From assembly GCF_900302455.1 (NCBI RefSeq), contig NZ_ONZG01000014.1, forward strand, positions 62,001 to 126,000: a stretch of DNA of 64,000 nt. Reading direction: 5' to 3'. Positions 1-64,000 of the stretch are shown in pieces. The translations under genes were made by a program, and so were the position numbers. Position 1 is the first letter of the stretch, and each line of letters starts with the position of its first letter. This DNA is from Falsiruegeria mediterranea M17. Lineage in GTDB: Bacteria > Pseudomonadota > Alphaproteobacteria > Rhodobacterales > Rhodobacteraceae. The notes beneath the pieces are model-generated. The model saw only the letters and a program-made list of their open reading frames with translations, did not search any database and had not been told where the DNA came from.

Positions 1-825
1 AAGCCCAACAGCAAGCCGTACAGCGAAGGCAAGCACCATACCGGCAAAGAGCATTCGTGGGATGAAGGATTCGGTTACTTTGGCGCGGCTGCGCACAGCC
101 TGGGTCTGAATGCCGAAGACAACTACAACATCGCCAAGAAAAAGGACCTTGCCGTTGCGGACGCCAATGGCGACGGCATGGTTGACCTGAAAACCGAGTT
201 TGTCTTTGGCCCCGCCTATTATGCAGCTGGTGCCGACAAGTCGGGCAAGACCACTTGTATGACCGACATAATGACTGCCTTCATCGAAGGCCGTAAGCTG
301 ATCACCTCGGCGCAGCGTGAAGACCTGACAGACGAGCAGCGTACCTAGTTGAAAGCCCATGCCGCGACCATCGAAGAGAACTGGGAAAAGGTTCTGGCTG
401 AAGCCACGTTTAAATATGCAGGTTCGGTCTACAAGGACACCACCAAGATCGGTGAAGCCGCAGACGACGAAGCCCACGCCAAAGCGTACCGTGCCTACGT
501 CAAGCATTGGGGGGAGTTGAAGGGCTTTGCCATGGCGCTGCAGAGCGGCAAGACCAACCTGGGCCGCACAGCCGTGCACCTGAACTGACTGATCGGTTAT
601 GGACCGGTAACCACGGATGAAACCATCGTGTCGGGAATTGACGCGGACGGTAACTTTGTTCGCGACCGCAAGCTGTCGTGGAGCAGCTATCAGCTGAACA
701 TGCTGCGTGTCCAGGAGCTGCTGTTGGACACTTTTGGTATCGAGGCCCGGGCCAACGACGCAACGGCTGAATTGGCCGGTCTGGTTCAAAGCCTGAACAC
801 CGACGGTGGCGCAGAAACCGATTGA
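1..825 (+). pseudogene. DUF4856-family protein, 5'-truncated by window and broken by two in-frame stops
   Basis: One reading frame runs from base 1 to the TGA at 823-825. It is interrupted by TAG at 346-348 and TGA at 586-588, with no frameshift. Conceptual translation across the stops gives a continuous protein rich in Gly/Asn, with GKEHSWDEGFGYFGAA early and LIGYGP after the second stop, which I recognise as like DUF4856 proteins. These are often periplasmic or outer-membrane proteins found near imelysin-type iron-regulated genes. The start lies outside the window. The stops look like single substitutions (for example CAG to TAG). The gene is either a recent pseudogene or affected by sequencing error. 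The function of the family is not established. Confidence 0.6.
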
Positions 826-870
826 TATTGATCACGGGGTGGTCCGGGTTTGCCAGGCCACCCCATCAAC

Positions 871-1672
871 ATGACAAGGCCCGGATTGGAACAACTAGAC
901 CAAATTTCCGCGATTTTCTCGGACTTCATCAATCCCAAAAAGCGGATTTTTGTTGGCTATCTGGTATTGTCCATTCTGATCGCACTGGTGTTTCAGGTCG
1001 GGATCCGCAAATCCTCGGCCAAGGGCGCGTTTGGCGCAATTTTTGACCGCAAGATCCTGCTTTCGCGTTCGTCTGTCGCCGACTACAAGATCTTCGTGAT
1101 CAACCAGGTGATCACGATGCTGGTTTCGCCGTTGCTGCTGACACAGATTGCCATCGCCACGTCCGTATTTTTCTTTCTTCATCGGTTCGAGTTTGTCACG
1201 TCCGGCCAGTTCGAGCAGATAAAGGCGGCCGTTGTTGTTGGTCTGTTTTCCGTGACCCTATTTGTGATCGACGACCTGACCAAATACCTGCTGCACCGCC
1301 GGATGCATCGCATTCCGATCTTGTGGAGCATCCATAAGGTGCACCATTCCGTAACCACCATGACGCCGATCACGGTCTACCGCGTGCACCCGCTTGAGGC
1401 GGTGGTTGGAGTTTCTGTTGATTTCACCGGCGCAGCACCAGATTCACCATTCGGTGGCGCGTCAGCATCACGATCGGAACTTTGGTGCGGCTCTGGCAGT
1501 CTGGGATTGGATGTTCGGTACGCTACACCTGTCCGAGAAACAGGAGCTACAATTTGGTCTTGGGGGTAAACAGGGGGACGAAGGAGATCTGAAAGTGCTC
1601 TATCTTTGGCCGTTCCATGATTTTGCCCGGACCGCGCGCCGGATCGTGACGCGCCCGTTTCAAAGGTTGTGA
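871..1672 (+). pseudogene. Sterol desaturase / fatty acid hydroxylase-like gene with internal deletion and frame change
   Basis: The N-terminal part (ATG at 871, frame 1) has two hydrophobic segments and the first histidine motifs of the membrane di-iron hydroxylase superfamily, LLHRRMHR and HKVHHS, followed by HPLEAVV near 1387-1410. The C-terminal part is in another frame from about 1409 (LLISPAQHQIHHSV, then NFGAALAVWDWMFGTL) and ends at 1672. In intact family members these blocks are separated by a membrane-spanning stretch of several tens of residues. Here they abut, so an out-of-frame internal deletion is the simplest reading. Without the central segment the enzyme is very unlikely to work. 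An intact homologue would hydroxylate or desaturate a lipid in the inner membrane. Confidence 0.7.
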
Positions 1673-1680
1673 TCGGGCAG

Positions 1681-2409
1681 TTAAGGGCGAAGCGGTCGGC
1701 GCCCGTCCTCTTCCAGAATCCAGCACTCTGTGCCCTCAAAGACGGCCGCTGTCAGCGCGTGCCCATAAGCCGCGCCGGTGTCCAGGTTGACGCGATTTCC
1801 GTGATGTTCGGGGGCCGCGACGTGCGAATGGCCGTGCACCACCAACCATGGGTGGGGGGTTTTGTCGTTCAAGAACTCGTCCCGGATCCAGATCAGATCT
1901 TCGGGGTCTTGATCCACGAGCGCCACGCCGGGCTGGACGCCGGCGTGCACGAACAGCAACCCGTTTTCCAGATGGTGGCGTTTCAGCCCGGTCAGAAAGT
2001 CGATGTGTTCTTGTGGAACCGCCGCCTTGGCGCGGGCATGAACCTTATAGACGCGATCTCCTTCAACCACGTCAACGCCATAAGACCGCAATGTCTCGAT
2101 CCCGCCGATCCGAGGATGCAGCCAGTGATAGCCAACCAGAAAACGCGCATCGCTGCGGGGATAATCCTCAAGGAACATCGCCCCGATCTGGTCGTGATTG
2201 CCGCGCAGACAGATCCAGTTACGCCCTTCTGCCTGGCCTTGGATCAACAGCTCCAGCACTGCGCGGCTGTCGGGGCCGCGGTCGGTGTAATCCCCCAGAA
2301 ACACGATCCGGGCATCCGGCCCGCCGTCTGCTTCGATCCGGGCAAGGACGGCATGCAGCATATCGATTTGGCCGTGAATATCGCCAATGGCATAAATGGG
2401 ATCTGGCAT
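1681..2409 (-). CDS. Metallophosphatase (calcineurin-like, Ser/Thr phosphatase or ApaH-like)
   Basis: This is a 242-residue PPP-type metallophosphatase. GDIHG at residues 9-13, GDYTDRG at 39-45 and RGNHD at 69-73 supply the classic metal ligands, and a late VHGHSH supplies the last histidines. It is probably a cytoplasmic hydrolase of phosphoproteins or dinucleoside polyphosphates; the sequence alone does not settle which. The ATG at 2407-2409 is chosen because the fold begins immediately after it (IYAIGDIHG); an upstream in-frame extension would overlap the neighbouring aldolase gene. It follows hpaI by 8 bp, so it is probably the last gene of the homoprotocatechuate operon, although no catabolic role is obvious. 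Confidence 0.85.
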   Translation of the reverse strand: MPDPIYAIGDIHGQIDMLHAVLARIEADGGPDARIVFLGDYTDRGPDSRAVLELLIQGQAEGRNWICLRGNHDQIGAMFLEDYPRSDARFLVGYHWLHPRIGGIETLRSYGVDVVEGDRVYKVHARAKAAVPQEHIDFLTGLKRHHLENGLLFVHAGVQPGVALVDQDPEDLIWIRDEFLNDKTPHPWLVVHGHSHVAAPEHHGNRVNLDTGAAYGHALTAAVFEGTECWILEEDGRRPLRP

Positions 2410-2417
2410 TGGGGCTT

Positions 2418-3203
2418 TCAGCTGTTGTCCGGTTGCAAAAGGTCCTGGCCAGCTTTGGCCGAGGCGCGCATTGATCTGGCAAACAAGGTCACGTCGATGT
2501 CGGTTGCCACAAATGTGGCGCCAAGGTCCAGACACTTGCGTTGCATCGCGGGGTCCAGCGTCAAAATACCTGCGGCCTTGCCAGCAGCGACGATCCGTCT
2601 GATCGAGTCCAAAACCGCCTCGACCACGTCGGGATGACCAGCTTGGCCGATGTGCCCCATGTCCGCTGCAAGGTCTGATGGCCCGATGAACACGCCGTCC
2701 ACTTCCGTTGCCAGAATGTCGTCGAGCGCAGCCTGCCCGGCCCGGTTTTCCACCTGCACCAGCAAACAGATCTGCTGATCCGCCGTTGTCAGATAGTCCG
2801 GGATCGCGGCAAATCGCGAGGCGCGCGCCAGGGCCGAACCAACGCCGCGCACGCCATGCGGCGGATAGCGCACGGCGCGGACAAGTTCGGTCGCCTGATC
2901 GCCGCTTTCAACCATGGGCACCAGCAGGCTTTGCACGCCCGCGTCCAGATATTGCTTGATCATCCAGGTTTCGCCAATGGGCAGGCGGGCTACTGGATGG
3001 CTGCCCGAGCCTTCGATCACACGGATTTGCTCGAGGATCGAATTCAGATCGTTGGGCGCGTGCTCGCCATCAACCAGCAGCCAGTCGAACCCGGCGGTGG
3101 CGGCAATCTCGGTTGCATAGGCGTTGGCCATCCCGACCCAGCATCCGATCTGGGGTTGGCCATCGGCCAAGGCGGCCTTGAACGCGTTATGTGGTGCGGG
3201 CAT
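2418..3203 (-). CDS. hpaI: 4-hydroxy-2-oxoheptane-1,7-dioate aldolase (HpcH/HpaI family)
   Basis: This 261-residue class II (metal-dependent) aldolase cleaves 4-hydroxy-2-oxoheptanedioate to pyruvate and succinate semialdehyde, the last ring-derived step of homoprotocatechuate degradation. Family landmarks visible are LLVDGEHAPND (catalytic His48), the metal-binding Glu in VQVENRAG, and VDGVFIGPSDLAADMG carrying the metal-binding Asp. Length matches the family. It lies in the hpa operon with hpaH upstream and the metallophosphatase downstream. The semialdehyde product would be used by the gabD-like enzyme at 4866-6335, which supports the assignment. Related aldolases (garL, rhmA) share the fold, but the hpa context favours HpaI. 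Confidence 0.9.
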   Translation of the reverse strand: MPAPHNAFKAALADGQPQIGCWVGMANAYATEIAATAGFDWLLVDGEHAPNDLNSILEQIRVIEGSGSHPVARLPIGETWMIKQYLDAGVQSLLVPMVESGDQATELVRAVRYPPHGVRGVGSALARASRFAAIPDYLTTADQQICLLVQVENRAGQAALDDILATEVDGVFIGPSDLAADMGHIGQAGHPDVVEAVLDSIRRIVAAGKAAGILTLDPAMQRKCLDLGATFVATDIDVTLFARSMRASAKAGQDLLQPDNS

Positions 3204-3214
3204 CGTTAAGTTTC

Positions 3215-4015
3215 CTAAGCGAAGTTGATGTCAACGGAACCAAACGCACCAAAGTCGGCGTGGATCTGGGTGCCCGAAGGGCATTCGACCGGGCGAATGA
3301 AACTTCCGGACAGGATCACCTGACCGGGCTCGATGCTTTGGCCATACTGCGCCATGCGACGGGCAAGCCAAACAACGCTTTCGACCGGATCGTTCAGCAC
3401 GCCGGCACCCAGGCCGGTCTCTTCCACCTCGCTGTTGCGCGAGGTGATCGCGCCGACCCACCGAAGGTCAAAGGCGTCTGCAGCATGCTTTTCAGCCCCC
3501 AGCACGATGCCCGCATTGGCGGCATTGTCGCTGATGGTGTCAAAGACGGTGCGTGCCTTGCCCGTGTCCGGGTCCGCGCGTTGAATGCGGGTGTCCAGGA
3601 TCTCGATCGACGGGGCAACATAGTCTGTGGCGGCAATCACGTCGTCGCGGGTGACGTTTTCACCCCCCAAAGCAGACTTCATGACAAAGGCGATCTCGGC
3701 CTCGATCCGGGGCTGGATGAACCGTCCCGCGGGCACGGTTGCCCCGGTTTCAAAACCCATGTCGTCAAACAGGATGCCGCTGTCTGGGATGTCGATGTTC
3801 AGCGCGTATTGCATCGCTTTCGAGGTCAGCCCGATTTTCCACCCGATCACGCGCCGCCCCTGGGCCAGCTTGGCCCGGTAGATGGCGTTCTGCACCTCGT
3901 ATGCGTCGTCCATCCCCATCTCGGGGTGGCGCAACGTCAGCAGGCCGATCTGCTGTCCGGTTTCTTCGGCTTGCAACAGATCGGCCGCAGCGCGGGCGTG
4001 GTCGTCTGGGGTCAT
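3215..4015 (-). CDS. hpaH: 2-oxo-hept-4-ene-1,7-dioate hydratase
   Basis: This is a 266-residue member of the HpaH/MhpD/XylJ hydratase branch of the fumarylacetoacetate hydrolase superfamily. It adds water to 2-oxohept-4-ene-1,7-dioate to give the substrate of HpaI. Features seen are WKIGLTSKAMQ near residue 60, the acidic metal-site segment RIEAEIAFV around 105, and the C-terminal block VILSGSFIRPVE. Full length compared with E. coli HpcG/HpaH. The ATG overlaps the stop of hpaG by 4 bp (ATGA), indicating translational coupling. XylJ-type hydratases would look similar, but the adjacent HpaG, HpaI, HpaE and HpaF make homoprotocatechuate the consistent pathway. Confidence 0.9.
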   Translation of the reverse strand: MTPDDHARAAADLLQAEETGQQIGLLTLRHPEMGMDDAYEVQNAIYRAKLAQGRRVIGWKIGLTSKAMQYALNIDIPDSGILFDDMGFETGATVPAGRFIQPRIEAEIAFVMKSALGGENVTRDDVIAATDYVAPSIEILDTRIQRADPDTGKARTVFDTISDNAANAGIVLGAEKHAADAFDLRWVGAITSRNSEVEETGLGAGVLNDPVESVVWLARRMAQYGQSIEPGQVILSGSFIRPVECPSGTQIHADFGAFGSVDINFA

Positions 4016-4866
4016 ACCGCTTCATCCTCTACCTTGTTGCGCAGGGTGCCGATGCCTGAGGCGGTGACCTCGACCACATCGCCGGGGACCAGGTATTTCG
4101 GTGGATCAAACCGCGCGCCGGCCCCGGTAGGGGTGCCAGTGACGATGATGTCGCCAGGCTGCAACGTCATGAAGGTCGAGATATATTCGATCTCGCGTCG
4201 GATCGGGAACATCATGCGATTCAATGTATCATCCTGCCGTAGCTCGCCATTCACATGAGTCTGGATGCGCGCGTCATCCAGCTGTGCGGCGTCGGTGAAG
4301 GGCACGAGCCACGGCCCGATGGCACCCGAGTTGTCCCAGTTCTTGCCTTGGGTGACGTTGAATTTGGCGTGACGCACCCAATCGCGAATTGTCCCCTCGT
4401 TGCATAGGGTTAGCGCGGCAATATGATCATAGGCGTTATCTTGCGAAATCCGGCGACCACCTTTGCCGATGACGATAGCTACCTCGCCCTCATAATCCAG
4501 TGTGTGGTTTTCTGGAGGGCGGATCAGCGGGCGGTCATGGCCGGTGAACCCGCTAGCAAAGCGTGGGAAGAGGGACATGTATTTGGGCTGCGCACTGCCG
4601 TCTTTGTATTCGGCATTGCGGTCGGGGAAGTTTACGCCAACGCACAAAATCCGGCGCACGTCCGGCATCACCATGTCATAGGTGAACTCGGTGTGGGTGA
4701 CGGGTTTGCCTTTGGCAGCTTCGGACAGCTTGTCGAACTCACCCGCTGCGATGACCTCATAAAGGCTCGCGCGCCCGGGAAAGGCATCGTTCAGCGCGGT
4801 CGCGCCGTCATCGGTGATAGCACCAAAAAAGCTCTCGCCATTGGCGGCGTACGTTGCAAATCGCAT
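4012..4866 (-). CDS. hpaG: Fumarylacetoacetate hydrolase family protein, probable HpaG (OPET decarboxylase/isomerase)
   Basis: This 284-residue FAH-fold protein has the typical blocks ILCVGVNFPDRNAEY, the metal site LDYEGEVAIVIGKGGR (Glu-x-Glu type) and the C-terminal GDIIVTGTPTGAG. In the pathway HpaG decarboxylates 5-oxopent-3-ene-1,2,5-tricarboxylate and isomerises the product. E. coli HpaG is a tandem-duplicated protein of over 400 residues; this one is a single module, so either it forms homodimers that do both steps or HpaF covers the isomerisation. It overlaps hpaH by 4 bp and the gabD-like stop by 1 bp, consistent with one transcript. Acylpyruvase activity is the main alternative. Confidence 0.82.
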   Translation of the reverse strand: MRFATYAANGESFFGAITDDGATALNDAFPGRASLYEVIAAGEFDKLSEAAKGKPVTHTEFTYDMVMPDVRRILCVGVNFPDRNAEYKDGSAQPKYMSLFPRFASGFTGHDRPLIRPPENHTLDYEGEVAIVIGKGGRRISQDNAYDHIAALTLCNEGTIRDWVRHAKFNVTQGKNWDNSGAIGPWLVPFTDAAQLDDARIQTHVNGELRQDDTLNRMMFPIRREIEYISTFMTLQPGDIIVTGTPTGAGARFDPPKYLVPGDVVEVTASGIGTLRNKVEDEAV

Positions 4867-6335
4867 CAGGCCTCCTCTGCGGCATCAATGCCGCCCATGC
4901 ACAGGTATTTCAGTTCCATGAAGTCATCCAGACCATACCGCGATCCTTCGCGGCCCAGCCCGGACATCTTGACCCCGCCAAAGGGCGCTTCGGCTGTTGA
5001 GATCAGGCCGGTGTTGATACCGACCATGCCGTATTCCAACGCCTCGGACACACGCCAGACGCGGGCCAGATCGCGAGAGTAAAAATAGGACGCCAAGCCA
5101 AATTCGGTGTCATTGGCAGCAGCCACGACTTCGGCCTCGGTGTCGAACTTGAATAGCGGCGCGACGGGGCCGAAGGTTTCCTCGGTCGCGACGGCCATGT
5201 CGGCTGTCACGCCGGTGAGGATGGTGGGTTCATAGAAGGTGCCACCAAGCGCGTGCGCCTTGCCGCCGAGAGTTACGGTTGCGCCTTTGCTGGTGGCGTC
5301 GGAGACGTGTTCGGCCACCTTGTCCACGGCGGGTTGGTCAATCAGCGGCCCAAAGACGATGCCTTCGTCAAAGCCGTTGCCGGTGGGCAGGGTCGCTACC
5401 TTGGAGGCCAGCTTTTCCGCAAAAGCGTCATAGACACCGGCCTGCACATAAATTCGGTTGGCACAGACACAGGTCTGGCCGTTGTTGCGGAATTTGGCAA
5501 TCACAGCGCCCTCGACGGCGGCGTCCAGATCGGCGTCGTTGAACACGATGAAGGGCGCATTGCCGCCCAGTTCCAACCCCAGTTTCTTGATCGTAGGCGC
5601 GCATTGGGCGTAGAGCATCGCGCCGATTTCGGTCGAACCGGTGAAGGTCAGTTTTTGGACGGTCGGGTTGCCGGTCATCTCGGCCCCGATCACACGGGCA
5701 GACCCTGTGATGACCGAGAAGAGCCCGGCTGGCAGGCCCGCGCGTTCGCCCAAGACCGCCAGAGCAATGGCCGAAAACGGTGTTTGGCTTGCCGGTTTCA
5801 GCACCATGGCGCAGCCCGCAGCAAAGGCGGGGCCGGCCTTGCGGGTGATCATCGCATTGGGAAAGTTCCAAGGCGTGATCGCAGCCACAACGCCAATGGG
5901 TTGCTTGATGGTGATGATCCGCTTGTCGGGTGCGTGACCTGGCGTGACATCCCCATACGCGCGGCGCGCCTCTTCGGCGAACCACTCGATGAACGACGCA
6001 CCGTAAGCGATCTCGCCCTTGGCCTCGGTCAGCGGTTTTCCCTGCTCGGCGGTCAGGATGGCACCCAGATCGTCCTGATGGTCCATCATCAGATCAAACC
6101 AACGGCGCAAGACCTGCGCGCGGTCCTTGGCAGTGCGTTTGGTCCAGGCCTTTTGCGCCGTCTGGGCCGCCGCGATGGCGCTGCGGGTTTCGTCCGTACC
6201 AAGATTGGGCACATGGCCGATCACCCCGCCCGTGGCGGGGTTGGTTACGGCCAGTCCGGTGTCATCCGGCTCGATCCATTGACCGCCCACAAGGGCGGCC
6301 TGACGCAACAAGGTCGGGTCGTTGAGCTTGATCAT
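4866..6335 (-). CDS. gabD: NAD(P)-dependent succinate-semialdehyde dehydrogenase
   Basis: This is a 489-residue aldehyde dehydrogenase of the GabD type. It shows PWNFPNAMITRK, the glycine loop FTGSTEIG, the general-base block LELGGNAPFIVF, and the catalytic-cysteine block NNGQTCVCANRIYVQ. The C-terminal APFGGVKMSGLGREGS is typical of succinate-semialdehyde dehydrogenases. It sits inside the hpa operon, where HpaI would generate succinate semialdehyde, so it probably delivers succinate to the TCA cycle. The ATG at 6333-6335 fits the family N-terminus. Start and stop junctions are tight (9 bp to the dioxygenase upstream, 1-bp overlap downstream). Confidence 0.9.
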   Translation of the reverse strand: MIKLNDPTLLRQAALVGGQWIEPDDTGLAVTNPATGGVIGHVPNLGTDETRSAIAAAQTAQKAWTKRTAKDRAQVLRRWFDLMMDHQDDLGAILTAEQGKPLTEAKGEIAYGASFIEWFAEEARRAYGDVTPGHAPDKRIITIKQPIGVVAAITPWNFPNAMITRKAGPAFAAGCAMVLKPASQTPFSAIALAVLGERAGLPAGLFSVITGSARVIGAEMTGNPTVQKLTFTGSTEIGAMLYAQCAPTIKKLGLELGGNAPFIVFNDADLDAAVEGAVIAKFRNNGQTCVCANRIYVQAGVYDAFAEKLASKVATLPTGNGFDEGIVFGPLIDQPAVDKVAEHVSDATSKGATVTLGGKAHALGGTFYEPTILTGVTADMAVATEETFGPVAPLFKFDTEAEVVAAANDTEFGLASYFYSRDLARVWRVSEALEYGMVGINTGLISTAEAPFGGVKMSGLGREGSRYGLDDFMELKYLCMGGIDAAEEA

Positions 6336-6344
6336 GTCGACCTC

Positions 6345-7328
6345 TTACGGCGCGATGATGGGCGTGGCGGCCAGATCGGAATCTTTCACTTCGGTACCAA
6401 CAAATTCGGTCCCGTGCTCGAACCAGCTGCGCGGCGCAGCAGCCCCCCAAAGGGTTTGGCGCTGCGGATCCGTAAGGTCCCACTTGATCGGTTCAAGATC
6501 CGGATCAACGGTCTGATAGTCCGAGCAGTAGATCTCGATCCGGTGACCGTCGGGGTCTAGAATGTAAAGGAAAAAGGCGTTCGAAATACCGTGCCGACCG
6601 GGACCGCGTTCGATGTTGTCGACGTATCCGGTGGTCGACATCAGATCGAGAAGGTCGATGATGTTAAGCGGTGTCGGAACCCAGAACGCCACATGGTGCA
6701 TCCGCGGACCTTTGCCGTTTGTGAACGCCATGTCATGCACGCCACCCTTGCGGTGCATCCAGGCCGCCCACAGGCGCTTGCTCTCTTCATCCTCGGTGTA
6801 TTCCGTCACCCGGAAGCCAAAGTCGCTGTAAAAGGCAACGCTGTCGTCAACATTGGACGAGAAGCAGTTGAAATGATCGATCCGCAGAGGTTTGACCCCG
6901 CGATAGAGCGCGTATTTCTGATGGATCGGCTCCAGCCGGTCCATCTTGTGATAGAACTCCAGTGGGATGCCCATGTTGTCCGAGGTCAGCAAAGTGCGGC
7001 CTTGATAGGGGCGCTCGACCCAGGATGTCGGGCGTCCCTTGGATTTGAAGTACGCCTCGGCCTTGTCCAGATCGTCCTCGTCAAAGGTCTTGAAGCCCAT
7101 CACCTCGACCGTGCCGGGTTGGTCCGATTTCTGTAGGATCACACAGTGGTGGCCGCGTTCTTCCATCGCGCGCAAATAGACATGGCTGTCGCTTTCATCC
7201 GAAACCTGAAGGCCCAGGATATCGGTGTAGAACTTGCGCGAGGCCGCCAGATCACTGACGTTCAGACACACATGGCTCAGCCGGATGGTGTTGAAATCGG
7301 GATAGAGGTTGGGTGCGGGGATGGGCAT
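6345..7328 (-). CDS. Extradiol dioxygenase, VOC type, probable homoprotocatechuate 2,3-dioxygenase
   Basis: This 327-residue protein has two glyoxalase/VOC modules, like the type I extradiol dioxygenases. The C-terminal module carries the facial triad: His152 in RIDHFN, His in HHVAF (211/212) and Glu265 in GHRIEIY. The spacing agrees with the Brevibacterium/Arthrobacter-type homoprotocatechuate 2,3-dioxygenase, which opens the 3,4-dihydroxyphenylacetate ring at the 2,3 bond. It lies between the gabD-like gene and a second, structurally unrelated enzyme predicted to do the same reaction (7341-8192). Either the two are redundant or one takes a related catechol. The reaction class is clear; the exact substrate is inferred from the operon. 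Confidence 0.85.
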   Translation of the reverse strand: MPIPAPNLYPDFNTIRLSHVCLNVSDLAASRKFYTDILGLQVSDESDSHVYLRAMEERGHHCVILQKSDQPGTVEVMGFKTFDEDDLDKAEAYFKSKGRPTSWVERPYQGRTLLTSDNMGIPLEFYHKMDRLEPIHQKYALYRGVKPLRIDHFNCFSSNVDDSVAFYSDFGFRVTEYTEDEESKRLWAAWMHRKGGVHDMAFTNGKGPRMHHVAFWVPTPLNIIDLLDLMSTTGYVDNIERGPGRHGISNAFFLYILDPDGHRIEIYCSDYQTVDPDLEPIKWDLTDPQRQTLWGAAAPRSWFEHGTEFVGTEVKDSDLAATPIIAP

Positions 7329-7340
7329 CGAAGCCTCCTG

Positions 7341-8192
7341 TTAGACGGGAAAAAGTACGTTGGTTTGGCCGGTGCCCGAACTGGGGAAATACTCGGTCAC
7401 GACTTCACATTTCTTGTCGTAGCTATCCCAGCCAAGCGCGCCATACAGCATCGCCGTGTCATGCATGGACCCTTCGCCACAGCAGAAGGTGGCATAGTCG
7501 CCCAGCATCTTGAGAAAGGTGGCGTGATCGCCGTTCTTCCACATCTCGAGCACGTGCAAGTCCATCTGCCGATTGAACTCGGAACTGATGGTGAAGGTGC
7601 CATTGTTGGCGGCGTAATCCTTGTTGGGCCAAATCTTGTGGCTGAGCGACCCGGACGCCACGAGCAATACCTTTTCGTCGCTCGCCTCGATCGCTTCGCG
7701 GATGGCTTCGCCCACCACGCGGCTTTCATCGTGATCATGAACGGTGGCCCAGGCGGCGATTGATACGACTTTCATCTCATGTTCGCGGCTCATGAAGCGC
7801 ATTGGAACAAGTGTACCGTATTCCAGCTCTAGACTGTCCAGATGATGGCACAATGTATAGGCACCCTTGTCGGATGCGGCCTTGGCTATGGCGTCACCCA
7901 ATTCCGGGTTACCGTCATAGGCGTAGGGCAGGTCCTGAATGAACTGCGGGAATTCGTTCGAGGTGAACAGCCCCTCGAACCGCGCATTGGCGTTGATGTG
8001 GAAGCCTGCGTTGATCACCCAATGTGTGTCGCAGATCACCACCGTCGTCGCGCCCAATTCCTTGGCACGTCGTGCGATTTCGCGATGACCGTCAATGGCG
8101 GCTTGCCGCTTTCCTTTCACGGGGCCTTCCTGCTCGGACATGAGCATTGTGGGCACGTGGGTCATCTTGGCGGCGAGAACAATCTCTCCCAT
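7341..8192 (-). CDS. hpaD: 3,4-dihydroxyphenylacetate 2,3-dioxygenase, LigB (type III) family
   Basis: This 283-residue LigB-superfamily extradiol dioxygenase resembles E. coli HpaD. It has AAKMTHVPTML with an early metal-ligand His, VVICDTHWVIN, and LVASGSLSHKIWP. It converts homoprotocatechuate to 5-carboxymethyl-2-hydroxymuconate semialdehyde. The start at 8190-8192 is chosen because an AGGAGGA Shine-Dalgarno lies 5-6 bases upstream and the family N-terminus (MGEIVLAAKMTH) begins there; the longer in-frame extension upstream overlaps hpaE and has no family similarity. It lies 12 bp upstream of the VOC-type dioxygenase in the same direction. Confidence 0.9.
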   Translation of the reverse strand: MGEIVLAAKMTHVPTMLMSEQEGPVKGKRQAAIDGHREIARRAKELGATTVVICDTHWVINAGFHINANARFEGLFTSNEFPQFIQDLPYAYDGNPELGDAIAKAASDKGAYTLCHHLDSLELEYGTLVPMRFMSREHEMKVVSIAAWATVHDHDESRVVGEAIREAIEASDEKVLLVASGSLSHKIWPNKDYAANNGTFTISSEFNRQMDLHVLEMWKNGDHATFLKMLGDYATFCCGEGSMHDTAMLYGALGWDSYDKKCEVVTEYFPSSGTGQTNVLFPV

Positions 8193-8236
8193 GGTCTCCT
8201 CCTGGAGTTTGAGTGGGTTCGCGCGATTTTGGGGGC

Positions 8237-9748
8237 TCAACTTTTGCCAAGCTGCATGATCTTGTGCTGGCCGGTGGCAAAGCCGATGTGCTTTTGCTCC
8301 ATGTAGAACTCGAACGACCAATCCCCGCCGTCGCGGCCAATGCCGCTGGCCTTGGCGCCGCCGAAAGGTGTCGGCAGGTGGCGGACGTTTTCCGAGTTCA
8401 CCCAGATCATCCCGGCTTCCATCCGCTCGGTCATCCACAAGGCGCGGGTCAGGTCGTTGGTCCAAACATATCCGGTCAGCCCGTATTCTGTGTCATTGGC
8501 GATGCTCAATGCTTCTTCCTCGGTCGAGAAAGGGATTGAGGTCAGGACGGGGCCAAAAATTTCCTCGCGGGCGATGCGCATGTCGTTGTTGGCGTTGGTG
8601 AACAGGGTGGGGCGGATGAAATAGCCTTCATCACCTATCTTCTCGCCACCGGCAGCCACGGTTGCGCCATCGGTCTTTGCGATGTCGAAATAGCTGGTGA
8701 CCTTGTTGTAGTGCTCCTCGGTCACAAGCGGGCCGATCTCGGTCGCAGGGTCCAGCGGGTGGCCGACCTTGATGGTATTGACGCGGTCGATCAACTTGGC
8801 TTCGAACTCTTCTTTGATGGTGTCTTGCACCAGCAGGCGCGAGGACGAAGTGCAGCGCTCGCCATTGATAGAATAGATCATGAAGATCACGGCATCCAAG
8901 GCACGATCCAGATCCGCATCATCAAAGACGATCACGGGGTTCTTGCCACCAAGTTCCAGGTGATTGCGCTTGTGCGTGTCCGCACCCTGTTTGACGATCT
9001 TGCTACCAGTTGCGCTTTCACCGACAAAGGCGATGGCTTTGATCTTGGGGTGTTCACATAGCGCCTTGCCCGCATCGGGGCCAAAGCCGTTCACGGTGTT
9101 CAGCACGCCCTTGGGCAAACCGGCTTCTTCGGCGATCTCTACCAACAGGCGGGCTGTCAGCGGGCTGTCTTCGGCGGGTTTGTGAACCACGGTGCAGCCG
9201 GCCGCCAAGGCGGGTGCGATCTTCCAGGTGGACAGCATGAACGGCGTGTTCCACGGGGTGATCACACCAACTGGCCCCAGGGGCACACGAGTGGTGATGT
9301 TCATCAGAGTGGGCGATTTCAGGTGCTGACCATCGCGCGCCTGCACGACCTGATCGGCAAAGAACCGAAAATTCTCAGCCCCGCGTAGGGCAGCCTTGGA
9401 CATGAACCGCCAAGTTTGGCCGGTGTCCCAGCATTCGCACAGCGCAACTTCTTCAGCGCGAGCCTCGATTGCTTCGGCAACGTTGAGCAGGATGCGCCGG
9501 CGTTCGGTTGCGGGCATGTCGCGCCAGGCTGGAAAGGCATCATGCGCGGCCTGCGCGGCGGTGTCGATGTCGGCGGCCGTGCCATGAGCCACGTAGCAGA
9601 TCACCGACTTGTCGACGGGTGATGTGGTTTGAAACACGCCACCCGATCCGTCACGATCCTCGCCCGCGATGCGGTTCTTGATGCCCGAGGCTTTGAAACG
9701 CGCCAGGTGACCGGCCAGTTTTTCGATGTTGGTGTCCAAGGCGCTCAT
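8237..9748 (-). CDS. hpaE: 5-carboxymethyl-2-hydroxymuconate semialdehyde dehydrogenase
   Basis: This 503-residue NAD-dependent aldehyde dehydrogenase of the HpaE family oxidises the ring-cleavage semialdehyde to 5-carboxymethyl-2-hydroxymuconate. It shows TPWNTPFMLSTWKIAPALAA, VGESATGSKIVKQ, LELGGKNPVIVFDD and NGERCTSSSRLLVQ with the catalytic Cys, and the C-terminal FGGAKASGIGRDGG. The C-terminal EFYMEQKHIG is characteristic of HMSDH/HpaE rather than GabD. Second gene of the operon, 3 bp after hpaF. Full length. Confidence 0.92.
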   Translation of the reverse strand: MSALDTNIEKLAGHLARFKASGIKNRIAGEDRDGSGGVFQTTSPVDKSVICYVAHGTAADIDTAAQAAHDAFPAWRDMPATERRRILLNVAEAIEARAEEVALCECWDTGQTWRFMSKAALRGAENFRFFADQVVQARDGQHLKSPTLMNITTRVPLGPVGVITPWNTPFMLSTWKIAPALAAGCTVVHKPAEDSPLTARLLVEIAEEAGLPKGVLNTVNGFGPDAGKALCEHPKIKAIAFVGESATGSKIVKQGADTHKRNHLELGGKNPVIVFDDADLDRALDAVIFMIYSINGERCTSSSRLLVQDTIKEEFEAKLIDRVNTIKVGHPLDPATEIGPLVTEEHYNKVTSYFDIAKTDGATVAAGGEKIGDEGYFIRPTLFTNANNDMRIAREEIFGPVLTSIPFSTEEEALSIANDTEYGLTGYVWTNDLTRALWMTERMEAGMIWVNSENVRHLPTPFGGAKASGIGRDGGDWSFEFYMEQKHIGFATGQHKIMQLGKS

Positions 9749-9751
9749 GGC

Positions 9752-10150
9752 TCAGCTCTCCTGTTTGGTCGCGGTCAGATGGTCCCGGATGGTCCCGGTC
9801 TTGGGCGACAGGTCGGGGTCGATGTCGCGCATCTCAAGCGAGAGCGCGATGGAATGTTGGGCAAAGGCCGGTTCGAGATAGGTCTTTGCCGCTTCAAAAA
9901 TCCGTTGTGTTGCGTCGCGTTTTACATCGTCGGGACGGCCCGCGCGCAGACGGATCGAGATGTCGATGAAACCATGCACCGGGTTGCCATCGGCAATTGC
10001 ATAGTGATCGACGCGCGTGGCCCGGACGCGGATGCCGGGCATGGGGAAGGTGTCGATCGCTGCCGCCGTGGCCCGGATGCATTCGCACAGGCCATCCATG
10101 TCGACGAGGTCCGCAAGATTGCCGGAATATTCGACGTGGAAATGGGGCAT
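9752..10150 (-). CDS. hpaF: 5-carboxymethyl-2-hydroxymuconate delta-isomerase
   Basis: This 132-residue tautomerase-fold isomerase (CHMI family) begins MPHFHVEYS, so Pro1 of the processed protein is the expected catalytic base. It interconverts 5-carboxymethyl-2-hydroxymuconate and its oxo isomer ahead of HpaG. Length agrees with E. coli HpaF (about 126 residues). It is the first gene of the leftward hpa operon; the promoter region shared with hpaR contains a palindromic operator. GGAGGA lies just before the ATG. No 4-hydroxyphenylacetate 3-monooxygenase (HpaBC) is present here, so the operon starts at the catechol stage. Confidence 0.92.
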   Translation of the reverse strand: MPHFHVEYSGNLADLVDMDGLCECIRATAAAIDTFPMPGIRVRATRVDHYAIADGNPVHGFIDISIRLRAGRPDDVKRDATQRIFEAAKTYLEPAFAQHSIALSLEMRDIDPDLSPKTGTIRDHLTATKQES

Positions 10151-10164
10151 GGATCCTCCTTCAG

Positions 10165-10184
10165 TTAGTAAACATGTTTAGTAA
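10165..10184. promoter_or_regulatory. Probable HpaR operator in the hpaF/hpaR divergent region
   Basis: TTAGTAAACATGTTTAGTAA contains the perfect 12-bp palindrome TAAACATGTTTA (10169-10180) and a direct repeat TTAGTAA at both ends. It sits 15 bp upstream of hpaF and 74 bp upstream of hpaR. MarR-family HpaR proteins usually bind such palindromes, repressing the operon and themselves until an aromatic ligand binds. The binding itself is inferred. Confidence 0.6.
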
Positions 10185-10257
10185 TCTACGAGTCACCTGT
10201 CAAGTATTTGCTTTGTTAATCTTTGCAATTTTCCAGTCTGCGTTCTAGAAGGCAATC

Positions 10258-10698
10258 ATGACGCAAGAAAGCCAAACAAAAAGCACCTCGCGTGCACTGC
10301 CAATTGCACTGCTCAGGGCCCGGGAAACCGTGATGGCCCCCATCCGGGACATGTTGCAGGACATCCATTTGACGGAACAGAAATGGCGTATCTTGCGCGT
10401 TCTGCACGAGATGGGCGAGGTGGAGCAGAGTACAATTTCGAAAGAGGCTTGCCTGCTGCTCCCCAGCCTTACTCGTATTCTGCGCACGATGGAGGCGGAT
10501 GGCCAGATCACGCGCCGTCAGGACACCGACGACAAGCGTCGGACCAAGGTCAAGATCACCGATGCCGGACGACAGATCCTAGAGGCGAACCTGGGCACAT
10601 CGCTGGCAATCTACACCACCATCGAAGAGCAGATGGGACAGGACAAACTGGACCAGCTGCTGGACCTTCTGGAAGAATTGCAGGCGGTCAAAGTCTGA
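10258..10698 (+). CDS. hpaR: Homoprotocatechuate degradation operon regulator, MarR family
   Basis: This 146-residue winged-helix MarR-type repressor resembles HpaR. The DNA-binding core is LTEQKWRILRVLHEMGEVEQSTISKEA followed by the recognition helix and wing RRQDTDDKRRTKVKIT. It is transcribed divergently from hpaF, the arrangement seen for HpaR regulators, and a perfect palindrome lies between the two genes. Start ATG at 10258 with AGAAGG eight bases upstream. Expected ligand: homoprotocatechuate or 4-hydroxyphenylacetate, from family knowledge. Confidence 0.9.
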   Translation: MTQESQTKSTSRALPIALLRARETVMAPIRDMLQDIHLTEQKWRILRVLHEMGEVEQSTISKEACLLLPSLTRILRTMEADGQITRRQDTDDKRRTKVKITDAGRQILEANLGTSLAIYTTIEEQMGQDKLDQLLDLLEELQAVKV

Positions 10699-10730
10699 CC
10701 CCGTCGATAGACGACAGGGCCAGAAGGCGA

Positions 10731-12083
10731 TCAAACCGCGGACAACCCGTTGTCGAGCGCTGACAGGATCTTGTTCACATCGTCAGTTGTGATGATCAGC
10801 GGCGGCGACAGGATGATATTGTTGCCGGACACTCGGGCCATGACGCCATCCTCATAGGCCGCTTTTTGCACCTGCAGAGGCAAGTGCTTGGCGACGGGCG
10901 TCTTGGTGTCGCGGTCCGAGACCAGCTCAAGCGCACACATCAGGCCCTCGCCCCCGCGCACATCACCCACAACATCGTGCTTTTCCTTCAGCATCTGAAG
11001 GCCCGCAAAAAGCTCATCCCCGCGCGCGGCTGCATTTTCCCAGACGCGCAGGCGTTTGATCTCTGACAGCGCGGCCAGGGCTGCTGCCGCTCCAACCGGG
11101 TGGCCGGAATAGGTATAGCCCTGATCGACCGAAGCCTTGCCAGTGGTGTCGCTTTCGAACACCTCGGCCACGGCACCCGAAATCATCGCAGCGCCAAAGG
11201 GGAAGTATCCATTGGTGATCGCCTTGGCAGTTGTCATGATGTCGGGCTGCACGCCCCAATGCCGCGCACCGCTTTCGCTGCCGGTGCGGCCAAAGGCGGT
11301 GATGATCTCGTCCGAGATCAGAAGGATGCCGTGCTTGGAGCACAGCTCGCGCACCATGGGCATGAAGCTTTTGTGCGGTGGGATCACGCCGCCGGCGCCC
11401 AAGACGGGTTCCATGATGAAGGCGGCGACGGTGCCTGGGCCCTGAAACGCAATCTCGGCCTCCAGCGCTTTGACACACAGCTGCGCCAGGCGTTCGGGAT
11501 CGGTCTCATCAAATGGGTTGCGATAGGTCCAGGGGGCGGGCACGTGAAAACAGCCGGGCATCATGGGCTCATAGATGGCACGGAACTTTTGGTTGCCGTT
11601 GACCGACGCGGCGGCAAAATGGGTGCCGTGGTAACCCTGTTTCAGGCTGATGAACTTGGTGCGCCCCTCTTCCCCGCGCACCTTGTGATACTGACGCGCC
11701 ATCTTGAGCGCGATTTCAACCGAATCCGAGCCGCCCGAGGTAAAGAACGCGCGTGTCAGCCCGTCAGCCTCAAAGAACTGGGCCAACTCGTAAGACAGCT
11801 CAATTGCCTTGTCGTTCGATGTGCCCCGGAAGGTCGAATAATAAGGCAGGGCGTTCAGCTGGTCGGAAATGGCCTGTTTCACCGGATCGCAGGAATAGCC
11901 CAGGTTCACGTTCCAAAGTCCCCCCACGGCGTCCAACGCCCGGTGGCCATCCACGTCGACGATGTGAACCCCCTCGCCGCCGGTCAGGATGGTGGGCGGG
12001 TTCTTTTGACTGTCAGCAGGGTGCGCCATTGGGTGCCAAAAATAACGGGCGTTGTTTTCCTTCAGAAAGTTGGAATCTTTCAT
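10731..12083 (-). CDS. Class III omega-aminotransferase (amino acid/amine:pyruvate transaminase type)
   Basis: This 450-residue fold-type I PLP enzyme has the aminotransferase class III signature LLISDEIITAFGRTG and the Schiff-base lysine in MTTAKAITNGYFPFGA. FTSGGSDSVEIALKMARQYH is typical of omega-transaminases that use pyruvate as acceptor (beta-alanine, putrescine or taurine type). The amino donor cannot be read from sequence. It lies downstream of, and codirectional with, the IclR regulator, 48 bp away, and converges with hpaR. It may belong to the regulon of the IclR protein and act with the aldehyde dehydrogenase at 16076-17560. Confidence 0.85.
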   Translation of the reverse strand: MKDSNFLKENNARYFWHPMAHPADSQKNPPTILTGGEGVHIVDVDGHRALDAVGGLWNVNLGYSCDPVKQAISDQLNALPYYSTFRGTSNDKAIELSYELAQFFEADGLTRAFFTSGGSDSVEIALKMARQYHKVRGEEGRTKFISLKQGYHGTHFAAASVNGNQKFRAIYEPMMPGCFHVPAPWTYRNPFDETDPERLAQLCVKALEAEIAFQGPGTVAAFIMEPVLGAGGVIPPHKSFMPMVRELCSKHGILLISDEIITAFGRTGSESGARHWGVQPDIMTTAKAITNGYFPFGAAMISGAVAEVFESDTTGKASVDQGYTYSGHPVGAAAALAALSEIKRLRVWENAAARGDELFAGLQMLKEKHDVVGDVRGGEGLMCALELVSDRDTKTPVAKHLPLQVQKAAYEDGVMARVSGNNIILSPPLIITTDDVNKILSALDNGLSAV

Positions 12084-12131
12084 GTCAGATCTCTCCTCGG
12101 ACGTGTTGCGGTCGACGGCATGCTCCGTCGG

Positions 12132-12911
12132 CTAGGGGTGAAATTCGGGTGGAAAAGCTTCAGGCACCTGACCGCCAAAGATGGCGGTCAAGTCCTTGGC
12201 CAAGGTGTGCAGGGCGGTCAGTATGACGGGTACGCGGTCGTCTGAGGCGCGATTCTCTGGCATGGCAAAGGCCACTGTGCCGATGGCCACGCGGTCAATC
12301 CCAAAGATCGGCGCGGCAAAGCCGTGAACACCCAGTTCGTAACTGCCATTGCTGCTTGACCATCCCCGATTACGGATCGTTTCGATCTGCGCGCGGATCT
12401 GGTCCGGATCGGTCAGTGTTTCCTTGGTAAAGTCCTGTAGCGCGCCTTTGTTCACCTGATTCAGCAGAGCAGGCGGGCCATAACACAGCATACTCAAACC
12501 GGATGCGGTGGCGTTGAGTGGCATGACCTCGGTCGGATCTAGGCTGACGCGCACGGTGTGCTTGGTGGTTTCCACCACCAGCGCGGTTTGCAGAATGTCC
12601 TTTTCCAGAAATGACAGATGCAGGCTCTCGCCAACCTCTTGCATGGCGGTCTGCATTCTCAGGCGCGCGGCATCCAAGCGGGGATTCGCGGCTTCGCGCA
12701 GCGCGGCCAGGCGGATCGCGGCGGGCCCGATCGCGTAGTATCTGGTCTGGGGATTCTGTTCGATCAGGCCAAATTCCTCAAGCGAACGCAGGTGCCGCAA
12801 GACGGTTGCTTTGTTCGCTCCGGCCAAACGCGCCAGCTGACTCAGCCCAATCTCGGGTCGAGATGCGGAAAAAAAGTCTAGCAATTTTAGCGCGTTAAGG
12901 GCCGTTCCCAT
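12132..12911 (-). CDS. IclR family transcriptional regulator
   Basis: This 259-residue regulator has an N-terminal winged helix (MGTALNALKLLDFFSASRP, then LSQLARLAGANKATVLRHL) and a C-terminal IclR effector domain ending with the conserved GAPIFG-like stretch FAAPIFGIDRVAIGTVAFA. It is divergent from the tctC-led operon, and an inverted repeat centred on GTTAACAA/TTGTTAAC lies between them. It probably controls both the TctCBA-linked operon and the transaminase gene downstream of itself. The ligand is unknown. Confidence 0.9.
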   Translation of the reverse strand: MGTALNALKLLDFFSASRPEIGLSQLARLAGANKATVLRHLRSLEEFGLIEQNPQTRYYAIGPAAIRLAALREAANPRLDAARLRMQTAMQEVGESLHLSFLEKDILQTALVVETTKHTVRVSLDPTEVMPLNATASGLSMLCYGPPALLNQVNKGALQDFTKETLTDPDQIRAQIETIRNRGWSSSNGSYELGVHGFAAPIFGIDRVAIGTVAFAMPENRASDDRVPVILTALHTLAKDLTAIFGGQVPEAFPPEFHP

Positions 12912-12953
12912 TCGAATTCTCTCCTTTGCTCACGTTATTCTTGACAGAATGCG

Positions 12954-12982
12954 GTTAACAACGCAACATTATATTTGTTAAC
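12954..12982. promoter_or_regulatory. Inverted repeat, candidate IclR operator
   Basis: GTTAACAA (12954-12961) and TTGTTAAC (12975-12982) form an 8-bp perfect inverted repeat with a 13-bp spacer. It lies between the divergent IclR and tctC genes, just downstream of a TTGACA (12941-12946) that could be a -35 element for tctC. Confidence 0.5.
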
Positions 12983-13018
12983 GCGGTTCAAATAATGAAC
13001 CAACTTTGGGAGGTGTCA

Positions 13019-13948
13019 ATGAAGAAAATTCTCGCAGCTGCGGCTTTTGCAGCATCCGCAACCGCCGCTCTGGCCGAGTATCCCGAAAAGCCTGTAACCT
13101 TTGTGGTTCCATGGCCTCCGGGTGACCTGGAAGACGTGCTGACCCGCATGATCGCGGATGAGTTTCAGTCGATGTATGGCGTGCCTGCCGCGGTGGTGAA
13201 CAAGCCCGGCGGTGGCGGTGGCCCATTCCCTGGCGCAGTCGAAGTCGCCACTGCTCCGGGCGACGGCTATACCGTTGGCTCGTTCGTGATCGGCGTTCCG
13301 GTCATCGGACCCGAGATCGGCATTCCCGAGCTCAACCCCAACCCGTTTGATCCGATCGGGATCTTTCTGACCTATCCGTTTGTGATCGCGTCCAGCAAAA
13401 GCGCACCCTATTCGAACTGGGAAGAACTGGCGGCGCACGGCAAAGACAACGATCTGGCGCTTGGTCACTTTGGCTCGGTCCTGCCGCCCACTCAGGTGAC
13501 ATTCGCTGCTGCGGTTGGCAGTGGTTTTGACTTTGCCAGCGAAGCGGCCTTTGACGCGCTGGATTGTAACACTCTGGCGTCGGGCGATGTGGATGTGATC
13601 AACACCACTCTGCAACTGATCCTGCCGTGCCTGGACGACGTGAATGTTCTGGCCAGCATCGGTGGCGAGCGCATCTCGTTGATCCCCGACACACCGACCG
13701 TGGTCGAGATCAACCCCGATTTGCCATTGGCCCTGTGGAACGGCTTGTTCGTGCACAAGGACACCCCGGCTGATGCGCGCGAAAAGATCAGTGCTGCTGC
13801 TCAGAAGGCGTTGTCGTCGGACAAGGCAAAGGAACTGGCGAAGGAGACCGGCGCACTGGTCTATTGGCAGGATCCGGATGCCTCAAACGCACAGATCGAG
13901 CAGGACAAAGCGTCCTTTGCGAAAATTGCCGAAATCCTGGGCGAGTAA
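13019..13948 (+). CDS. tctC: Tripartite tricarboxylate transporter periplasmic binding protein (TctC family)
   Basis: This is a 309-residue solute receptor. The Sec signal peptide MKKILAAAAFAASATAALA is followed by EYPEKPVTFVVPWPPGD, close to the hallmark N-terminus of the TctC/Bug family. The start at 13019 is preferred over an in-frame upstream codon because GGGAGGTG lies directly before it and the signal peptide begins there. It captures a carboxylate or other organic anion in the periplasm for TctA/TctB; the ligand is unknown. It leads an operon with tctB, tctA, an aldehyde dehydrogenase, a PLP enzyme and a kinase. Confidence 0.9.
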   Translation: MKKILAAAAFAASATAALAEYPEKPVTFVVPWPPGDLEDVLTRMIADEFQSMYGVPAAVVNKPGGGGGPFPGAVEVATAPGDGYTVGSFVIGVPVIGPEIGIPELNPNPFDPIGIFLTYPFVIASSKSAPYSNWEELAAHGKDNDLALGHFGSVLPPTQVTFAAAVGSGFDFASEAAFDALDCNTLASGDVDVINTTLQLILPCLDDVNVLASIGGERISLIPDTPTVVEINPDLPLALWNGLFVHKDTPADAREKISAAAQKALSSDKAKELAKETGALVYWQDPDASNAQIEQDKASFAKIAEILGE

Positions 13949-13956
13949 TTTCTGAT

Positions 13957-13983
13957 GGGGCGAGGGTCATGGACCTGCGCCCC
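13957..13983 (+). other. RNA hairpin between tctC and tctB
   Basis: GGGGCG (13957-13962) pairs with CGCCCC (13978-13983) and the stem continues with GGGTC/GACCT after one mismatch. There is no T tract, so it is more likely an mRNA-stabilising or partial attenuation structure giving more binding protein than permease. Confidence 0.5.
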
Positions 13984-14006
13984 GTTTCAATAAAGGAGGG
14001 GACGGG

Positions 14007-14543
14007 ATGATCGCAAAAACGCTTCAGGACATGTTCCGACGGTACCGCCGACCTGGCGACATCGTCTTTGCCGTCATCTTTTTGGCCCTTGCCCTGTTCC
14101 TGCTTAGCCAGCTGGGGACGGAAACCAAGGTGGTGAAACGCACCAAATGGTTTGCCCAACCCGCGCTGTGGCCCACTGTGGCGATCTGGGGCATGGTCAT
14201 CTTCAGCGCTTTGCATCTGCTGAGTTCGTTTCTATCCCCCCGCATTCCGGGTCGTTGGAAAGAGGTCGGGTTCTGGCTGCTCTCTTTGGAATACGTGGCC
14301 TATTTCCTGATCTACGTGGTTGCAGTGCCTTGGCTGGGCTACCTGCCGTCAACGATCCTGTTTGTTGTGTTCTTGAGCATCAGAACGGGGTTTCGCTCGG
14401 CTGGCGTTCTAAGCCTTTCAGTTGTCTTCGCTATTGTTGTGGCCGTGCTGTTCCGGGCGCTGCTTCAGGTCAACATCCCGGCGGGACGAATTTATGAGCA
14501 GTTGCCGGATTCAATCCGCGTCTTTGCCCTGACTTACCTGTGA
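14007..14543 (+). CDS. tctB: Tripartite tricarboxylate transporter small membrane subunit (TctB family)
   Basis: This 178-residue membrane protein has four hydrophobic segments (about residues 15-35, 52-70, 82-105 and 115-145), as expected for TctB. AAAGGAGGGGACGGG gives a strong ribosome binding site before the ATG at 14007. Assignment rests on topology, size and position between tctC and tctA rather than on strong motifs, since TctB is poorly conserved. With TctA it forms the inner-membrane part of a secondary, receptor-dependent uptake system. Confidence 0.85.
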   Translation: MIAKTLQDMFRRYRRPGDIVFAVIFLALALFLLSQLGTETKVVKRTKWFAQPALWPTVAIWGMVIFSALHLLSSFLSPRIPGRWKEVGFWLLSLEYVAYFLIYVVAVPWLGYLPSTILFVVFLSIRTGFRSAGVLSLSVVFAIVVAVLFRALLQVNIPAGRIYEQLPDSIRVFALTYL

Positions 14544-14550
14544 GGCTTTC

Positions 14551-16071
14551 ATGGACAACCTGATCTCCGGTTTTGCGATCCTGGCCCAATGGCAAGTGGT
14601 TGTTGCCCTGATCATCGGATCAGTGGGCGGCGTGATCATCGGTGCCTTGCCCGGCGTCGGCGCAGCCGTCGCTATCGCCATCCTGCTGCCGGCCACCTTT
14701 GCCTTTGAGCCTATCGTTGGGCTGACGCTGTTGTTGGGCATCTACGGCTCATCCATGTACGGCGGTGCGATCCCTGCCATTCTGATCAACACCCCCGGTA
14801 CAGCCGTCAACGCGCTGACCACCTATGACGGGTACCCGATGACCAAACGGGGAGAGGGGCATCGGGCGTTGTCGCTGGCTTATTCAGCGTCCTTCTTTGG
14901 CGGGATTTTCTCGATCCTTTGCCTGATCATCCTGTCGCCGGTTCTGGCCTGGGTTGCCCCGCATTTCGGCAGCCGCGAGATTTTCCTGGCCGCCTTCATG
15001 GGCATCCTGTTGGTGGTTCTGGCGCATCGCGGACAGACGTTTTCGGCGGCGATGCTGGCAAGTTTCGGCATCTTTTTGAACACCGTCGGACTGGAGCCGG
15101 TCAAGTACACCAAGCGCTTCACCTTTGATCAAAGCTGGCTGTCGTCCGGCATCAACCTGATCGTGGTGGTTCTTGGCCTTTTTGCGATCAGCCAAGCGCT
15201 CTTGCTGTTGGTTGACCGCGACCATGCCCCCGGCGAGGCACATGTGAAGGGCAATATCTTTGCAGGCCTCAAAGAACTGTTGGGCCTGAAGCGCATCGCA
15301 ACAGTGTCGTCGTCTTTGGGCGTGTTGATGGGCATGGTTCCGGGCACGGGCGAGTTCACGTCGCAATTCCTGTCCTACACCTATGCGCAGAAGACGTCGA
15401 AAGACCCCGATAAGTTCGGCGATGGGTCGCCCGAAGGGCTTGTTGCGTCCGAGGCGGCCAACAACGCCGTTCCGGGTGCCGCGATGATCCCGCTCTTGGC
15501 GCTTGGCATTCCGGGCGAGGCGCTGACCGCGATGATGCTGTCGGTGTTTTACGTCCACAACGTGATCCCCGGTCCGCAGCTTTTTGCTGATCAGATGGAT
15601 TTCGTGATGGCACTGTATATGGCGTTGATCCTGCTGAATGTGATCGTGCTGGTGTTCCTGCTGTTCTCGACCAACTTGCTGTTGAAGATCATCCAGATCC
15701 CGACGCGGTTCTTGGGTGTGATGATCCTGACCCTGTCGTTTGTTGGCGTGTTCAGCCTGCGCAACTCGGTCACCGACTGCGCCATTGCGGCGGGGTTCGG
15801 GGTGTTCGGATTGATTCTGAAACGCCTGAACCTGCCGATCGTACCAATCATCCTGGGGATGGTTCTGGGTGGGATCATGGAGGTCAAGCTGCGCAGCGCC
15901 ATGGCACGGGTCAAATCCCCACTTGATTTCATCGACAGGCCAATCGCCGCGATCCTGTTTGTGATGATCTTGCTGATCATCGCACTGCACATCCGCACGC
16001 TGGTGCAGGAACACCGCGATCGCCTGAAGCCACAGCCCACGGGCGACGAAGACACGACACAACAAGGATAA
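14551..16071 (+). CDS. tctA: Tripartite tricarboxylate transporter large permease (TctA family)
   Basis: This 506-residue polytopic membrane protein has TctA landmarks: GSVGGVIIGALPGVGAAVAIAILLPATF near the N-terminus, ILINTPGTAVNALTTYDGYPM, and the second repeat with SEAANNAVPGAAMIPLLALGIPG. It probably uses the ion gradient to import the ligand delivered by TctC. The stop is 4 bp from the start of the aldehyde dehydrogenase gene, so the transporter and catabolic enzymes are cotranscribed, implying that the transported compound feeds the downstream enzymes. Confidence 0.93.
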   Translation: MDNLISGFAILAQWQVVVALIIGSVGGVIIGALPGVGAAVAIAILLPATFAFEPIVGLTLLLGIYGSSMYGGAIPAILINTPGTAVNALTTYDGYPMTKRGEGHRALSLAYSASFFGGIFSILCLIILSPVLAWVAPHFGSREIFLAAFMGILLVVLAHRGQTFSAAMLASFGIFLNTVGLEPVKYTKRFTFDQSWLSSGINLIVVVLGLFAISQALLLLVDRDHAPGEAHVKGNIFAGLKELLGLKRIATVSSSLGVLMGMVPGTGEFTSQFLSYTYAQKTSKDPDKFGDGSPEGLVASEAANNAVPGAAMIPLLALGIPGEALTAMMLSVFYVHNVIPGPQLFADQMDFVMALYMALILLNVIVLVFLLFSTNLLLKIIQIPTRFLGVMILTLSFVGVFSLRNSVTDCAIAAGFGVFGLILKRLNLPIVPIILGMVLGGIMEVKLRSAMARVKSPLDFIDRPIAAILFVMILLIIALHIRTLVQEHRDRLKPQPTGDEDTTQQG

Positions 16072-16075
16072 TCCT

Positions 16076-17560
16076 ATGGATCAACCTTCGATTGATGCGC
16101 TGCGGGCGCAGGCCGTTGCCCCGCGCGGTCACTTTATCAACGGCGCATACCATTTCGGTGAAACGGGTGCGCAGATGGAGGTATTGTCCCCCATCGATGG
16201 CCAGCCGCTGACCCAGATTGCGGATGGCATTGCGGCAGATGTGGATGCAGCCGTTCGCGCGGCTCGGGTGGCATTTGAGGATGGCCGCTGGTCGCGCATG
16301 TCCCCTTCGACGCGCAAGAACGTGCTGTTGAAGCTGGCCGACCTGATCGAGGGCCGCGCGCTGGAGCTGGCCGTTCTGGGTGTCCGAGACAATGGGACCG
16401 AAATCAACATGGCGCTGAAGGCCGAAGCCTATTCGGCAGCCGCCACGTTCCGCTATTACGCCGAGGCTATCGACAAACTCTATGGTCAAGTGGCGCCCAC
16501 GAGCGAGGATGTTTTGGGCCTGATCCACCACGCGCCAGTGGGGGTGGTGGGCGCAATCGTGCCGTGGAACTTCCCGTTGATGATCGGCAGCTGGAAGATC
16601 GCGCCCGCGCTCGCCATGGGCAATTCGGTGGTGTTGAAACCGTCCGAGACCGCCTCGCTCAGCTTGCTGAAGATCGCCGAACTGGCGGCCGAAGCAGGTG
16701 TGCCCGATGGCGTGTTCAATGTGATCACGGGCAAAGGTGCCATGGTGGGCGAGGCGTTGGCGCTGTCGATGGATGTGGACATCATGGTCTTCACCGGATC
16801 GGGCGGGACAGGGCGGCGATTGTTGGAGTATTCCGCGCGGTCGAACTTGAAACGCTGCTATCTGGAACTGGGCGGCAAATCCGCCAACATCGTCTTTTCG
16901 GACGCACCTGATCTGGCCGAGGCGGCCAAGGTTTCGGCGGCGGGTATCTTCCGCAACTCGGGCCAGGTATGTGTCGCGGGTTCCCGGCTGCTGGTGCAAG
17001 AGGACATCTACGAAGACTTCGTCACCGAGATCACCCGCCATGCGCAAGCCTTCCGCGTCGGTGATCCGTTGGACCTGAACAGCCAGATTGGCGCGGTTCA
17101 CAGCCTGCCCGAATTGGAGGCGAACTTGCGTTTTGTCACCCAGGCCGAAGCTGAAGGGGCCGAGCGTCGTACCGGCGGCGACCGCATTCTGACAGACACC
17201 GGCGGCTATTACATGGCACCCACGGTGATGGCGGGTGTCAAGGAAACCGATACGCTGTTCCAGAACGAGGTCTTTGGCCCGGTTCTGGCTGTCACCCCCT
17301 TCAAAGATGAGGCTGAGGCGATCCGGCTGGCCAACGCCACTGTCTATGGTTTGGCGGGGGGTGTCTGGACCGCAAACCTCAGCCGCGCACATCGCATGAT
17401 CGCTGGTATTCGTGCGGGGGTGGTTCATGTGAACACCTATGGCGGCGCGGACCTGACAGTGCCTTTGGGCGGGGTTGGTCAGTCGGGCAACGGACACGAC
17501 AAATCGCTGCATGCGTTGGAGAAATACACCAATCTCAAAACTGCATGGATCAAACTGTGA
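16076..17560 (+). CDS. NAD-dependent (non-acylating) aldehyde dehydrogenase
   Basis: This 494-residue ALDH superfamily protein has PWNFPLMIGSWKIAPALAMGN, FTGSGGTGRRLLEYSA, LELGGKSANIVF with the general-base Glu, and RNSGQVCVAGSRLLVQ with the catalytic Cys. It resembles betaine-aldehyde/gamma-aminobutyraldehyde/phenylacetaldehyde type enzymes; the exact substrate is undetermined. In this operon it could oxidise the aldehyde released by the AGXT2L-like PLP enzyme directly downstream (15-bp gap). The cysteine environment fits hydrolytic, not CoA-acylating, chemistry. Confidence 0.88.
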   Translation: MDQPSIDALRAQAVAPRGHFINGAYHFGETGAQMEVLSPIDGQPLTQIADGIAADVDAAVRAARVAFEDGRWSRMSPSTRKNVLLKLADLIEGRALELAVLGVRDNGTEINMALKAEAYSAAATFRYYAEAIDKLYGQVAPTSEDVLGLIHHAPVGVVGAIVPWNFPLMIGSWKIAPALAMGNSVVLKPSETASLSLLKIAELAAEAGVPDGVFNVITGKGAMVGEALALSMDVDIMVFTGSGGTGRRLLEYSARSNLKRCYLELGGKSANIVFSDAPDLAEAAKVSAAGIFRNSGQVCVAGSRLLVQEDIYEDFVTEITRHAQAFRVGDPLDLNSQIGAVHSLPELEANLRFVTQAEAEGAERRTGGDRILTDTGGYYMAPTVMAGVKETDTLFQNEVFGPVLAVTPFKDEAEAIRLANATVYGLAGGVWTANLSRAHRMIAGIRAGVVHVNTYGGADLTVPLGGVGQSGNGHDKSLHALEKYTNLKTAWIKL

Positions 17561-17575
17561 TCAAGGGATGAACCG

Positions 17576-18871
17576 ATGAGCCTGCCTGCAAAATCCGCCG
17601 AGTTGATCGAAAGTCGCGCCCGCCTTTTGGGGCCAAACGTATCGACCTTTTACGACGAACCGCTGCATTTGGTCCGCGGCGAAGGCGTCTGGCTGTGGGA
17701 TGCGGATGGGCACAAATATCTGGATTGCTACAACAACGTGCCCCATGTGGGCCATTGCAATCCGCGCGTGGTCGAGGCGATCTGCCGTCAGGCGGCAACG
17801 CTGAACACCCACACGCGGTATCTGCACGATGGCATTCTGGAATACGTCGAAAAGCTGACGGGCACGATGGACGCGGCACTCGATACCGCAATCCTGACCT
17901 GTACCGGGTCCGAAGCGAACGATATCGCTCTGCGGATGGCCGAAGGGATAACCGGCAAACGTGGCATCATTGCCACCGATGCGACTTATCACGGTAACAC
18001 GTCTTTGGTGAGTCAACTGAGCCGCTCGAACGTGCCAACAGTGGGCTTTGGGCTGGATCAATTCTTTCGCTTTGTTGACGCACCCGACAGCTATCGAAAT
18101 CCGGACCCGGACGGGACCAGGTTTGCTGAAACGGTCGCAGAGCAGATCCAAGCGCATAAGGCATCAGGCGTTGGCTTTGCCGCATTGATCATCTGTCCCT
18201 ATTTCCTGAACGAAGGGTTTCCAAATCACCCTGATGGTTGGCTCAAACCCGTGGCCGAGGTTGTGCGCAAGGCGGGCGGGCTACTGATTTGTGACGAGGT
18301 GCAATCTGGCTTTGGCCGCACCGGCACCCATCTGTGGGCACATCAGAAAATGGGGGTGGTTCCGGATATCATGACCCTTGGCAAACCCATGGGCAACGGC
18401 CATCCGGTGGGCGGTGTTGTGACCCGCTCCGAAATCTTGGCAACCTTTCGCAAAGGGTATCGTTATTTCAACACCTTCGGCGGCAACCCGGTGTCCTGCG
18501 CTGCAGCCATGGCCGTGTTGGAGGAGATCGAGGACAAAAAACTGCTCGCCAACGCCGAGACGGTTGGCGAACACGCCCGCCAGCGTTTGGGTCAACTCGC
18601 GGAGAAGCACGAGGTGATTGGCGATGTGCGCGGCTCGGGCCTGATATTCGGTGCCGAGATGGTGACGGACCGAAACAGCAAAGACCCCGCCAGCGATTTA
18701 ACCGACAGGGTAATCAATGCACTCAGGCACCGGGGCATTATTCTGTCCAAGCTGGGGCGCCACAAAAACGCACTCAAGATCCGCCCGCCAATGCCGTTTT
18801 CCATCGAAAACGCAGACCTGTTGATCGACACGCTGGACGACGTTCTGGCTGAAACGCCGCTGCATCGATGA
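17576..18871 (+). CDS. Class III PLP enzyme, AGXT2L-type phospho-lyase-like (annotated as aminotransferase)
   Basis: This 431-residue fold-type I protein has the PLP signature LLICDEVQSGFGRTG and Lys in MTLGKPMGNGHPVGG. Its N-terminal half (YLDCYNNVPHVGHCNP, then LNTHTRYLHD) closely resembles animal AGXT2L1/AGXT2L2, which are ammoniophospholyases acting on O-phosphoethanolamine and 5-phosphohydroxylysine rather than aminotransferases. The next gene, overlapping by 4 bp, is an APH-type small-molecule kinase, the partner such a lyase needs. I infer that the pair phosphorylates an amino alcohol and then eliminates phosphate and ammonia to an aldehyde. True transaminase activity cannot be excluded. 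Confidence 0.75.
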   Translation: MSLPAKSAELIESRARLLGPNVSTFYDEPLHLVRGEGVWLWDADGHKYLDCYNNVPHVGHCNPRVVEAICRQAATLNTHTRYLHDGILEYVEKLTGTMDAALDTAILTCTGSEANDIALRMAEGITGKRGIIATDATYHGNTSLVSQLSRSNVPTVGFGLDQFFRFVDAPDSYRNPDPDGTRFAETVAEQIQAHKASGVGFAALIICPYFLNEGFPNHPDGWLKPVAEVVRKAGGLLICDEVQSGFGRTGTHLWAHQKMGVVPDIMTLGKPMGNGHPVGGVVTRSEILATFRKGYRYFNTFGGNPVSCAAAMAVLEEIEDKKLLANAETVGEHARQRLGQLAEKHEVIGDVRGSGLIFGAEMVTDRNSKDPASDLTDRVINALRHRGIILSKLGRHKNALKIRPPMPFSIENADLLIDTLDDVLAETPLHR

Positions 18872-19821
18872 GCGCGGTGGTTCAACAGGCGCTAAAGCTG
18901 TGGGGGCTTGAAGCTGCAACGGTGTCATTGATCGCCACGCGCGAGAACCATGTCTACCGCGTAAACCGTGAGGGCGAGACTTACGCCCTGCGTCTGCACC
19001 GGCAAGGCCTGCATTCGAACGCAGCGCTGCAATCGGAACTCCAGTGGCTCGCCGCTATCGGGGCAGGGGGTGTCGGCGTACCATCACCGATTGCTGCCAA
19101 AGATGGACGGTTCTTACAGACCATCGACGGGGTGCAGGTCGACGTTTTGACCTGGCTTTCGGGTCGCCCGCTTGGGGCCACGACCCAAGGTATCGATCAT
19201 CCGGATCGAACAAGCGTGTTTCGTGCGCTCGGGCAGGAAATGGCGCGATTGCACACGGTGAGTGATGCCTGGACCCCTTCGGCAGACTTTGCGCGCTGGT
19301 CCTGGGATCGGGCTGGGCTTTTGGGCGATGCTCCGCTGTGGGATCGGTTTTGGGAGAACCCCAGCCTGAACGTGACAGATCGCGCACTGTTCGCCAATTT
19401 CCGGTTTACTGCCAATCGCGATCTGGAACGGCTCGAAACAACGTTGGATTACGGATTGATCCACGCCGATCTGGTTCGTGAGAACGTTATGGTTGATGGC
19501 GATCATGTGCGGTTCATCGACTTTGACGATGCCGGTTTCGGCTTCCGCCTTTTTGACGTTGCGACCGCATTGATCAAGAACCTGGATGAGCCGGATTATC
19601 CCGACCTCAAGGCGGCACTGCTCGCGGGTTATCGCGCCGAGCGGCCCTTAGACCCGAGTCTGCTTGATCTGTTCATGGCGTTGCGTGCGGCCACCTATGT
19701 AGGGTGGATCATATCGCGTCTGGACGAGGAGGGCGGACATGCCCGCAACACAAGATTTATCAAGACGGCCAGGACCGTTCTGACCAAATATCTGAACCGG
19801 TCGACCCAAAGCGGAGGATAA
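18868..19821 (+). CDS. APH/ChoK-family small-molecule kinase, probable amino-alcohol kinase
   Basis: This 317-residue protein of the aminoglycoside phosphotransferase fold has a nucleotide-binding N-lobe (HVYRVNREGETYALRLHR), a catalytic loop LIHADLVRENVMV (HxDxxxxN) and the metal-binding FIDFDDAGFG. The family includes homoserine kinase type II, choline kinase, hydroxylysine kinase and (S)-1-amino-2-propanol kinase of mycobacterial microcompartment loci. Coupling by 4-bp overlap to a phospho-lyase-like gene favours a hydroxylated amine as substrate. Not an antibiotic resistance gene on this evidence. Confidence 0.75.
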   Translation: MSAVVQQALKLWGLEAATVSLIATRENHVYRVNREGETYALRLHRQGLHSNAALQSELQWLAAIGAGGVGVPSPIAAKDGRFLQTIDGVQVDVLTWLSGRPLGATTQGIDHPDRTSVFRALGQEMARLHTVSDAWTPSADFARWSWDRAGLLGDAPLWDRFWENPSLNVTDRALFANFRFTANRDLERLETTLDYGLIHADLVRENVMVDGDHVRFIDFDDAGFGFRLFDVATALIKNLDEPDYPDLKAALLAGYRAERPLDPSLLDLFMALRAATYVGWIISRLDEEGGHARNTRFIKTARTVLTKYLNRSTQSGG

Positions 19822-19822
19822 G

Positions 19823-21055
19823 ATGACACCCAAGACAATCTTGCTGATCGGCACCTACGATACCAAAGAGCCAGAAATGCGGTTCATCGAACAGGCGGTG
19901 CAGGAACAGGGCGCCAATGTCCTGACCATGGATGTGTCCGTTCTGGGCGACCCGCAAACGCCCACGGATATCTCAAAACATGATGTCGCCGCTGCGGGCG
20001 GCATGACGATTGATGAGGTCATCGCACTTGGCGACGAGAACAAGGCCTTTCGTGTGATGTCAGCCGGCGCCGCCAAGGTTGTGGCGCAGGCGCACGCTGA
20101 CGGTCGGTTCGATGGGATGTTGGCAACTGGGGGCACAATGGGCACTGATCTGGCTCTGGATTGTGCGCAAGCGCTGCCAATGGGCGTGCCGAAATACATC
20201 GTCTCAACCGTCAGCTTTTCTCCTTTGATCCCGCCCCACCGCCTGGCACCGGACATTCAGATGATCCTGTGGGCCGGCGGGCTTTATGGGATGAACTCGA
20301 TCTGCAAGTCGTCTCTGACGCAAGCTGCGGGTGCTGTTGTGGGTGCCACCAAAGCCGCCATCGCACCCGACCGCAGCAAGCCCTTGATCGGGATGACCAG
20401 CCTCGGCTCGTCCTGCCTGCGTTACATGAAGACCCTTAAACCTGCGTTGGAGGAGCGTGGGTTCGAAGTGGCCGTGTTCCATTCGACGGGTATGGGAGGA
20501 ATGGCCTTTGAGAAACTGGCGGGGGAAGGGTCATTTGCCTGCGTCATGGACTTCTGCATGCAGGAATTCAGCAATCTGATGGCGGGATCTGTTGTTTCCA
20601 GCGGCGAGGATCGGGTGACAAATGCAGGCCGTTCGGGAACACCGCAAATGGTGGCGCCCGGAGCCTTGGACCTGTTGGATTTTGCTGGCTGGCAGGAGAT
20701 TCCCGAGGCTTACGCCGATCGCCCCTTCCACGAACACAACCGCCTGATCAAAAGCTCGGTTTTTAACGGTGAAGAACGGCGCGCCTGGATCCGTGAATTG
20801 GCAAATAGACTTGAGGCCGCAACCGGCCCGGTTCACTTTTTCCTGCCCGTCCAAGGTGTCGAAGCCTGGGACAAGGAAGGCGAAGAAGCCCATGCGCCCG
20901 AAGCATTGGCCGACATGGTTGATGAAGCACGTAACACTATGCCCGGGCGAGTGCCCATGACCGAGATCGATGCTCATATCAATGATGAGAAGTTTTGTGA
21001 GGACGTGCTGGCCCACTTTGACGCCTGGGTTCAAGACGGAACGATCAAAACGTGA
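19823..21055 (+). CDS. Tm-1-like ATP-binding domain protein (UPF0261 family)
   Basis: This 410-residue protein begins with KTILLIGTYDTKEPEM, the characteristic Tm-1/UPF0261 N-terminus. It contains GMLATGGTMGTDLALDCAQALPMGVPK and the second-half VFHSTGMGGMAFEKLAGEG. The plant relative Tm-1 binds ATP and a viral replicase; bacterial members occur in catabolic operons and have no settled reaction. Here it ends the Tct/ALDH/kinase operon one base after the kinase stop, followed by a terminator-like hairpin. I would not assign a function beyond probable nucleotide binding. Confidence 0.85.
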   Translation: MTPKTILLIGTYDTKEPEMRFIEQAVQEQGANVLTMDVSVLGDPQTPTDISKHDVAAAGGMTIDEVIALGDENKAFRVMSAGAAKVVAQAHADGRFDGMLATGGTMGTDLALDCAQALPMGVPKYIVSTVSFSPLIPPHRLAPDIQMILWAGGLYGMNSICKSSLTQAAGAVVGATKAAIAPDRSKPLIGMTSLGSSCLRYMKTLKPALEERGFEVAVFHSTGMGGMAFEKLAGEGSFACVMDFCMQEFSNLMAGSVVSSGEDRVTNAGRSGTPQMVAPGALDLLDFAGWQEIPEAYADRPFHEHNRLIKSSVFNGEERRAWIRELANRLEAATGPVHFFLPVQGVEAWDKEGEEAHAPEALADMVDEARNTMPGRVPMTEIDAHINDEKFCEDVLAHFDAWVQDGTIKT

Positions 21056-21064
21056 AAGGTCTTG

Positions 21065-21113
21065 GATCCTGCGATGCTCGGTGAGCCCCTCACAGATCTG
21101 CAGGATCTTTGTT
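21065..21113 (+). terminator. Terminator-like hairpin after the Tm-1-like gene
   Basis: GATCCTGC (21065-21072) pairs with GCAGGATC (21100-21107), with an inner GTGAG/CTCAC stem, followed by TTTGTT. It would end the rightward tctC-to-Tm-1 transcript. Confidence 0.6.
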
Positions 21114-21234
21114 CTCCGCTTTGAGGATTTCCACTGAATTGGCGCCAAGAGATGGCGCGCCGCAACTTGGTGCATGGCTTTGCGCGTGATTGATGCGAAA
21201 GGGCAAAGTCGGCACCGTCAATTCTTCTGAGACG

Positions 21235-21400
21235 TCATGGAGAAAGCTGCGCGCTGCCACTTGCGGCCTTTCCACGCTGTTCTGGTTCGATCCTGGTCGT
21301 TAGAAAATCGACAATGGTCGACGTCATCAGCGTCAGTCCGGTTTCCAGCATCGACACATCGGTAAAGCTGCCCTTGCCGGTTTTTACACGTTGATACAAT
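21235..21400 (-). pseudogene. Remnant of a CaiB/BaiF (class III) CoA-transferase
   Basis: In the 460-bp gap between the Tm-1-like and GntR genes, the minus strand encodes TALYQRVKTGKG, then FTDVSMLETGLTLMTSTI and EPEQRGKA. This matches the conserved ALY-R-TG-GQ-VDVSLLE region followed by a Pro/Arg-rich RRGN-type block of CaiB/BaiF CoA-transferases. It is about 55 residues with no family start or end, so it is a decayed fragment. Nothing else recognisable remains in the gap except the terminator hairpin near 21065. Confidence 0.45.
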
Positions 21401-21518
21401 GCGGTACTGCGCGCAAAAGAACAGAACCGCCGGGGTTTCGATTGCGCCGGTGCTGTCAGGACGCACGGGCCATTCCCCAAAAGTCAGCGCCAGGGTTAAT
21501 GCGTGTTGCGGTCGTTCC

Positions 21519-22190
21519 CTAGTCGCGGTCCACTTCTTTCAACCCTTCGATCTGCAGATCAAATCCAGCCTGAATGTGGGAAGTGAATGTTTCAAGCGCT
21601 TCGGTGACATCCCCGGTCGCGATGGCATCGACGAGCGTCAAGTGGTCACCCAAAGACATTGTGATGTCCACATTTTCGATGGCGGAAAACAGGTGAAACG
21701 CCATCGCCTTGCCCCAGATCATGTCGAACATGTCCAACAAGAACTTGTTGCCCGCTTCGACCATAAAGGCGCGGTGAATACGTCGGTTCGCGACAAAGTA
21801 GTCACGGGTGGTGGGGTTTGTCAGATTCTCTTCGCGGCGAATGAGGTCTCGCAGGCCATCAAGCACTTCGCGCTCAGCGTGAACCGCAAGAATACGCGCG
21901 GCTTGCCCTTCGATTGCAGCGCGGGCTTGATAGAGTTGACGAACCTCGGCCTGGTCCATACGGGCCAGTCGAAAACCACCGCTTGCGGCAACTTCCAGAA
22001 CGCCTTCGGTTTCCAACCGCATCAGGGCTTCGCGCACAGGCGTTCGGCTGATGTTCAATTCAGCGGCCAGCTTTTCCTGCACCAGCCGATCTTCGGCCGA
22101 GATGTCACGGCTCATGATCGCTTCGACCAGTTGGTCATAGACTTCATCGGCCAGCCGTCTGCGTTGTGTTTTGATCTGTTTCAGAGCCAC
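21519..22190 (-). CDS. GntR family transcriptional regulator (FCD/FadR subfamily)
   Basis: This 223-residue regulator has an N-terminal winged helix (RLADEVYDQLVEAIMSRDI, then LNISRTPVREALMRLETEGVLEV) and an all-helical FCD ligand domain, including a metal-binding-type His in NRRIHRAF and later His residues. It is divergent from the amidotransferase gene at 22319, with the palindrome TACTGTATACAGTA between them. FCD-type GntR proteins commonly bind TGTATACA-like palindromes, and the same motif recurs before three other transcription units up to 34.5 kb. It is the natural candidate regulator of the whole amine/BMC island. Confidence 0.9.
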   Translation of the reverse strand: MALKQIKTQRRRLADEVYDQLVEAIMSRDISAEDRLVQEKLAAELNISRTPVREALMRLETEGVLEVAASGGFRLARMDQAEVRQLYQARAAIEGQAARILAVHAEREVLDGLRDLIRREENLTNPTTRDYFVANRRIHRAFMVEAGNKFLLDMFDMIWGKAMAFHLFSAIENVDITMSLGDHLTLVDAIATGDVTEALETFTSHIQAGFDLQIEGLKEVDRD

Positions 22191-22275
22191 TCGGAGCCTC
22201 TCTTTCGGTGTTTTATGAATTCTGTATTCAAAAAAGCAGCGGGTGCCAAGGCGAATGGGCTTGCTATTGGCCGTG

Positions 22276-22294
22276 TACTGTATACAGTATACAG
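22276..22294. promoter_or_regulatory. Operator copy 1 (TGTATACAGTATACA)
   Basis: This contains the perfect 14-bp palindrome TACTGTATACAGTA (22276-22289) and the 15-bp motif TGTATACAGTATACA at 22279-22293. It lies 25 bp upstream of the MgsA-like ATG and about 90 bp upstream of the divergent GntR gene. Matching sites are at 26124, 27688 and 34491. Confidence 0.7.
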
Positions 22295-22318
22295 ATGTGA
22301 TTGAAAAGGGAGCTCTTC

Positions 22319-23263
22319 ATGTGTGGAATCGCTGGACGGATTCTGGCAGCGCCCGGGCGCGTTGGGGCCGACTTGGTGGACCTGATGGATGCACAGGAAC
22401 ATCGAGGCGCGGACAGCACCGGGTTTGCAATATACGGATTGCCGCGAGAGACGGGATACGTCCTGCGGGGCATGGGTTTTGACAAATCCCGGCAAGGCGC
22501 TGATCTGGATGCCTTTGAAGCGGTCTTGAAGGAACACGGCGCCGACTTCCTGTCTGATCCGAAAATCCTGACGGACGAGAACCGGCACTATTGCTTTCGT
22601 ATGGAAATCTCGGACCCGACCGATCTGCAAGCCTGGGTGCGGGATGCGGATGAGTTGACGGATCGCATCGAGATTCAATCCTGCGGCCGTAGCCTAGAGA
22701 TCATCAAGGACATCGGCGGAGCCGAAGGCGTATCCGAGAAACATGGCGTTCGCGACATGATCGGCACACATGGGCTGGGCCACGCAAGACTGGCGACCGA
22801 AAGCTCAGTTTTGCCAAATGCGTCACACCCGTTTTGGGCGCGGCCCTTTTCGGACGTGGCAATCGTGCACAACGGCCAGATCACCGACTACTTCACCTGG
22901 CGCGATAAGCTGACCCGGATGGGCTATCGCTTTTTGACCGAAAACGACAGCGAGTTGATTGCTGTTTGGGTCAGCGACCAGATGAAAGCAGGTCTGACGA
23001 TGGAGCAGGCTTTGAAGAAGTCGATTACCTCAATTGACGGGGTGTTCACCTACATGATCGCAACACCAGGCGGGATCGGGTTTGCCAAGGATCGGTTCGC
23101 CATGAAGCCGCTGGTGGTGGTCAATCGCAACGGCGATCTGGCAGCCGCAACCGAAGAACAGGCTGTGCGCCGGGTGATGACCGAAGAATGTGACGTGATC
23201 AACTATGACGGCCCCTCGCTGACCGGCATCTGGGGCGTCGGAAATCGGAGTCTGGCGGCATGA
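22319..23263 (+). CDS. Class II glutamine amidotransferase, N-methylglutamate synthase subunit A / GlxB-like
   Basis: This is a 314-residue Ntn-type glutamine amidotransferase. MCGIAGRI places the nucleophile at Cys2, so the start at 22319 is preferred over an in-frame upstream codon. Later motifs EHRGADSTGFAIYG, GTHGLGHARLATES and VHNGQITDY form the ammonia-releasing glutaminase site. It corresponds to the first domain of glutamate synthase GltB, split as a separate subunit as in MgsA of N-methylglutamate synthase and GlxB of Sinorhizobium. It is translationally coupled to the next gene (ATGA overlap). The role is to supply ammonia or amine from glutamine or a gamma-glutamylamide. Confidence 0.85.
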   Translation: MCGIAGRILAAPGRVGADLVDLMDAQEHRGADSTGFAIYGLPRETGYVLRGMGFDKSRQGADLDAFEAVLKEHGADFLSDPKILTDENRHYCFRMEISDPTDLQAWVRDADELTDRIEIQSCGRSLEIIKDIGGAEGVSEKHGVRDMIGTHGLGHARLATESSVLPNASHPFWARPFSDVAIVHNGQITDYFTWRDKLTRMGYRFLTENDSELIAVWVSDQMKAGLTMEQALKKSITSIDGVFTYMIATPGGIGFAKDRFAMKPLVVVNRNGDLAAATEEQAVRRVMTEECDVINYDGPSLTGIWGVGNRSLAA

Positions 23264-23973
23264 GCAACGCGGCAAGACAGACAGATGAAATCGTCATCGA
23301 GGTTGGCCAGCGGCATATTCGCGAAGTGAACCAGGATATCATGGCGGCCTGCGCCACGGGGCGACCAATACGCGTGGTGAATACGTTGTCACGGCACAAT
23401 CTGGGCGTGGGACTGCCCGACAACGTGGACATAACCTTTGAAGGCTCGGTCGGATACTACTGCGGTGGGCTGAACACCGGCGCCAATATCACAATCGAAC
23501 GCAACTGCGGTTGGGCTGCGGGCGAGGGGATGGCCAAGGGACACATCACCATTGGCGGCTATGCCGGCATGTCCTGCGGCGCTGCGATGATCGGCGGTAC
23601 GATCCACGTCAAAGGCGATGCGGGCCCGCGCGTCGGCGTCGCGATGAAGGGCGGCAACATCGTGGTCGAAGGCAAGATCGGCTATCAGTCCGGCTTCATG
23701 GCGCATGCCGGACGGATCATTGCGCTTGGCGGGGCAGGTGAATCCTGTGCAGACGCCTTGTGGCAAGGCGAGGTCTGGGTTGCCGGTGGAATCGACAGCC
23801 TTGGTGTGGACGTCGACGTGATCGAACCCACGCCGGAAGAGGTGGCCGAGGTCGATGCGATCCTTGATCCTCTGGGGCTGGTCGACAGCTCTCGTAACTG
23901 GCGCAAATTGGTGTCTGGCCAGCGCCTTTGGTATTTTGAAAGCAGGGACGCAAGCGCATGGCTCATGATCTGA
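23260..23973 (+). CDS. GXGXG-domain subunit, N-methylglutamate synthase subunit B / GlxC-like
   Basis: This 237-residue protein is made largely of right-handed beta-helix repeats with repeated Gly patterns (FEGSVGYYCGGLNTGANI, YAGMSCGAAMIGGTI, GDAGPRVGVAMKGGNIVVEG). It matches the C-terminal GXGXG domain of glutamate synthase as a free-standing subunit. It probably links the amidotransferase and FMN synthase subunits in the complex and has no catalytic residues of its own. It overlaps the upstream gene by 4 bp and the downstream gene by 16 bp. Confidence 0.85.
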   Translation: MSNAARQTDEIVIEVGQRHIREVNQDIMAACATGRPIRVVNTLSRHNLGVGLPDNVDITFEGSVGYYCGGLNTGANITIERNCGWAAGEGMAKGHITIGGYAGMSCGAAMIGGTIHVKGDAGPRVGVAMKGGNIVVEGKIGYQSGFMAHAGRIIALGGAGESCADALWQGEVWVAGGIDSLGVDVDVIEPTPEEVAEVDAILDPLGLVDSSRNWRKLVSGQRLWYFESRDASAWLMI

Positions 23974-25382
23974 GTAAACCCTATGACTATCCGTTCGATG
24001 TCGCCTCCGAGGATGAAATCCGGTTCCGCGACGCGGGTGCCGTCGATGGTCGTCCGGCGGGCGTGCCATCCTCATATGACGAAGGCGGGTCGACCAGATG
24101 GACACCCGAGGCGATCTCGGAAGTGCACGCGTTGGCCCAGCTTGGGCGTTACCAGGTTCGCGGTTACAACACGTTCAACAAGCAGATGCCGACCTTTGAT
24201 GATCTGACGTTTGTTCCGGCAACGATGACTCGTCTGCCGTTGGAGGGGTATCGCGAGAGCTGCGATACAACCACCGTTCTGGGTGGCGGACGCGGATTGG
24301 TCGAGCGTCCGCTGGAATTGAAAATCCCGATCTACATCGCATCGATGTCATTTGGCGCGCTATCGGCTTCGGCAAAAGCGTCACTGGGCTATGGGGCCTC
24401 GAAAGTGGGCACCATGACCTGCACGGGCGAAGGCGGCATGCTGGAAGAGGAGCGCGAAGCCTCCCAACGGTTGCTCTATCAGATGTCGCCTGCCCGTTAT
24501 GGCGTGGATCTGGATCACCTGCGCCGCGCGGACGCGCTGGAGATCGTCGTGGGGCAGGGGGCCAAACCCGGCACGGGCGGTCTGCTGCTTGGCATGAAGG
24601 TGAGCCCGCGCGTCAGTGAAATGCGAACCTTGCCCGAGGGGGTCGATCAACGTTCGACCATCCGGCACCCAGATTTCCTGGGCGCGGATGATCTGGCGGT
24701 CAAGATCGAGGAGCTGAGGATTGCGACGAACTACCAGGTGCCGATCTTCATCAAAATGGGCGCAACTCGGCCACGGTTCGACGTAGCGGTTGCCGCAAAG
24801 GCGGGCGCGGACGTAGTTGTTGTAGATGGGGCTGAGGGCGGAACCGGAGCTTCGCCGGAACTGCTTCTGAACCACACGGGCATTCCGACCATGAGCGCCA
24901 TTCGCGCAGCGCGAGAGGCGTTGGACGAATGCGGGATGAGCGGTAAGGTGTCTCTTGTCGCGGCGGGCGGTATCCGCTCGGGCGTGGATGCTGCCAAGTG
25001 CCTGGCGCTTGGGGCGGACGCGGTGATGATTGGTAACGCGGCAATGGTTGCATTGGGATGCAACAGCCCACGGTACCTGGAGGATTATCAGGCCTTAGGC
25101 ACCTCGCCAGGCGCTTGCCACCACTGCCACACGGGTCGCTGCCCAGTTGGGGTTGCCACACAAGACCCAGATCTTGAAGCGCGGATGAACCCGAATGCTG
25201 GCGCCGAACGGGTTGCCCGATATCTGACTGCGATGACGATGGAGATCACGGCACTGGCCAAGGCCTGCGGCAAATCCTCGGTCCACAACTTGGAAACCGA
25301 AGATCTGCGCGCGCTGAGCTTTCAGGCGTCGGCCTTTACCGGCGTCAAGATGGCCGGCATCGACAGGGCCTATGACTGGTGA
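23958..25382 (+). CDS. FMN-binding glutamate synthase-like subunit (N-methylglutamate synthase subunit C / GlxD-like)
   Basis: This 474-residue protein matches the synthase domain of GltB. It has LKIPIYIASMSFGALSASAK, KPGTGGLLLGMKVSPRVSEMR, the FMN-site VVVDGAEGGTGASPELLLNH, and the iron-sulfur-type cysteine cluster ACHHCHTGRCPVGVATQ. It would transfer an amine or ammonia to 2-oxoglutarate. With the two preceding subunits it forms a complete split glutamate-synthase-like enzyme. Whether the product is glutamate or an N-alkyl-glutamate cannot be told from sequence. No GltD-like NADPH subunit is adjacent, as is usual for MgsABC. Confidence 0.85.
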   Translation: MAHDLSKPYDYPFDVASEDEIRFRDAGAVDGRPAGVPSSYDEGGSTRWTPEAISEVHALAQLGRYQVRGYNTFNKQMPTFDDLTFVPATMTRLPLEGYRESCDTTTVLGGGRGLVERPLELKIPIYIASMSFGALSASAKASLGYGASKVGTMTCTGEGGMLEEEREASQRLLYQMSPARYGVDLDHLRRADALEIVVGQGAKPGTGGLLLGMKVSPRVSEMRTLPEGVDQRSTIRHPDFLGADDLAVKIEELRIATNYQVPIFIKMGATRPRFDVAVAAKAGADVVVVDGAEGGTGASPELLLNHTGIPTMSAIRAAREALDECGMSGKVSLVAAGGIRSGVDAAKCLALGADAVMIGNAAMVALGCNSPRYLEDYQALGTSPGACHHCHTGRCPVGVATQDPDLEARMNPNAGAERVARYLTAMTMEITALAKACGKSSVHNLETEDLRALSFQASAFTGVKMAGIDRAYDW

Positions 25383-26074
25383 GGATTGCAGTTCTCGAAT
25401 TGACGGGGCATCCGCTACCGCTGCTCGAGGGGCTGCCGCGCACATCGCGGCAGATCCGCGACTGGCTGGCACCGCATTTGCCCGAAGCTGAATTTACTTC
25501 GGTCGATGTTGTGGACGGCGCGCCGTTGCCCGCGTTCTCGGATTTTGACGGGGTCGTGGTCGGAGGGTCCGAATTCGGGGTCTACGACAACACAGAGTGG
25601 ATGCAGCCCCTCCGTGATTTTCTGGAAGGATGTCGCGCGCAAGCCAAGCCTGTTTTCGGCATCTGCTTTGGTCATCAGATCATGGCTGATGTCTATGGCG
25701 GCAAGGCCGAGAAGGCCGAGGTGGGCAACATTGTCGGCGCCCGTGGGTTCGACTATGACGGAACCCGTGTGGATGGCTATGTCTGGCACCAGGATCAGGT
25801 CACATGCGTTCCACCCTCTGCCCGTGTCACAGGTGCTGCCGACCACTGTCCCGTTGGGGCGCTGGACTATGCCTTCCCGGCACGGTCGGTGCAGTTTCAT
25901 CCTGAATATCAGGCGCACCATTTGCGCGACCTGTTCGCGCGGGGACGCGACATTTTCCTTACGGGGCAGGAGGCAGACGATGGGCTGGCCTCACTTGAGA
26001 GCTCCCGCGTGCCGCAGGACCTGGCTGCCGCGCAAGCCGTGGAGCTATTTCGCGGTACTTTCACCCAAAAATGA
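25379..26074 (+). CDS. Class I glutamine amidotransferase-like hydrolase
   Basis: This 231-residue triad amidotransferase has the nucleophile elbow GICFGHQIMADV, and His and Glu in VQFHPEYQ. It is a stand-alone GATase1, like GMP-synthase-type amidotransferases and distantly PuuD, which hydrolyses gamma-glutamyl amides. A GTG start at 25379 overlaps the stop of the upstream subunit, indicating coupling. In an island that also encodes a PuuA-like gamma-glutamylating enzyme, the most coherent role is hydrolysis of a gamma-glutamyl intermediate to recover glutamate. This is inference. Confidence 0.7.
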   Translation: MRIAVLELTGHPLPLLEGLPRTSRQIRDWLAPHLPEAEFTSVDVVDGAPLPAFSDFDGVVVGGSEFGVYDNTEWMQPLRDFLEGCRAQAKPVFGICFGHQIMADVYGGKAEKAEVGNIVGARGFDYDGTRVDGYVWHQDQVTCVPPSARVTGAADHCPVGALDYAFPARSVQFHPEYQAHHLRDLFARGRDIFLTGQEADDGLASLESSRVPQDLAAAQAVELFRGTFTQK

Positions 26075-26121
26075 GATCCTGAACCCCTGTTTGATCCTGA
26101 TCAAACCCGGCTTTGACACGA

Positions 26122-26140
26122 TGTGTATACTGAATACACA
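26122..26140. promoter_or_regulatory. Operator copy 2 (TGTGTATACTGAATACACA)
   Basis: The 7-bp arms TGTGTAT/ATACACA flank ACTGA. The 15-bp core TGTATACTGAATACA (26124-26138) is the reverse complement form of copies 3 and 4. It lies 21 bp before the DUF6455 gene, overlapping its likely promoter. Confidence 0.7.
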
Positions 26141-26159
26141 ACGTGGAGGAGGCCGCGAG

Positions 26160-26510
26160 ATGTCGGGATACGCAGATTTCTTTCAGAAAATGGTACGCGT
26201 CATCAGTGCGCCGCATAATGAACACCTGAGTGGCCGAGAGCTTTCGGATCTTGGGCTCTCGCGTGCGGATTTGGCGATGCTTCGATCCGGTGCACCGCAG
26301 GCCCGCGAACGCATAGTTGCGATGGCCGAACAATTCGGACTAACCGAAGCGGATCTGAATGCGCATTCGGGGCTCGGGTTAGAACTGGCAGAAAAATGCG
26401 GACATTGCCTGCAGGCCGAAACCTGCCGCGACGCCATTCGCGCAGGCGCGGCTTTGCCACAGACCAAATGCCCCAATGCCGACATTTACCGCGTCTTGGC
26501 CCAGGGTTAG
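26160..26510 (+). CDS. DUF6455 family protein
   Basis: This 116-residue protein begins MSGYADFFQKMVRVI and ends with a conserved cysteine pattern, CGHCLQAETCRDAI and, further on, KCPNADIY, characteristic of DUF6455 proteins common in Rhodobacteraceae. Three or four cysteines could bind a metal or iron-sulfur cluster. A helical middle (LSGRELSDLGLSRADLAML) looks like a protein-interaction region. Strong GGAGGAGG lies before the ATG. It has its own copy of the island operator and overlaps the oxidase gene tail-to-tail by 3 bp. Function unknown. Confidence 0.75.
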   Translation: MSGYADFFQKMVRVISAPHNEHLSGRELSDLGLSRADLAMLRSGAPQARERIVAMAEQFGLTEADLNAHSGLGLELAEKCGHCLQAETCRDAIRAGAALPQTKCPNADIYRVLAQG

Positions 26511-27646
26511 CGACCGCTAGGGCTTTCCTTTGGACTCAGCTTTTTTCGGCCAGAGACTTTGAACCGATCGGCGGTGCCAAAGTCCTTGAGACCGACACCT
26601 GCCGCAAATTCCGCAAACACCGGAGCGTGTTTGAAAAGATGGCCCGAGCATCCACCGGCAAACAGCACGTTTTCATGCTCTGGATGCCAGTCGACAATGA
26701 AATGCGTGTCCGGGGTCAGGATGATCTGGTTGAACTTGGAATCCACAACGCGCTGCCCCTCAAGCCCCGGAAGCCGGTGCCGGATATAGCTTCGGGTGCG
26801 GCCCAGTGTTTCCTGGCGGATCAGCCGTTCGTCATTGTCCAGATCGATCTTGTCGGGGATCACAACGGCCGCCTTGACACCCGACCCTTCGGACGATGGC
26901 AGACCAAACGACCCCTGTCCGTGATCAATCCAGCAGGGCATGCGGGTCATGTCGAACTCTTCGGACCCGTCGGGTGTCGAGGTATAGAGGACATTGACGC
27001 CCACAACTGTAGAGATTGGCTTGATCGTTCTTGGGAACATGTCGGCCATCCAAGGGCCGGTTGCGATGACGATCAAATCCGCCTCTAGCGGGTTGCCGTC
27101 CATCATTGGGCGCTCTGACCCGTCGGTGGTGACGCGACCGCGTTGCACCTTGCCGCCAGCCTGTCGGAACAGGCTCAGCCCGGTCAGCACACAACGATGC
27201 GCCATCAGCATGCCGGCCTCGGGTTCGAACAGGGCGTATTCGATGTCGGGTACGCAAAACTGGGGAAACCGCGATTCGATGTCTTGTTGACCAAACTTGT
27301 AGTAGGGCACGCCAACGCGATCAAAAGTCTCGGCGGTGGCGTCTTCCCAGTCGCTGTGGCCGCCCGCCGCCAGAATCAATGCGCCGCATTCATACATCAG
27401 GTTCTGCCCGCTTTCGGCCTGCAGCTCGAGCCAGCGCAGGCGGCTCTCGCGCGCCCACCGTGTATAGAACTCGTCACGTCCGGAAATCGCGCGGATCACC
27501 CGGTTGTAATCTGTTGAAGATGCACGGGAATGTCCGGGTTCCCACCTGTCTATCAGCGTCACGGACTCGCCGCGCCGTTGCAGTGTAAGCGCCGTCATGA
27601 CGCCAACAATGCCACCTCCGACAACGATAACCGAGCTTTTGGACAT
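26507..27646 (-). CDS. FAD-dependent oxidoreductase, monomeric sarcosine oxidase/DAO family
   Basis: This 379-residue flavoprotein has an N-terminal dinucleotide site (VIVVGGGIVGVMTALTLQRRG, then LIDRWEPGHSRASSTDYNR) and a C-terminal FAGGCSGHLFKHAPVFAEF, the SoxA/MTOX-type flavin and substrate block. It should oxidise a C-N bond of a secondary amine or N-substituted amino acid, giving an aldehyde or imine plus H2O2. It is divergent from the PuuA-like synthetase with an operator copy in between, so it can be viewed as the PuuB/N-alkylglutamate oxidase equivalent of the island. The ATG at 27646 is used; the longer frame upstream covers the operator. Confidence 0.82.
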   Translation of the reverse strand: MSKSSVIVVGGGIVGVMTALTLQRRGESVTLIDRWEPGHSRASSTDYNRVIRAISGRDEFYTRWARESRLRWLELQAESGQNLMYECGALILAAGGHSDWEDATAETFDRVGVPYYKFGQQDIESRFPQFCVPDIEYALFEPEAGMLMAHRCVLTGLSLFRQAGGKVQRGRVTTDGSERPMMDGNPLEADLIVIATGPWMADMFPRTIKPISTVVGVNVLYTSTPDGSEEFDMTRMPCWIDHGQGSFGLPSSEGSGVKAAVVIPDKIDLDNDERLIRQETLGRTRSYIRHRLPGLEGQRVVDSKFNQIILTPDTHFIVDWHPEHENVLFAGGCSGHLFKHAPVFAEFAAGVGLKDFGTADRFKVSGRKKLSPKESPSGR

Positions 27647-27684
27647 GGCGCAGATTTTCCTTGTTTCCTGTCTGTCTTTGTGAA

Positions 27685-27703
27685 TACTGTATACAGAATA
27701 CAG
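27685..27703. promoter_or_regulatory. Operator copy 3, bidirectional promoter of oxidase and BMC operon
   Basis: This contains TGTATACAGAATACA at 27688-27702. It lies midway between the divergent starts at 27646 (minus) and 27738 (plus), so one bound regulator could control both the oxidase and the shell operon. Confidence 0.7.
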
Positions 27704-27737
27704 CAAATATAAAGCCAAAAACAGGGAGCGCACGCAA

Positions 27738-29030
27738 ATGAGTTCGGGGTTTGATCTGCCCGAGGGCACACATACCGTCATACTTGGTGTTGGGGACCTC
27801 AACGGCATCATGCGCGGCAAACGCATTCCGGCCAGCCACTGGGATCACGTCTGCAAGAGCGGCAATGCACTGTCGATTGCGCTTATGGCGATCGATATGA
27901 CCTGCGATGTCTGGGACACACCATATGTCAATTTCGACAATGGCTACCCTGACATGCATCTCTTTCCGATGACCCAGCCGGTCGCCGTTCCCTGGGAACC
28001 CGGCGTGGCGGTTTGCTTTGGCCGTGCCGAGGGTATGGATCACAAACCTGTGCCCATCGATCCGCGTCAGGCGTTGGTGCGGCAAATGGATCGCGCCCGC
28101 GACATGGGCTTTGAGGTGAATGTCGGCACCGAGCTGGAGTTCTATCTGCTGGACCCGGAAACCGGTCAGCCGCGCGACAGCGGCATTCAGGTCTATGGCC
28201 TGGGTCGCGCCGCCCGGATGGAACATATCGTCGGCCCGATCCGTCAGCAGATCAACGAATGCGGCATTCCTATCGAACAATCGAACCCGGAATACGCGGC
28301 AGGTCAGGTTGAGGTGAACATCAAATACGGCGAGGCTCTGCAGGCAGCGGACCGAGTTGTGCTGTTCAAATCATTGATCCGCCAGTTGGGCATTGCGCAC
28401 GGCTATCTTGCGACCTTCATGCCAAAGCCCTTCTTTGATCAGTCGGGCAACGGGTTTCACACGCATTATTCGCTGTGGAAGGATGGCAAAAACGTTTTTG
28501 CCGACAACGGCAAGATCAATGACATCGGCAAATCCTTTATTGCCGGCTTGCAGCAGCGCATGTGCGAAACGGCGATCTGTGGCAGCGGCACGGTCAATGG
28601 CTATCGTCGACGGCAGCCCTATACCTTCTGCCCGATCAACACGAGCTGGGGGTATGACAACCGCACCGTTGGCATTCGGGTAATCGAAGGGGCCGACAGT
28701 GCCGTGCGCGTTGAAAAACGCGATGCCGGGGCGGACGCCAACCCCTATCTGCTGTTGGCGGCCGAAATTGCAGCCGGGCTGGATGGGATCGAACAGGGGC
28801 TGACCCCCTCTGACCCCACAACTGGCAACGGATACGAGGAAGGCATCGGCGATCCCATCCCGACCGACCTTCCCACGGCCATCGAACTTGCGCGCGGATC
28901 GGACTGGCTGCGTGATGTTCTGGGTGAAATGCTCTGGGAACTGGTTCTGCAACAAGGCGAACGCGAGTTGGAGTTCTTTAACCAACAAGTCACCCAGGTC
29001 GAACTGGACCGCTATCTGAGGACCTTCTGA
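27738..29030 (+). CDS. Glutamine synthetase family protein, PuuA/IpuC/GmaS-type gamma-glutamyl-amine synthetase
   Basis: This 430-residue GS-fold enzyme has an N-terminal GVGDLNGIMRGKRIP (PuuA-like), the metal site GTELEFYLLD, QVEVNIKYG, the catalytic GNGFHTHYSLW, and the C-terminal RVIEGADSAVRVEKRDAGADANPYL. The DLNG-RGKR N-terminus and the short length favour the gamma-glutamyl-amine synthetases over housekeeping GlnA. It would use ATP to couple glutamate to an amine. It is the first gene of the BMC operon; the shell pentamer gene overlaps its stop by 1 bp. The amine is unknown: methylamine, ethanolamine, isopropanolamine-like and polyamines are all possible. Confidence 0.82.
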   Translation: MSSGFDLPEGTHTVILGVGDLNGIMRGKRIPASHWDHVCKSGNALSIALMAIDMTCDVWDTPYVNFDNGYPDMHLFPMTQPVAVPWEPGVAVCFGRAEGMDHKPVPIDPRQALVRQMDRARDMGFEVNVGTELEFYLLDPETGQPRDSGIQVYGLGRAARMEHIVGPIRQQINECGIPIEQSNPEYAAGQVEVNIKYGEALQAADRVVLFKSLIRQLGIAHGYLATFMPKPFFDQSGNGFHTHYSLWKDGKNVFADNGKINDIGKSFIAGLQQRMCETAICGSGTVNGYRRRQPYTFCPINTSWGYDNRTVGIRVIEGADSAVRVEKRDAGADANPYLLLAAEIAAGLDGIEQGLTPSDPTTGNGYEEGIGDPIPTDLPTAIELARGSDWLRDVLGEMLWELVLQQGERELEFFNQQVTQVELDRYLRTF

Positions 29031-29296
29031 TGCAGTTGGGCAAGGTCGCTGGTACCGTCACGGCAACGGCCAAGGATTCCAGGTTGGTCGGAACAAAGCT
29101 CCTTTTGACGGACCTGGTTGATGGCAAAGGCAGCGTGCTCGACCCTGCCCGTATCGCGGTCGATACCTGCGGCGCAGGGGTCGGAGACATGGTGATGGTT
29201 GTCAGCGGCTCAGCGGCTCGGATGGCGGCGGGTTTGTCTACGACACCCGTGGATCTGGCCATCATTGCGATTGTCGACCGCGTCTCGACGTCCTGA
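29030..29296 (+). CDS. Microcompartment vertex protein, BMC-P (EutN/CcmL family)
   Basis: This 88-residue beta-barrel pentamer protein starts MQLGKVAGTVTATAKDS, then LVGTKLLLTDLVD, typical of EutN/CcmL. The conserved GVGDMVMVVSGSAAR and C-terminal IVDRV correspond to the GAG-loop and last strand. Pentamers cap the vertices of icosahedral shells. The start overlaps the stop of the gamma-glutamyl synthetase gene (TGATG). Only one BMC-P is present in the window, which is enough for a shell. Confidence 0.9.
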   Translation: MQLGKVAGTVTATAKDSRLVGTKLLLTDLVDGKGSVLDPARIAVDTCGAGVGDMVMVVSGSAARMAAGLSTTPVDLAIIAIVDRVSTS

Positions 29297-29338
29297 AACA
29301 CGACACACACAAAACACTTATCTTCGGAGGAATAGAAA

Positions 29339-29647
29339 ATGGCGAAACCAGTGGCAGGGCAGATGGCCCTGGGCATGATCGAAACGCGTGGCCTTGTCGG
29401 CGCGATCGAGGCGGCGGATGCGATGGTCAAGGCGGCCAGCGTGGTGATCGTTGGCCAGACCAAAGCAGGCGGCGGGTTGGTGACCACCCTTGTGCGCGGC
29501 GAAGTCGGCGCGGTCAAGGCCGCAACAGATGCGGGCGCAACGGCAGCCAACAAAGTGGGCGAAGTGGTTTCGGTCCATGTGATCGCACGGCCGCATGACG
29601 AGCTTGAAGCCATCATCGACGGGCTGGGTGCCGGATCGTCGGCCTGA
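29339..29647 (+). CDS. Microcompartment shell protein, BMC-H (EutM/PduA-like)
   Basis: This 102-residue single BMC domain protein has [20 protein letters not shown], then [21 protein letters not shown] and [12 protein letters not shown]. The pore-loop region reads TKAGGG, compared with the common KIGSG of PduA/EutM, which may change pore chemistry. It forms the hexamers of shell facets. CGGAGGAATAG is a good ribosome binding site 42 bp after BMC-P. Length and motifs are complete. Confidence 0.95.
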
Positions 29648-29671
29648 TCCGACCCCCTTTGAGGAGATACC

Positions 29672-30856
29672 ATGTCAGCCGGTTTCGAGGATTTCACGCG
29701 CGCGGTGACACGCAGCGCGACACGGGATGCGCCCGTCAGCCAAAGGTTTGACCGCATAACGGTGCTGGGCGGCGGGCCGGATGCCCGTCTGCTGGCCGCG
29801 CTGTGTCTGGCCGAAGGGGCCGAGGTCACGTTGTTCTCGGCCTATGGGGCAGAGTTGACGCTTCTGACTCAATCCTCGGGTATCGGCATTCGGGGCGAAG
29901 GGCCCGTGGGCACATATCAGGTGGACCGCGACGGGCCGTCGATCCGTACTACGGCGGAACTGGATGCGGCAGTGCGTGACGCGCAGGCGATCTTTCTGAC
30001 TGGGCCGATCCATAAACAGCGGACTTATGCCATGGTTCTGGCCGATCATCTGAGTGATGGTCAGGTTCTTGTGCTGGCGCCTGGCCGGTCTCTTGGCGCG
30101 GTCGAAGCTGCCTGGATGCTGCGCATTGGCGGGTGTTCAGCGGATGTCACTCTGGTCGAAGTGCAGGGTCTGCCGTTCTGGTATCAGGCCGAAGGGGCCG
30201 GTTTGACGCTGACACAGGCGGCGCCAATGGCGGCCGCCACTCTCCCGCGTGGGCGAGAGAACGTTCTTGCAGCGTTGACGCCATATCTATCCAACCTCCA
30301 GCCGACAGAGTCCGTCCTGGCCTCAGGCTTCGCCGATCTTTCGGCTGCGGTTGAGATACCGACCCTGATCCTGGGTGGCGCAGGCTTGGGCTCTGGCGGC
30401 CCGGACATCCCGATGGGAGGCGTACCGCTGAACGAAAACCAGACCTTCGCCGCGCTCATTGGGCCTGATCAGCGCGAGGTCATCTGTGGGCTGGCTGACG
30501 AGCGACGACGGGTTGCATCGGCCTTTGGCATTCGGACCCTGCCTGACACCGATGATTGGCTCACAACCTTTGCCGGAACTGAACGGGGACCCACCGCGCG
30601 TCCTATTCCCGATAGCCAAGCTGCGCGTCAACTGATGCGCGACGGCGTGTTGGGGTCGCTGGTACCGCTCGTCTCGGCCGCACAGCTCGCAGGTATTCCA
30701 GCGCCTTTGACAGAAAGCCTCATTTTGATGACCGACCGCATCCTTGGCGCAGATGTTGCCGCAGCAGGGCGCAGGTTGGACACCATCGGAATATCCGCAG
30801 GCGATGTCGAACAGGCACGCCGTATCTTTGACACGATCGCCACCGGAGACATGTGA
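29672..30856 (+). CDS. NAD(P)-dependent opine/octopine dehydrogenase-like protein in BMC operon
   Basis: This 394-residue protein has an N-terminal Rossmann segment RITVLGGGPDARLLAALCLAEG, a middle PGRSLGAVEAAWML (opine dehydrogenase-like LxPGxxxGAxE) and a C-terminal helical domain. Opine dehydrogenases reductively couple an amino acid to a 2-oxo acid or, in reverse, oxidise an N-carboxyalkyl amino acid. The first glycine motif is GGGPDA rather than GxGxxG, and similarity is distant, so the reaction is uncertain. It is embedded between the BMC-H and acylating ALDH genes, with its stop overlapping the next start, so a role in or at the compartment is likely. Confidence 0.6.
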   Translation: MSAGFEDFTRAVTRSATRDAPVSQRFDRITVLGGGPDARLLAALCLAEGAEVTLFSAYGAELTLLTQSSGIGIRGEGPVGTYQVDRDGPSIRTTAELDAAVRDAQAIFLTGPIHKQRTYAMVLADHLSDGQVLVLAPGRSLGAVEAAWMLRIGGCSADVTLVEVQGLPFWYQAEGAGLTLTQAAPMAAATLPRGRENVLAALTPYLSNLQPTESVLASGFADLSAAVEIPTLILGGAGLGSGGPDIPMGGVPLNENQTFAALIGPDQREVICGLADERRRVASAFGIRTLPDTDDWLTTFAGTERGPTARPIPDSQAARQLMRDGVLGSLVPLVSAAQLAGIPAPLTESLILMTDRILGADVAAAGRRLDTIGISAGDVEQARRIFDTIATGDM

Positions 30857-32235
30857 TGGACGCAGATCTGAAATCCATCGCCGCCGCGCGGCGCGCTGCT
30901 GAAACCGCATTCGAGGCTTACCGTGCTTTTCTGGGAACCGACCCGGCGCAAGTGGATGCCATCGTTGACGCCATGGCCCGTGCCATCGAACCCGAAGCGG
31001 AACGGCTGGGCCAGTTGGCGGTTGAGGAAACCGGCTATGGCAACGTGCCAGACAAGCGGGTCAAGAACCTGTTCAATGCCTTGTCTGTTGCGGATTACCT
31101 GCGGGACGTCACAACATTGGGCATGTTGTGGCGGGACGACGCCACCAAGATCGCCGCCTTTGGCGAGCCGATGGGCGTGGTGGCCGCGCTGGTACCGGTC
31201 ACCAACCCAACTTCGACAATCATCTTCAAGGTTCTGTCTGCGGTAAAAGCTGGCAATGCCATTGTCTGTGCCCCGCATCCACGCGGTGTAAGTTGCGGGA
31301 TCGAAACTGTGCGCATCATGGCGCGCGTTGCCGAACAGATGGGCGCCCCCAAAGGGCTGATCCAATGCCTGGATGCGGTTACCATTCAAGGCACGGCCGA
31401 ACTGATGCGCCACCGGCGAACCTCGGTCGTGATGGCCACAGGTGGGCCCGCAATGGTCAAGGCTGCCTATTCCAGCGGCAAGCCGACGCTTGCGGTGGGG
31501 GCAGGAAACGTGCCCTGCTATGTCCACAAATCCAAAGCCCGTGATCTGGCCGAAGTGGCCGAGATGATCGTGACCTCGAAAAGTTTTGACTACGGCACTG
31601 CCTGTGTCAGTGAACAGGCAGTAGTGGCCGATCCCGAAATCGCGCGCGACCTGCGGCATGAGTTGAAGCTCAAAGGAGCTTACTTCTGCACCCCGGCCGA
31701 GGCAGATCGGCTGGCCGGTGTCATCTTCAAGGGCGCGCAGGCGATGGATCCCGAGCGGGTCGGGCAAAGCCCGCAGGCTCTGGCCGACGCCGCGGGTTTC
31801 TCAATTCCCCCGCGCACCCGTTGTCTGGTGTCGGAGGAAACCGAAGTGGGCTGGCAACGCCCACTGTCGGCGGAGAAGCTGAACCCGGTCCTGGCTTTCT
31901 ATGAGGCAAAGTCCACCGATCACGGCATCGAATTGGCGCAATCTATCGCCAAGTTCGAGGGCTGGGGTCATTCATCGGTCATTCATTCCGACGACGCGGA
32001 CGTGGTGGCGCGGTTTGCCACAGTGCCCACCGGCAGGGTGCTGGTGAACACACCGGGGATCATGGGTGGCATGGGGTATTCAACTGATCTGGAGCCGTCC
32101 TTCATGCTGGGCACCGGCACCTGGTCGGGGTCGATCACCTCGGACAACGTGACAGCCCTGCATCTCATCAACATCAAACGGGTCGCTTATGAAAGCAGAC
32201 CCTGGCGCGACATTTACGAGGAGTATGGCGCATGA
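30856..32235 (+). CDS. CoA-acylating aldehyde dehydrogenase (EutE/PduP/AdhE-N type), metabolosome core enzyme
   Basis: This 459-residue aldehyde dehydrogenase shows VTNPTSTIIFKVLSAVKAGNA, VGAGNVPCYV and the catalytic block KSFDYGTACVSEQ (Cys250), the pattern of CoA-acylating enzymes. It converts an aldehyde plus CoA and NAD to acyl-CoA and NADH, the signature step of metabolosomes. ATG at 30856 overlaps the previous stop (TGATG); a GTG three bases earlier is also possible. No obvious PduP-like N-terminal targeting helix is seen, though the first 20 residues are helical. No phosphotransacylase (PduL) gene accompanies it in this window. Confidence 0.88.
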   Translation: MDADLKSIAAARRAAETAFEAYRAFLGTDPAQVDAIVDAMARAIEPEAERLGQLAVEETGYGNVPDKRVKNLFNALSVADYLRDVTTLGMLWRDDATKIAAFGEPMGVVAALVPVTNPTSTIIFKVLSAVKAGNAIVCAPHPRGVSCGIETVRIMARVAEQMGAPKGLIQCLDAVTIQGTAELMRHRRTSVVMATGGPAMVKAAYSSGKPTLAVGAGNVPCYVHKSKARDLAEVAEMIVTSKSFDYGTACVSEQAVVADPEIARDLRHELKLKGAYFCTPAEADRLAGVIFKGAQAMDPERVGQSPQALADAAGFSIPPRTRCLVSEETEVGWQRPLSAEKLNPVLAFYEAKSTDHGIELAQSIAKFEGWGHSSVIHSDDADVVARFATVPTGRVLVNTPGIMGGMGYSTDLEPSFMLGTGTWSGSITSDNVTALHLINIKRVAYESRPWRDIYEEYGA

Positions 32236-32855
32236 GCGAGATTACCATCCGGGCGCTGATGCAGATCGACAACCTGCAACCCAAATTCGCGGCCTACAAT
32301 GGCGCGACGGTGCAAGGGTCGGTTCCCTTGTCGGGCGATACCGTGCTGATCGGAGAGTTTGCGCCGGGCAACGGGGTGTTTTCACTGATTGACCGGGCGC
32401 TCAAGGCGTCTTCGGTCGAGGCGACAACACAGATGGTGGAACGCGAGTTCGGGTTTTTCATCCTGCGCTCGCCATCCAACGCCGAGGTGTCTGCCGCGCG
32501 GGATGCGATGCTTGCTGAACTGGGCGCCTCTATGTCGGATCGTCTGAAGCCGGCCATCACCTCTACCCAGATCATCACCAGCGTCGAACCCTATCAGGCA
32601 CAGCTGTTGAACAAATGGCGCAAGGGTGCATTGATCGTGCCGGGGCAGACGCTTGGCATCGTCGAGTGTGCGCCCGCGGCCTATATTTCGATCGCCGCAA
32701 ATGAGGCCGAGAAAGCCGCCGAGATCGACATCGTCGAAGTGCGCGCCGTAGGACGGTTTGGTCGCCTGTTCATTTCAGGATCAGAAAACTCTGTCAAAAC
32801 CGCTGTCGAGGCTGCAACCCAGGCCATCGAAGCTGTGGATGGACAAGACGCCTGA
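32232..32855 (+). CDS. Microcompartment tandem-domain shell protein, BMC-T
   Basis: This 207-residue protein has two BMC domains in tandem. The first is degenerate (VLIGEFAPGNGVFSLIDRAL, then FGFFILRSP) and the second canonical (TLGIVECAPAAYISIAANEAEKAA, then VGRFGRLFISGSENSVKTAVEAA). Both keep standard rather than permuted topology, as in PduT-type trimers. No CxxC motif for a pore Fe-S cluster is present, unlike PduT. It would form pseudohexameric trimers with a large central pore. It overlaps the ALDH gene by 4 bp and the dehydrogenase gene by 1 bp. Confidence 0.88.
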   Translation: MSEITIRALMQIDNLQPKFAAYNGATVQGSVPLSGDTVLIGEFAPGNGVFSLIDRALKASSVEATTQMVEREFGFFILRSPSNAEVSAARDAMLAELGASMSDRLKPAITSTQIITSVEPYQAQLLNKWRKGALIVPGQTLGIVECAPAAYISIAANEAEKAAEIDIVEVRAVGRFGRLFISGSENSVKTAVEAATQAIEAVDGQDA

Positions 32856-34036
32856 TGGCTGCGCCGCGTGTCATAGGCTCGGACGCGGTCGAGGATGCCC
32901 GCCGTCGCGGCAGGATCGTATTCGAGGTCTTGCCCGGCGACATCGTAACCGCGCTTGCCCGCGAAACGGCGGAACGGGTTGGCATCGCTCTCGTTGACGG
33001 CCCGCTGGAACGTCCGCAGGCACCCCGCACGGACGGCGCGGTTTCGATGCGCCGGGTGTTGTATCGCCGATCGCCCAAATGGGTCGCGCCATCACGCGCG
33101 CCGCGCAAGGCACGCAGACTTGGCAAACTCGCCTTGGTTGGGGCAGGGGGCGTTGGCGGCAATGTCGCGCATCTGGCGGCGATGGCAGATATCGCTGATG
33201 AAATTGCGTTGATCGACATCACTCCGGGTCTAGCCGCTGCGACCGCACTGGACCTCAACCACACGTCTGGGATCACCGGCGCGCGCGCGCGATGTGTCGG
33301 GGGCGAGACGATGGAGCTGGTGGCCGGAGCCGAGGTGGTTGTCGTCACTGCCGGACGGGCTCGAAGACCGGGAATGACCCGCGCGGATCTGATCGACGTC
33401 AACGCGCGTGTCATTCGGCAGGCTGCCGAAGCGATCCGGTCTGATGCGCCAAATGCCATCGTGATCGTCGTCACCAATCCGCTGGATGAGATGACGGTTG
33501 AGATGCTGCGGGCAACTGGATTTCCTCGTGAGCAAGTTCTGGGCATGGCCGGAACGCTCGACAGCAGCCGGTTCCGCAATGCGCTTGCCATGGCCTCAGG
33601 CGTCACGCCGGCTGATGTCGAGGCGTTCACCCTTGGGAGCCATGGTGATGAGATGGCCCCGATCCCCAGCCGTGCGCGGATCAAGGGACGACCGCTGGAC
33701 GTGTTCCTGTCAGCGGATCAGATCGAGGCCTGCGTCAAAGACGTGATCACGGGCGGCGGTCAGGTGGTTGCGCTCAAGAAATCGGGCTCGGCAACCATCG
33801 CCCCGGCCCATGCATCGATCGAGTTGATCGATCACATCCGGGATGCCCGCACCGGCCCGGTTCCGGTGTCGATCATGTTGCAGGGTGAATACGGGATCGA
33901 TGGTGTTGTTCTGGGTGTGCCAGCCCATTTGGGGGCGGGCGGCCTGGTCGAGGTTGAAGAGCTGCGGTTGACCGAAACGGAGCAGGTGGCCTTGCAAGCC
34001 GCGGCCGAGGCGATCCGCGAAAGGCTGGGCCTGTGA
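32855..34036 (+). CDS. Malate/lactate dehydrogenase-like enzyme with EutQ-like N-terminal extension
   Basis: In this 393-residue protein, residues about 1-55 (VIGSDAVEDARRRGR, then DIVTALARETAERVGIAL) look like the short helix-strand segment found at the N-termini of EutQ and other BMC-associated proteins. The remainder is an LDH/MDH fold: LVGAGGVGGNVA, GRARRPGMTRADL, VTNPLDEMT, GMAGTLDSSRFR and GSHGDEM with the catalytic His. Arg residues at both substrate-loop positions favour a malate-type dicarboxylate or an atypical 2-hydroxy acid. It may recycle NAD(H) inside the shell in place of an alcohol dehydrogenase. The extension as an encapsulation tag is inference. Confidence 0.78.
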   Translation: MAAPRVIGSDAVEDARRRGRIVFEVLPGDIVTALARETAERVGIALVDGPLERPQAPRTDGAVSMRRVLYRRSPKWVAPSRAPRKARRLGKLALVGAGGVGGNVAHLAAMADIADEIALIDITPGLAAATALDLNHTSGITGARARCVGGETMELVAGAEVVVVTAGRARRPGMTRADLIDVNARVIRQAAEAIRSDAPNAIVIVVTNPLDEMTVEMLRATGFPREQVLGMAGTLDSSRFRNALAMASGVTPADVEAFTLGSHGDEMAPIPSRARIKGRPLDVFLSADQIEACVKDVITGGGQVVALKKSGSATIAPAHASIELIDHIRDARTGPVPVSIMLQGEYGIDGVVLGVPAHLGAGGLVEVEELRLTETEQVALQAAAEAIRERLGL

Positions 34037-34443
34037 CCCTGCGCAAATGGAAGTCTGGCGGGCGTTTCGAAGAGGTTGCTTCATACTCTCGCGCCAAACG
34101 CATCGGCCCCTTTGTTTGGATTGCCGGAACCACCGCAATTGAACCCTCTGGCCGGATCCACGCGCCGGGGGATGTTGGGGCACAGACCCGCTACATCCTA
34201 TCTCGCATCAATGAAGCACTAGGTGAGGTCGGCGCAGAAATGCGCCACGTGGGCCGCGTGCGGGCCTATCTGACTGATTTGTCCCAGGCCGGCGCTTTTG
34301 CGCAGGCGCACGGCGAGGTGTTCAAAGGGATCGATCCCGTGCTGACCGCAGTTCAAGCGGGCCTGACCCAGCCGGGTTTGGTGGTAGAAATCGATGTGGA
34401 CGCAGTAATCCACGACCAAAACGGCAAAATCAACGGTTTCTGA
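34033..34443 (+). CDS. RidA/YjgF family enamine/imine deaminase
   Basis: This 136-residue RidA-superfamily protein has RFEEVASYSRAKRIGPFVWIAGTTA, GDVGAQTRYILSRINEAL and a C-terminal GLVVEIDVDAVI. The Arg in the C-terminal region that contacts the substrate carboxylate in canonical RidA is not in its usual VE-E context, so it may be one of the Rid subfamilies with other substrates. GTG start at 34033 overlaps the upstream stop. It ends the BMC operon. In an amine-oxidising pathway it could remove reactive imines formed by the flavin oxidase or PLP enzymes. Confidence 0.82.
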   Translation: MTLRKWKSGGRFEEVASYSRAKRIGPFVWIAGTTAIEPSGRIHAPGDVGAQTRYILSRINEALGEVGAEMRHVGRVRAYLTDLSQAGAFAQAHGEVFKGIDPVLTAVQAGLTQPGLVVEIDVDAVIHDQNGKINGF

Positions 34444-34487
34444 ACATGAGTTTTCAAGAAAGGATTTGATCGAACCACCTTCTTGTG

Positions 34488-34505
34488 TACTGTATACAGA
34501 ATACA
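34488..34505. promoter_or_regulatory. Operator copy 4, upstream of the Liv-type transporter
   Basis: TGTATACAGAATACA (34491-34505) is identical to the core of copy 3. It lies 34 bp before livJ and after the RidA stop, so the transporter has its own promoter but shares control with the catabolic genes. Confidence 0.7.
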
Positions 34506-34539
34506 AGAAAGGCATAATGAGACACAGGGAGCTAATGTG

Positions 34540-35820
34540 ATGATCAAGACAACGCTACTCAGCGGGACATGCCTCGCGCTCATGGCCTCGGCGGCCGCAG
34601 CAGACATAAAGGTTGGATTTATTGGATCGCTATCTTCGGATACCGGCCTGTCGACCCTGCGCGGGGCAGAAATCGCGATCGAGGAACTCAACGCCAATGG
34701 CGGCGTGATGGGTGAACAGATTACGCTGGTTTCAGCCGACACCGGACAGGACCCGACCGAAGGCGTTCGCGCCTATGAATATCTTGCCGAAACCGAAGAG
34801 GTGGATTTCATCATCTCGGGCTCGATTGACGATGTGTCGTTGGGCTGGCTGCCTCGAATGCAGGAATATCAGATTCCGACGCTGGACACTTGGACATCTT
34901 ACATCGGCATCATCGACATGGTGATCGAAGATCCCGAAAGCATGGCGCCCTATTTCATGAACATCGCTTCGGACGAGGCGTTGGCCACGCTCTACATCAA
35001 CTTTGGCGCGGACGTTCTAAAGGGCAAAATGGGCTGGGATTCCGTGGTCATTCTGGCCGAAGACACCGCCTTTGGTGAAGCAATCACCGGTCTGGTGACC
35101 GAGGCCCTGGCACCTGTTGCCGGTATCGAAGTCAAGGAAATCATCACATACGACGTGGCGACCGTTGATTTCGCACCGATCTTCAGCCGGGCGCAGGACA
35201 CGGGGGCCGATTTCATCTATCAGGTCTCGTCAGTGAATTCGCAGGTGGTTTCATCGCAGTATGTGAAGCTGCAAGTGCCAATGGCGATGACGGGCGTGAA
35301 CGTATCCGCGCTTGGCATGGAATATTGGGAAGACACCGGCGGTGCCGGTGGGGGTATCTCGACCTTGTCGCCTGTCCCTTCGGTTGGCTTCCGTCTGGAT
35401 CCGGCCAGTCAGACCTTTGTCGATACTTATCAGGCCAAATATGACAGCCGCCCGCTGCTGCCCCACTTCAACGGTTTCAACGCCTATCACGGCCTGAAAC
35501 AGGCGATGGCGGCAGCCGAAGAGGCCGGTGGCTTTGACAATGTCAAAGGCTGGGCCGATGCGATGAAGAAGCAGGATCTGGTTTTGGAGTTGGATGGGCA
35601 ATTGTGGCTGCGCTACGCCTTCTGGGGCGATGACGAAGTTGAGCCCGTCACAGGCCGGACCTATCCGCACAACATCCGCTTTGACCTGTCCGAGCCGTTT
35701 GATGACGCGGCCCCGTCCATGGTTGTGGTCCAGTGGTACGAGGATGGCACCTCCGCTGTGGTCTACCCCGAGAAGTACGCCACGGGCGATTTCACGGTAC
35801 CCAGCTGGGTCAAGAAATAA
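34540..35820 (+). CDS. livJ: Periplasmic substrate-binding protein of a Liv/urea/amide-type ABC transporter
   Basis: This 426-residue type I periplasmic binding protein has a signal peptide MIKTTLLSGTCLALMASAAAA and a mature start DIKVGFIGSLSSDTGLSTLRGAEIAIEELN, typical of the AmiC/UrtA/LivJ branch. It is longer than LivJ of E. coli and nearer the urea/amide receptor size. The ATG at 34540 is chosen for GGGAGC upstream and the signal peptide. The ligand is unknown; its shared operator with the BMC genes suggests it brings in the amine or amide degraded by the island. A strong hairpin follows the stop. Confidence 0.85.
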   Translation: MIKTTLLSGTCLALMASAAAADIKVGFIGSLSSDTGLSTLRGAEIAIEELNANGGVMGEQITLVSADTGQDPTEGVRAYEYLAETEEVDFIISGSIDDVSLGWLPRMQEYQIPTLDTWTSYIGIIDMVIEDPESMAPYFMNIASDEALATLYINFGADVLKGKMGWDSVVILAEDTAFGEAITGLVTEALAPVAGIEVKEIITYDVATVDFAPIFSRAQDTGADFIYQVSSVNSQVVSSQYVKLQVPMAMTGVNVSALGMEYWEDTGGAGGGISTLSPVPSVGFRLDPASQTFVDTYQAKYDSRPLLPHFNGFNAYHGLKQAMAAAEEAGGFDNVKGWADAMKKQDLVLELDGQLWLRYAFWGDDEVEPVTGRTYPHNIRFDLSEPFDDAAPSMVVVQWYEDGTSAVVYPEKYATGDFTVPSWVKK

Positions 35821-35845
35821 TCCAGCCGCATCAATAGCTTGAACC

Positions 35846-35867
35846 GGGCGCGCTGTGACGCGCGCCC
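35846..35867 (+). other. GC-rich hairpin between livJ and livH
   Basis: GGGCGCGC (35846-35853) and GCGCGCCC (35860-35867) form a perfect 8-bp stem with a 6-base loop and no T tract. It probably protects or attenuates the message so that more binding protein than permease is made. Equivalent hairpins occur after tctC and nrtA. Confidence 0.6.
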
Positions 35868-35885
35868 GCAACAAGGAATCCCATC

Positions 35886-36737
35886 ATGTTGCAGATCTTG
35901 ATTCAGGGGCTTTTGCTCAGCGGTCTCTATGCGCTCATCGCAATGGGCTTTACGCTGATCTTCAGCATCGGACGGGTCCTGAACCTGGCCTATGGCGCAT
36001 ACCTTATGGTCGGCGGTTACATCTACTTCTGGGTGTCGCAAACGCTGGGGATGCCCAAGCTGATGGGGGTTGTCGTGGCCGCCGCTTTGGGCGTGGTGAT
36101 GGGCGTTTTGAAATACCGCCTGATCGTGAAGACGCTCAAAGGCGATCACGTAGCCGTCGAGATTTCAACTTTGATCCTGGCGGTTGTGATCCAGGCCGGC
36201 ATTGTTCTGGTCTTTGGCGACAGCAGCAAGATCCTGCTGCCGATCGTGCCGGGTGTGATAAACGTTGCCGGGGCATCGGTGACGTACAACATCCTAATTG
36301 CCACCATGATCAGCTGGGCCATCTTGCTGGGTCTATACGCCTTTGTGCGGCTGACGCACACCGGACGGGCCATGCAGGCGGTGTCGATGGACGCCAAAGG
36401 CGCTGCGATTTCCGGGATCGACCCGGATCGGATCAACCTGATCACCTGAGGTATCTCGGGGGCCTTGGGGGCGCTCGGCGGTGTGTTTTTCGCCAGCTAC
36501 ACGCAGCTGTCCCCATCCATGTGGGTGGCCCCTTTGATCATCTCGGTTGCCGTGGTGATCGTGGGTGGGATCGGATCGATCATCGGTACACTGGTGGTCG
36601 CTCATATCATCGGTTTTCTTGAGGTGATCGTGGTTGCAACGCTGGCCCCGGAATTGCGGGGGGTTTTTACCATGCTTCTGATCATCGGCGTGCTGGTGAC
36701 ACGACCCCAAGGCCTCTTTGGCCGCGAGGAGTTATAA
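35886..36737 (+). pseudogene. livH: Liv-type ABC permease LivH interrupted by an in-frame TGA
   Basis: This is a 283-codon frame for a branched-chain-type permease: N-terminal GLLLSGLYALIAMGFTLIFSIGRVLNLAYGA, later RLTHTGRAMQAVSMD and GISGALGALGGVFFASY, ending VTRPQGLFGREEL. A TGA at 36447-36449 interrupts the frame after INLIT, where relatives usually carry Trp (TW-ISGAL), so TGG to TGA is the likely change. The frame is otherwise intact and the flanking genes are undamaged, so this is a very recent mutation, a sequencing error, or readthrough. Termination here would remove the last third of the permease. Confidence 0.75.
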
Positions 36738-36738
36738 T

Positions 36739-37686
36739 ATGGGCCTGCGCTGGTTTCACTATGTTCTCTGGGGCGGTCTGATCGCGGGTATGTTCCTGCT
36801 GCCTCAAGTGGTGTCGAACGGCACCATGCGCACGATGATCTTCGCCAACTATCTGGCCATCTTTGCCATCAGCTGGGACGTTCTGTCTGGTCGCACGGGG
36901 TATGTCAGCTTTGGCCATCCGTTTCTGATCGGCATCGGCGCATACACAACGGCGATCCTGACCAAACGGTTCGATGTGCCGGTCGAAATCTCGATCCCGA
37001 TCGCAGTTGTTTGCACCATGATTGCGGGTCTTTTGGTGCTGTTGCCTGCGCTGCGCATTCGCGGCAGCTATTTCGCGCTTGTTACGCTGGCGTTCATGGA
37101 GCTGCTCTATCAACTGGTGCAGGTCATCCGCCCGGATCTGACCGGCGGCACGCGTGGAATGTCAGGTATCCAGACCCTGACCCGGGGGGCGTCAAATGGG
37201 TATTACCTGTCAACGGCCCTGATGCTGAGTGTTGCTGTCAGCATGTGGTTGCTGATGAAAACCCGACTGGGAACTGCATTGGCCGCCATCGGGATGAACG
37301 AAGAAAGCGTACGCGGCTCAGGGCTGAGCAGCACGCGGCTCAAGGCGTTTGCCTTTCTGACCAGTGCGTTCATCGCCGGGTTGGGTGGTGCGTTCTATGT
37401 TCATTACCTTGGCTCTCTGGCTCCACGGGCACTGTTCGACATCAATTTCCTGTTCACCATCATCGTTGCAGCCCTGTTGGGCGGTACGTCGACCATAGTT
37501 GGCCCGATGATCGGGGCCTTCTTCATGACGTTTCTTCTGGAATATCTGCGCCCGGTCCTGCCGGGGGCCGAGCGATACTTTGTCTACGGTGCGATTGCAC
37601 TGCTCCTATACATGTATCAACCCAAGGGCCTAGTCGAACTGGTCAGAACCGGCGTTCTCAGACTGCGAAAAGGGGGTGTGGCATGA
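36739..37686 (+). CDS. livM: Liv-type ABC transporter permease LivM
   Basis: This 315-residue polytopic permease has YLAIFAISWDVLSGRTGYVSFGHP, the segment RIRGSYFALVTLAFMELLYQL, and the EAA-like coupling region GMNEESVRGSGLSSTRLKAFAFLTSAFIAGLGGAFY. ATG at 36739 sits 1 bp after the livH stop. It forms the membrane channel with LivH, powered by LivG/LivF, importing whatever the 34540-35820 receptor binds. The stop overlaps livG by 4 bp. Confidence 0.92.
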   Translation: MGLRWFHYVLWGGLIAGMFLLPQVVSNGTMRTMIFANYLAIFAISWDVLSGRTGYVSFGHPFLIGIGAYTTAILTKRFDVPVEISIPIAVVCTMIAGLLVLLPALRIRGSYFALVTLAFMELLYQLVQVIRPDLTGGTRGMSGIQTLTRGASNGYYLSTALMLSVAVSMWLLMKTRLGTALAAIGMNEESVRGSGLSSTRLKAFAFLTSAFIAGLGGAFYVHYLGSLAPRALFDINFLFTIIVAALLGGTSTIVGPMIGAFFMTFLLEYLRPVLPGAERYFVYGAIALLLYMYQPKGLVELVRTGVLRLRKGGVA

Positions 37687-38414
37687 CTGTGGCGCTTGAA
37701 GTTTCTGGCCTGGTCAAACGGTTTGGCGGGCTGGTGGCCACAAATGATCTGTCCTTTTCCCTCAAAGAGGGCGAGTCGCTGGGACTGATTGGTCCCAACG
37801 GTGCCGGAAAGACCACTGTGTTCAGCCAGATCATGGGCGAGCTGCGTCAGAACAGCGGCACGATCAAACTGTTCGGACAAGAAATTTCGGCACAATCCAC
37901 ACCGCAGCGCATCCGCGCCGGTGTCAGCCGGACCTATCAGATCCCGCGGCCCTTTGGAGACATGAACGTGGCCGAGAACATCCGCGTGGGGCTGATGCCG
38001 GACAACATCTGGCGAATGATCGTCTCGCCCCCTGATACCGAACGGGAACGCGAACTAGCGCTGAGTGTCGGCTTTGCCGAGGCCGATCTAGAACGGCTCC
38101 CGTCTGAGTTGGCCATGGGTGATCTGCGTAAGCTTGAAATGGCGCGCACGATGGCCACCGCGCCGCGCGTGATGCTGCTGGATGAGGTGTTCGCCGGTCT
38201 GACGGTGGGGGAAATTGCACAGATTTCTGATCTCATTCAATCCATGCGCAAGGACGGCATGACTTTCCTCATTGTGAGCCACGATTTGCCTGCGCTCGAA
38301 CCGTTGATCGACCGAGCCATTGCCATAGAACGCGGCACCATGATTGCCGAGGGCACGTTCAGCGAGGTGATGAACGACAAGGCCGTGCAGGCGTCATACC
38401 CGGGGAGCGCCTGA
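37683..38414 (+). CDS. livG: Liv-type ABC transporter ATPase LivG
   Basis: This 243-residue ABC ATPase has Walker A LIGPNGAGKTT, Walker B VMLLDEVFAGL, and H-loop IVSHDL. The signature is degenerate (SELAMGDLRKLEMART instead of LSGGQ-), which is common in LivG proteins. A LivG-type RTYQIPRPFGDMNVAENI follows the Q-loop. The ATG at 37683 overlaps the livM stop, and the stop overlaps livF by 1 bp. Confidence 0.92.
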   Translation: MTVALEVSGLVKRFGGLVATNDLSFSLKEGESLGLIGPNGAGKTTVFSQIMGELRQNSGTIKLFGQEISAQSTPQRIRAGVSRTYQIPRPFGDMNVAENIRVGLMPDNIWRMIVSPPDTERERELALSVGFAEADLERLPSELAMGDLRKLEMARTMATAPRVMLLDEVFAGLTVGEIAQISDLIQSMRKDGMTFLIVSHDLPALEPLIDRAIAIERGTMIAEGTFSEVMNDKAVQASYPGSA

Positions 38415-39121
38415 TGTCTTTTCTTGAAATCGATAACCTGTCGGCCTTCTACGGCAAGGCTCAAGCACTCACCGATATCTCGATCACCGTCCAACCCGGT
38501 GAAATCGTTGCGGTGGTTGGTCCTAACGGGGCCGGCAAGTCGACATTGCTGGACAGCATCATGGGTTTGGTCAAGACCGAGGGCGACATTCGCTTGCGCG
38601 GCCACAGTCTGGTTGGCCGCAGCTCGTCAGAGATTGTGCGCAGCGGGGTAGGGTACGCGCCGGAACGGTTCAACCTGTTCCCCTACATGTCCGTGCGCGA
38701 CAACCTTATGGTCGGCGCCTTTACCGCACGCGAAGATATCCAGAGCAATCTGGATATCGTTCACAAGCTTTTCCCACGACTGAAAGAGCGTGAAGGACAG
38801 GAAACATCCACCCAGTCCGGAGGAGAGCGGCAGATGGTCTCTTTTGGGCGTGCCTTGATGACCAGCCCGGAATTGCTGTTGATCGACGAGCCGACAATCG
38901 GCCTGGCCCCAAAGATCTGTCTCGAAATCGCCGAGGTTATCCGCCAGCTGAATTCGGAATACGGCCTGACCGTCGTGATAACCGAACAAAACGCCAATTT
39001 TGCCTTGTCTCTGGCGAGCAGGATTTATGTGTTGGAGTCGGGCCGCATGCAGACATCGGGAACCGAGGCCGAACTGCGAAATGACAAGCGTTTGCTGGAC
39101 GCTTATTTTGGCGGTCATTGA
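38414..39121 (+). CDS. livF: Liv-type ABC transporter ATPase LivF
   Basis: This 235-residue ABC ATPase has Walker A VVGPNGAGKST, signature TQSGGERQMVSFGRAL, Walker B LLLIDEPTIGLAP and a Gln in TEQN, the LivF-type replacement of the usual switch His. It pairs with LivG on the cytoplasmic face. It is the last gene of the operon; the following 193 bp before the convergent glyA paralogue contain no recognisable gene. Confidence 0.93.
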   Translation: MSFLEIDNLSAFYGKAQALTDISITVQPGEIVAVVGPNGAGKSTLLDSIMGLVKTEGDIRLRGHSLVGRSSSEIVRSGVGYAPERFNLFPYMSVRDNLMVGAFTAREDIQSNLDIVHKLFPRLKEREGQETSTQSGGERQMVSFGRALMTSPELLLIDEPTIGLAPKICLEIAEVIRQLNSEYGLTVVITEQNANFALSLASRIYVLESGRMQTSGTEAELRNDKRLLDAYFGGH

Positions 39122-39314
39122 GCCAAGACTGCAGATCAACAAGCATCAGGTTCCATCTGACAATGACTCAGACGCGCCACTCCTGCTTTTGACCGGGCGC
39201 AGTACTTTGGAGAACTCTGTTTACCTGGAACGCCAATCAAGGGTGAAACACCTCGACCGGAAGACACCCGCCGAGGTGCAAAGAGAGAAGCAGCTCAACA
39301 ATCGCTCACGCTTA

Positions 39315-40577
39315 CTATGCATAAACCGGGAAGCTTCTACAAAGCTGCTCAACGCGCAATCTGCTTCTGACAATCGTTTCTTCTTGGTTTCCGGAAGCAT
39401 CGGTTTCGATCAAGTCCGCGATGGTCTCCCCCAAAGCTGCGAATTCGGCGGCTTTCATTCCCCGAGTTGTCGCGGCCGCTGTTCCCAATCGCAGTCCAAC
39501 CCATTCAGGTGGACGTGGACTGTCATTTGGAATGGCGTTCTTGTTGGCGGTTATGTTGGCGTGTTCCAAAATCAACTCGGCTTGTTTTCCGGTCAGCCCC
39601 TTGGTGCTTAGATCCAGCAGCACGATGTGCGTGTCCGTGCCACCGGACACGATCCGTATTCCGCGATTTCCAAGGGTTTCTGCTAGCACTTTAGCGTTGG
39701 CTTTGACTTGCGCTGCGTAGACCTTAAATTCATACGATTGCGCCTCACCTAAGCAGATGGCTTTGGCCGCCAGAACCTGCGTGTGCACAGAGCCCTGAAC
39801 ACCAGGAAAGACAGCGAATTGCAGGCGTTTGAACCAGTCTTCATTATTGGTCAAAATCAGTCCCCCACGAGGACCACGCAGGGTTTTGGTTGTCGTGCAG
39901 GTTACGATGTCGGCGTGGGGAAACGGGCTGTTGTGGACGCCCCCGGCGACCAGACCAGCGATATGGGCCATATCCACATGAAACTTGGCGCCAACCGATT
40001 TGGCGATCTGTCCCATCCGGGCAAAATCGATCTCACGCGGATAGGCTGACCCCCCTGCGATAATGAGCTTCGGCCTGATCTCTTTCGCTTGTCGTTGCAA
40101 GTCATCGTAGTTGATGACCTCGGTGTCTGGATCGACACCGTAATGATGTGCCTCAAACCATCGACCCGAAAGATTGGCCTTCAAACCATGGCTGAGATGC
40201 CCTCCAGCCGCCAAATCCAGGGAAAGTACCCTGTCACCCGGCTGTAGCAGCAAAAAGAACACAGCCAGATTGGCTTGGCTGCCCGAGTGCGGTTGCACAT
40301 TTGCATAGTCGCACCCAAACAACTGTTTGGCTCGATCTATCGCCGCCTGTTCGACGACATCGACAAACCTGCCGCCACCATGAAAACGGTTGCCTGGATA
40401 TCCTTCGAGCGTTTTGTTCGTCATTTCATGCCCCAAGGCATCAAGAACCGCGCGGCTGACGATGTTTTCAGAGGCGATCAGTTCGATTTGATCCTGTTGG
40501 CGTGCTTTTTCGCGGTGAAGGGCCTTTGCGATCAATGGATCCACATCGGCGACATGAGTGTGGAAATGTGCCGTCAT
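39315..40577 (-). CDS. glyA: Serine hydroxymethyltransferase paralogue
   Basis: This 420-residue fold-type I PLP enzyme has QIELIASENIVSRAVLDALG, LEGYPGNRFHGGG, VDMAHIAGLVAGG and the PLP-lysine block TKTLRGPRGG. It interconverts serine and glycine with tetrahydrofolate. The residue before the Schiff-base Lys is Thr (TTTKTLRG) rather than the His of the common THKTLRG. An extra C-terminal tail reads VRSRLRVEQLCRSFPVYA. These differences, and its isolation from other folate genes, suggest an accessory paralogue. It diverges from a LysR gene at 40717, the likely regulator. Confidence 0.85.
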   Translation of the reverse strand: MTAHFHTHVADVDPLIAKALHREKARQQDQIELIASENIVSRAVLDALGHEMTNKTLEGYPGNRFHGGGRFVDVVEQAAIDRAKQLFGCDYANVQPHSGSQANLAVFFLLLQPGDRVLSLDLAAGGHLSHGLKANLSGRWFEAHHYGVDPDTEVINYDDLQRQAKEIRPKLIIAGGSAYPREIDFARMGQIAKSVGAKFHVDMAHIAGLVAGGVHNSPFPHADIVTCTTTKTLRGPRGGLILTNNEDWFKRLQFAVFPGVQGSVHTQVLAAKAICLGEAQSYEFKVYAAQVKANAKVLAETLGNRGIRIVSGGTDTHIVLLDLSTKGLTGKQAELILEHANITANKNAIPNDSPRPPEWVGLRLGTAAATTRGMKAAEFAALGETIADLIETDASGNQEETIVRSRLRVEQLCRSFPVYA

Positions 40578-40716
40578 GACGATTGTCCTTTAGCTGACAT
40601 CATGGGGGACACTGCATGGTCTGCAGCAACTTTGCCCATTATCGGTCGAACACCGTAGACGGCACAAATCAGTATTGCTATTTTTTAACCGTAGAAAAAC
40701 TCAATCAAAGTAATCA

Positions 40717-41595
40717 ATGTCTGTATCTCCTCCTCGTCCGAAAGGGCCGCATCTAAACGCCTTGCGTGCATTTGAAAGTGCGGCGCGCCTGAAAAGTTTT
40801 GCCGCGGCAGCCAACGAACTCAGTGTGACACCGGGCGCCATTACACAGCACATCAAGGCGCTGGAAGCATGGGCAGAAAGTGAACTTTTCGTAAGGCACA
40901 AAAGAGGCGTTGAACTGACCCCCCTGGGTGAAGAGTTGCTGCCTGAATTCACCGCCGCGTTCGATATGCTGGGTGGTGCGATTCAATCTCTTCGTACCAA
41001 GGGCACACCCAACAAGATCCGGATTGCCACGCTCCCCTCGATCGCCCAACTTTGGCTATCAGAAAAACTGGGCAAACTGCGCAGGATCGCACCAGACATT
41101 TCGGTTTCTGTCGTTGCGGTCGAGTCACCGCCCAATCTGGCTCGTGAACCTTATGATGTGTCGATTTTCTTCAAGAGCGGAACGCTGGAGAAGACCGAAA
41201 CTGCCTTGTTCCAGGATCGCATCTTTCCCGTCTGTACCCCTGAGATAGCTGCCCGCCTCAACTCTGTTTCCGATTTGGAAGACGAAACGCTTATTCACGA
41301 TTCCACATGGACTGGGGATTGGGAACAATGGTTGAGAAACTTCCCCGAAGTTGGCAGACGCGGCGCACGTGGACCGACCTATTCGCTATTCAGCGTTGCG
41401 CTTGAAGAGGCATGCCACGGCGCTGGCATCCTGATGGCACACGAGGCATTGGTGCTGGCCAAGTTGGGTTCAGGTGCCCTGATCGCACCGTTCCCCGAGA
41501 AGGTATCCCTGGATCGTAGCCTGGTTATGGATGTGGCAACACGGTTTCAAAACAATCCCGCAATGCCGAAGCTTGTTCAAGCTATGAGCCAGTAA
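40717..41595 (+). CDS. LysR family transcriptional regulator, GcvA-like
   Basis: This 292-residue LysR protein begins with a helix-turn-helix LNALRAFESAARLKSFAAAANELSVTPGAITQHIK, then ELFVRHKRGVELTPLGEELL. The Ala-rich recognition helix and the -ITQHIK- motif are typical of the GcvA group that regulates glycine and serine metabolism. It is divergent from the glyA paralogue (139-bp gap), so it probably controls it. The ligand-binding domain ends normally. Ligand unknown. Confidence 0.87.
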   Translation: MSVSPPRPKGPHLNALRAFESAARLKSFAAAANELSVTPGAITQHIKALEAWAESELFVRHKRGVELTPLGEELLPEFTAAFDMLGGAIQSLRTKGTPNKIRIATLPSIAQLWLSEKLGKLRRIAPDISVSVVAVESPPNLAREPYDVSIFFKSGTLEKTETALFQDRIFPVCTPEIAARLNSVSDLEDETLIHDSTWTGDWEQWLRNFPEVGRRGARGPTYSLFSVALEEACHGAGILMAHEALVLAKLGSGALIAPFPEKVSLDRSLVMDVATRFQNNPAMPKLVQAMSQ

Positions 41596-41680
41596 ATCCG
41601 GCCTTTAGAAAATTCATTTGAAGGCTGATGAGATGGACCGAACGGATCTACTTCGGTCGAAACTAGGCCAGTGTGTGCAC

Positions 41681-41826
41681 TCATCGCGCACGCTCGGCTT
41701 TTTTGCGCTGAGTTAGGCGAGCAATGAGCACGTCGTGATTGCCCTCTTGCACGAAGAAGCGTTTTGCGTGGATACAGGTCTGACCCGCGTTACGGGGGAT
41801 CATCGCCGCGCGCTTTGCCAGTCATG
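41681..41826 (-). pseudogene. Remnant of an aldehyde dehydrogenase (catalytic-cysteine region)
   Basis: Minus-strand translation reads RNAGQTCIHAKRFFVQEGNHDV, split here as RNAGQTCIHAKRFF and VQEGNHDVLIARLTQ, ending at TGA 41681-41683. This is unmistakably the catalytic-Cys block of a GabD-type aldehyde dehydrogenase, flanked upstream by a stop. Only about 45 residues survive in the 290-bp gap between LysR and the thioesterase. Confidence 0.7.
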
Positions 41827-41886
41827 GCAGCTCAAGTGTAGCGCGCCAACGAATACCTTGGTTTTTGCAGGCTACGGTTTGCAGGT

Positions 41887-42345
41887 TCAGGGTAATGAGT
41901 CGGGTTCATTCATCAAGGTCGTGAACGCAGCGCGCCGCTCCTCGTCGATCGGGGTAGGGCGATGGGTGGCGCGATCCACGTAGACATGGACAAAGAAGCC
42001 CTCGGCTGCCGCTGCATCATCCTCGTTGCAGAACAGGGCCACCTCATATTTGACCGAGCTTGAGCCCAGCCGTGCCACGCGCAGGCCAGCGGTCAACCGA
42101 TCGGGAAACCGGATTTCAGCGTGGTATCTGCAGCCGGTTTCCACCACCAGGCCGTAGGTTTCGCTGCTGCGCAGATCAAGCAGCCCGCGATCAATCAGCC
42201 AACCGTTCACTGCGGTATCGAACAGCGCGTAATGGACGGCGTTGTTCATATGGCCGTAGGTGTCATTGTCCATCCACCGGGTTTGCAACGGATAGAAATC
42301 GGCATAATCCGCACGGGTGGTGACAGGTTTCCTACCGCCCATCAC
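41887..42345 (-). CDS. Acyl-CoA thioesterase, hotdog fold (4-hydroxybenzoyl-CoA thioesterase/YbgC-like)
   Basis: This 152-residue single-hotdog protein has the active-site segment TRWMDNDTYGHMNNAVHYALFDTAVN (catalytic Asp near residue 26 and the NN motif). It hydrolyses acyl-CoA thioesters in the cytoplasm; the acyl group is unknown. The start ATG at 42345 overlaps the stop of the iron alcohol dehydrogenase gene by 4 bp, so the two are cotranscribed. The codon after ATG is another ATG, three bases in, as an alternative start. Confidence 0.85.
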   Translation of the reverse strand: MMGGRKPVTTRADYADFYPLQTRWMDNDTYGHMNNAVHYALFDTAVNGWLIDRGLLDLRSSETYGLVVETGCRYHAEIRFPDRLTAGLRVARLGSSSVKYEVALFCNEDDAAAAEGFFVHVYVDRATHRPTPIDEERRAAFTTLMNEPDSLP

Positions 42346-43502
42346 CAGGCCGCCTTGTAGATATTTAGGGCGTCTTGTTCCGACACTTCGCGTGGATTGT
42401 TCACCAACAGGCGCTGCTGGATCATCGCGTCCGAAGCCATCTTTTCGATTGCGTCTTCGGGGATGTTCACGTCACGCAGCCGGGTCTGCAGGCCCAGTTT
42501 TGCCGACAGCTCTGCAAGCGCATCGATGAACGCGGCGCAACGGGCTTGAGATCCTTCGACCTGGGCCAAATGCGGAAAGGCATCCGCTGCGATTTCAGAA
42601 TACAGCCCATGTGCGTCCGGCGCGTTGAAGCGCAACACATGCGGCAGCACCAGCGCGTTCGACAGCCCGTGCGGGATATGGAACGTGCCCCCGATAGGAT
42701 AGGCCAGAGCGTGGACAGCGGCGACCGGAGAATTGGCAAAGGCCTGACCGGCCAACATTGACCCCAGCAACATAGCCCCGCGCGCGTCCTTGTCCGAGCC
42801 ATTGAAGACGGCGGTTTCGATGTTGGCCCCCAAAAGCCGCAATGCCTCGCGCGCAAGCATCTTGGACAGGGGATTGTTGTTGGCCGAGGTTGAGGCATAG
42901 GCCTCGATTGCATGCACCATCGCGTCAACGCCAGTGGCGGCCGTGATATGCGCGGGCAGGCCGGTGGTCAGATCCGCGTCCAAAATGGCAACGTCTGGCA
43001 AGATCACCGGACTGGAAACGCCGCGCTTTTCCTCGGCACCCACGGTGATGATTGAAACCGGAGTAACCTCGGACCCGGTGCCTGCGGTGGTGGGGACCAG
43101 AACCAGCGGCAGACGCGGCCCCTTGGCTTGCGCCACGCCCCAAGCCCCATCCAGATCTTCGCCCGATCCCAGCAAAAGCGCGACAATTTTTGATACGTCC
43201 ATAGGCGAGCCGCCGCCGAATCCCAAAAGCCCCGTCGCCCCTGCTGTGCGTCCAAATTCAACCGCATTCATCACGGTATCCAGCGATGGGTCGGCCTCTA
43301 CCGCGTCAAAGATCGCCACTGTGTGCCCGGCGCTTTCCAGCGAGGCGACCGCCGAGTCGATCATCCCCAACTTACGCAGACCGGGGTCGGTGACCAACAT
43401 GACCGACAGTCCCAGGGTCTTGCCCGCGACCTCGGCCATACGCGCAGCTGCACCAGTTTCGAAAACCAGCGATTTCGTGGTGTTGAAAGTAAATGGGTTC
43501 AT
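42342..43502 (-). CDS. Iron-containing alcohol dehydrogenase
   Basis: This 386-residue group III alcohol dehydrogenase has the NAD-binding GFGGGSPMDVSKIVALL (GGGSxxD), and iron ligands in GVDAMVHAIEAYAS (Asp, His) and AVHALAYPIGGTFHIPHGLSNA (His, His). Start at 43502 is preferred because MNPFTFNTTKSLVFE begins the fold; the upstream extension carries the tail of a decayed gene. It could oxidise a primary alcohol or reduce an aldehyde. It forms an operon with the thioesterase, perhaps the survivor of a larger acyl-CoA pathway given the ligase remnant upstream. Confidence 0.88.
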   Translation of the reverse strand: MNPFTFNTTKSLVFETGAAARMAEVAGKTLGLSVMLVTDPGLRKLGMIDSAVASLESAGHTVAIFDAVEADPSLDTVMNAVEFGRTAGATGLLGFGGGSPMDVSKIVALLLGSGEDLDGAWGVAQAKGPRLPLVLVPTTAGTGSEVTPVSIITVGAEEKRGVSSPVILPDVAILDADLTTGLPAHITAATGVDAMVHAIEAYASTSANNNPLSKMLAREALRLLGANIETAVFNGSDKDARGAMLLGSMLAGQAFANSPVAAVHALAYPIGGTFHIPHGLSNALVLPHVLRFNAPDAHGLYSEIAADAFPHLAQVEGSQARCAAFIDALAELSAKLGLQTRLRDVNIPEDAIEKMASDAMIQQRLLVNNPREVSEQDALNIYKAAW

Positions 43503-43503
43503 G

Positions 43504-43775
43504 TCAAAATCCTTGGCTTGTGGCGCGTACGTCCGCTTCATAAAGGTCACGCATCTTGAACCGCATTATCTTGCCCGATCTAGTGCGTTGGATTGCGCAG
43601 ATCGTTTCAGATCATTGAGCAGTTTGTATGAAGACACACCATGGGCGCAAAATTTTCAAACCGAGTCTAGGTCTGGCGCTGCGTCATTTTCAGGTACGAC
43701 AAAGACGAGGGACACTTCGCCCAGTGTTTTATGCCCATCATCAACGACGGCAGTATCGCGGGTTCCTGCCATGTG
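43504..43775 (-). pseudogene. Remnant of an acyl-CoA synthetase (AMP-ligase C-terminal domain)
   Basis: Two minus-strand fragments in broken frames read TAVVDDGHKTLGEVSLVFVVPEND and QRTRSGKIMRFKMRDLYEAD, each cut here to the informative parts (KTLGEVSLVFVV; RTRSGKIMR). They match the C-terminal domain of AMP-forming acyl-CoA ligases, in which V-D--LGEV-AFVV is followed by PRTRSGKIMRR with the catalytic Lys. The final stop (43504-43506) abuts the start of the alcohol dehydrogenase gene, so the ligase probably once preceded it in one operon. Confidence 0.5.
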
Positions 43776-44115
43776 CTTTGAAGATGTTGGTCATGTGTTT
43801 GTCCAAGAACTCGGCATTTGAATGCGTATCTCTGAGACAAATCCCGCTCTCTAGGGATCATGTCCGTTCTCCTTGTTCTTCAACAAGCTTGGGAGTTTCT
43901 CGCAACCCGGTTCGGAATGCGCCTCGCGCAAGCATTAATCCTTATAATCCACATTATGTGAAATAAATCCTCAAGCTAATTCTAACTACCAACCGCTGTC
44001 CAGAGATCTGCTGGTCAGGTGACGCGCCGTTGCAGACAATCCGGTTAACGCCCAAGATCGCACCCGACCTCTCGGGAATAATGGGCTGCAAGAACCACGT
44101 TTTATCATCAAACTT

Positions 44116-44320
44116 GTGATGTACAGCGACCTTATTATTCCTGAGAATGATAAGGTAGATGCACGGATGTGCGAACTGATGGTAAGGCGGGCGCGTCGCA
44201 TCGGATATGTATCGTCAGGGCCGAAACCGGATCGGCGGCTCTATCTCGAAAAACAAACTTGCTACACCAAGCCAGATTGTGAGTTGCCTGAGCTTCTTGA
44301 CGCGTCGACAGTGGTTGACG
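44116..44320 (+). pseudogene. Possible remnant of a peptidase E-like (S51) protein N-terminus
   Basis: A plus-strand stretch reads MYSDLIIPENDKVDARMCELM then RIGYVSSGPKPDRRLYLEKQ, resembling the start of class I amidotransferase-like/peptidase E proteins (IGYIPSGPDPDRRFF). It loses similarity after about 65 residues and has no nucleophile region. The surrounding 43776-44560 holds no other gene that I can recognise. Confidence 0.3.
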
Positions 44321-44560
44321 CGGCAGTTTCTGCATTTATCCGGAATCAACGGTTTCTCTTGCCCGTTAGTAGAACGGGTGCGTGACGTTGGCCTTTTGAT
44401 TGGAAGGAATGCTGACACAAGACTGATGAGCCCGACAGTTGCGCTCAAAGAATGTGCAATACTTGGCACCAGCGGCTGAAAATAAGGCTATCAGGCGCCA
44501 TCCAAGCTTTTTCCTGCGCCGCAGTGCAACATTTCGACAACGGCTTGATACGCGGAGCCT

Positions 44561-45145
44561 ATGCCAAATCCGCTTAGCATATGTGTGGTCGAAAAAGACG
44601 CAGCGCGCGCAAAGGAGATCACAGAAGCCCTGCACCAAGGGGGGTGGGCTGATGTGACTGTTATCACCGATGATGCCTCCTTGACCCAGACATTGGCGTC
44701 AACTGAACCTGATCTGGTTCTGATCGACCTCGCAAACCCCCGTCGTGACACGCTGGAAACCCTGAGCGAAGCGTCGGGCGCCCGTCAGCGGCCGGTGGCG
44801 ATGTTTGTCGACGAAAGCGATCCCGAGTTGTCGACGGCCGCCATTCAAGCCGGGGTCAGCGCCTATGTGGTCGGCGGCTTGTCTGGCGAACGCATCCGGC
44901 CGGTTCTGGAAACTGCGATTGCCCGGTTCCGGATGATGACACAGATGCAATCCGAGTTGGAGGCTGCCAAAAAAGCACTTGCTGAACGCAAAACAATTGA
45001 TCGGGCCAAGGGCCTGCTGATCCAGGCCAAAGGGTTGTCCGAAGATGACGCCTATCGCCTGATGCGCAAAGCCGCGATGGATCAGGGCAAACGATTGATT
45101 GATGTGGCGCAGGCCTTGGTGACGGCCTCGGAGCTGTTGCGATGA
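44561..45145 (+). CDS. nasT: Nitrate/nitrite antiterminator, ANTAR-domain response regulator
   Basis: This 194-residue protein has an N-terminal receiver-like domain (LSICVVEKDAARAKEI, VLIDLANPRRD) and a C-terminal coiled coil plus ANTAR RNA-binding domain (ERKTIDRAKGLLIQAKGLSEDDAYRLMRKAAMDQGKRLIDVA). NasT binds paired hexaloop hairpins in the leader of nitrate-assimilation transcripts and prevents termination. A fitting hairpin and terminator are found at 46409-46531. In the absence of nitrate it is held by NasS, encoded by the next gene with a 4-bp overlap. Confidence 0.93.
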   Translation: MPNPLSICVVEKDAARAKEITEALHQGGWADVTVITDDASLTQTLASTEPDLVLIDLANPRRDTLETLSEASGARQRPVAMFVDESDPELSTAAIQAGVSAYVVGGLSGERIRPVLETAIARFRMMTQMQSELEAAKKALAERKTIDRAKGLLIQAKGLSEDDAYRLMRKAAMDQGKRLIDVAQALVTASELLR

Positions 45146-46305
45146 CCCGGTCGGTTCTGCACTGCGGTTTTGTCCCCCTGGTCGATGCCGCGCCGCTGGT
45201 GATTGCGCGCGAGCTTGGCTTTGCAGCCAAGGAAGGGATCATTCTGGAGCTTTTGAAGCAGCCCTCTTGGTCGGCGCTGAGGGACATGTTGGCGATGAGG
45301 CACCTTGAGGCCGCGCATATGTTGTCGCCGATGCCCATTGCCATGTCTCTGGGGCTTGGCGGAGTAAAAGCTGACATACATGCTGTAATGGTGCTGTCGG
45401 TGAATGGAAACGTTCTGGCCGCCAGCAACACCCTGATCGCACACATGCGGGCGATTGGTTGGAACCGGGATCTGGAAGATGCCTATGCCGTGGCCGACGC
45501 CCTGGAACAAGCAGCACAGGGGCCGATCCGTTTTGGTGTCCCGTTTCCGTTTTCCATGCATCGCGAGCTGGTAGAATACTGGCTGCGCGGGCGCGATCTG
45601 CAGATCGAGATTCATTCGGTTCCGCCACCGATGATGAGCGAGGCCCTGAAATCAGGCGAGGTGGATGCGTTTTGTGTCGGAGAGCCCTGGGGCTCGCGCG
45701 CGGTTGATGCCGAAGCTGGTGAATTGATCCTTGCCGGGCGATCGATCTGGGCATTCAGCCCGGAAAAGGTTCTGGCTGCGCGGCGGGATTGGATCAAGGA
45801 CAACCCCGATCAGATCGCCGCCCTGATGCGCGCTGTCTATCACGCGGGTTGCTGGCTCCAAGATCCAGGCAATCGCGTAATTGCGACCGACATTTTGGCG
45901 CGGCAGGAATATCTTGGGCTGCCGGCAGATGTGATCGAACGCGCGATGAAGGGGCACCTTTTGGCGCAAGCACGGTCTTTCGGTACAGAAGTCCCCGGCT
46001 TTCTTCATTTCAATATTGGGGCGGCCAACTTTCCATGGCGGTCACAGGCGCAATGGATTGGCAGTAATCTTGCGCACCGGCACGGGCTAGAGCTTGGACA
46101 AGCTATAGCACATGCGCGGCAAGTGTTTCGCAGTGATCTTTATCGCGAGGTCATGGGCGCCATCGGTATTGACCTGCCTGGGGCGTCTGACAAGCAAGAG
46201 GGTGCCTTAACGCATCCCACCGCCGTTGCGTCGACCCGGGGCGGGCTGATTCTGCAGCCGGACTACTTTTTTGATGGCGCGATTTTCGACCCGGACAGGG
46301 ATTAG
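45142..46305 (+). CDS. nasS: Nitrate sensor, NrtA/CmpA-like protein without signal peptide
   Basis: This 387-residue NMT1/NrtA-family protein starts directly with VLHCGFVPLVDAAPLVIARELGFAAKEG and lacks a signal peptide, as NasS proteins do. Later FCVGEPWGSRAVD matches the nitrate-binding fold. It is expected to stay cytoplasmic, bind nitrate or nitrite, and release NasT. Translationally coupled to nasT. It should not be taken for the transport receptor, which is the separate gene at 46573. Confidence 0.9.
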   Translation: MTRSVLHCGFVPLVDAAPLVIARELGFAAKEGIILELLKQPSWSALRDMLAMRHLEAAHMLSPMPIAMSLGLGGVKADIHAVMVLSVNGNVLAASNTLIAHMRAIGWNRDLEDAYAVADALEQAAQGPIRFGVPFPFSMHRELVEYWLRGRDLQIEIHSVPPPMMSEALKSGEVDAFCVGEPWGSRAVDAEAGELILAGRSIWAFSPEKVLAARRDWIKDNPDQIAALMRAVYHAGCWLQDPGNRVIATDILARQEYLGLPADVIERAMKGHLLAQARSFGTEVPGFLHFNIGAANFPWRSQAQWIGSNLAHRHGLELGQAIAHARQVFRSDLYREVMGAIGIDLPGASDKQEGALTHPTAVASTRGGLILQPDYFFDGAIFDPDRD

Positions 46306-46408
46306 TGCCCGATATTTATGCAAGTGCAGCAAAAAGCCATAAAGTCATTGCAAATGGCACAGATGATGATGCCGCGATGCAGCAATAGCCGCTAATCTAG
46401 ACCCAACG

Positions 46409-46428
46409 CCAAGGCAAAGATGTCTTGG
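46409..46428 (+). promoter_or_regulatory. ANTAR-target hairpin in the nitrate operon leader
   Basis: CCAAGGC (46409-46415), loop AAAGAT (46416-46421), and GTCTTGG (46422-46428) form a 7-bp stem with one G-U pair and a hexaloop with A1 and G4, the consensus of NasT/NasR ANTAR targets. It lies 38 bases before the attenuator. I could not place the expected first hairpin upstream with confidence. Confidence 0.7.
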
Positions 46429-46465
46429 GTTTCTTCCCCACGGACGGGGAAAAACACGAGCAACG

Positions 46466-46531
46466 CCGCTCAGTTCACTGGCACTCCCTCTCTCCTCCGA
46501 GAGGTGCCTTCTGAACTGGGCGGTTTTTTTT
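46466..46531 (+). terminator. Leader attenuator (intrinsic terminator) of the nitrate operon
   Basis: CCGCTCAGTTCA (46466-46477) pairs with TGAACTGGGCGG (46512-46523), with an inner GGCAC..CCTCTC/GAGAGG..GTGCC stem, followed by eight T at 46524-46531. It ends 41 bp before nrtA, so without NasT transcripts should stop here. Confidence 0.85.
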
Positions 46532-46572
46532 GGTCAACGGGGCACCTGCCCCGCAGGACAAGGATTGAACCC

Positions 46573-47943
46573 ATGAAGAAACTGGCACGCTTTGCCTTGG
46601 TCGCAACCACCGCTCTCAGCACCCCGGCCTGGGCGGAAATGTTGGATGTTGAAAAAGACGAGCTGAAATTTGGCTTTATCAAGCTCACCGATATGGCGCC
46701 GCTGGCTGTGGCCTATGAAAAGGGCTATTTCGAAGACGAAGGCCTGTTTGTCACTCTTGAGGCGCAAGCGAACTGGAAGGTGCTTCTGGACGGCGTGATC
46801 GACGGTCAGCTGGATGGTGCCCACATGTTGGCGGGTCAACCGCTTGCTGCCACCATCGGCTTTGGCACCGAGGCGCACATCATCACCCCGTTTTCGATGG
46901 ACTTGAACGGCAATGGCATCACTGTGTCCAATGAAGTCTGGAAGCAGATGAAGCAGCATGTTCCACACGACGCTGATGGAAAGCCGATCCACCCGATCTC
47001 GGCCGCGTCGCTGAAGCCGGTTGTCGAGGCCTATAAAGATCAGGGCAAGCCGTTCAATATGGGGATGGTGTTTCCGGTTTCGACCCACAACTACGAACTG
47101 CGTTATTGGCTCGCCGCTGGCGGACTGGAGCCGGGTTTCTACTCGGAGGAGAACATTACCGGCCAGATTGGCGCGGACGTCCTGTTGTCCGTGACGCCGC
47201 CCCCGCAGATGCCCGCGACGATGGAGGCCGGCACAATCCACGGCTATTGCGTGGGAGAACCGTGGAACCAGCAAGCCGTGTTCAAGGGTATCGGCGTGCC
47301 GGTGATCACCGATTACGAACTGTGGAAAAACAACCCCGAAAAGGTTTTTGGCTTGTCGGCTGAGTTTCAGCAGGAGAACCCAAATACCACCATCGCCGTC
47401 ACCAAGGCGTTGATCCGGGCGGCAATCTGGCTGGACGAAAACGACAATGCCAATCGCCCTGAAGCTGTCGAAATTCTCAGTCGATCGGAATATGTCGGCG
47501 CCGATTATGACGTGATCGCCAATTCCATGACCGGTACCTTTGAATATGAAAAAGGGGACAAGCGCGAAGTTCCTGACTTCAATGTCTTTTTCCGCTACAA
47601 CGCCACCTACCCCTATTATTCGGACGCAGTCTGGTATCTGACCCAGATGCGCCGTTGGGGCCAGATCACCGAAGCCAAATCGGACAGCTGGTATGACGAG
47701 GTCGCAAAGTCGGTCTACAAACCCGCAATCTACCTTGAAGCCGCCAAATCGCTGATCGACGACGGGCTTGCCACAGAAGACATGTTTGATTTTGCATCGG
47801 ATGGGTACAAGGCACCGACCCCGGCCGAAGATATCATCGACGGCATCGGCTATGACGGCAAATCCCCCAATGCATACCTCGACAGCCTGCCCATCGGCCT
47901 AAAGGGCGACCAGACAGTCGTCGGCAACGAAGTGCAGGGATGA
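46573..47943 (+). CDS. nrtA: Nitrate ABC transporter substrate-binding protein
   Basis: This 456-residue NrtA-family receptor has an N-terminal signal peptide [21 protein letters not shown], then [26 protein letters not shown] and [14 protein letters not shown], matching the nitrate/nitrite-binding fold. The ATG at 46573 is preceded by an AAGGA; a longer frame upstream runs through the attenuator and is not the gene. It binds nitrate in the periplasm for the NrtB/NrtC complex. It is the first gene after the attenuator, so its expression depends on NasST. A hairpin lies between it and nrtB. Confidence 0.93.
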
Positions 47944-47950
47944 TGTGATT

Positions 47951-47982
47951 GTGGGTCGGCGCTCGCTGACGCGTCGCCCCAC
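47951..47982 (+). other. Hairpin between nrtA and nrtB
   Basis: GTGGGTCGGCG (47951-47961) pairs with CGTCGCCCCAC (47972-47982) over 11 positions with one mismatch. It sits just after the nrtA stop with no T run, like the hairpins after tctC and livJ. Confidence 0.55.
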
Positions 47983-48026
47983 CCACCATCCCATGAAAGT
48001 GCCCTACTGATTTGAATGGACAGCAC

Positions 48027-49112
48027 ATGACTGCAATTGACCCCGAAGCACTGAGCCGATCAGAGGCCAAAGAGGCCCGTAAGGAACGACTTTTCACCCG
48101 CATCAACAAGGCAGACGCCTGGTTCCAGGTTCTTGGGCTGTCCTGGCTCACGCCCGTTCTCAAGGCCGTCGCTGGGGACAACCCACAAGCCCAGGCCAAA
48201 GAAATCTGGCGCCTGCTTGGCGTGCCTCTCTTGGCTATTGCAGGGTTTCTTTTTGTCTGGGCGTCGTTGGCGCCGACCGTGCAAACGTCGTTGGGGGCCA
48301 TTCCCGGCCCAACGCAGGTCTGGGAGCAAGTGGAAAACCTACATGCCGATCACTTGCGCGAGCGCGACAAGGAAGCCGCCTTTTATGAGCGTCAGGACCA
48401 GCGCAACGCCAAGCTGATCGCCGCCGGAAAAGAGGATAAGGTCAAGGAACGGGTCTATACCGGCAAGCCAACCTACTACGACCAGATCTGGACCTCGATC
48501 AAAACTGTTTTCTTCGGATTTCTGATCGGGTCGGCCATTGCGATCCCACTGGGGATCCTTGGGGGTCTGTCCCCCACTGCAAGCGCAGCCATGAATCCCT
48601 TGATCCAAATCTTCAAACCCGTGAGCCCGTTGGCGTGGTTGCCGATTGTCACCATGGTGGTTTCGGCGGTTTACGTGACCAATGACGGCATGTTCTCGAA
48701 AAGCTTTCTGAACTCGGCGATCACTGTGACGCTGTGTTCGCTGTGGCCAACGCTGATCAACACATCCTTGGGTGTCTCGTCGATCGACAAGGATCTGGTT
48801 TCTGTCTCCAAGGTTTTGAAAATGGGCACCTGGACCAAGATCACAAAACTGGTTCTTCCCTCTGCCCTGCCCTTGATCTTTACCGGTCTTCGCCTGTCGC
48901 TTGGCGTGGGCTGGATGGTGCTGATCGCTGCCGAAATGCTGGCACAAAACCCTGGTCTTGGAAAATTCGTTTGGGACGAGTTCCAGAACGGATCTTCGCA
49001 ATCGTTGGCCAAGATCATGGTGGCTGTTTTAACCATCGGCATCATCGGCTTCCTGCTGGATCGCCTGATGTTCGCCATCCAGTCGCTCTTCACCTTTTCC
49101 AACAACCGGTGA
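48027..49112 (+). CDS. nrtB: Nitrate ABC transporter permease
   Basis: This 361-residue BPD-type permease has hydrophobic segments around residues 55-80, 160-190, 205-235 and near the C-terminus, and an EAA-type cytoplasmic loop (SKVLKMGTWTKITKLVLPSALPLIFTGLRLSLGVGW). A charged insertion of about 60 residues (ERQDQRNAKLIAAGKEDKVKERVY) between the first segment and the core is typical of NrtB-like proteins of this group. ATG at 48027 chosen; a TTG five codons earlier is possible. Forms the inner-membrane channel for nitrate. Confidence 0.9.
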   Translation: MTAIDPEALSRSEAKEARKERLFTRINKADAWFQVLGLSWLTPVLKAVAGDNPQAQAKEIWRLLGVPLLAIAGFLFVWASLAPTVQTSLGAIPGPTQVWEQVENLHADHLRERDKEAAFYERQDQRNAKLIAAGKEDKVKERVYTGKPTYYDQIWTSIKTVFFGFLIGSAIAIPLGILGGLSPTASAAMNPLIQIFKPVSPLAWLPIVTMVVSAVYVTNDGMFSKSFLNSAITVTLCSLWPTLINTSLGVSSIDKDLVSVSKVLKMGTWTKITKLVLPSALPLIFTGLRLSLGVGWMVLIAAEMLAQNPGLGKFVWDEFQNGSSQSLAKIMVAVLTIGIIGFLLDRLMFAIQSLFTFSNNR

Positions 49113-49117
49113 TCGCC

Positions 49118-50803
49118 ATGGCCGTTCTTGAATTCGAAAATGTCTCAAAGAGCTTTGGCGAAGGTGCAAAACGCACTGAGGTGCTAAAGGACATCAACCT
49201 GAAGGTCGAAGAGGGTGAGTTCCTCGTACTCCTCGGCTTTTCGGGCACGGGCAAGACAACATTGATCAACCTGATGGCCGGTCTCGAAGCACCGACCAAG
49301 GGCAAGATCACCTATCGGGGATCACCCATCACCGGCCCAGGTCCTGAGCGGGGGGTGATCTTTCAGAACTACTCGCTGATGCCGTGGTTGACGGTCAATG
49401 GCAACGTGAGCCTGGCAGTGGACACGATGTTCCCAAATCTGACCAAGGCAAGCCGGGCCGACAAAGTGGCACATTACGTCAAAATGGTGGGGCTTTCCCA
49501 CGCCGCCACACGACGTCCGGCCGAATTGTCTGGTGGGATGCGCCAGCGGGTGAATGTAGCCCGTGCCCTAGCCATGGATCCGGAAATTCTGTTGCTGGAC
49601 GAGCCGCTTTCAGCGCTCGACGCGCTGACTCGTGCCAATCTGGCGGATGAGATCGAACGCATTTGGGATGCCGACAAAAAGACCTGCGTCCTCATCACCA
49701 ATGATGTGGACGAGGCGATAATTCTGGCGGATCGGATCATCGCCCTCAACCCCGACGGAACACTTGGCGAGGAGTTCACAGTTTCGATCCCACGTCCGCG
49801 CGAGCGGGGTGAAATGAACCATCATGAGGGTTTCAAGAAACTGCGGGCCGAGATCACGAAACACCTGATGACCGTAGGCATTGAAGCCAAGGTTGAAGGG
49901 TCACGCAGTCTGCCGAACGTGACGGCGATCCACAATATCCCCAAGGCTCAGGCCGATGTGAAGGCCAAGCAGAGCCAGCGGATCGACAGGTATCTGGAAT
50001 TCTCGCAGCTTCACAAAATCTATCCGACCCCGAAGGGGCCGCTTACCGTGGTCGAAGACTTCGATCTGAAGGTGGACAAGGGCGAGTTTATCTCGCTGAT
50101 CGGTCACTCGGGCTGTGGCAAATCGACGGTTCTGACCATGGCAGCAGGTTTGAACGACGTGTCCAAGGGCGTCATCAACCTGGATGGCCGGGGGGTGGTC
50201 GGTGCTGACCCGGAACGCGCGGTGGTGTTCCAGTCACCCAATCTGTTTCCCTGGCTCACCGCCAAGGAAAACGTCGCGATCGGGGTCGACAAGGTCTATC
50301 CCCGCGCCTCTCAGGCTGAACGCCAGGACGTGGTGGAATATTATCTGGAGCGGGTTGGTCTGGCGGACAGCATGGACAAAGAGGCCTGCTCGATGTCGAA
50401 CGGCATGAAGCAACGTGTGGGCATCGCCCGTGCATTTGCTCTGTCCCCCAAGCTGCTGCTGCTGGATGAACCTTTCGGCATGCTCGACAGCCTCACACGC
50501 TGGGAGCTGCAAGAAGTGCTAATGGAGGTTTGGGACCGCACCAAGGTCACGGCGATATGCGTAACGCACGATGTGGACGAAGCGATCCTTTTGGCCGATC
50601 GCGTGGTCATGATGACCAACGGACCGCAGGCCACGATTGGCAAGATCGTAGACGTCGACCTGCCACGTCCACGCAGTCGCAAAGCTCTGCTCGAGCATCC
50701 TGACTATTACGCCTATCGCCAGGACGTTCTGGATTTCCTTGAGGAATATGAACATGGCGCAAAGCCCAAGCCGAAATCGGCCAAGGCCATTGCCGCGGAG
50801 TGA
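49118..50803 (+). CDS. nrtC: Nitrate ABC transporter ATPase with two fused ABC domains (NrtC/NrtD-like)
   Basis: This 561-residue protein has two complete ATPase domains. Domain 1 (about 1-230) carries Walker A GFSGTGKTT, signature LSGGMRQRV and Walker B ILLLDEPLSALD. Domain 2 (about 300-540) carries GHSGCGKST, signature MSNGMKQRV and LLLLDEPFGMLD. Cyanobacterial systems use separate NrtC and NrtD; here one chain supplies both sites, and NrtC's regulatory solute-binding domain is absent. The second signature has SNG instead of SGG, as often seen in this family. It starts 5 bp after nrtB. Confidence 0.9.
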   Translation: MAVLEFENVSKSFGEGAKRTEVLKDINLKVEEGEFLVLLGFSGTGKTTLINLMAGLEAPTKGKITYRGSPITGPGPERGVIFQNYSLMPWLTVNGNVSLAVDTMFPNLTKASRADKVAHYVKMVGLSHAATRRPAELSGGMRQRVNVARALAMDPEILLLDEPLSALDALTRANLADEIERIWDADKKTCVLITNDVDEAIILADRIIALNPDGTLGEEFTVSIPRPRERGEMNHHEGFKKLRAEITKHLMTVGIEAKVEGSRSLPNVTAIHNIPKAQADVKAKQSQRIDRYLEFSQLHKIYPTPKGPLTVVEDFDLKVDKGEFISLIGHSGCGKSTVLTMAAGLNDVSKGVINLDGRGVVGADPERAVVFQSPNLFPWLTAKENVAIGVDKVYPRASQAERQDVVEYYLERVGLADSMDKEACSMSNGMKQRVGIARAFALSPKLLLLDEPFGMLDSLTRWELQEVLMEVWDRTKVTAICVTHDVDEAILLADRVVMMTNGPQATIGKIVDVDLPRPRSRKALLEHPDYYAYRQDVLDFLEEYEHGAKPKPKSAKAIAAE

Positions 50804-50808
50804 GACCT

Positions 50809-53265
50809 ATGAAGAAGAACCTAATAATCATCGGCGCTGGCATGGCCTCGGGCCGCGCGCTCGAAGAGGTGCTGGATCAGGACGGCGACAGTTGGAACGT
50901 CACCCTGTTCAACGCGGAACCGTGCGGCAACTACAATCGCCTGATGCTGTCTCCGGTCCTGTCCGGCGAAAAGACATATGAAGAGATCATCACCCATTCG
51001 GCAGATTGGTACGAGACGCAGGGCGTCAATTGCCGGTTTGGCGAGAAGGTCGCGGAGATCGACAAGGTCGCAAAAACCGTGACGTCGGAAACCGGCGATG
51101 TTCTGTCCTACGACAAGCTGGTGATTGCAACCGGGTCCAATCCCTTCATCATCCCGCTGCCAGGTCATGACCTTGACGGTGTCATCGCATATCGAGACCT
51201 CGAAGACACCGAGCGAATGATTGCGCTCGGCTCGAAACCGGATGCAAAGGCTGTGGTGATCGGTGGGGGTCTTCTGGGACTGGAGGCCGCAGCCGGGCTC
51301 AAAGCTCGCGGCGTGGATGTCACCGTGGTCCATATCATGGGCCATTTGATGGAACGTCAACTGGACGAGGCTGCCGGGTATCTGCTGCGCAAGGCCCTGA
51401 CAGATCGCGGCATCAAGGTGATGTGTTCGGCCAATTCTAAGGAGATTGTTGGCGACGATGGTCAGTTACGGGCACTGTTGCTGGATGACGGTACGGAATT
51501 GCCTTGTGACCTTCTGGTGATGGCCGTTGGTATTCGCCCGAATGTGGCCTTGGCCCAAGATGCAGGGCTGGCGGTGGGCAAAGGCATCCATGTGGATGAC
51601 CAGATGATCACGTCAGACGCCCATATTCTGTCGCTTGGCGAATGTGTCGAACATGACGGCGCGGTCTTTGGGCTTGTGGCGCCGCTTTACGAACAGGCCA
51701 AGGTCTTGGCCAAGACGCTGATCGGGGAACCGGCGACGTTTGTCCAGAAAGAGGTTTCGACAAAACTCAAGGTGACGGGATGCGACCTGTTTTCGGTCGG
51801 CGACTTTGCTGATGGCGAAGGGCGCGAAGACATCGTTTTCCGTGACCCGGCGCGCGGCGTTTACAAGCGGCTGGTGATCGAGGGCAACAAGCTTGTTGGG
51901 GCCGTATTCTATGGGGACACCAGCGACAGCAACTGGTTCTTTGGACTCATAAAGGATGGCGAAGACATCTCGGAGATGCGCGAAACCTTGATGTTTGGGC
52001 CGTCGTTTCAGGGGGGCGACCCCCTGGACCCTATGGCAGCCGTTGCAGCCTTACCGGATGACGCAGAAATCTGCGGCTGCAACGGCATATCCAAAAGCAA
52101 CGTGGTCGCCGCCATTCAGGCGGGCGCCCATACACTGGATGCGGTCAAGGCCACGTCCAAAGCAGCGTCCTCTTGCGGTGGATGTAGCGGGCTGGTCGAA
52201 CAGCTTCTGTCCGTCACGCTTGGTGACGATTTTGCCATGCCCGAAAAGGAAACTGTCTGCAAATGCACCGATCTCAGCCACGACGAAGTGCGCAAACTGA
52301 TTGTGGCAGGCAAGATGAAATCAATGCCTCAGGCGATGCAAGAGATGAACTGGTCGACGCCGGATGGCTGTCATGTTTGTCGCCCGGCGCTCAACTATTA
52401 CCTGGTTTGCGCGTGGCCTGGTGAATACGCCGACGACGGTAAGAGCCGCTTCATCAATGAGCGTGTGCATGCCAACATCCAGAAAGACGGCACATATTCG
52501 GTTGTCCCGCGCATGCTGGGCGGGATCACTACGCCAAATGAGCTTCGTGCGATCGCGGATGCAGCGGACAAGTTCAACGTCCCAACGGTCAAGGTCACGG
52601 GCGGTCAGCGCATCGACCTGCTTGGGATCAAGAAAGAAGACCTTCCTGCGATCTGGTATGATCTTGGTCAGGCCGGCATGATGTCTGGGCAAGCCTATGC
52701 CAAAGGTCTGCGCACGGTAAAAACCTGCGTGGGTACAGATCATTGTCGCTTTGGCACTCAGGACAGCACCGGACTTGGCATCAAGCTCGAAGAGCGGATG
52801 TGGGGCGCCTGGTCGCCACATAAATTCAAGCTGGCGGTGACCGGCTGTCCCCGGAACTGCGCCGAAGCCACCTGCAAGGATCTTGGGATCGTTTGTGTCG
52901 ACAGCGGCTATCAGATTCTGGTTGGTGGCGCGGCGGGCCTCGATCTGCTGGAAGCACAGCTTTTGGCACAGGTTGCCACCGAGAACGAAGCCCTGGAATA
53001 CTCCTGTGCGTTCTATCAACTCTACCGTGAGGGCGCGCAATATCTGCACCGCCCTTACAAGTGGATCAACAAGGTTGGTCTGGACTGGGTCAAGGATCAG
53101 ATTGTCGAGAACCCCCTGAACCGCAAGGCACTTGCCGACCGGTTCCACTATTCCCAGCAGTTTTTTCAGGTCGATCCTTGGGCCGAACGCGCCATCAAGG
53201 GCAAAGACGCCCACGAATTCAAACCTCTGGCAGATCTGACCGATCTGCCGGTGGCTGCGGAATAA
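50809..53265 (+). CDS. nirB: Assimilatory nitrite reductase, large subunit
   Basis: In this 818-residue protein the order of domains is a FAD/NAD(P)H oxidoreductase (LIIIGAGMASGRALEEV, VVIGGGLLGLEAAAGLKARG), two BFD-like [2Fe-2S] segments (CGCNGISKSNVV..SCGGCSGL and CKCTDLSHDEV..CHVCRPAL), then the siroheme/[4Fe-4S] domain with CVGTDHCRFGTQDS and TGCPRNCAEATC. It reduces nitrite to ammonia with NAD(P)H in the cytoplasm. Start at 50809 is taken as the family N-terminus (MKKNLIIIGAGMA). Followed by nirD; siroheme would come from the cobA at the end of the operon. Confidence 0.95.
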   Translation: MKKNLIIIGAGMASGRALEEVLDQDGDSWNVTLFNAEPCGNYNRLMLSPVLSGEKTYEEIITHSADWYETQGVNCRFGEKVAEIDKVAKTVTSETGDVLSYDKLVIATGSNPFIIPLPGHDLDGVIAYRDLEDTERMIALGSKPDAKAVVIGGGLLGLEAAAGLKARGVDVTVVHIMGHLMERQLDEAAGYLLRKALTDRGIKVMCSANSKEIVGDDGQLRALLLDDGTELPCDLLVMAVGIRPNVALAQDAGLAVGKGIHVDDQMITSDAHILSLGECVEHDGAVFGLVAPLYEQAKVLAKTLIGEPATFVQKEVSTKLKVTGCDLFSVGDFADGEGREDIVFRDPARGVYKRLVIEGNKLVGAVFYGDTSDSNWFFGLIKDGEDISEMRETLMFGPSFQGGDPLDPMAAVAALPDDAEICGCNGISKSNVVAAIQAGAHTLDAVKATSKAASSCGGCSGLVEQLLSVTLGDDFAMPEKETVCKCTDLSHDEVRKLIVAGKMKSMPQAMQEMNWSTPDGCHVCRPALNYYLVCAWPGEYADDGKSRFINERVHANIQKDGTYSVVPRMLGGITTPNELRAIADAADKFNVPTVKVTGGQRIDLLGIKKEDLPAIWYDLGQAGMMSGQAYAKGLRTVKTCVGTDHCRFGTQDSTGLGIKLEERMWGAWSPHKFKLAVTGCPRNCAEATCKDLGIVCVDSGYQILVGGAAGLDLLEAQLLAQVATENEALEYSCAFYQLYREGAQYLHRPYKWINKVGLDWVKDQIVENPLNRKALADRFHYSQQFFQVDPWAERAIKGKDAHEFKPLADLTDLPVAAE

Positions 53266-53287
53266 GCCTATGCAAAGCGAAATAGAC

Positions 53288-53626
53288 ATGAGCCAGTACA
53301 TAGATATCGGTACCCTCGAAGACATTCCGCAGCGGGGCGCGCGTGTTGTCCGTACCCCAGAGGGAGAGATCGCCGTGTTTCGGACCGCCGATGATCAGAT
53401 CTTTGCCATTGATGAGTGGCTGCCAGGAAAAGCCGGTCCGCTGTCTAACGGCATTCAACATGGAACTTGCGTGACCGATCCGATGCGCAATTGGGTGTTC
53501 GACCTAAGGTCCGGTGTGGCCCAAGGGGCGGATGACGGCCATTTGCGGGTCTGGGACCTGTACCTGCAGGACGGGCGTATTTTTCTAACCAGCGAGGTGC
53601 TGGGTGCCGCGAGGGTCACGTCATGA
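53288..53626 (+). CDS. nirD: Assimilatory nitrite reductase, small subunit (Rieske-fold)
   Basis: This 112-residue Rieske-like protein reads DIGTLEDIPQRGARVVRTPEGEIAVFRT and GPLSNGIQHGTCVTDPMRNWVFDL. The Cys and His cluster ligands of true Rieske proteins are absent, as is normal for NirD, which stabilises NirB. The start at 53288 matches the usual N-terminus; an in-frame ATG at 53270 would add six residues, and neither has a clear Shine-Dalgarno. The stop overlaps nasA by 4 bp. Confidence 0.9.
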   Translation: MSQYIDIGTLEDIPQRGARVVRTPEGEIAVFRTADDQIFAIDEWLPGKAGPLSNGIQHGTCVTDPMRNWVFDLRSGVAQGADDGHLRVWDLYLQDGRIFLTSEVLGAARVTS

Positions 53627-56223
53627 CTCAGACCTGTACCACATGTCCCTACTGCGGGGTCGGGTGTGGCGTCCTGGCCGGCCCGGATGGCGAAATCGTA
53701 GGCGACCCGAACCACCCGTCCAACTTTGGCAAGCTCTGCTCCAAGGGCTCGGCGCTTGGGGAGACCATCGGTCTGGATGGCCGCCTTCTGCGCCCTCGCA
53801 TTCAGGGCGTTGATGCGACCTGGAACCAGGCACTTGACCTAGTGGCCGACAAGTTCCGCGCTGCGATCAAAGAACACGGTCCCGACAGCGTTGCTTTCTA
53901 TGCCTCGGGCCAGTTGCTGACCGAGGACTACTATGTCGCCAACAAGCTGATGAAAGGCTACATCGGCGCAGCCAACATCGACACCAATTCCCGGCTGTGC
54001 ATGGCCTCGTCTGTGGCGGGGCACAAACGTGCATTTGGTACCGATACCGTCCCCGGCATCTATGCGGATTGGGAACAGGCCGACCTTGTTGTGTTGGTCG
54101 GGACCAACCTGGCCTGGTGTCATCCGGTTCTGTACCAGCGGCTGCTGGCAGAAAAGACGCGGCGCCCGCAAATGCGGGTCGTGGTCATCGACCCGCGCCG
54201 TACCGCCACCTGCGACATCGCCGATTTGCACATCCCTGTGCAAAGCGACGGTGACGTGGCGCTGTTCAACAGACTGCTGACGCATCTGGTGGATGTAGGC
54301 TGTGTCGACACAGAATACGTCGCAGCCCACGTGGACGGATTTGCAGCGACATTGAGTGCCGCGCGCAGATCCTCCTTGGAAGCTATCGGAGTTGATCCCG
54401 ACCGGATCACCGAGTTTTTTCGGCTGTTTGCACGAACCGAGAACGTCGTGACCGTCTATTCTCAGGGCGTAAACCAGTCTGTGTGTGGCACGGACAAGGT
54501 CAACGCAATCCTCAATTGCCACTTGATCACAGGTCGAATTGGACGCCCCGGCATGGGCCCCTTTTCTGTCACCGGCCAACCCAACGCCATGGGCGGCCGC
54601 GAGGTGGGCGGGCTGGCCAACATGCTCGCCTGTCATCTTGATATCGAAAACCCAGACCATCGGGCTGCGGTGCAGGACGCGTGGCAAAGCCCCACAATCT
54701 GCTCTGAACCAGGATTGAAGGCCATCGACCTGTTCCAGGCTTGCAGTGAGGGCAAGATCAAGGCGCTCTGGGTCATGTCTACCAATCCCGCTGTCTCGGT
54801 TCCCGACGCAAATCGTGTGGCTGATGCAATCGCCAGCGTGCCATTTGTCGTGGTGAGCGACATTCTGGAACGCACCGATACAGGCGATCTGGCACATGTG
54901 CTCCTGCCGGCGGCGGGATGGGGTGAGAAGTCTGGCACCGTTACAAACTCTGAACGCATGATCTCGCGTCAGCGGCCGTTTCTTTCTGCGCCCGGCGAGG
55001 CGCGCCCGGATTGGGAAATCATTGCTGATGTGGCGCGCCGTATGGGGTTTGACGGATTTGACTACCAAAACGAAGCTCAAATTTTTCGCGAACACGCCGC
55101 CCTTTCCGGGCTAGCCAAACGGTTTGGGCGCGATTTTGATATCAGCGGTTTGGCCGGTCTGACCGATCTTGACTACGACCTGTTGCAGCCTGTGCGCTGG
55201 CCCGTGCCGCAAGCAGGCGCCCATGGTGGCCGCTTTTTTGCCGACGGCGCTTTCTTTCACGACAACGGCAGGGCCAAGATGGTTCCGGTGGAGCAGCCCG
55301 CCCCTGTGGTCCGGTCAGAGCTGACACTCAACACAGGCCGCATCCGCGATCAATGGCACACCATGACCCGCACAGGCCGCAGCGCCCGACTGTCGGCGCA
55401 TCTCGCCGAACCCTTTGTGGAAATTCACCCCGAGGACGCGATGGCGCATGGGTTGCGCGACGCCGACCTCGCCGAAGTTGCAACGGAACATGGCAACGCC
55501 CTGTTGCGGGTTCTGATCTCATCCAATGCCCGCAAGGGATCGATCTTTGTTCCGATGCATTGGACCGCACAAACCTGCCATGCCGGGCGGGTCAATCCGC
55601 TGGTTGCACCCGCAACAGATCCGGTTTCGGGCCAGCCCGCCAGCAAAGATGGCGCCGTGAGTGTAAAGAGGGCGGACATGGCCTGGTTCGGCTTTGCCGT
55701 CTCACTCAAGCCCCTGTCGCCGACCACGGCCTATGCGGCGCTCGCCCCAAGCCCCCTGGGTTGGCGCGCAGAATTGGCGGATCCGACCCCACCTGAGGAT
55801 TGGTCCGCTATGGCTCGCATCATCACTGGATGCACTCACAGCGACGCGGCATTGCTCGAAGATCACTCCACCGGTTTGATCCGAGTGGCGTTGCATCAAG
55901 CCGGCCGCATTGAGGCACTGTTTTTTGCTGCCAAACAGCCGGTTGCTGTTGCTCGAACCCATGTGGCCGGGCTTTTGGGCAAGGACATTTCTACCCTTGC
56001 CGCGCTGGCCGGTCGCGCGGGGGCGGATCAACCTGATCCCGGCGCCACGGTCTGTGCCTGCTTCGACGTTGGGATCAACACATTGCGCGCGGAATTCGCC
56101 AATGGGGCGCAGACTGTCCCAGAGCTTTGTCAGCGCACTGGTGCCGGCACCAATTGCGGCTCTTGCAAGCCGGAATTGGCGACTCTTATCGCAGCGATCC
56201 CCAAGCCGGTGGCTGCGGAATGA
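53623..56223 (+). CDS. nasA: Assimilatory nitrate reductase, molybdopterin catalytic subunit
   Basis: This 866-residue molybdopterin oxidoreductase has an N-terminal [4Fe-4S] motif Cys8, Cys11, Cys15, Cys39 (CPYCGVGC, then KLCSKGS), molybdopterin-binding blocks (VFYSQG-like VYSQGVNQSVCGTDKVNA, TGRIGRPGMGPFSVTGQPNAMGGREVGG) and a C-terminal BFD-like [2Fe-2S] segment CACFDVGINTLR..TNCGSCKPEL. It reduces nitrate to nitrite in the cytoplasm. The fused C-terminal cluster probably accepts electrons from a ferredoxin- or flavoprotein-type donor, since no separate reductase subunit is encoded here. Confidence 0.95.
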   Translation: MTQTCTTCPYCGVGCGVLAGPDGEIVGDPNHPSNFGKLCSKGSALGETIGLDGRLLRPRIQGVDATWNQALDLVADKFRAAIKEHGPDSVAFYASGQLLTEDYYVANKLMKGYIGAANIDTNSRLCMASSVAGHKRAFGTDTVPGIYADWEQADLVVLVGTNLAWCHPVLYQRLLAEKTRRPQMRVVVIDPRRTATCDIADLHIPVQSDGDVALFNRLLTHLVDVGCVDTEYVAAHVDGFAATLSAARRSSLEAIGVDPDRITEFFRLFARTENVVTVYSQGVNQSVCGTDKVNAILNCHLITGRIGRPGMGPFSVTGQPNAMGGREVGGLANMLACHLDIENPDHRAAVQDAWQSPTICSEPGLKAIDLFQACSEGKIKALWVMSTNPAVSVPDANRVADAIASVPFVVVSDILERTDTGDLAHVLLPAAGWGEKSGTVTNSERMISRQRPFLSAPGEARPDWEIIADVARRMGFDGFDYQNEAQIFREHAALSGLAKRFGRDFDISGLAGLTDLDYDLLQPVRWPVPQAGAHGGRFFADGAFFHDNGRAKMVPVEQPAPVVRSELTLNTGRIRDQWHTMTRTGRSARLSAHLAEPFVEIHPEDAMAHGLRDADLAEVATEHGNALLRVLISSNARKGSIFVPMHWTAQTCHAGRVNPLVAPATDPVSGQPASKDGAVSVKRADMAWFGFAVSLKPLSPTTAYAALAPSPLGWRAELADPTPPEDWSAMARIITGCTHSDAALLEDHSTGLIRVALHQAGRIEALFFAAKQPVAVARTHVAGLLGKDISTLAALAGRAGADQPDPGATVCACFDVGINTLRAEFANGAQTVPELCQRTGAGTNCGSCKPELATLIAAIPKPVAAE

Positions 56224-57197
56224 ACCTGGCCACGCATATCCAAACTCTCGGGCGCGGACCGGGCCGATCACGGTCGCTGAGCCGCGAAGAGGCACGCGAT
56301 GCGATGGAAATCATCCTAAGCAAAACGGCCGCCCCTGAAGCCGTTGGCGCGCTGTTGATGTTGATGCGCTACCGTGGTGAAACAGCGCCTGAAATCGCAG
56401 GCTTCACCGACGCGCTGCGTGTTGATGTGCAGAATTGGACCGGGCTACCGGTTGCGTTGGACTGGCCCTCATACGCAGCAGGCCGGACACGTGGTGCCCC
56501 GCTGTTCCTGTTGGCCGCAAAGCTGGTGGCTTCGGCTGGCTATCCGGTTTTGTTGCACGGTTGGAATTCGCACCAACTGGCGGTGGCGTCGGTTCGGGCC
56601 GGGCTGGCCGATCTTGGCATCGCCCAGGCCCATACACCTGCTAAGGCCAAGGCTTTGCTACAACGTGATGCAATCGTCTATGTTCCGGCCGAAGCCCTGC
56701 ATGCGCCTGCGCTTGACCTGCTGCGTCTGCGAGATGATCTGGGTCTGCGCTCGTGCCTCAACACCGTGCTGCGCATGCTCAATCCGGCCGATGCCCCTGC
56801 CATGGTCCAGGGCGTCTTTCATCCCTCTTATCGTGATCTTCAAAGCGACGCGGCAGAAATTCTTGGTCAGACTTCGCTTTCGGTCATCAAGGGCGGCGGC
56901 GGCGAGTTCGAGCGTCATCCTGGCAAATCCCTAACCCTGATGGGACTCCGCAAAGGCGCACGATTTGAGACCATCGTTCCGGAACTGGTCAACGCTTCAC
57001 GCCGCCTGCACGAACCGACTTTACCCCCGGTTTGCCTGTCGGCACTCTGGCACGGCGCGCAGGAAGATCCGTTTGCCACTGCCTGCGTGATAGGCACCGC
57101 CACCTTGGCCCTTATGACCTGCGACCTGGAAGTGGATGCCGCCCGCGAGGCTGCACAAGATCTTTGGGCTTGTCGCAGTGTCAGGTCGGCGGCGTAA
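56220..57197 (+). CDS. TrpD2-like (YbiB) glycosyltransferase-family protein
   Basis: This 325-residue protein of the anthranilate phosphoribosyltransferase fold has an N-terminal helical domain (SLSREEARDAMEIILSKTAAPEAVGALLMLMRYRGET) and a C-terminal Rossmann-like domain with LLRLRDDLGLRSCLNTVLRMLNP. It belongs to the TrpD2/YbiB group, which binds nucleic acid rather than making tryptophan. It occurs in nitrate operons of many bacteria, but its role there is not known. The start (56220) overlaps the nasA stop by 4 bp; a longer upstream frame lies inside nasA. Confidence 0.8.
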   Translation: MNLATHIQTLGRGPGRSRSLSREEARDAMEIILSKTAAPEAVGALLMLMRYRGETAPEIAGFTDALRVDVQNWTGLPVALDWPSYAAGRTRGAPLFLLAAKLVASAGYPVLLHGWNSHQLAVASVRAGLADLGIAQAHTPAKAKALLQRDAIVYVPAEALHAPALDLLRLRDDLGLRSCLNTVLRMLNPADAPAMVQGVFHPSYRDLQSDAAEILGQTSLSVIKGGGGEFERHPGKSLTLMGLRKGARFETIVPELVNASRRLHEPTLPPVCLSALWHGAQEDPFATACVIGTATLALMTCDLEVDAAREAAQDLWACRSVRSAA

Positions 57198-57212
57198 CAA
57201 GGAAATTCACTG

Positions 57213-58037
57213 ATGAAACTCTTTCCGATGCCCCTGAACGTCACCACACGCCGAGTGCCAGACAACGTTGCAGTTCGACCTGCTCGGGTGACCCTGGTCG
57301 GAGCAGGTCCCGGAACCCGTGATCTGATCACTCTGCGCGGGGCGCAGCGCCTAAAAGACGCCGATGTGATTTTCTATGATCGCTTGATCGACCCAGACCT
57401 GCTTGACTTGGCCCGGCGCGATGCCAAACGCGTCTATGTGGGCAAAGCACCGGGCCGCCACAGTTGGCCTCAAGCCAAGATCAACGCCGGTCTTGTTGCT
57501 GCCGCCAAACGTGGCGAACGGGTGGTCCGTCTGAAATGCGGCGACCCTGGCGTTTTTGCACGTGGCGCTGAAGAGGCCGAAGCGCTGCAGGCCGAGGGAA
57601 TTGCTGTGGAAATCGTTCCCGGAGTGACGGCTGCGAGCGCAGCAGCAGCTGCGACCGGGACTTTTCTGACCAAGCGAGGTCGCAATGACACATTGGTTCT
57701 GACCACAGCTCACAAAGCGGACCACTCCACGCCGCCGGACTGGGTGCGCCTCCTTGCAAGCGGTGCGCGGGTCGCAGTTTATATGGGTGTTTCGAAAGCC
57801 CGTGACATCGTTGATCTTCTTGACAGCGCAGGTCTTGCCCACAAGACAGTTGTCGACATCGTTTCCCATGCCGAGACTCGGCAACAAAAAACCGCTCAGT
57901 GTTGTGCGCACCGTCTGGCCAAGGTGATCGCGGAACAGAATATATCCAATCCTGCCATTCTGTTTTTCTCGCTCAGTGAAAACTCGGACCACAACAGCCT
58001 GCCCGAGCCGTCCCCTGCCCTTGTCACGATGGCATAA
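57213..58037 (+). CDS. cobA: Uroporphyrinogen-III C-methyltransferase
   Basis: This 274-residue SUMT has VGAGPGTRDLITLRGAQRLKDADVIFYDRLI, GKAPGRHSWPQAKIN, LKCGDPGVFARGAEEAEAL and VPGVTAASAAAAATG, the SAM-binding and substrate blocks of CysG(A)/CobA. It makes precorrin-2, the precursor of the siroheme needed by NirB, which explains its position at the end of the nitrate operon. ATG at 57213 with AAGGAAA upstream. Only the methyltransferase part is present; the dehydrogenase/chelatase (CysG-N/SirC) is not in this window. Confidence 0.93.
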   Translation: MKLFPMPLNVTTRRVPDNVAVRPARVTLVGAGPGTRDLITLRGAQRLKDADVIFYDRLIDPDLLDLARRDAKRVYVGKAPGRHSWPQAKINAGLVAAAKRGERVVRLKCGDPGVFARGAEEAEALQAEGIAVEIVPGVTAASAAAAATGTFLTKRGRNDTLVLTTAHKADHSTPPDWVRLLASGARVAVYMGVSKARDIVDLLDSAGLAHKTVVDIVSHAETRQQKTAQCCAHRLAKVIAEQNISNPAILFFSLSENSDHNSLPEPSPALVTMA

Positions 58038-58072
58038 GTACGTGTCTGGGCTCCGTTGCTGTCCCAAATGTA

Positions 58073-58105
58073 GAAAACCGCCCTGCCCGAGCTCTGGACA
58101 GGGCG
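58073..58105 (-). terminator. Hairpin terminator for the secreted hydrolase gene
   Basis: On the minus strand CGCCCTG (58105-58099) pairs with CAGGGCG (58085-58079) and is followed by GTTTTC. It lies just past the stop at 58113. It may also serve the convergent nitrate operon. Confidence 0.5.
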
Positions 58106-58112
58106 ATGACCG

Positions 58113-59804
58113 TCAGTTGGAAACACCTTCCTCAAGCAGGTGCTGTACACCCTGATCAAACGGGTGGTTTACAAGTGCTGCGCGGGCCTGTTCGTCGCCC
58201 TTTAAGGTCCAGTCAAACCAATTGGTCAGGTAGTAGTTGCGCATCAGATGGGGCAGGTACACATCGTTTTTGCCATCCTTGATCCAACCCATGATCTGAT
58301 ACGGCTCGGGCGCAGCATCCGGTGTCGACGGAAGGCGCATACCTTGAAGCGGGTGACCTGGCGTGAATGCCCCTTCCTGATCGTCGGTCGTGTGCCCGTG
58401 ACCCTGATCACGGAACATCACCAGCATCTTTTCCGCCGTTGCTCGGTTGAAAGCCGAGCGGGCGACGGGCTGTGGGTTGTCTTTGGTCGGCCATGGCTGC
58501 TCATCCGCCAACGGGTAGTTGTCAGCAGGATCACCGCCTGCTGCACGGTAGAGGTTGCCGTGAATGCCGCGGAACACGTTATGGACAAAAAAGTCGTCGG
58601 ACCCAATCACTTGTAAAAACGGCTTCTGAACGCCTGCGGGCCGCCCTTCCTCAGGATTGCAAGGAATGCCGCCATAGGGTTCCCACAGACGCGGCATGCC
58701 ATTGTTGAACCCCACGGCAGTATCCACGTCACCCAGGAATGCCGCGGCCGCTTGGGCTGTCATCGATCCCAGAGAATGGCCCATGACTCCGACGTGCTCG
58801 ACATCGACGTGTTCTGTGAACATCCCACAGAGGGGTTCTGACGATCCCGCTTGAACAAGGCCCACTTCACATTCGGTCTTGGGCGCATTCAGAAACTTCA
58901 TCTCTGCAATGACGCTGGCCACATCTTCGACACGCTGGTTGAACAGGTCTGCCATCAACTGACCTGACCTAAGCGCGCCTTCAGGGGTAGGCGTCAGGTC
59001 AGACGGGTCAGGCATGTTTTCAAAAGAAACGGGGCCTTCGAATTGGTAGAGATACTTGAAGAAATTCGCGAATACGGTGCTGTACGAGTTTGCCACGCGC
59101 AGCTGGTAGGCACCAATAATCTCGTCGAGCGACTTGCCCTTGGCCCAAGCGGAATCCGGATCGTGGAACACAGGCGACGCACCACTTTCCGAAGTCAGCG
59201 CAACAGTCACAACGATATACCCCTGCGCGGCCAGATACTCGGCGGCTGATGCCCAGGTGTGGATCGAACCACCCAGCCCGTGCACCATAACAATCAGGGG
59301 AAAGGCCCCTTCTGCGACCGGCGCGTTTTCATAGGCTTGGTAAATACCTTCGACGACAGGTTGCGGTCCATAGGTCGAAAACGCCATTTCGGCGAAATCC
59401 TGATCGCCCAAAAACAGCCCCGCGACCGAGATCTGTTCGCCTTCTGCCGCCGCAGGCAACGGCGAAGGAACCGTCGTGGCAGCGCGGCCCTTGGCAACCC
59501 CCTGCCCCTTTGCGGTGGGGTAATAGATCCGCGTCACGGTGGTACGCGGTGTTCCACTGGCGTCAACCTCGTCCAACCATGCACGGTATTCGTCAGACTT
59601 GTACTTTCTGCCCCATGCATCGAACGGCTTGCTGAAATCGCGTACAAAATTGGCTGCAACGCCAACAGCATACTTGGGTTCGGCCTCGGCATTATTCAGT
59701 CCATCTGCAGCAGCTGCGCCCACTGTGCCCACTGCGCAAAAGGCCAGGCCTGCAACGCCTGCCATCAATCGGCGATGCAGGGACTGTGGCAATGATTTCG
59801 TCAT
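58113..59804 (-). CDS. Secreted alpha/beta-fold hydrolase
   Basis: This 563-residue protein has a signal peptide (MTKSLPQSLHRRLMAGVAGLAFCAVGTVGAAAA), an oxyanion region VMVHGLGGSIHTW, a nucleophile elbow VMGHSLGSMTAQ with Ser, and a late His in DQGHGHTTDDQEGAF. It resembles large secreted hydrolases of the platelet-activating-factor acetylhydrolase/chlorophyllase-like group; the substrate is unknown. The ATG at 59804 is preferred over one at 59816 because GGAGA lies just upstream of it. It is convergent with the nitrate operon, and one copy of a GTGAAATTTCAC-like motif lies 150 bp upstream. Confidence 0.75.
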   Translation of the reverse strand: MTKSLPQSLHRRLMAGVAGLAFCAVGTVGAAAADGLNNAEAEPKYAVGVAANFVRDFSKPFDAWGRKYKSDEYRAWLDEVDASGTPRTTVTRIYYPTAKGQGVAKGRAATTVPSPLPAAAEGEQISVAGLFLGDQDFAEMAFSTYGPQPVVEGIYQAYENAPVAEGAFPLIVMVHGLGGSIHTWASAAEYLAAQGYIVVTVALTSESGASPVFHDPDSAWAKGKSLDEIIGAYQLRVANSYSTVFANFFKYLYQFEGPVSFENMPDPSDLTPTPEGALRSGQLMADLFNQRVEDVASVIAEMKFLNAPKTECEVGLVQAGSSEPLCGMFTEHVDVEHVGVMGHSLGSMTAQAAAAFLGDVDTAVGFNNGMPRLWEPYGGIPCNPEEGRPAGVQKPFLQVIGSDDFFVHNVFRGIHGNLYRAAGGDPADNYPLADEQPWPTKDNPQPVARSAFNRATAEKMLVMFRDQGHGHTTDDQEGAFTPGHPLQGMRLPSTPDAAPEPYQIMGWIKDGKNDVYLPHLMRNYYLTNWFDWTLKGDEQARAALVNHPFDQGVQHLLEEGVSN

Positions 59805-59954
59805 GAGTGTCTCCATTCATCCTTTTGTCCAAGCAAGCGGCGACCATAGGCGGCAAGTGAGCCGGGCAGTGGGCCGAGACAAGGTCAAACCCCTGCGACT
59901 CATCTAACGCCGTTTGCTTTGGCGGACCCTAGCGCGCAAGCTTGTTAAATGTTA

Positions 59955-59966
59955 GTGAAATTTCTC
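59955..59966. promoter_or_regulatory. GTGAAATTTCAC-type motif, copy 1 (GTGAAATTTCTC)
   Basis: This is an 11/12 match to the perfect palindrome at 60463-60474. It lies in the 342-bp gap between the divergent hydrolase and nrtS genes, which otherwise shows no gene. Confidence 0.4.
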
Positions 59967-60088
59967 TTGTTGCGCAATTTCCCGCCATTCTCTACTAACG
60001 GGTTGAATTTCCAAGTCAGTCGCTCCGCACTTTCCCTCGGCGCCAAGTCCGGACGGCACAACAGGGCACGTGAAAGTACCCTTCGCTT

Positions 60089-60100
60089 GTGACATTTCAC
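60089..60100. promoter_or_regulatory. GTGAAATTTCAC-type motif, copy 2 (GTGACATTTCAC)
   Basis: This is an 11/12 match to the perfect palindrome, 46 bp before the nrtS start and next to a TATAAG (60110-60115) that could be a -10 element. Confidence 0.45.
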
Positions 60101-60146
60101 TGCGCCTTTATAAGGCCTGAAACGAAAACCAGACTGGAGACCGCAG

Positions 60147-60374
60147 GTGAAAACCTTCCTTCACATTGCCCGACAACCGTCCGTTCGCAATCGTGCTCTT
60201 CGTGTCGCTTTGGTGGTGGGAACCGTGTTCTTTACGATCAACTACGCCGATAAACTTCTTGCCGGAACACTGACACATTCCGAGCTTATCAAGGCCATGG
60301 TCAGCTATTGCGTGCCGTTCTGCGTTTCGACCTATTCGTCGGTTTTGGCGATTATGGAACGCGACTCTGTTTGA
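60147..60374 (+). CDS. nrtS: Small membrane protein of the NrtS nitrate/nitrite transporter family
   Basis: This 75-residue protein has two hydrophobic helices (ALRVALVVGTVFFTINYADKLL and YCVPFCVSTYSSVLAIM) and the conserved N-terminus SVRNRALRVALVVGTVFF typical of NrtS. NrtS proteins are proposed to move nitrate or nitrite across the inner membrane. GTG start at 60147. It stands alone, 2 kb from the nitrate operon, with GTGAAATTTCAC-like motifs on both sides. Confidence 0.75.
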   Translation: MKTFLHIARQPSVRNRALRVALVVGTVFFTINYADKLLAGTLTHSELIKAMVSYCVPFCVSTYSSVLAIMERDSV

Positions 60375-60452
60375 CGCAATTTGGTCAAAGGCACCGCCAC
60401 CACTACGAACCACAATTCTCTTAATCGTCTGTTTTCATTCGGAATCGCCTTG

Positions 60453-60480
60453 TTGACATGTTGTGAAATTTCACTCTAGT
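60453..60480 (+). promoter_or_regulatory. Promoter with overlapping perfect palindrome GTGAAATTTCAC
   Basis: TTGACA (60453-60458) is followed after 16 bp by TCTAGT (60475-60480), a plausible sigma-70 promoter for the transporter operon at 60514. The spacer holds the perfect 12-bp palindrome GTGAAATTTCAC (60463-60474), so a bound protein would block RNA polymerase. Similar motifs lie at 59955 and 60089. Confidence 0.6.
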
Positions 60481-60513
60481 TTAACTACCAAACCCGCAAG
60501 GAGGCCTCAACGG

Positions 60514-61383
60514 ATGTTGCAACAACTAATCAACGGGATGATGCTGGGGTCTGTTTATGTCCTCATCGCTGTGGCGTTCACGCTCAGCATCGGCATCCTG
60601 AATTTTCTGAATTTTTCGATCCCCGGATTGTTCATGCTTGGTGGCATGATTTCCTGGGTGTTGATCTCGATGGGCGTGCCGCCGCTCCTGGCTTTTGGGC
60701 TGGCATTTCTGATTGCCTGCGCCTGTGCTCTGGTCGTCGAAAAGCTGACCTTCAGCTGGATGAAGGGATCAGACCACGAGGTGCCCCTGGTCAGTTCGCT
60801 TGGGTTTCTGATCCTGTTCGAACAGATCCTGTTGGTGTTCTACGGCTCGGACCAACAAGCCTTTCCCAAGGTCATCCCCAACGCGACCTTGAAGCTAGGT
60901 GATCTGGTGATTGGCTCCGCGCAATTGCTTGGGCTTGTCCTGTCGATTGCCATCGTCATCGGCATCAGCCGCTTTCTCAAGAAAACGCGCGTCGGCCGGG
61001 GCATTCGCGCCATTGCCGAAGACACCACCACCGCCGAATTCCTGGGCATCAACGTGAACGTCGTTGTACCGCTGATCTTTCTGATCTCGGGCGCCGTCGC
61101 GGCCATCGGCGGCATGCTTTTTGCGGTCAACTACAGCCAGGTCTCACCCTTCATGGGTGAGGAGGTCGGATTCAAAGGCATCTCGGCCATGATCATCGGC
61201 GGCATGGGCTCGGTCTGGGGTGCCATTGCCGGTGGCCTGCTGATCGGGCTGGCCGAGGTCATGTCGATCTACTTCCTCGGTTCCGATTTCGTTGACCTGT
61301 CGGTCTATGGGCTGCTGCTCATCATTCTGATGGTGCGCCCACAGGGCCTCTTTGGTCTCGCTCAAGTACGGGAGAAACTGTGA
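60514..61383 (+). CDS. Liv/Urt-type ABC transporter permease (LivH-like)
   Basis: This 289-residue polytopic permease begins MLQQLINGMMLGSVYVLIAVAFTLSIGILNFLNF, typical of LivH/UrtB. Coupling-region motifs KKTRVGRGIRAIAEDTTTAEFLGINV and GISAMIIGGMGSVWGAIAGG are intact. AAGGAGG lies 7 bp before the ATG. It leads the operon, with no binding protein upstream, so the receptor gene is presumably beyond the window. The TGA stop overlaps the next ATG. Confidence 0.9.
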   Translation: MLQQLINGMMLGSVYVLIAVAFTLSIGILNFLNFSIPGLFMLGGMISWVLISMGVPPLLAFGLAFLIACACALVVEKLTFSWMKGSDHEVPLVSSLGFLILFEQILLVFYGSDQQAFPKVIPNATLKLGDLVIGSAQLLGLVLSIAIVIGISRFLKKTRVGRGIRAIAEDTTTAEFLGINVNVVVPLIFLISGAVAAIGGMLFAVNYSQVSPFMGEEVGFKGISAMIIGGMGSVWGAIAGGLLIGLAEVMSIYFLGSDFVDLSVYGLLLIILMVRPQGLFGLAQVREKL

Positions 61384-62231
61384 TGTTCAGTGGATACATC
61401 GACGGTCTTATCGTCATTCTCGCCATCAACGTCATCATGGCCTATTCGGCCGCGCTGCCGCTTGTCGCCGGGCAACTTAATCTGGGCACCGCAGGGTTTA
61501 TGGCCGTTGGGGCCTATATGGCCGCCTTTCTCAGCAACGAATATGGCCTGCCCATCGGAGTTGCCATTCTTGTTGGTTCGCTTGCGTCGGGCCTGATCGC
61601 ACTGATCATCGGCATTCCGGTTTTGCGCACTTCGGGCATCTATCTGGCGCTGGCGACCTTTGCGCTTGGCCAGATCCTGGTCGCGGTGTTCCTGAATCTG
61701 GAGATCGTTGGCGCCGCTCAGGGTTATCCGGTCTACGGCTATATCGAGATGCCGACGATTGCACTGACCACTATTGGCCTTCTGATCTTGCTGTTTGTCC
61801 TGTCTCAGACCCGGTTCTGGCTGTATCTGACCGCGATCAAGAACGACCCGACGGTTTGCGATCTGTTCGGGATCGAGGTCAGGAATGTGCAACTGGCCGC
61901 ATTTGTTCTGGGCGGAATGCTGGCTGCTGTCGCCGGTGGGTTGCAGGCCCATTACCTGTCTTACGTCGAAGCGCAAAGCTTTGGCGCCCTGATCTCGATC
62001 TACACGGTTCTCTTCGTCATCCTTGGTGGCACCCAAACCGTACTTGGCCCTCTGGTTGGCGCGGCGTTCTTCACCTTCCTTCCCGAAGTGTTCCGCTCGG
62101 GCGAGGAATGGCGCTACGCGATCTTTGCCGCCTTCATCATTGGCTTCATGGTGCTGCGCCCGCAGGGGATGATCAACGCCAACATGATGCGCCGACTCAA
62201 AGCGCCCTTTGGTGGAAAGGCTTCAGCATGA
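61383..62231 (+). CDS. Liv/Urt-type ABC transporter permease (LivM-like)
   Basis: This 282-residue permease has LVAGQLNLGTAGFMAVGAYMAAFLS, LRTSGIYLALATFALGQILVAV and the coupling motif KNDPTVCDLFGIEVRNVQLAAF. It ends VLRPQGMINANMMRRL. ATG at 61383 in a TGATG overlap with the previous gene; a GTG at 61380 is the alternative. It pairs with the LivH-like subunit. Substrate unknown; the DUF2848 (FAH-like) gene at the end of the operon hints at uptake of an organic acid or amide that is then hydrolysed. Confidence 0.9.
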   Translation: MFSGYIDGLIVILAINVIMAYSAALPLVAGQLNLGTAGFMAVGAYMAAFLSNEYGLPIGVAILVGSLASGLIALIIGIPVLRTSGIYLALATFALGQILVAVFLNLEIVGAAQGYPVYGYIEMPTIALTTIGLLILLFVLSQTRFWLYLTAIKNDPTVCDLFGIEVRNVQLAAFVLGGMLAAVAGGLQAHYLSYVEAQSFGALISIYTVLFVILGGTQTVLGPLVGAAFFTFLPEVFRSGEEWRYAIFAAFIIGFMVLRPQGMINANMMRRLKAPFGGKASA

Positions 62232-63004
62232 CCTACGCATTGGAAATCCGGAACCTGGTCAAGAATTTCGGCTCGCTCGAAGTGACCCGCGATGTCAGCT
62301 TTGGCGTCAACAAGGGCGAGCGTCTGGCCTTGATCGGCCCGAACGGCGCCGGCAAGACCACGATCTTCAACCTGATCTCTGGCGTCTATCCGGTGACAAG
62401 CGGCCAAATCCTGATCCAGGGCACCGACGTTACTGATGTTCCATCCAAGGAACGCATCGCTCACGGCATCAGCCGCAACTTTCAGAACGTGCGCCTGATG
62501 AAACATCTGACAGTGGTCGAGAACCTGATCCTGGACCAGCACATCAACGCCAGTGGCGTCGCCAACATGTTGCAACCCTTTGGAATGCTCCGCCGCCACA
62601 AATGGTGGAAACAGGCCTATGAGGCTTTGGAGGAAGCGCGTCTGATCGACTACGCCAATGAGACTGTCGACGCCCTGCCCTATGGCCTGCGCAAACGGGT
62701 GGACTTGGTGCGCGCCTTGCTGGCTGATCCCAAAATCCTTCTGCTGGACGAGCCTGCGGCCGGACTGAACCCCACTGAAACTGACGAGCTGATGCGCGAA
62801 CTGAAAACAGTCGCCCAGAACGGTGTCACGCTGCTGGTGGTCGAACACGACATGCATTTCGTCCGCAACCTGTGCGAACGCGTCGTGGTTCTGAACTTCG
62901 GCGAGAAGGTCTCCGAGGGGACCATGGCAGAGGTTGAAAAGAACCCCAAGGTGCAGGCCGCCTATCTGGGCGTCGAAGCAGAGGAGCAAGACAATGCTGC
63001 TTGA
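62228..63004 (+). CDS. Liv/Urt-type ABC transporter ATPase (LivG-like)
   Basis: This 258-residue ABC ATPase has Walker A LIGPNGAGKTT, the LivG-type NFQNVRLMKHLTVVENL, Walker B ILLLDEPAAGLNP and switch VVEHDM. The signature is the degenerate ALPYGLRKRVDLVRAL normal for LivG. ATG at 62228 overlaps the permease stop; the stop overlaps the next gene by 11 bp. Confidence 0.92.
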   Translation: MTYALEIRNLVKNFGSLEVTRDVSFGVNKGERLALIGPNGAGKTTIFNLISGVYPVTSGQILIQGTDVTDVPSKERIAHGISRNFQNVRLMKHLTVVENLILDQHINASGVANMLQPFGMLRRHKWWKQAYEALEEARLIDYANETVDALPYGLRKRVDLVRALLADPKILLLDEPAAGLNPTETDELMRELKTVAQNGVTLLVVEHDMHFVRNLCERVVVLNFGEKVSEGTMAEVEKNPKVQAAYLGVEAEEQDNAA

Positions 63005-63710
63005 GATCAATTCGCTCAGCGTCAAATACGGCCGCATCCCCGCGCTCGAAGACTTCTCGATGGAGATCAAGCGCGGCGAGATAGCCACGGTTCTTGGCGC
63101 CAACGGCGCGGGAAAATCCACCTTGCTCAAAGCCATACTTGGCATGGAAAAGGCCAGCCACGGCAAGGTCGTGTGGGAGGGTGAAAACGTCACCAACTGG
63201 TCCCCCAGTCGCCGCATCAAGGATGGCCTTGCGCTGGTGCCCGAAGGTCGGCGCATTTTGATCGCGCAAACCATCGAGGAAAACCTGTTGCTGGGCGCTT
63301 ATCAGCGCGACGACGTCGACGCGATCCGTCATGAGATGGAAACCATCTATGACCGTTTCCCGAACTTGTGCGAACGACGTCACATGCAGGCCAGCTGCCT
63401 GTCGGGCGGCGAACAGCAAATGCTGGCAATCGGCCGGGCGCTGCTGTCCAAGCCCGATCTGCTGATGCTGGACGAACCGTCCCTGGGTTTGTCGCCGCTG
63501 TTTGTGAAACAGTTATTCAAGCTTTTGCGCGATCTGAATAAAGGTGGGCTGACCATCCTGTTGGTCGAGCAGAACACCGACCAGGCGCTGGCACTTGCAA
63601 ACACCGGATACGTGTTGGAACGCGGCAAGCTGATCATATCGGACGGCGCCCAGAAACTCGCCAACGATCCGCGCCTTCACGAGGCATACCTCGGCGTTGC
63701 TGCAGAATGA
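62994..63710 (+). CDS. Liv/Urt-type ABC transporter ATPase (LivF-like)
   Basis: This 238-residue ABC ATPase has Walker A VLGANGAGKST, signature CLSGGEQQMLAIGRAL, Walker B LLMLDEPSLGLSP and the LivF-type EQN switch. The start at 62994 overlaps the LivG-like gene by 11 bp. An AGGAGCAAG just before it gives a good ribosome binding site. Confidence 0.92.
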   Translation: MLLEINSLSVKYGRIPALEDFSMEIKRGEIATVLGANGAGKSTLLKAILGMEKASHGKVVWEGENVTNWSPSRRIKDGLALVPEGRRILIAQTIEENLLLGAYQRDDVDAIRHEMETIYDRFPNLCERRHMQASCLSGGEQQMLAIGRALLSKPDLLMLDEPSLGLSPLFVKQLFKLLRDLNKGGLTILLVEQNTDQALALANTGYVLERGKLIISDGAQKLANDPRLHEAYLGVAAE

Positions 63711-63726
63711 CAATCAGGAGTGTGAC

Positions 63727-64000
63727 ATGACACAAACACCCGAACTTAACCTTGTTCTGGATGCCGACACCGAACAGGAAATCACCTTTACCCCTAACCG
63801 TTTCGTGATTGCCGGATGGACCGGACGCGACAAGGTGGCGATGGAAAAACACATGGCCGAGCTCGAGGAGTTGGGCATCAAACGCCCCGCCACCACACCG
63901 GTGTTCTACCGTGCCTCAACCTCGCGCTTGACCCAACAAGAGCTGTTGCAGAACCCTGGCGAAGGCTCCTCGGGCGAGGTCGAGTTTGTCCTTTTCAACA
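63727..64000 (+). CDS. DUF2848 family protein (fumarylacetoacetase-like), 3' end outside the window
   Basis: The first 91 residues are present: after a short acidic N-terminus, NRFVIAGWTGRDKVAMEKHMAELEELGI, then PVFYRASTSRLTQ and SSGEVEFVLF, matching DUF2848 proteins, a branch related to the FAH superfamily with unassigned hydrolase activity. TCAGGAG lies upstream of the ATG, 16 bp after the ATPase stop, so it is cotranscribed with the transporter. The remainder cannot be judged. Confidence 0.75.
   Translation, partial: MTQTPELNLVLDADTEQEITFTPNRFVIAGWTGRDKVAMEKHMAELEELGIKRPATTPVFYRASTSRLTQQELLQNPGEGSSGEVEFVLFN

Follow-up and report, generated by a model that had tools for sequence, protein, structure and literature searches.

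The N-methylglutamate (methylamine) pathway consists of GmaS, MgsABC and MgdABCD. Among bacterial microcompartments (BMCs), the RMM/Aut type (1-amino-2-propanol) is predicted to break down its amine via an aldehyde (PMC6620236), and a lactate/malate-dehydrogenase-family enzyme has been proposed to regenerate NAD+ in the PVM type (fucose/rhamnose; PMC4207490). In many catalogued metabolosome types an aldehyde dehydrogenase is present while the signature enzyme is not obvious (PMC8217296). We analyzed a 64,000-nucleotide window (the whole stretch studied, positions 62,001 to 126,000 of contig NZ_ONZG01000014.1 of Falsiruegeria mediterranea M17) in which shell genes stand beside relatives of N-methylglutamate pathway genes, and we propose, with a probability of roughly 0.6, that they encode a metabolosome that handles the aldehyde at the end of a glutamyl-linked amine pathway. 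The gene set is not named in the literature found by our search, outside which most subscription journals lay. The combination also matches no described compartment type that we found; the supplementary type tables of the 2021 BMC catalogue (PMC8217296), which give the Pfam content of types such as MIC2-MIC7 and MUF2-3, stood outside this comparison, so the type may be listed there without a function.

A BMC locus should combine BMC-P with BMC-H and/or BMC-T, and here genes for all three occur together on the forward strand: the BMC-P (EutN/CcmL) vertex (29030..29296; PF03319), the BMC-H hexamer (29339..29647; PF00936) and the BMC-T trimer (32232..32855; PF00936), which is of two-domain length with one domain recognised by Pfam. 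The whole genome has only two PF00936 matches (E up to 0.001), both in this locus. The initial annotation had combined these shell genes with genes for a glutamine synthetase (GS)-like ligase, an opine-dehydrogenase-fold protein (ODH), an aldehyde dehydrogenase, a malate-dehydrogenase-like enzyme (MDH) and RidA, and Pfam found every one of them in place. It had also put the flanking amine genes under the same operator, and here too it was right: TRTACWGWATACA at no more than one mismatch matched 13 times, in overlapping positions within four intergenic regions, where 0.04 matches were expected, and without mismatch it occurs at 7 positions in the 5.28 Mb genome, all within this locus. In the motif scan, operator 1 (22274..22293) lies between a GntR/FCD regulator gene (21519..22190, reverse strand; PF00392 and PF07729) and the divergent mgsA-like gene, operator 2 (26124..26138) upstream of a small gene, operator 3 (27681..27702) in the divergent gap between the genes for a SoxA-like oxidase and GS, and operator 4 (34484..34505) upstream of an ABC transporter. 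The operator common to the shell operon thus covers the SoxA-like oxidase and a split N-methylglutamate-synthase-like trio (MgsABC), and the predicted regulon extends past 34443, through the transporter, to 39121.

The transporter genes, all on the forward strand, encode a binding protein of branched-chain-amino-acid type (34540..35820, start picked from sequence; PF13458), permease 1 (35886..36737, here broken by an in-frame stop), permease 2 (36718..37686; PF02653), ATPase 1 (37650..38414, start picked within ORF 37011-38414; PF00005 at ORF residues 245-394) and ATPase 2 (38414..39121; PF00005). For the small protein (26160..26510, forward strand), Pfam offered only a weak DUF1127 match below cut-off; the query for it, labelled DUF6455, was shifted by one base from the reading frame, and matches to that query were left out of our 13-locus and 80-locus comparisons. 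We dismissed ORF 21399-22304 (forward strand) as a gene because it is antisense to the GntR gene. Two neighbors were likewise set aside: a cluster of Tct, aldehyde dehydrogenase, aminotransferase, kinase and UPF0261 genes, which lacks the operator and was matched beyond the GntR gene in 1 of 7 relatives (same-genus G002), and a SHMT gene (39315-40577, reverse strand), matched in 1 of the 57 loci whose sequence runs on for 8.4 kb or more past BMC-T.

The locus shares with MIC1 the order BMC-P, BMC-H, aldehyde dehydrogenase, BMC-T, MDH-like enzyme; our MIC1 reference is a plasmid locus of Methylibium petroleiphilum PM1, which we assigned to that type from its description in PMC4207490. BMC-T is 52-54% and the aldehyde dehydrogenase 50-53% identical to those of the Methylibium and Rhodococcus oxybenzonivorans loci. 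However, the latter loci contain EutJ, an alcohol dehydrogenase and a HAD hydrolase, and 30 kb of either gave no match to GS, SoxA, ODH or RidA. MIC1 membership was rejected, as an EutJ/MreB-like protein, a zinc alcohol dehydrogenase and a hydrolase, all present in loci L040 and L041, are absent among the genes here. RMM/Aut is similarly predicted to serve a route from amine to aldehyde, but PMC6620236, in its account of that type, describes it without glutamyl chemistry. Membership of RMM/Aut, which would call for an amino-alcohol kinase and a phospho-lyase in the regulon, was also rejected, with no kinase or class III aminotransferase under the operator; at 17576-19821 there are genes of the class III aminotransferase and APH types, but they lack the operator and are linked in 1 of the 7 relatives checked beyond the GntR gene (again G002). 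With PVM, as outlined in PMC4207490, the locus would share a lactate/malate-dehydrogenase-family enzyme for NAD+ regeneration; the PVM signature aldolase was not found by Pfam among the locus genes.

Conservation of the set was examined in 80 of 96 related loci found; they include genomes from an earlier comparison and near-duplicates, and the counts are therefore not independent. Sixty of the 80, mostly from Alpha- and Gammaproteobacteria, had enough flank for presence to be counted. SoxA, GS, the three shell genes, ODH, the aldehyde dehydrogenase and MDH were together in all 60, RidA was present in 58, and MgsC was linked to the shell genes in 40. The core set was also found in 13/13 genomes of the first comparison. 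A search of 394 genomes found SoxA orthologues (E up to 1e-80) in exactly the 12 that have a close BMC-T (hypergeometric 4e-23); the same 12 and three more have MgsC orthologues at E up to 1e-170 (2e-20). Neither value is corrected for relatedness. MgsC matches at E up to 1e-160 were present in 14 of 337 genomes of the class: its own, two that were followed (80% and 85% identity) and 11 at 56-60% that were left out.

The operator travels with these genes. At no more than one mismatch it was detected in 60 of 66 SoxA/GS gaps and in 0 of 1320 shuffled gaps; it was not found in the other six gaps or in the G017 locus. Ahead of the mgsA-like gene it was found in 26 of 39 loci, and ahead of the binding-protein gene in 16 of 53. 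In five of 13 genomes MgsABC is apart from the shell, on another contig or far away, and the operator accompanies it in four (L104-L107, not L108). A GntR/FCD gene adjoins mgsABC in 8 of 13 shell loci and does so also in the shell-less loci L109 and L110; the stretch covered at L204 starts at RidA and does not take in the GntR region. These patterns predict a single regulon for the shell and the glutamyl-linked amine genes. They bear on the quite improbable alternative that MgsABC and GS belong to nitrogen assimilation or some other pathway and have only the regulator in common with a shell that handles an aldehyde from elsewhere. The five genomes with a distant MgsABC would suit that explanation, as would the fact that all reactions are read from sequence; yet GS and SoxA stand at the shell operon in 60/60 loci, and the operator unites the whole set, with unmutated copies nowhere else in the genome.

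On the amine side, the GS-like ligase (27738..29030, forward strand; PF00120, Gln-synt_C), a proposed gamma-glutamyl-amide synthetase judging also from NCBIfam and PDB relatives, matches the NCBIfam type III and GGputSyn models below cut-off. Indeed, none of GS, SoxA and the aldehyde dehydrogenase reaches the NCBIfam cut-off of a named enzyme. The initial annotation had read the set as PuuABCD-like: GS would glutamylate the amine, SoxA would act like PuuB on the amine end, and a class I glutamine amidotransferase (GATase; 25379..26074, forward strand; PF00117) would be the PuuD. GS does score 204 bits against the gamma-glutamylputrescine synthetase model (cut-off 650), and the GATase does lie within the regulon. 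However, the GATase, whose best NCBIfam model is PRK09065, below cut-off, is linked in just 24 of the 60 long loci and is therefore accessory (possibly a gamma-glutamyl hydrolase); a PuuD-type gamma-glutamyl-GABA hydrolase is thus not conserved with the set. MgsC orthologues, in contrast, were present in 12/12 other shell genomes checked, at 76-99% identity. An acylating aldehyde dehydrogenase would also be ill suited to a glutamyl-aminoaldehyde.

SoxA (26507..27643, reverse strand) is a FAD oxidase of the DAO family with a conserved C-terminal tail ending PSGR, and it resembles sarcosine/N-methyltryptophan oxidases. Monomeric sarcosine oxidase (MSOX) has Arg49, Arg52, Lys265 and Lys348, which we take to serve carboxylate binding and O2 activation; at the aligned positions, 67, 67, 67 and 68 of 69 sequences keep these residues. 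At the position of MSOX Cys315, presumably the covalent-flavin residue, 54 of 69 have Asn and 10 have Cys. An N-substituted amino acid would be a better match for the kept residues than gamma-glutamyl-putrescine. We consider the Puu-type route highly improbable. The broader claim of a metabolosome working through glutamyl-linked intermediates to an acyl-CoA fared better: the shell, glutamyl-linked amine catabolism and one predicted regulon hold up, and an acyl-CoA product is plausible.

By analogy, the GmaS-MgsABC-oxidase chemistry of the N-methylglutamate pathway appears to be the closer model, for an amine larger than methylamine. The locus has, at family level and not specific for methylamine, both a GS-like ligase and a split synthase, all of whose genes are on the forward strand: an MgsA-like glutamine-amidotransferase subunit (GATase_6; 22301..23263, likely true start at an internal MCGIAG near 22319), an MgsB-like GXGXG subunit (23260..23973; PF01493) and an MgsC-like glutamate-synthase-domain subunit (Glu_synthase; 23958..25382; PF01645). 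An oxidase of an N-substituted glutamate is proposed as a further shared feature, but no genes for the heterotetrameric dehydrogenase MgdABCD were recognised by Pfam in 21519-39121, and the oxidase here would be a single MSOX-like protein. The locus further differs in adding a shell and an acylating aldehyde dehydrogenase. In the shell genome G354, a second, separate Mgs set (51%, 36% and 38% identical) adjoins another GS, so the Mgs set of the locus is a paralogue.

The aldehyde dehydrogenase (Aldedh; 30853..32235, forward strand) is nearest to the acylating acetaldehyde dehydrogenase model TIGR02518 (501 bits, cut-off 620) and has the catalytic Cys in 78 of 79 sequences; it would thus be the CoA-acylating type expected of a metabolosome. 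It has no C-terminal extension or encapsulation-type tail, so we simply assume its encapsulation. MDH (Ldh_1; 32855..34036, forward strand), with an N-terminal extension of ~88 residues, keeps in 78-79 of 79 sequences the arginines, and in 78 of 79 the His, that we take to mark malate dehydrogenases. Across 21519-39121, Pfam recognised neither a phosphotransacylase nor an alcohol dehydrogenase gene. MDH may stand in for these missing core enzymes, and the gene content is consistent with an incomplete-core ('MIC'-like) metabolosome.

Five shell-less genomes, in which PF00936 had no match (0/5), retain the operator, MgsABC and RidA, and four of them also GS; at the fifth locus, L110, no GS was found within the stretch examined. 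All five loci contain another DAO-family flavin oxidase, four an ordinary NAD-type aldehyde dehydrogenase and two AMP-forming acyl-CoA ligases. This pairing argues for a methylamine-like logic, not a Puu-like one. These loci seem to run the chemistry of the shell loci unenclosed, and the acid would then be activated at the cost of ATP.

ODH (29672..30856, forward strand) matches Octopine_DH below the Pfam cut-off, and structure comparison confirmed the fold, the nearest being CENDH (1bg6; TMq 0.73, E 1.1e-22). Its model has an N-terminal helix at residues 3-13 followed by a linker (pLDDT <50 at 13-18), and F5 and F8 are conserved among 75 sequences, 12 of them gapped there, partly through start choice or contig ends. 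In sequence and model, the N-terminus resembles an encapsulation peptide, the clearest in the set. It is possible, but we think unlikely, that the signature enzyme producing the aldehyde is ODH instead of SoxA, converting N-alkylglutamate and NAD(P)+ to glutamate and aldehyde in the lumen while SoxA uses another N-substituted amino acid. Opine dehydrogenases do use N-substituted amino acids that are secondary amines; however, Glu or Asp replaces His202 of CENDH, presumably the catalytic His, in 74 of 75 sequences, which makes the chemistry of ODH uncertain. Moreover, the five shell-less genomes have a DAO oxidase but no close ODH (best 28% identity); aldehyde release there therefore needs no ODH.

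In the pathway that we prefer, the ABC transporter would import the amine or a derivative, and the GS-like ligase would couple the amine to glutamate, giving a gamma-glutamyl-amide. MgsABC would free the amine and join it reductively to 2-oxoglutarate, and SoxA would oxidize the resulting N-alkylglutamate to glutamate and an aldehyde, with RidA (imine hydrolase family, Ribonuc_L-PSP; 34033..34443, forward strand; PF01042) accelerating imine hydrolysis. Within the shell, this aldehyde would be converted by the acylating dehydrogenase to acyl-CoA, with release of NADH, and the role that an alcohol dehydrogenase usually has, regenerating lumenal NAD+, would fall to MDH and probably ODH. We infer each of these reactions, as well as the substrate and the choice of encapsulated proteins. 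The amine is probably a small alkylamine. Neither the aldehyde dehydrogenase nor the binding protein sequence indicates the substrate, and a Pfam look at non-conserved neighbors gave no clue to it, the shell-less loci adding nothing beyond the acyl-CoA ligases.

The tight regulon, the exact co-occurrence and a natural shell-less counterpart make the substrate class and the signature enzyme testable. If the proposal is true, it would tie microcompartments to alkylamine turnover (marine, to judge by many host names), put forward an opine-dehydrogenase-fold protein as BMC cargo and make one pathway naturally comparable with and without a shell. A more doubtful extension is that the lumenal ODH-fold enzyme regenerates NAD+ by attaching the aldehyde reductively to an amino acid, instead of forming an alcohol, and that SoxA, outside or at the shell, uses O2 to re-oxidize the N-alkyl amino acid. 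Glutamate adducts would in that case serve the shell as a redox shuttle of its own. Under that extension, too, an amine-degrading pathway occurs in nature both with and without a shell.

Each gene named for the locus in the initial annotation was backed by Pfam and NCBIfam matches. The locus comprises the GntR regulator (21519-22190(-)), the split N-methylglutamate-synthase-like trio MgsABC (22301-25382(+)), a class I amidotransferase (GATase, 25379-26074(+)), the SoxA-like FAD oxidase (26507-27643(-)), and the run from the glutamine-synthetase-like ligase (GS) to the imine-hydrolase family member RidA (27738-34443(+)), and is followed by an ABC transporter that extends to 39121. That annotation had also placed the shell and gamma-glutamyl-amine genes under one operator, which we tested directly. 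With at most one mismatch, the operator TRTACWGWATACA was present at four intergenic places of the locus (between GntR and the mgsA-like gene, at a small gene at 26160, between SoxA and GS, and at the transporter), giving 13 overlapping matches where 0.04 were expected. Without a mismatch, it occurred at 7 positions in the 5.28 Mb genome, all of them within the locus. A profile search of the same genome matched two BMC-domain proteins at the locus and no further ones.

The operator recurred in relatives. It was present (at most one mismatch) in the SoxA/GS gap of 60 of 66 loci versus 0 of 1320 shuffled gaps, upstream of 26 of 39 mgsA-like genes, and no more than 400 bases ahead of the transporter's binding-protein match in 16 of 53 cases. 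In 5 of 13 genomes mgsABC lies apart from the shell genes, and in four of these (loci L104-L107) the operator was found there, at most one base off; it was not found at this threshold at the distant mgsABC locus (L108) of genome G017. In the window, permease 1 of the regulon transporter (35886-36737(+)) is broken by an in-frame stop. Relatives L112 and L113 match over the same length and the gene of L045 is intact; the stop is either a true nonsense change or a sequence error.

Gene order was identical in 13 of 13 genomes (the window's and 12 others), with SoxA on the minus strand diverging from GS, the shell genes BMC-P and BMC-H, an opine-dehydrogenase-fold protein (ODH), aldehyde dehydrogenase, BMC-T, a malate-dehydrogenase-like enzyme (MDH) and RidA, and in 8 of the 13 GntR, mgsABC and the GATase adjoin the shell genes. 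The genomes related to the window's are Rhodobacterales-like, going by their names, and a genome of the same genus (G002) has the same locus. When named genomes were scanned with a BMC-T alignment, 80 of 96 relatives were kept. Their hosts include Ruegeria, Sulfitobacter, Hoeflea, Nitratireductor, Phaeobacter and Lentibacter, as well as Gammaproteobacteria (Granulosicoccaceae, Arenicellales and one Thioglobus MAG) and Actinobacteria (Acidimicrobiia MAGs and Nocardioides sp. TF02-7). Among the 60 kept loci with sufficient flanking DNA, SoxA, GS, BMC-P, BMC-H, ODH, aldehyde dehydrogenase, BMC-T and MDH were present in all 60, RidA in 58, the binding protein in 45, linked MgsC in 40 and the GATase in 24. 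A single further family was common to many loci (47 of 80, the next ones being in 7); we read it as the first permease of the transporter.

Across 394 family genomes, 21 had any BMC-T match, and in 12 of these the match was close (at least 76% identity). A SoxA orthologue (E up to 1e-80) was found in exactly these 12 genomes and in none other of the 394; an MgsC orthologue (E up to 1e-170) was found in the 12 and in 3 more. Another BMC type, in which two BMC-T genes lie near each other (L020-L027, L029-L037) and are 34-41% identical to the BMC-T of the locus, was seen in 10 of the 394; G017 and G253 carry both types.

The three MgsC-positive genomes lacking the shell, together with two more found among 337 genomes sampled from the class (MgsC identity 80% and 85%), formed a shell-less set of five, none of which gave a BMC-domain match or a close ODH (best 28% identity). 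Common to all five loci are RidA, the operator (at most one mismatch) and an oxidase of the DAO family other than SoxA. GS accompanies mgsABC in four, and no GS was present within the stretch read of L110, which does have mgsABC. An NAD-type aldehyde dehydrogenase is present in four; L111 stops at a contig end within the oxidase gene. Two loci carry AMP-forming acyl-CoA ligases, three in all, one of them closest to MbcS though below the cut-off; these ligases suggest an alkyl acid. The shell-less loci appear to run the same amine chemistry and to oxidise the aldehyde to an acid, which, at least in the two ligase-bearing loci, appears to be re-activated with ATP. The shell loci have instead an acylating aldehyde dehydrogenase, ODH, MDH and the shell. 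A large DAO-GcvT-type protein (L110:14087-16579; sarcosine-oxidase-alpha/GcvT models) adjoins one shell-less locus.

The methylamine pathway is the template for the route that we infer for the shell loci. An amine would be converted to a gamma-glutamyl-amide and then to an N-alkylglutamate, which would yield glutamate and an aldehyde destined for acyl-CoA; the aldehyde step would take place inside the shell, with NAD+ regenerated by MDH and perhaps also by ODH. In genome G354, a paralogous Mgs set next to another GS is read as methylamine pathway genes.

SoxA aligns with monomeric sarcosine oxidase, of which we take Arg49, Arg52, Lys265, Lys348 and Cys315 to be functional residues. Equivalents of the first four are kept in 67, 67, 67 and 68 of 69 sequences, and the position aligned with Cys315 holds Asn in 54 of them and Cys in 10. 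By hand count, PSGR forms the C-terminal end of SoxA (26507-27643(-)) in 64 of 68 loci; of the others, three do not display the family's C-terminus, and the remaining one comes from Nocardioides. This tail is a possible docking signal. In MDH, three arginines and a His, presumably those typical of malate dehydrogenases, are kept in 79, 79, 78 and 78 of 79. Its N-terminal extension of ~88 residues (32855-33120(+)) is conserved across loci, had no Pfam match at 0.01, and is possibly a cargo domain. The aldehyde dehydrogenase, whose catalytic Cys is kept in 78 of 79, was counted as type I because it matches TIGR02518, which we assume to be linked to type I enzymes. The C-terminal extension that type I enzymes bear, according to section 7 of PMC8217296, is absent from the locus enzyme in the sequences compared across loci.

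The predicted ODH model was confidently an opine dehydrogenase fold (mean pLDDT 89.6; best structural match 1bg6), beginning with a helix at residues 3-13 and a low-confidence stretch ahead of the Rossmann fold. F5 is kept in 63 of 75 aligned rows and F8 in 61, with a gap there in 12. In 27 of 35 scorable rows (of 37), the amphipathicity of the helix exceeded that of 95% of shuffled versions of the same residues. At the position aligned with what we take to be the catalytic His of CENDH, 74 of 75 sequences carry Glu or Asp; ODH therefore need not carry out a classical opine reaction.

The nearest catalogued relatives, loci that we assign to MIC1 (Methylibium PM1 and Rhodococcus oxybenzonivorans), share with the window a core of shell genes, aldehyde dehydrogenase and MDH; no match to GS, SoxA, ODH or RidA of the locus turned up in the 30 kb compared for each. 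The 2021 BMC catalogue (PMC8217296) may already include the locus among its types without an assigned function. In the full-text subset of the literature searched, "microcompartment" and "opine dehydrogenase" were not found together, and "microcompartment" co-occurred with "methylglutamate" in one paper, on formaldehyde in Methylobacterium.

Other clusters lie nearby in the window. Genes at 12995-21055(+) encode a TctC/TctB/TctA transporter, an aldehyde dehydrogenase, a class III aminotransferase, an APH-type kinase and a UPF0261 protein. We rejected them as part of the regulon: they make up a catabolic operon of their own, which lacks the operator and, past GntR, had a match in 1 of 7 relatives. 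The cluster at 2418-9748(-), with an HpcH/HpaI aldolase, an FAA hydrolase, two aldehyde dehydrogenases, a glyoxalase-fold dioxygenase and a LigB-type dioxygenase, looks like homoprotocatechuate-type degradation. An ANTAR regulator, two NMT1_2 binding proteins and ABC transporter parts at 44561-50803(+) resemble nitrate assimilation genes.
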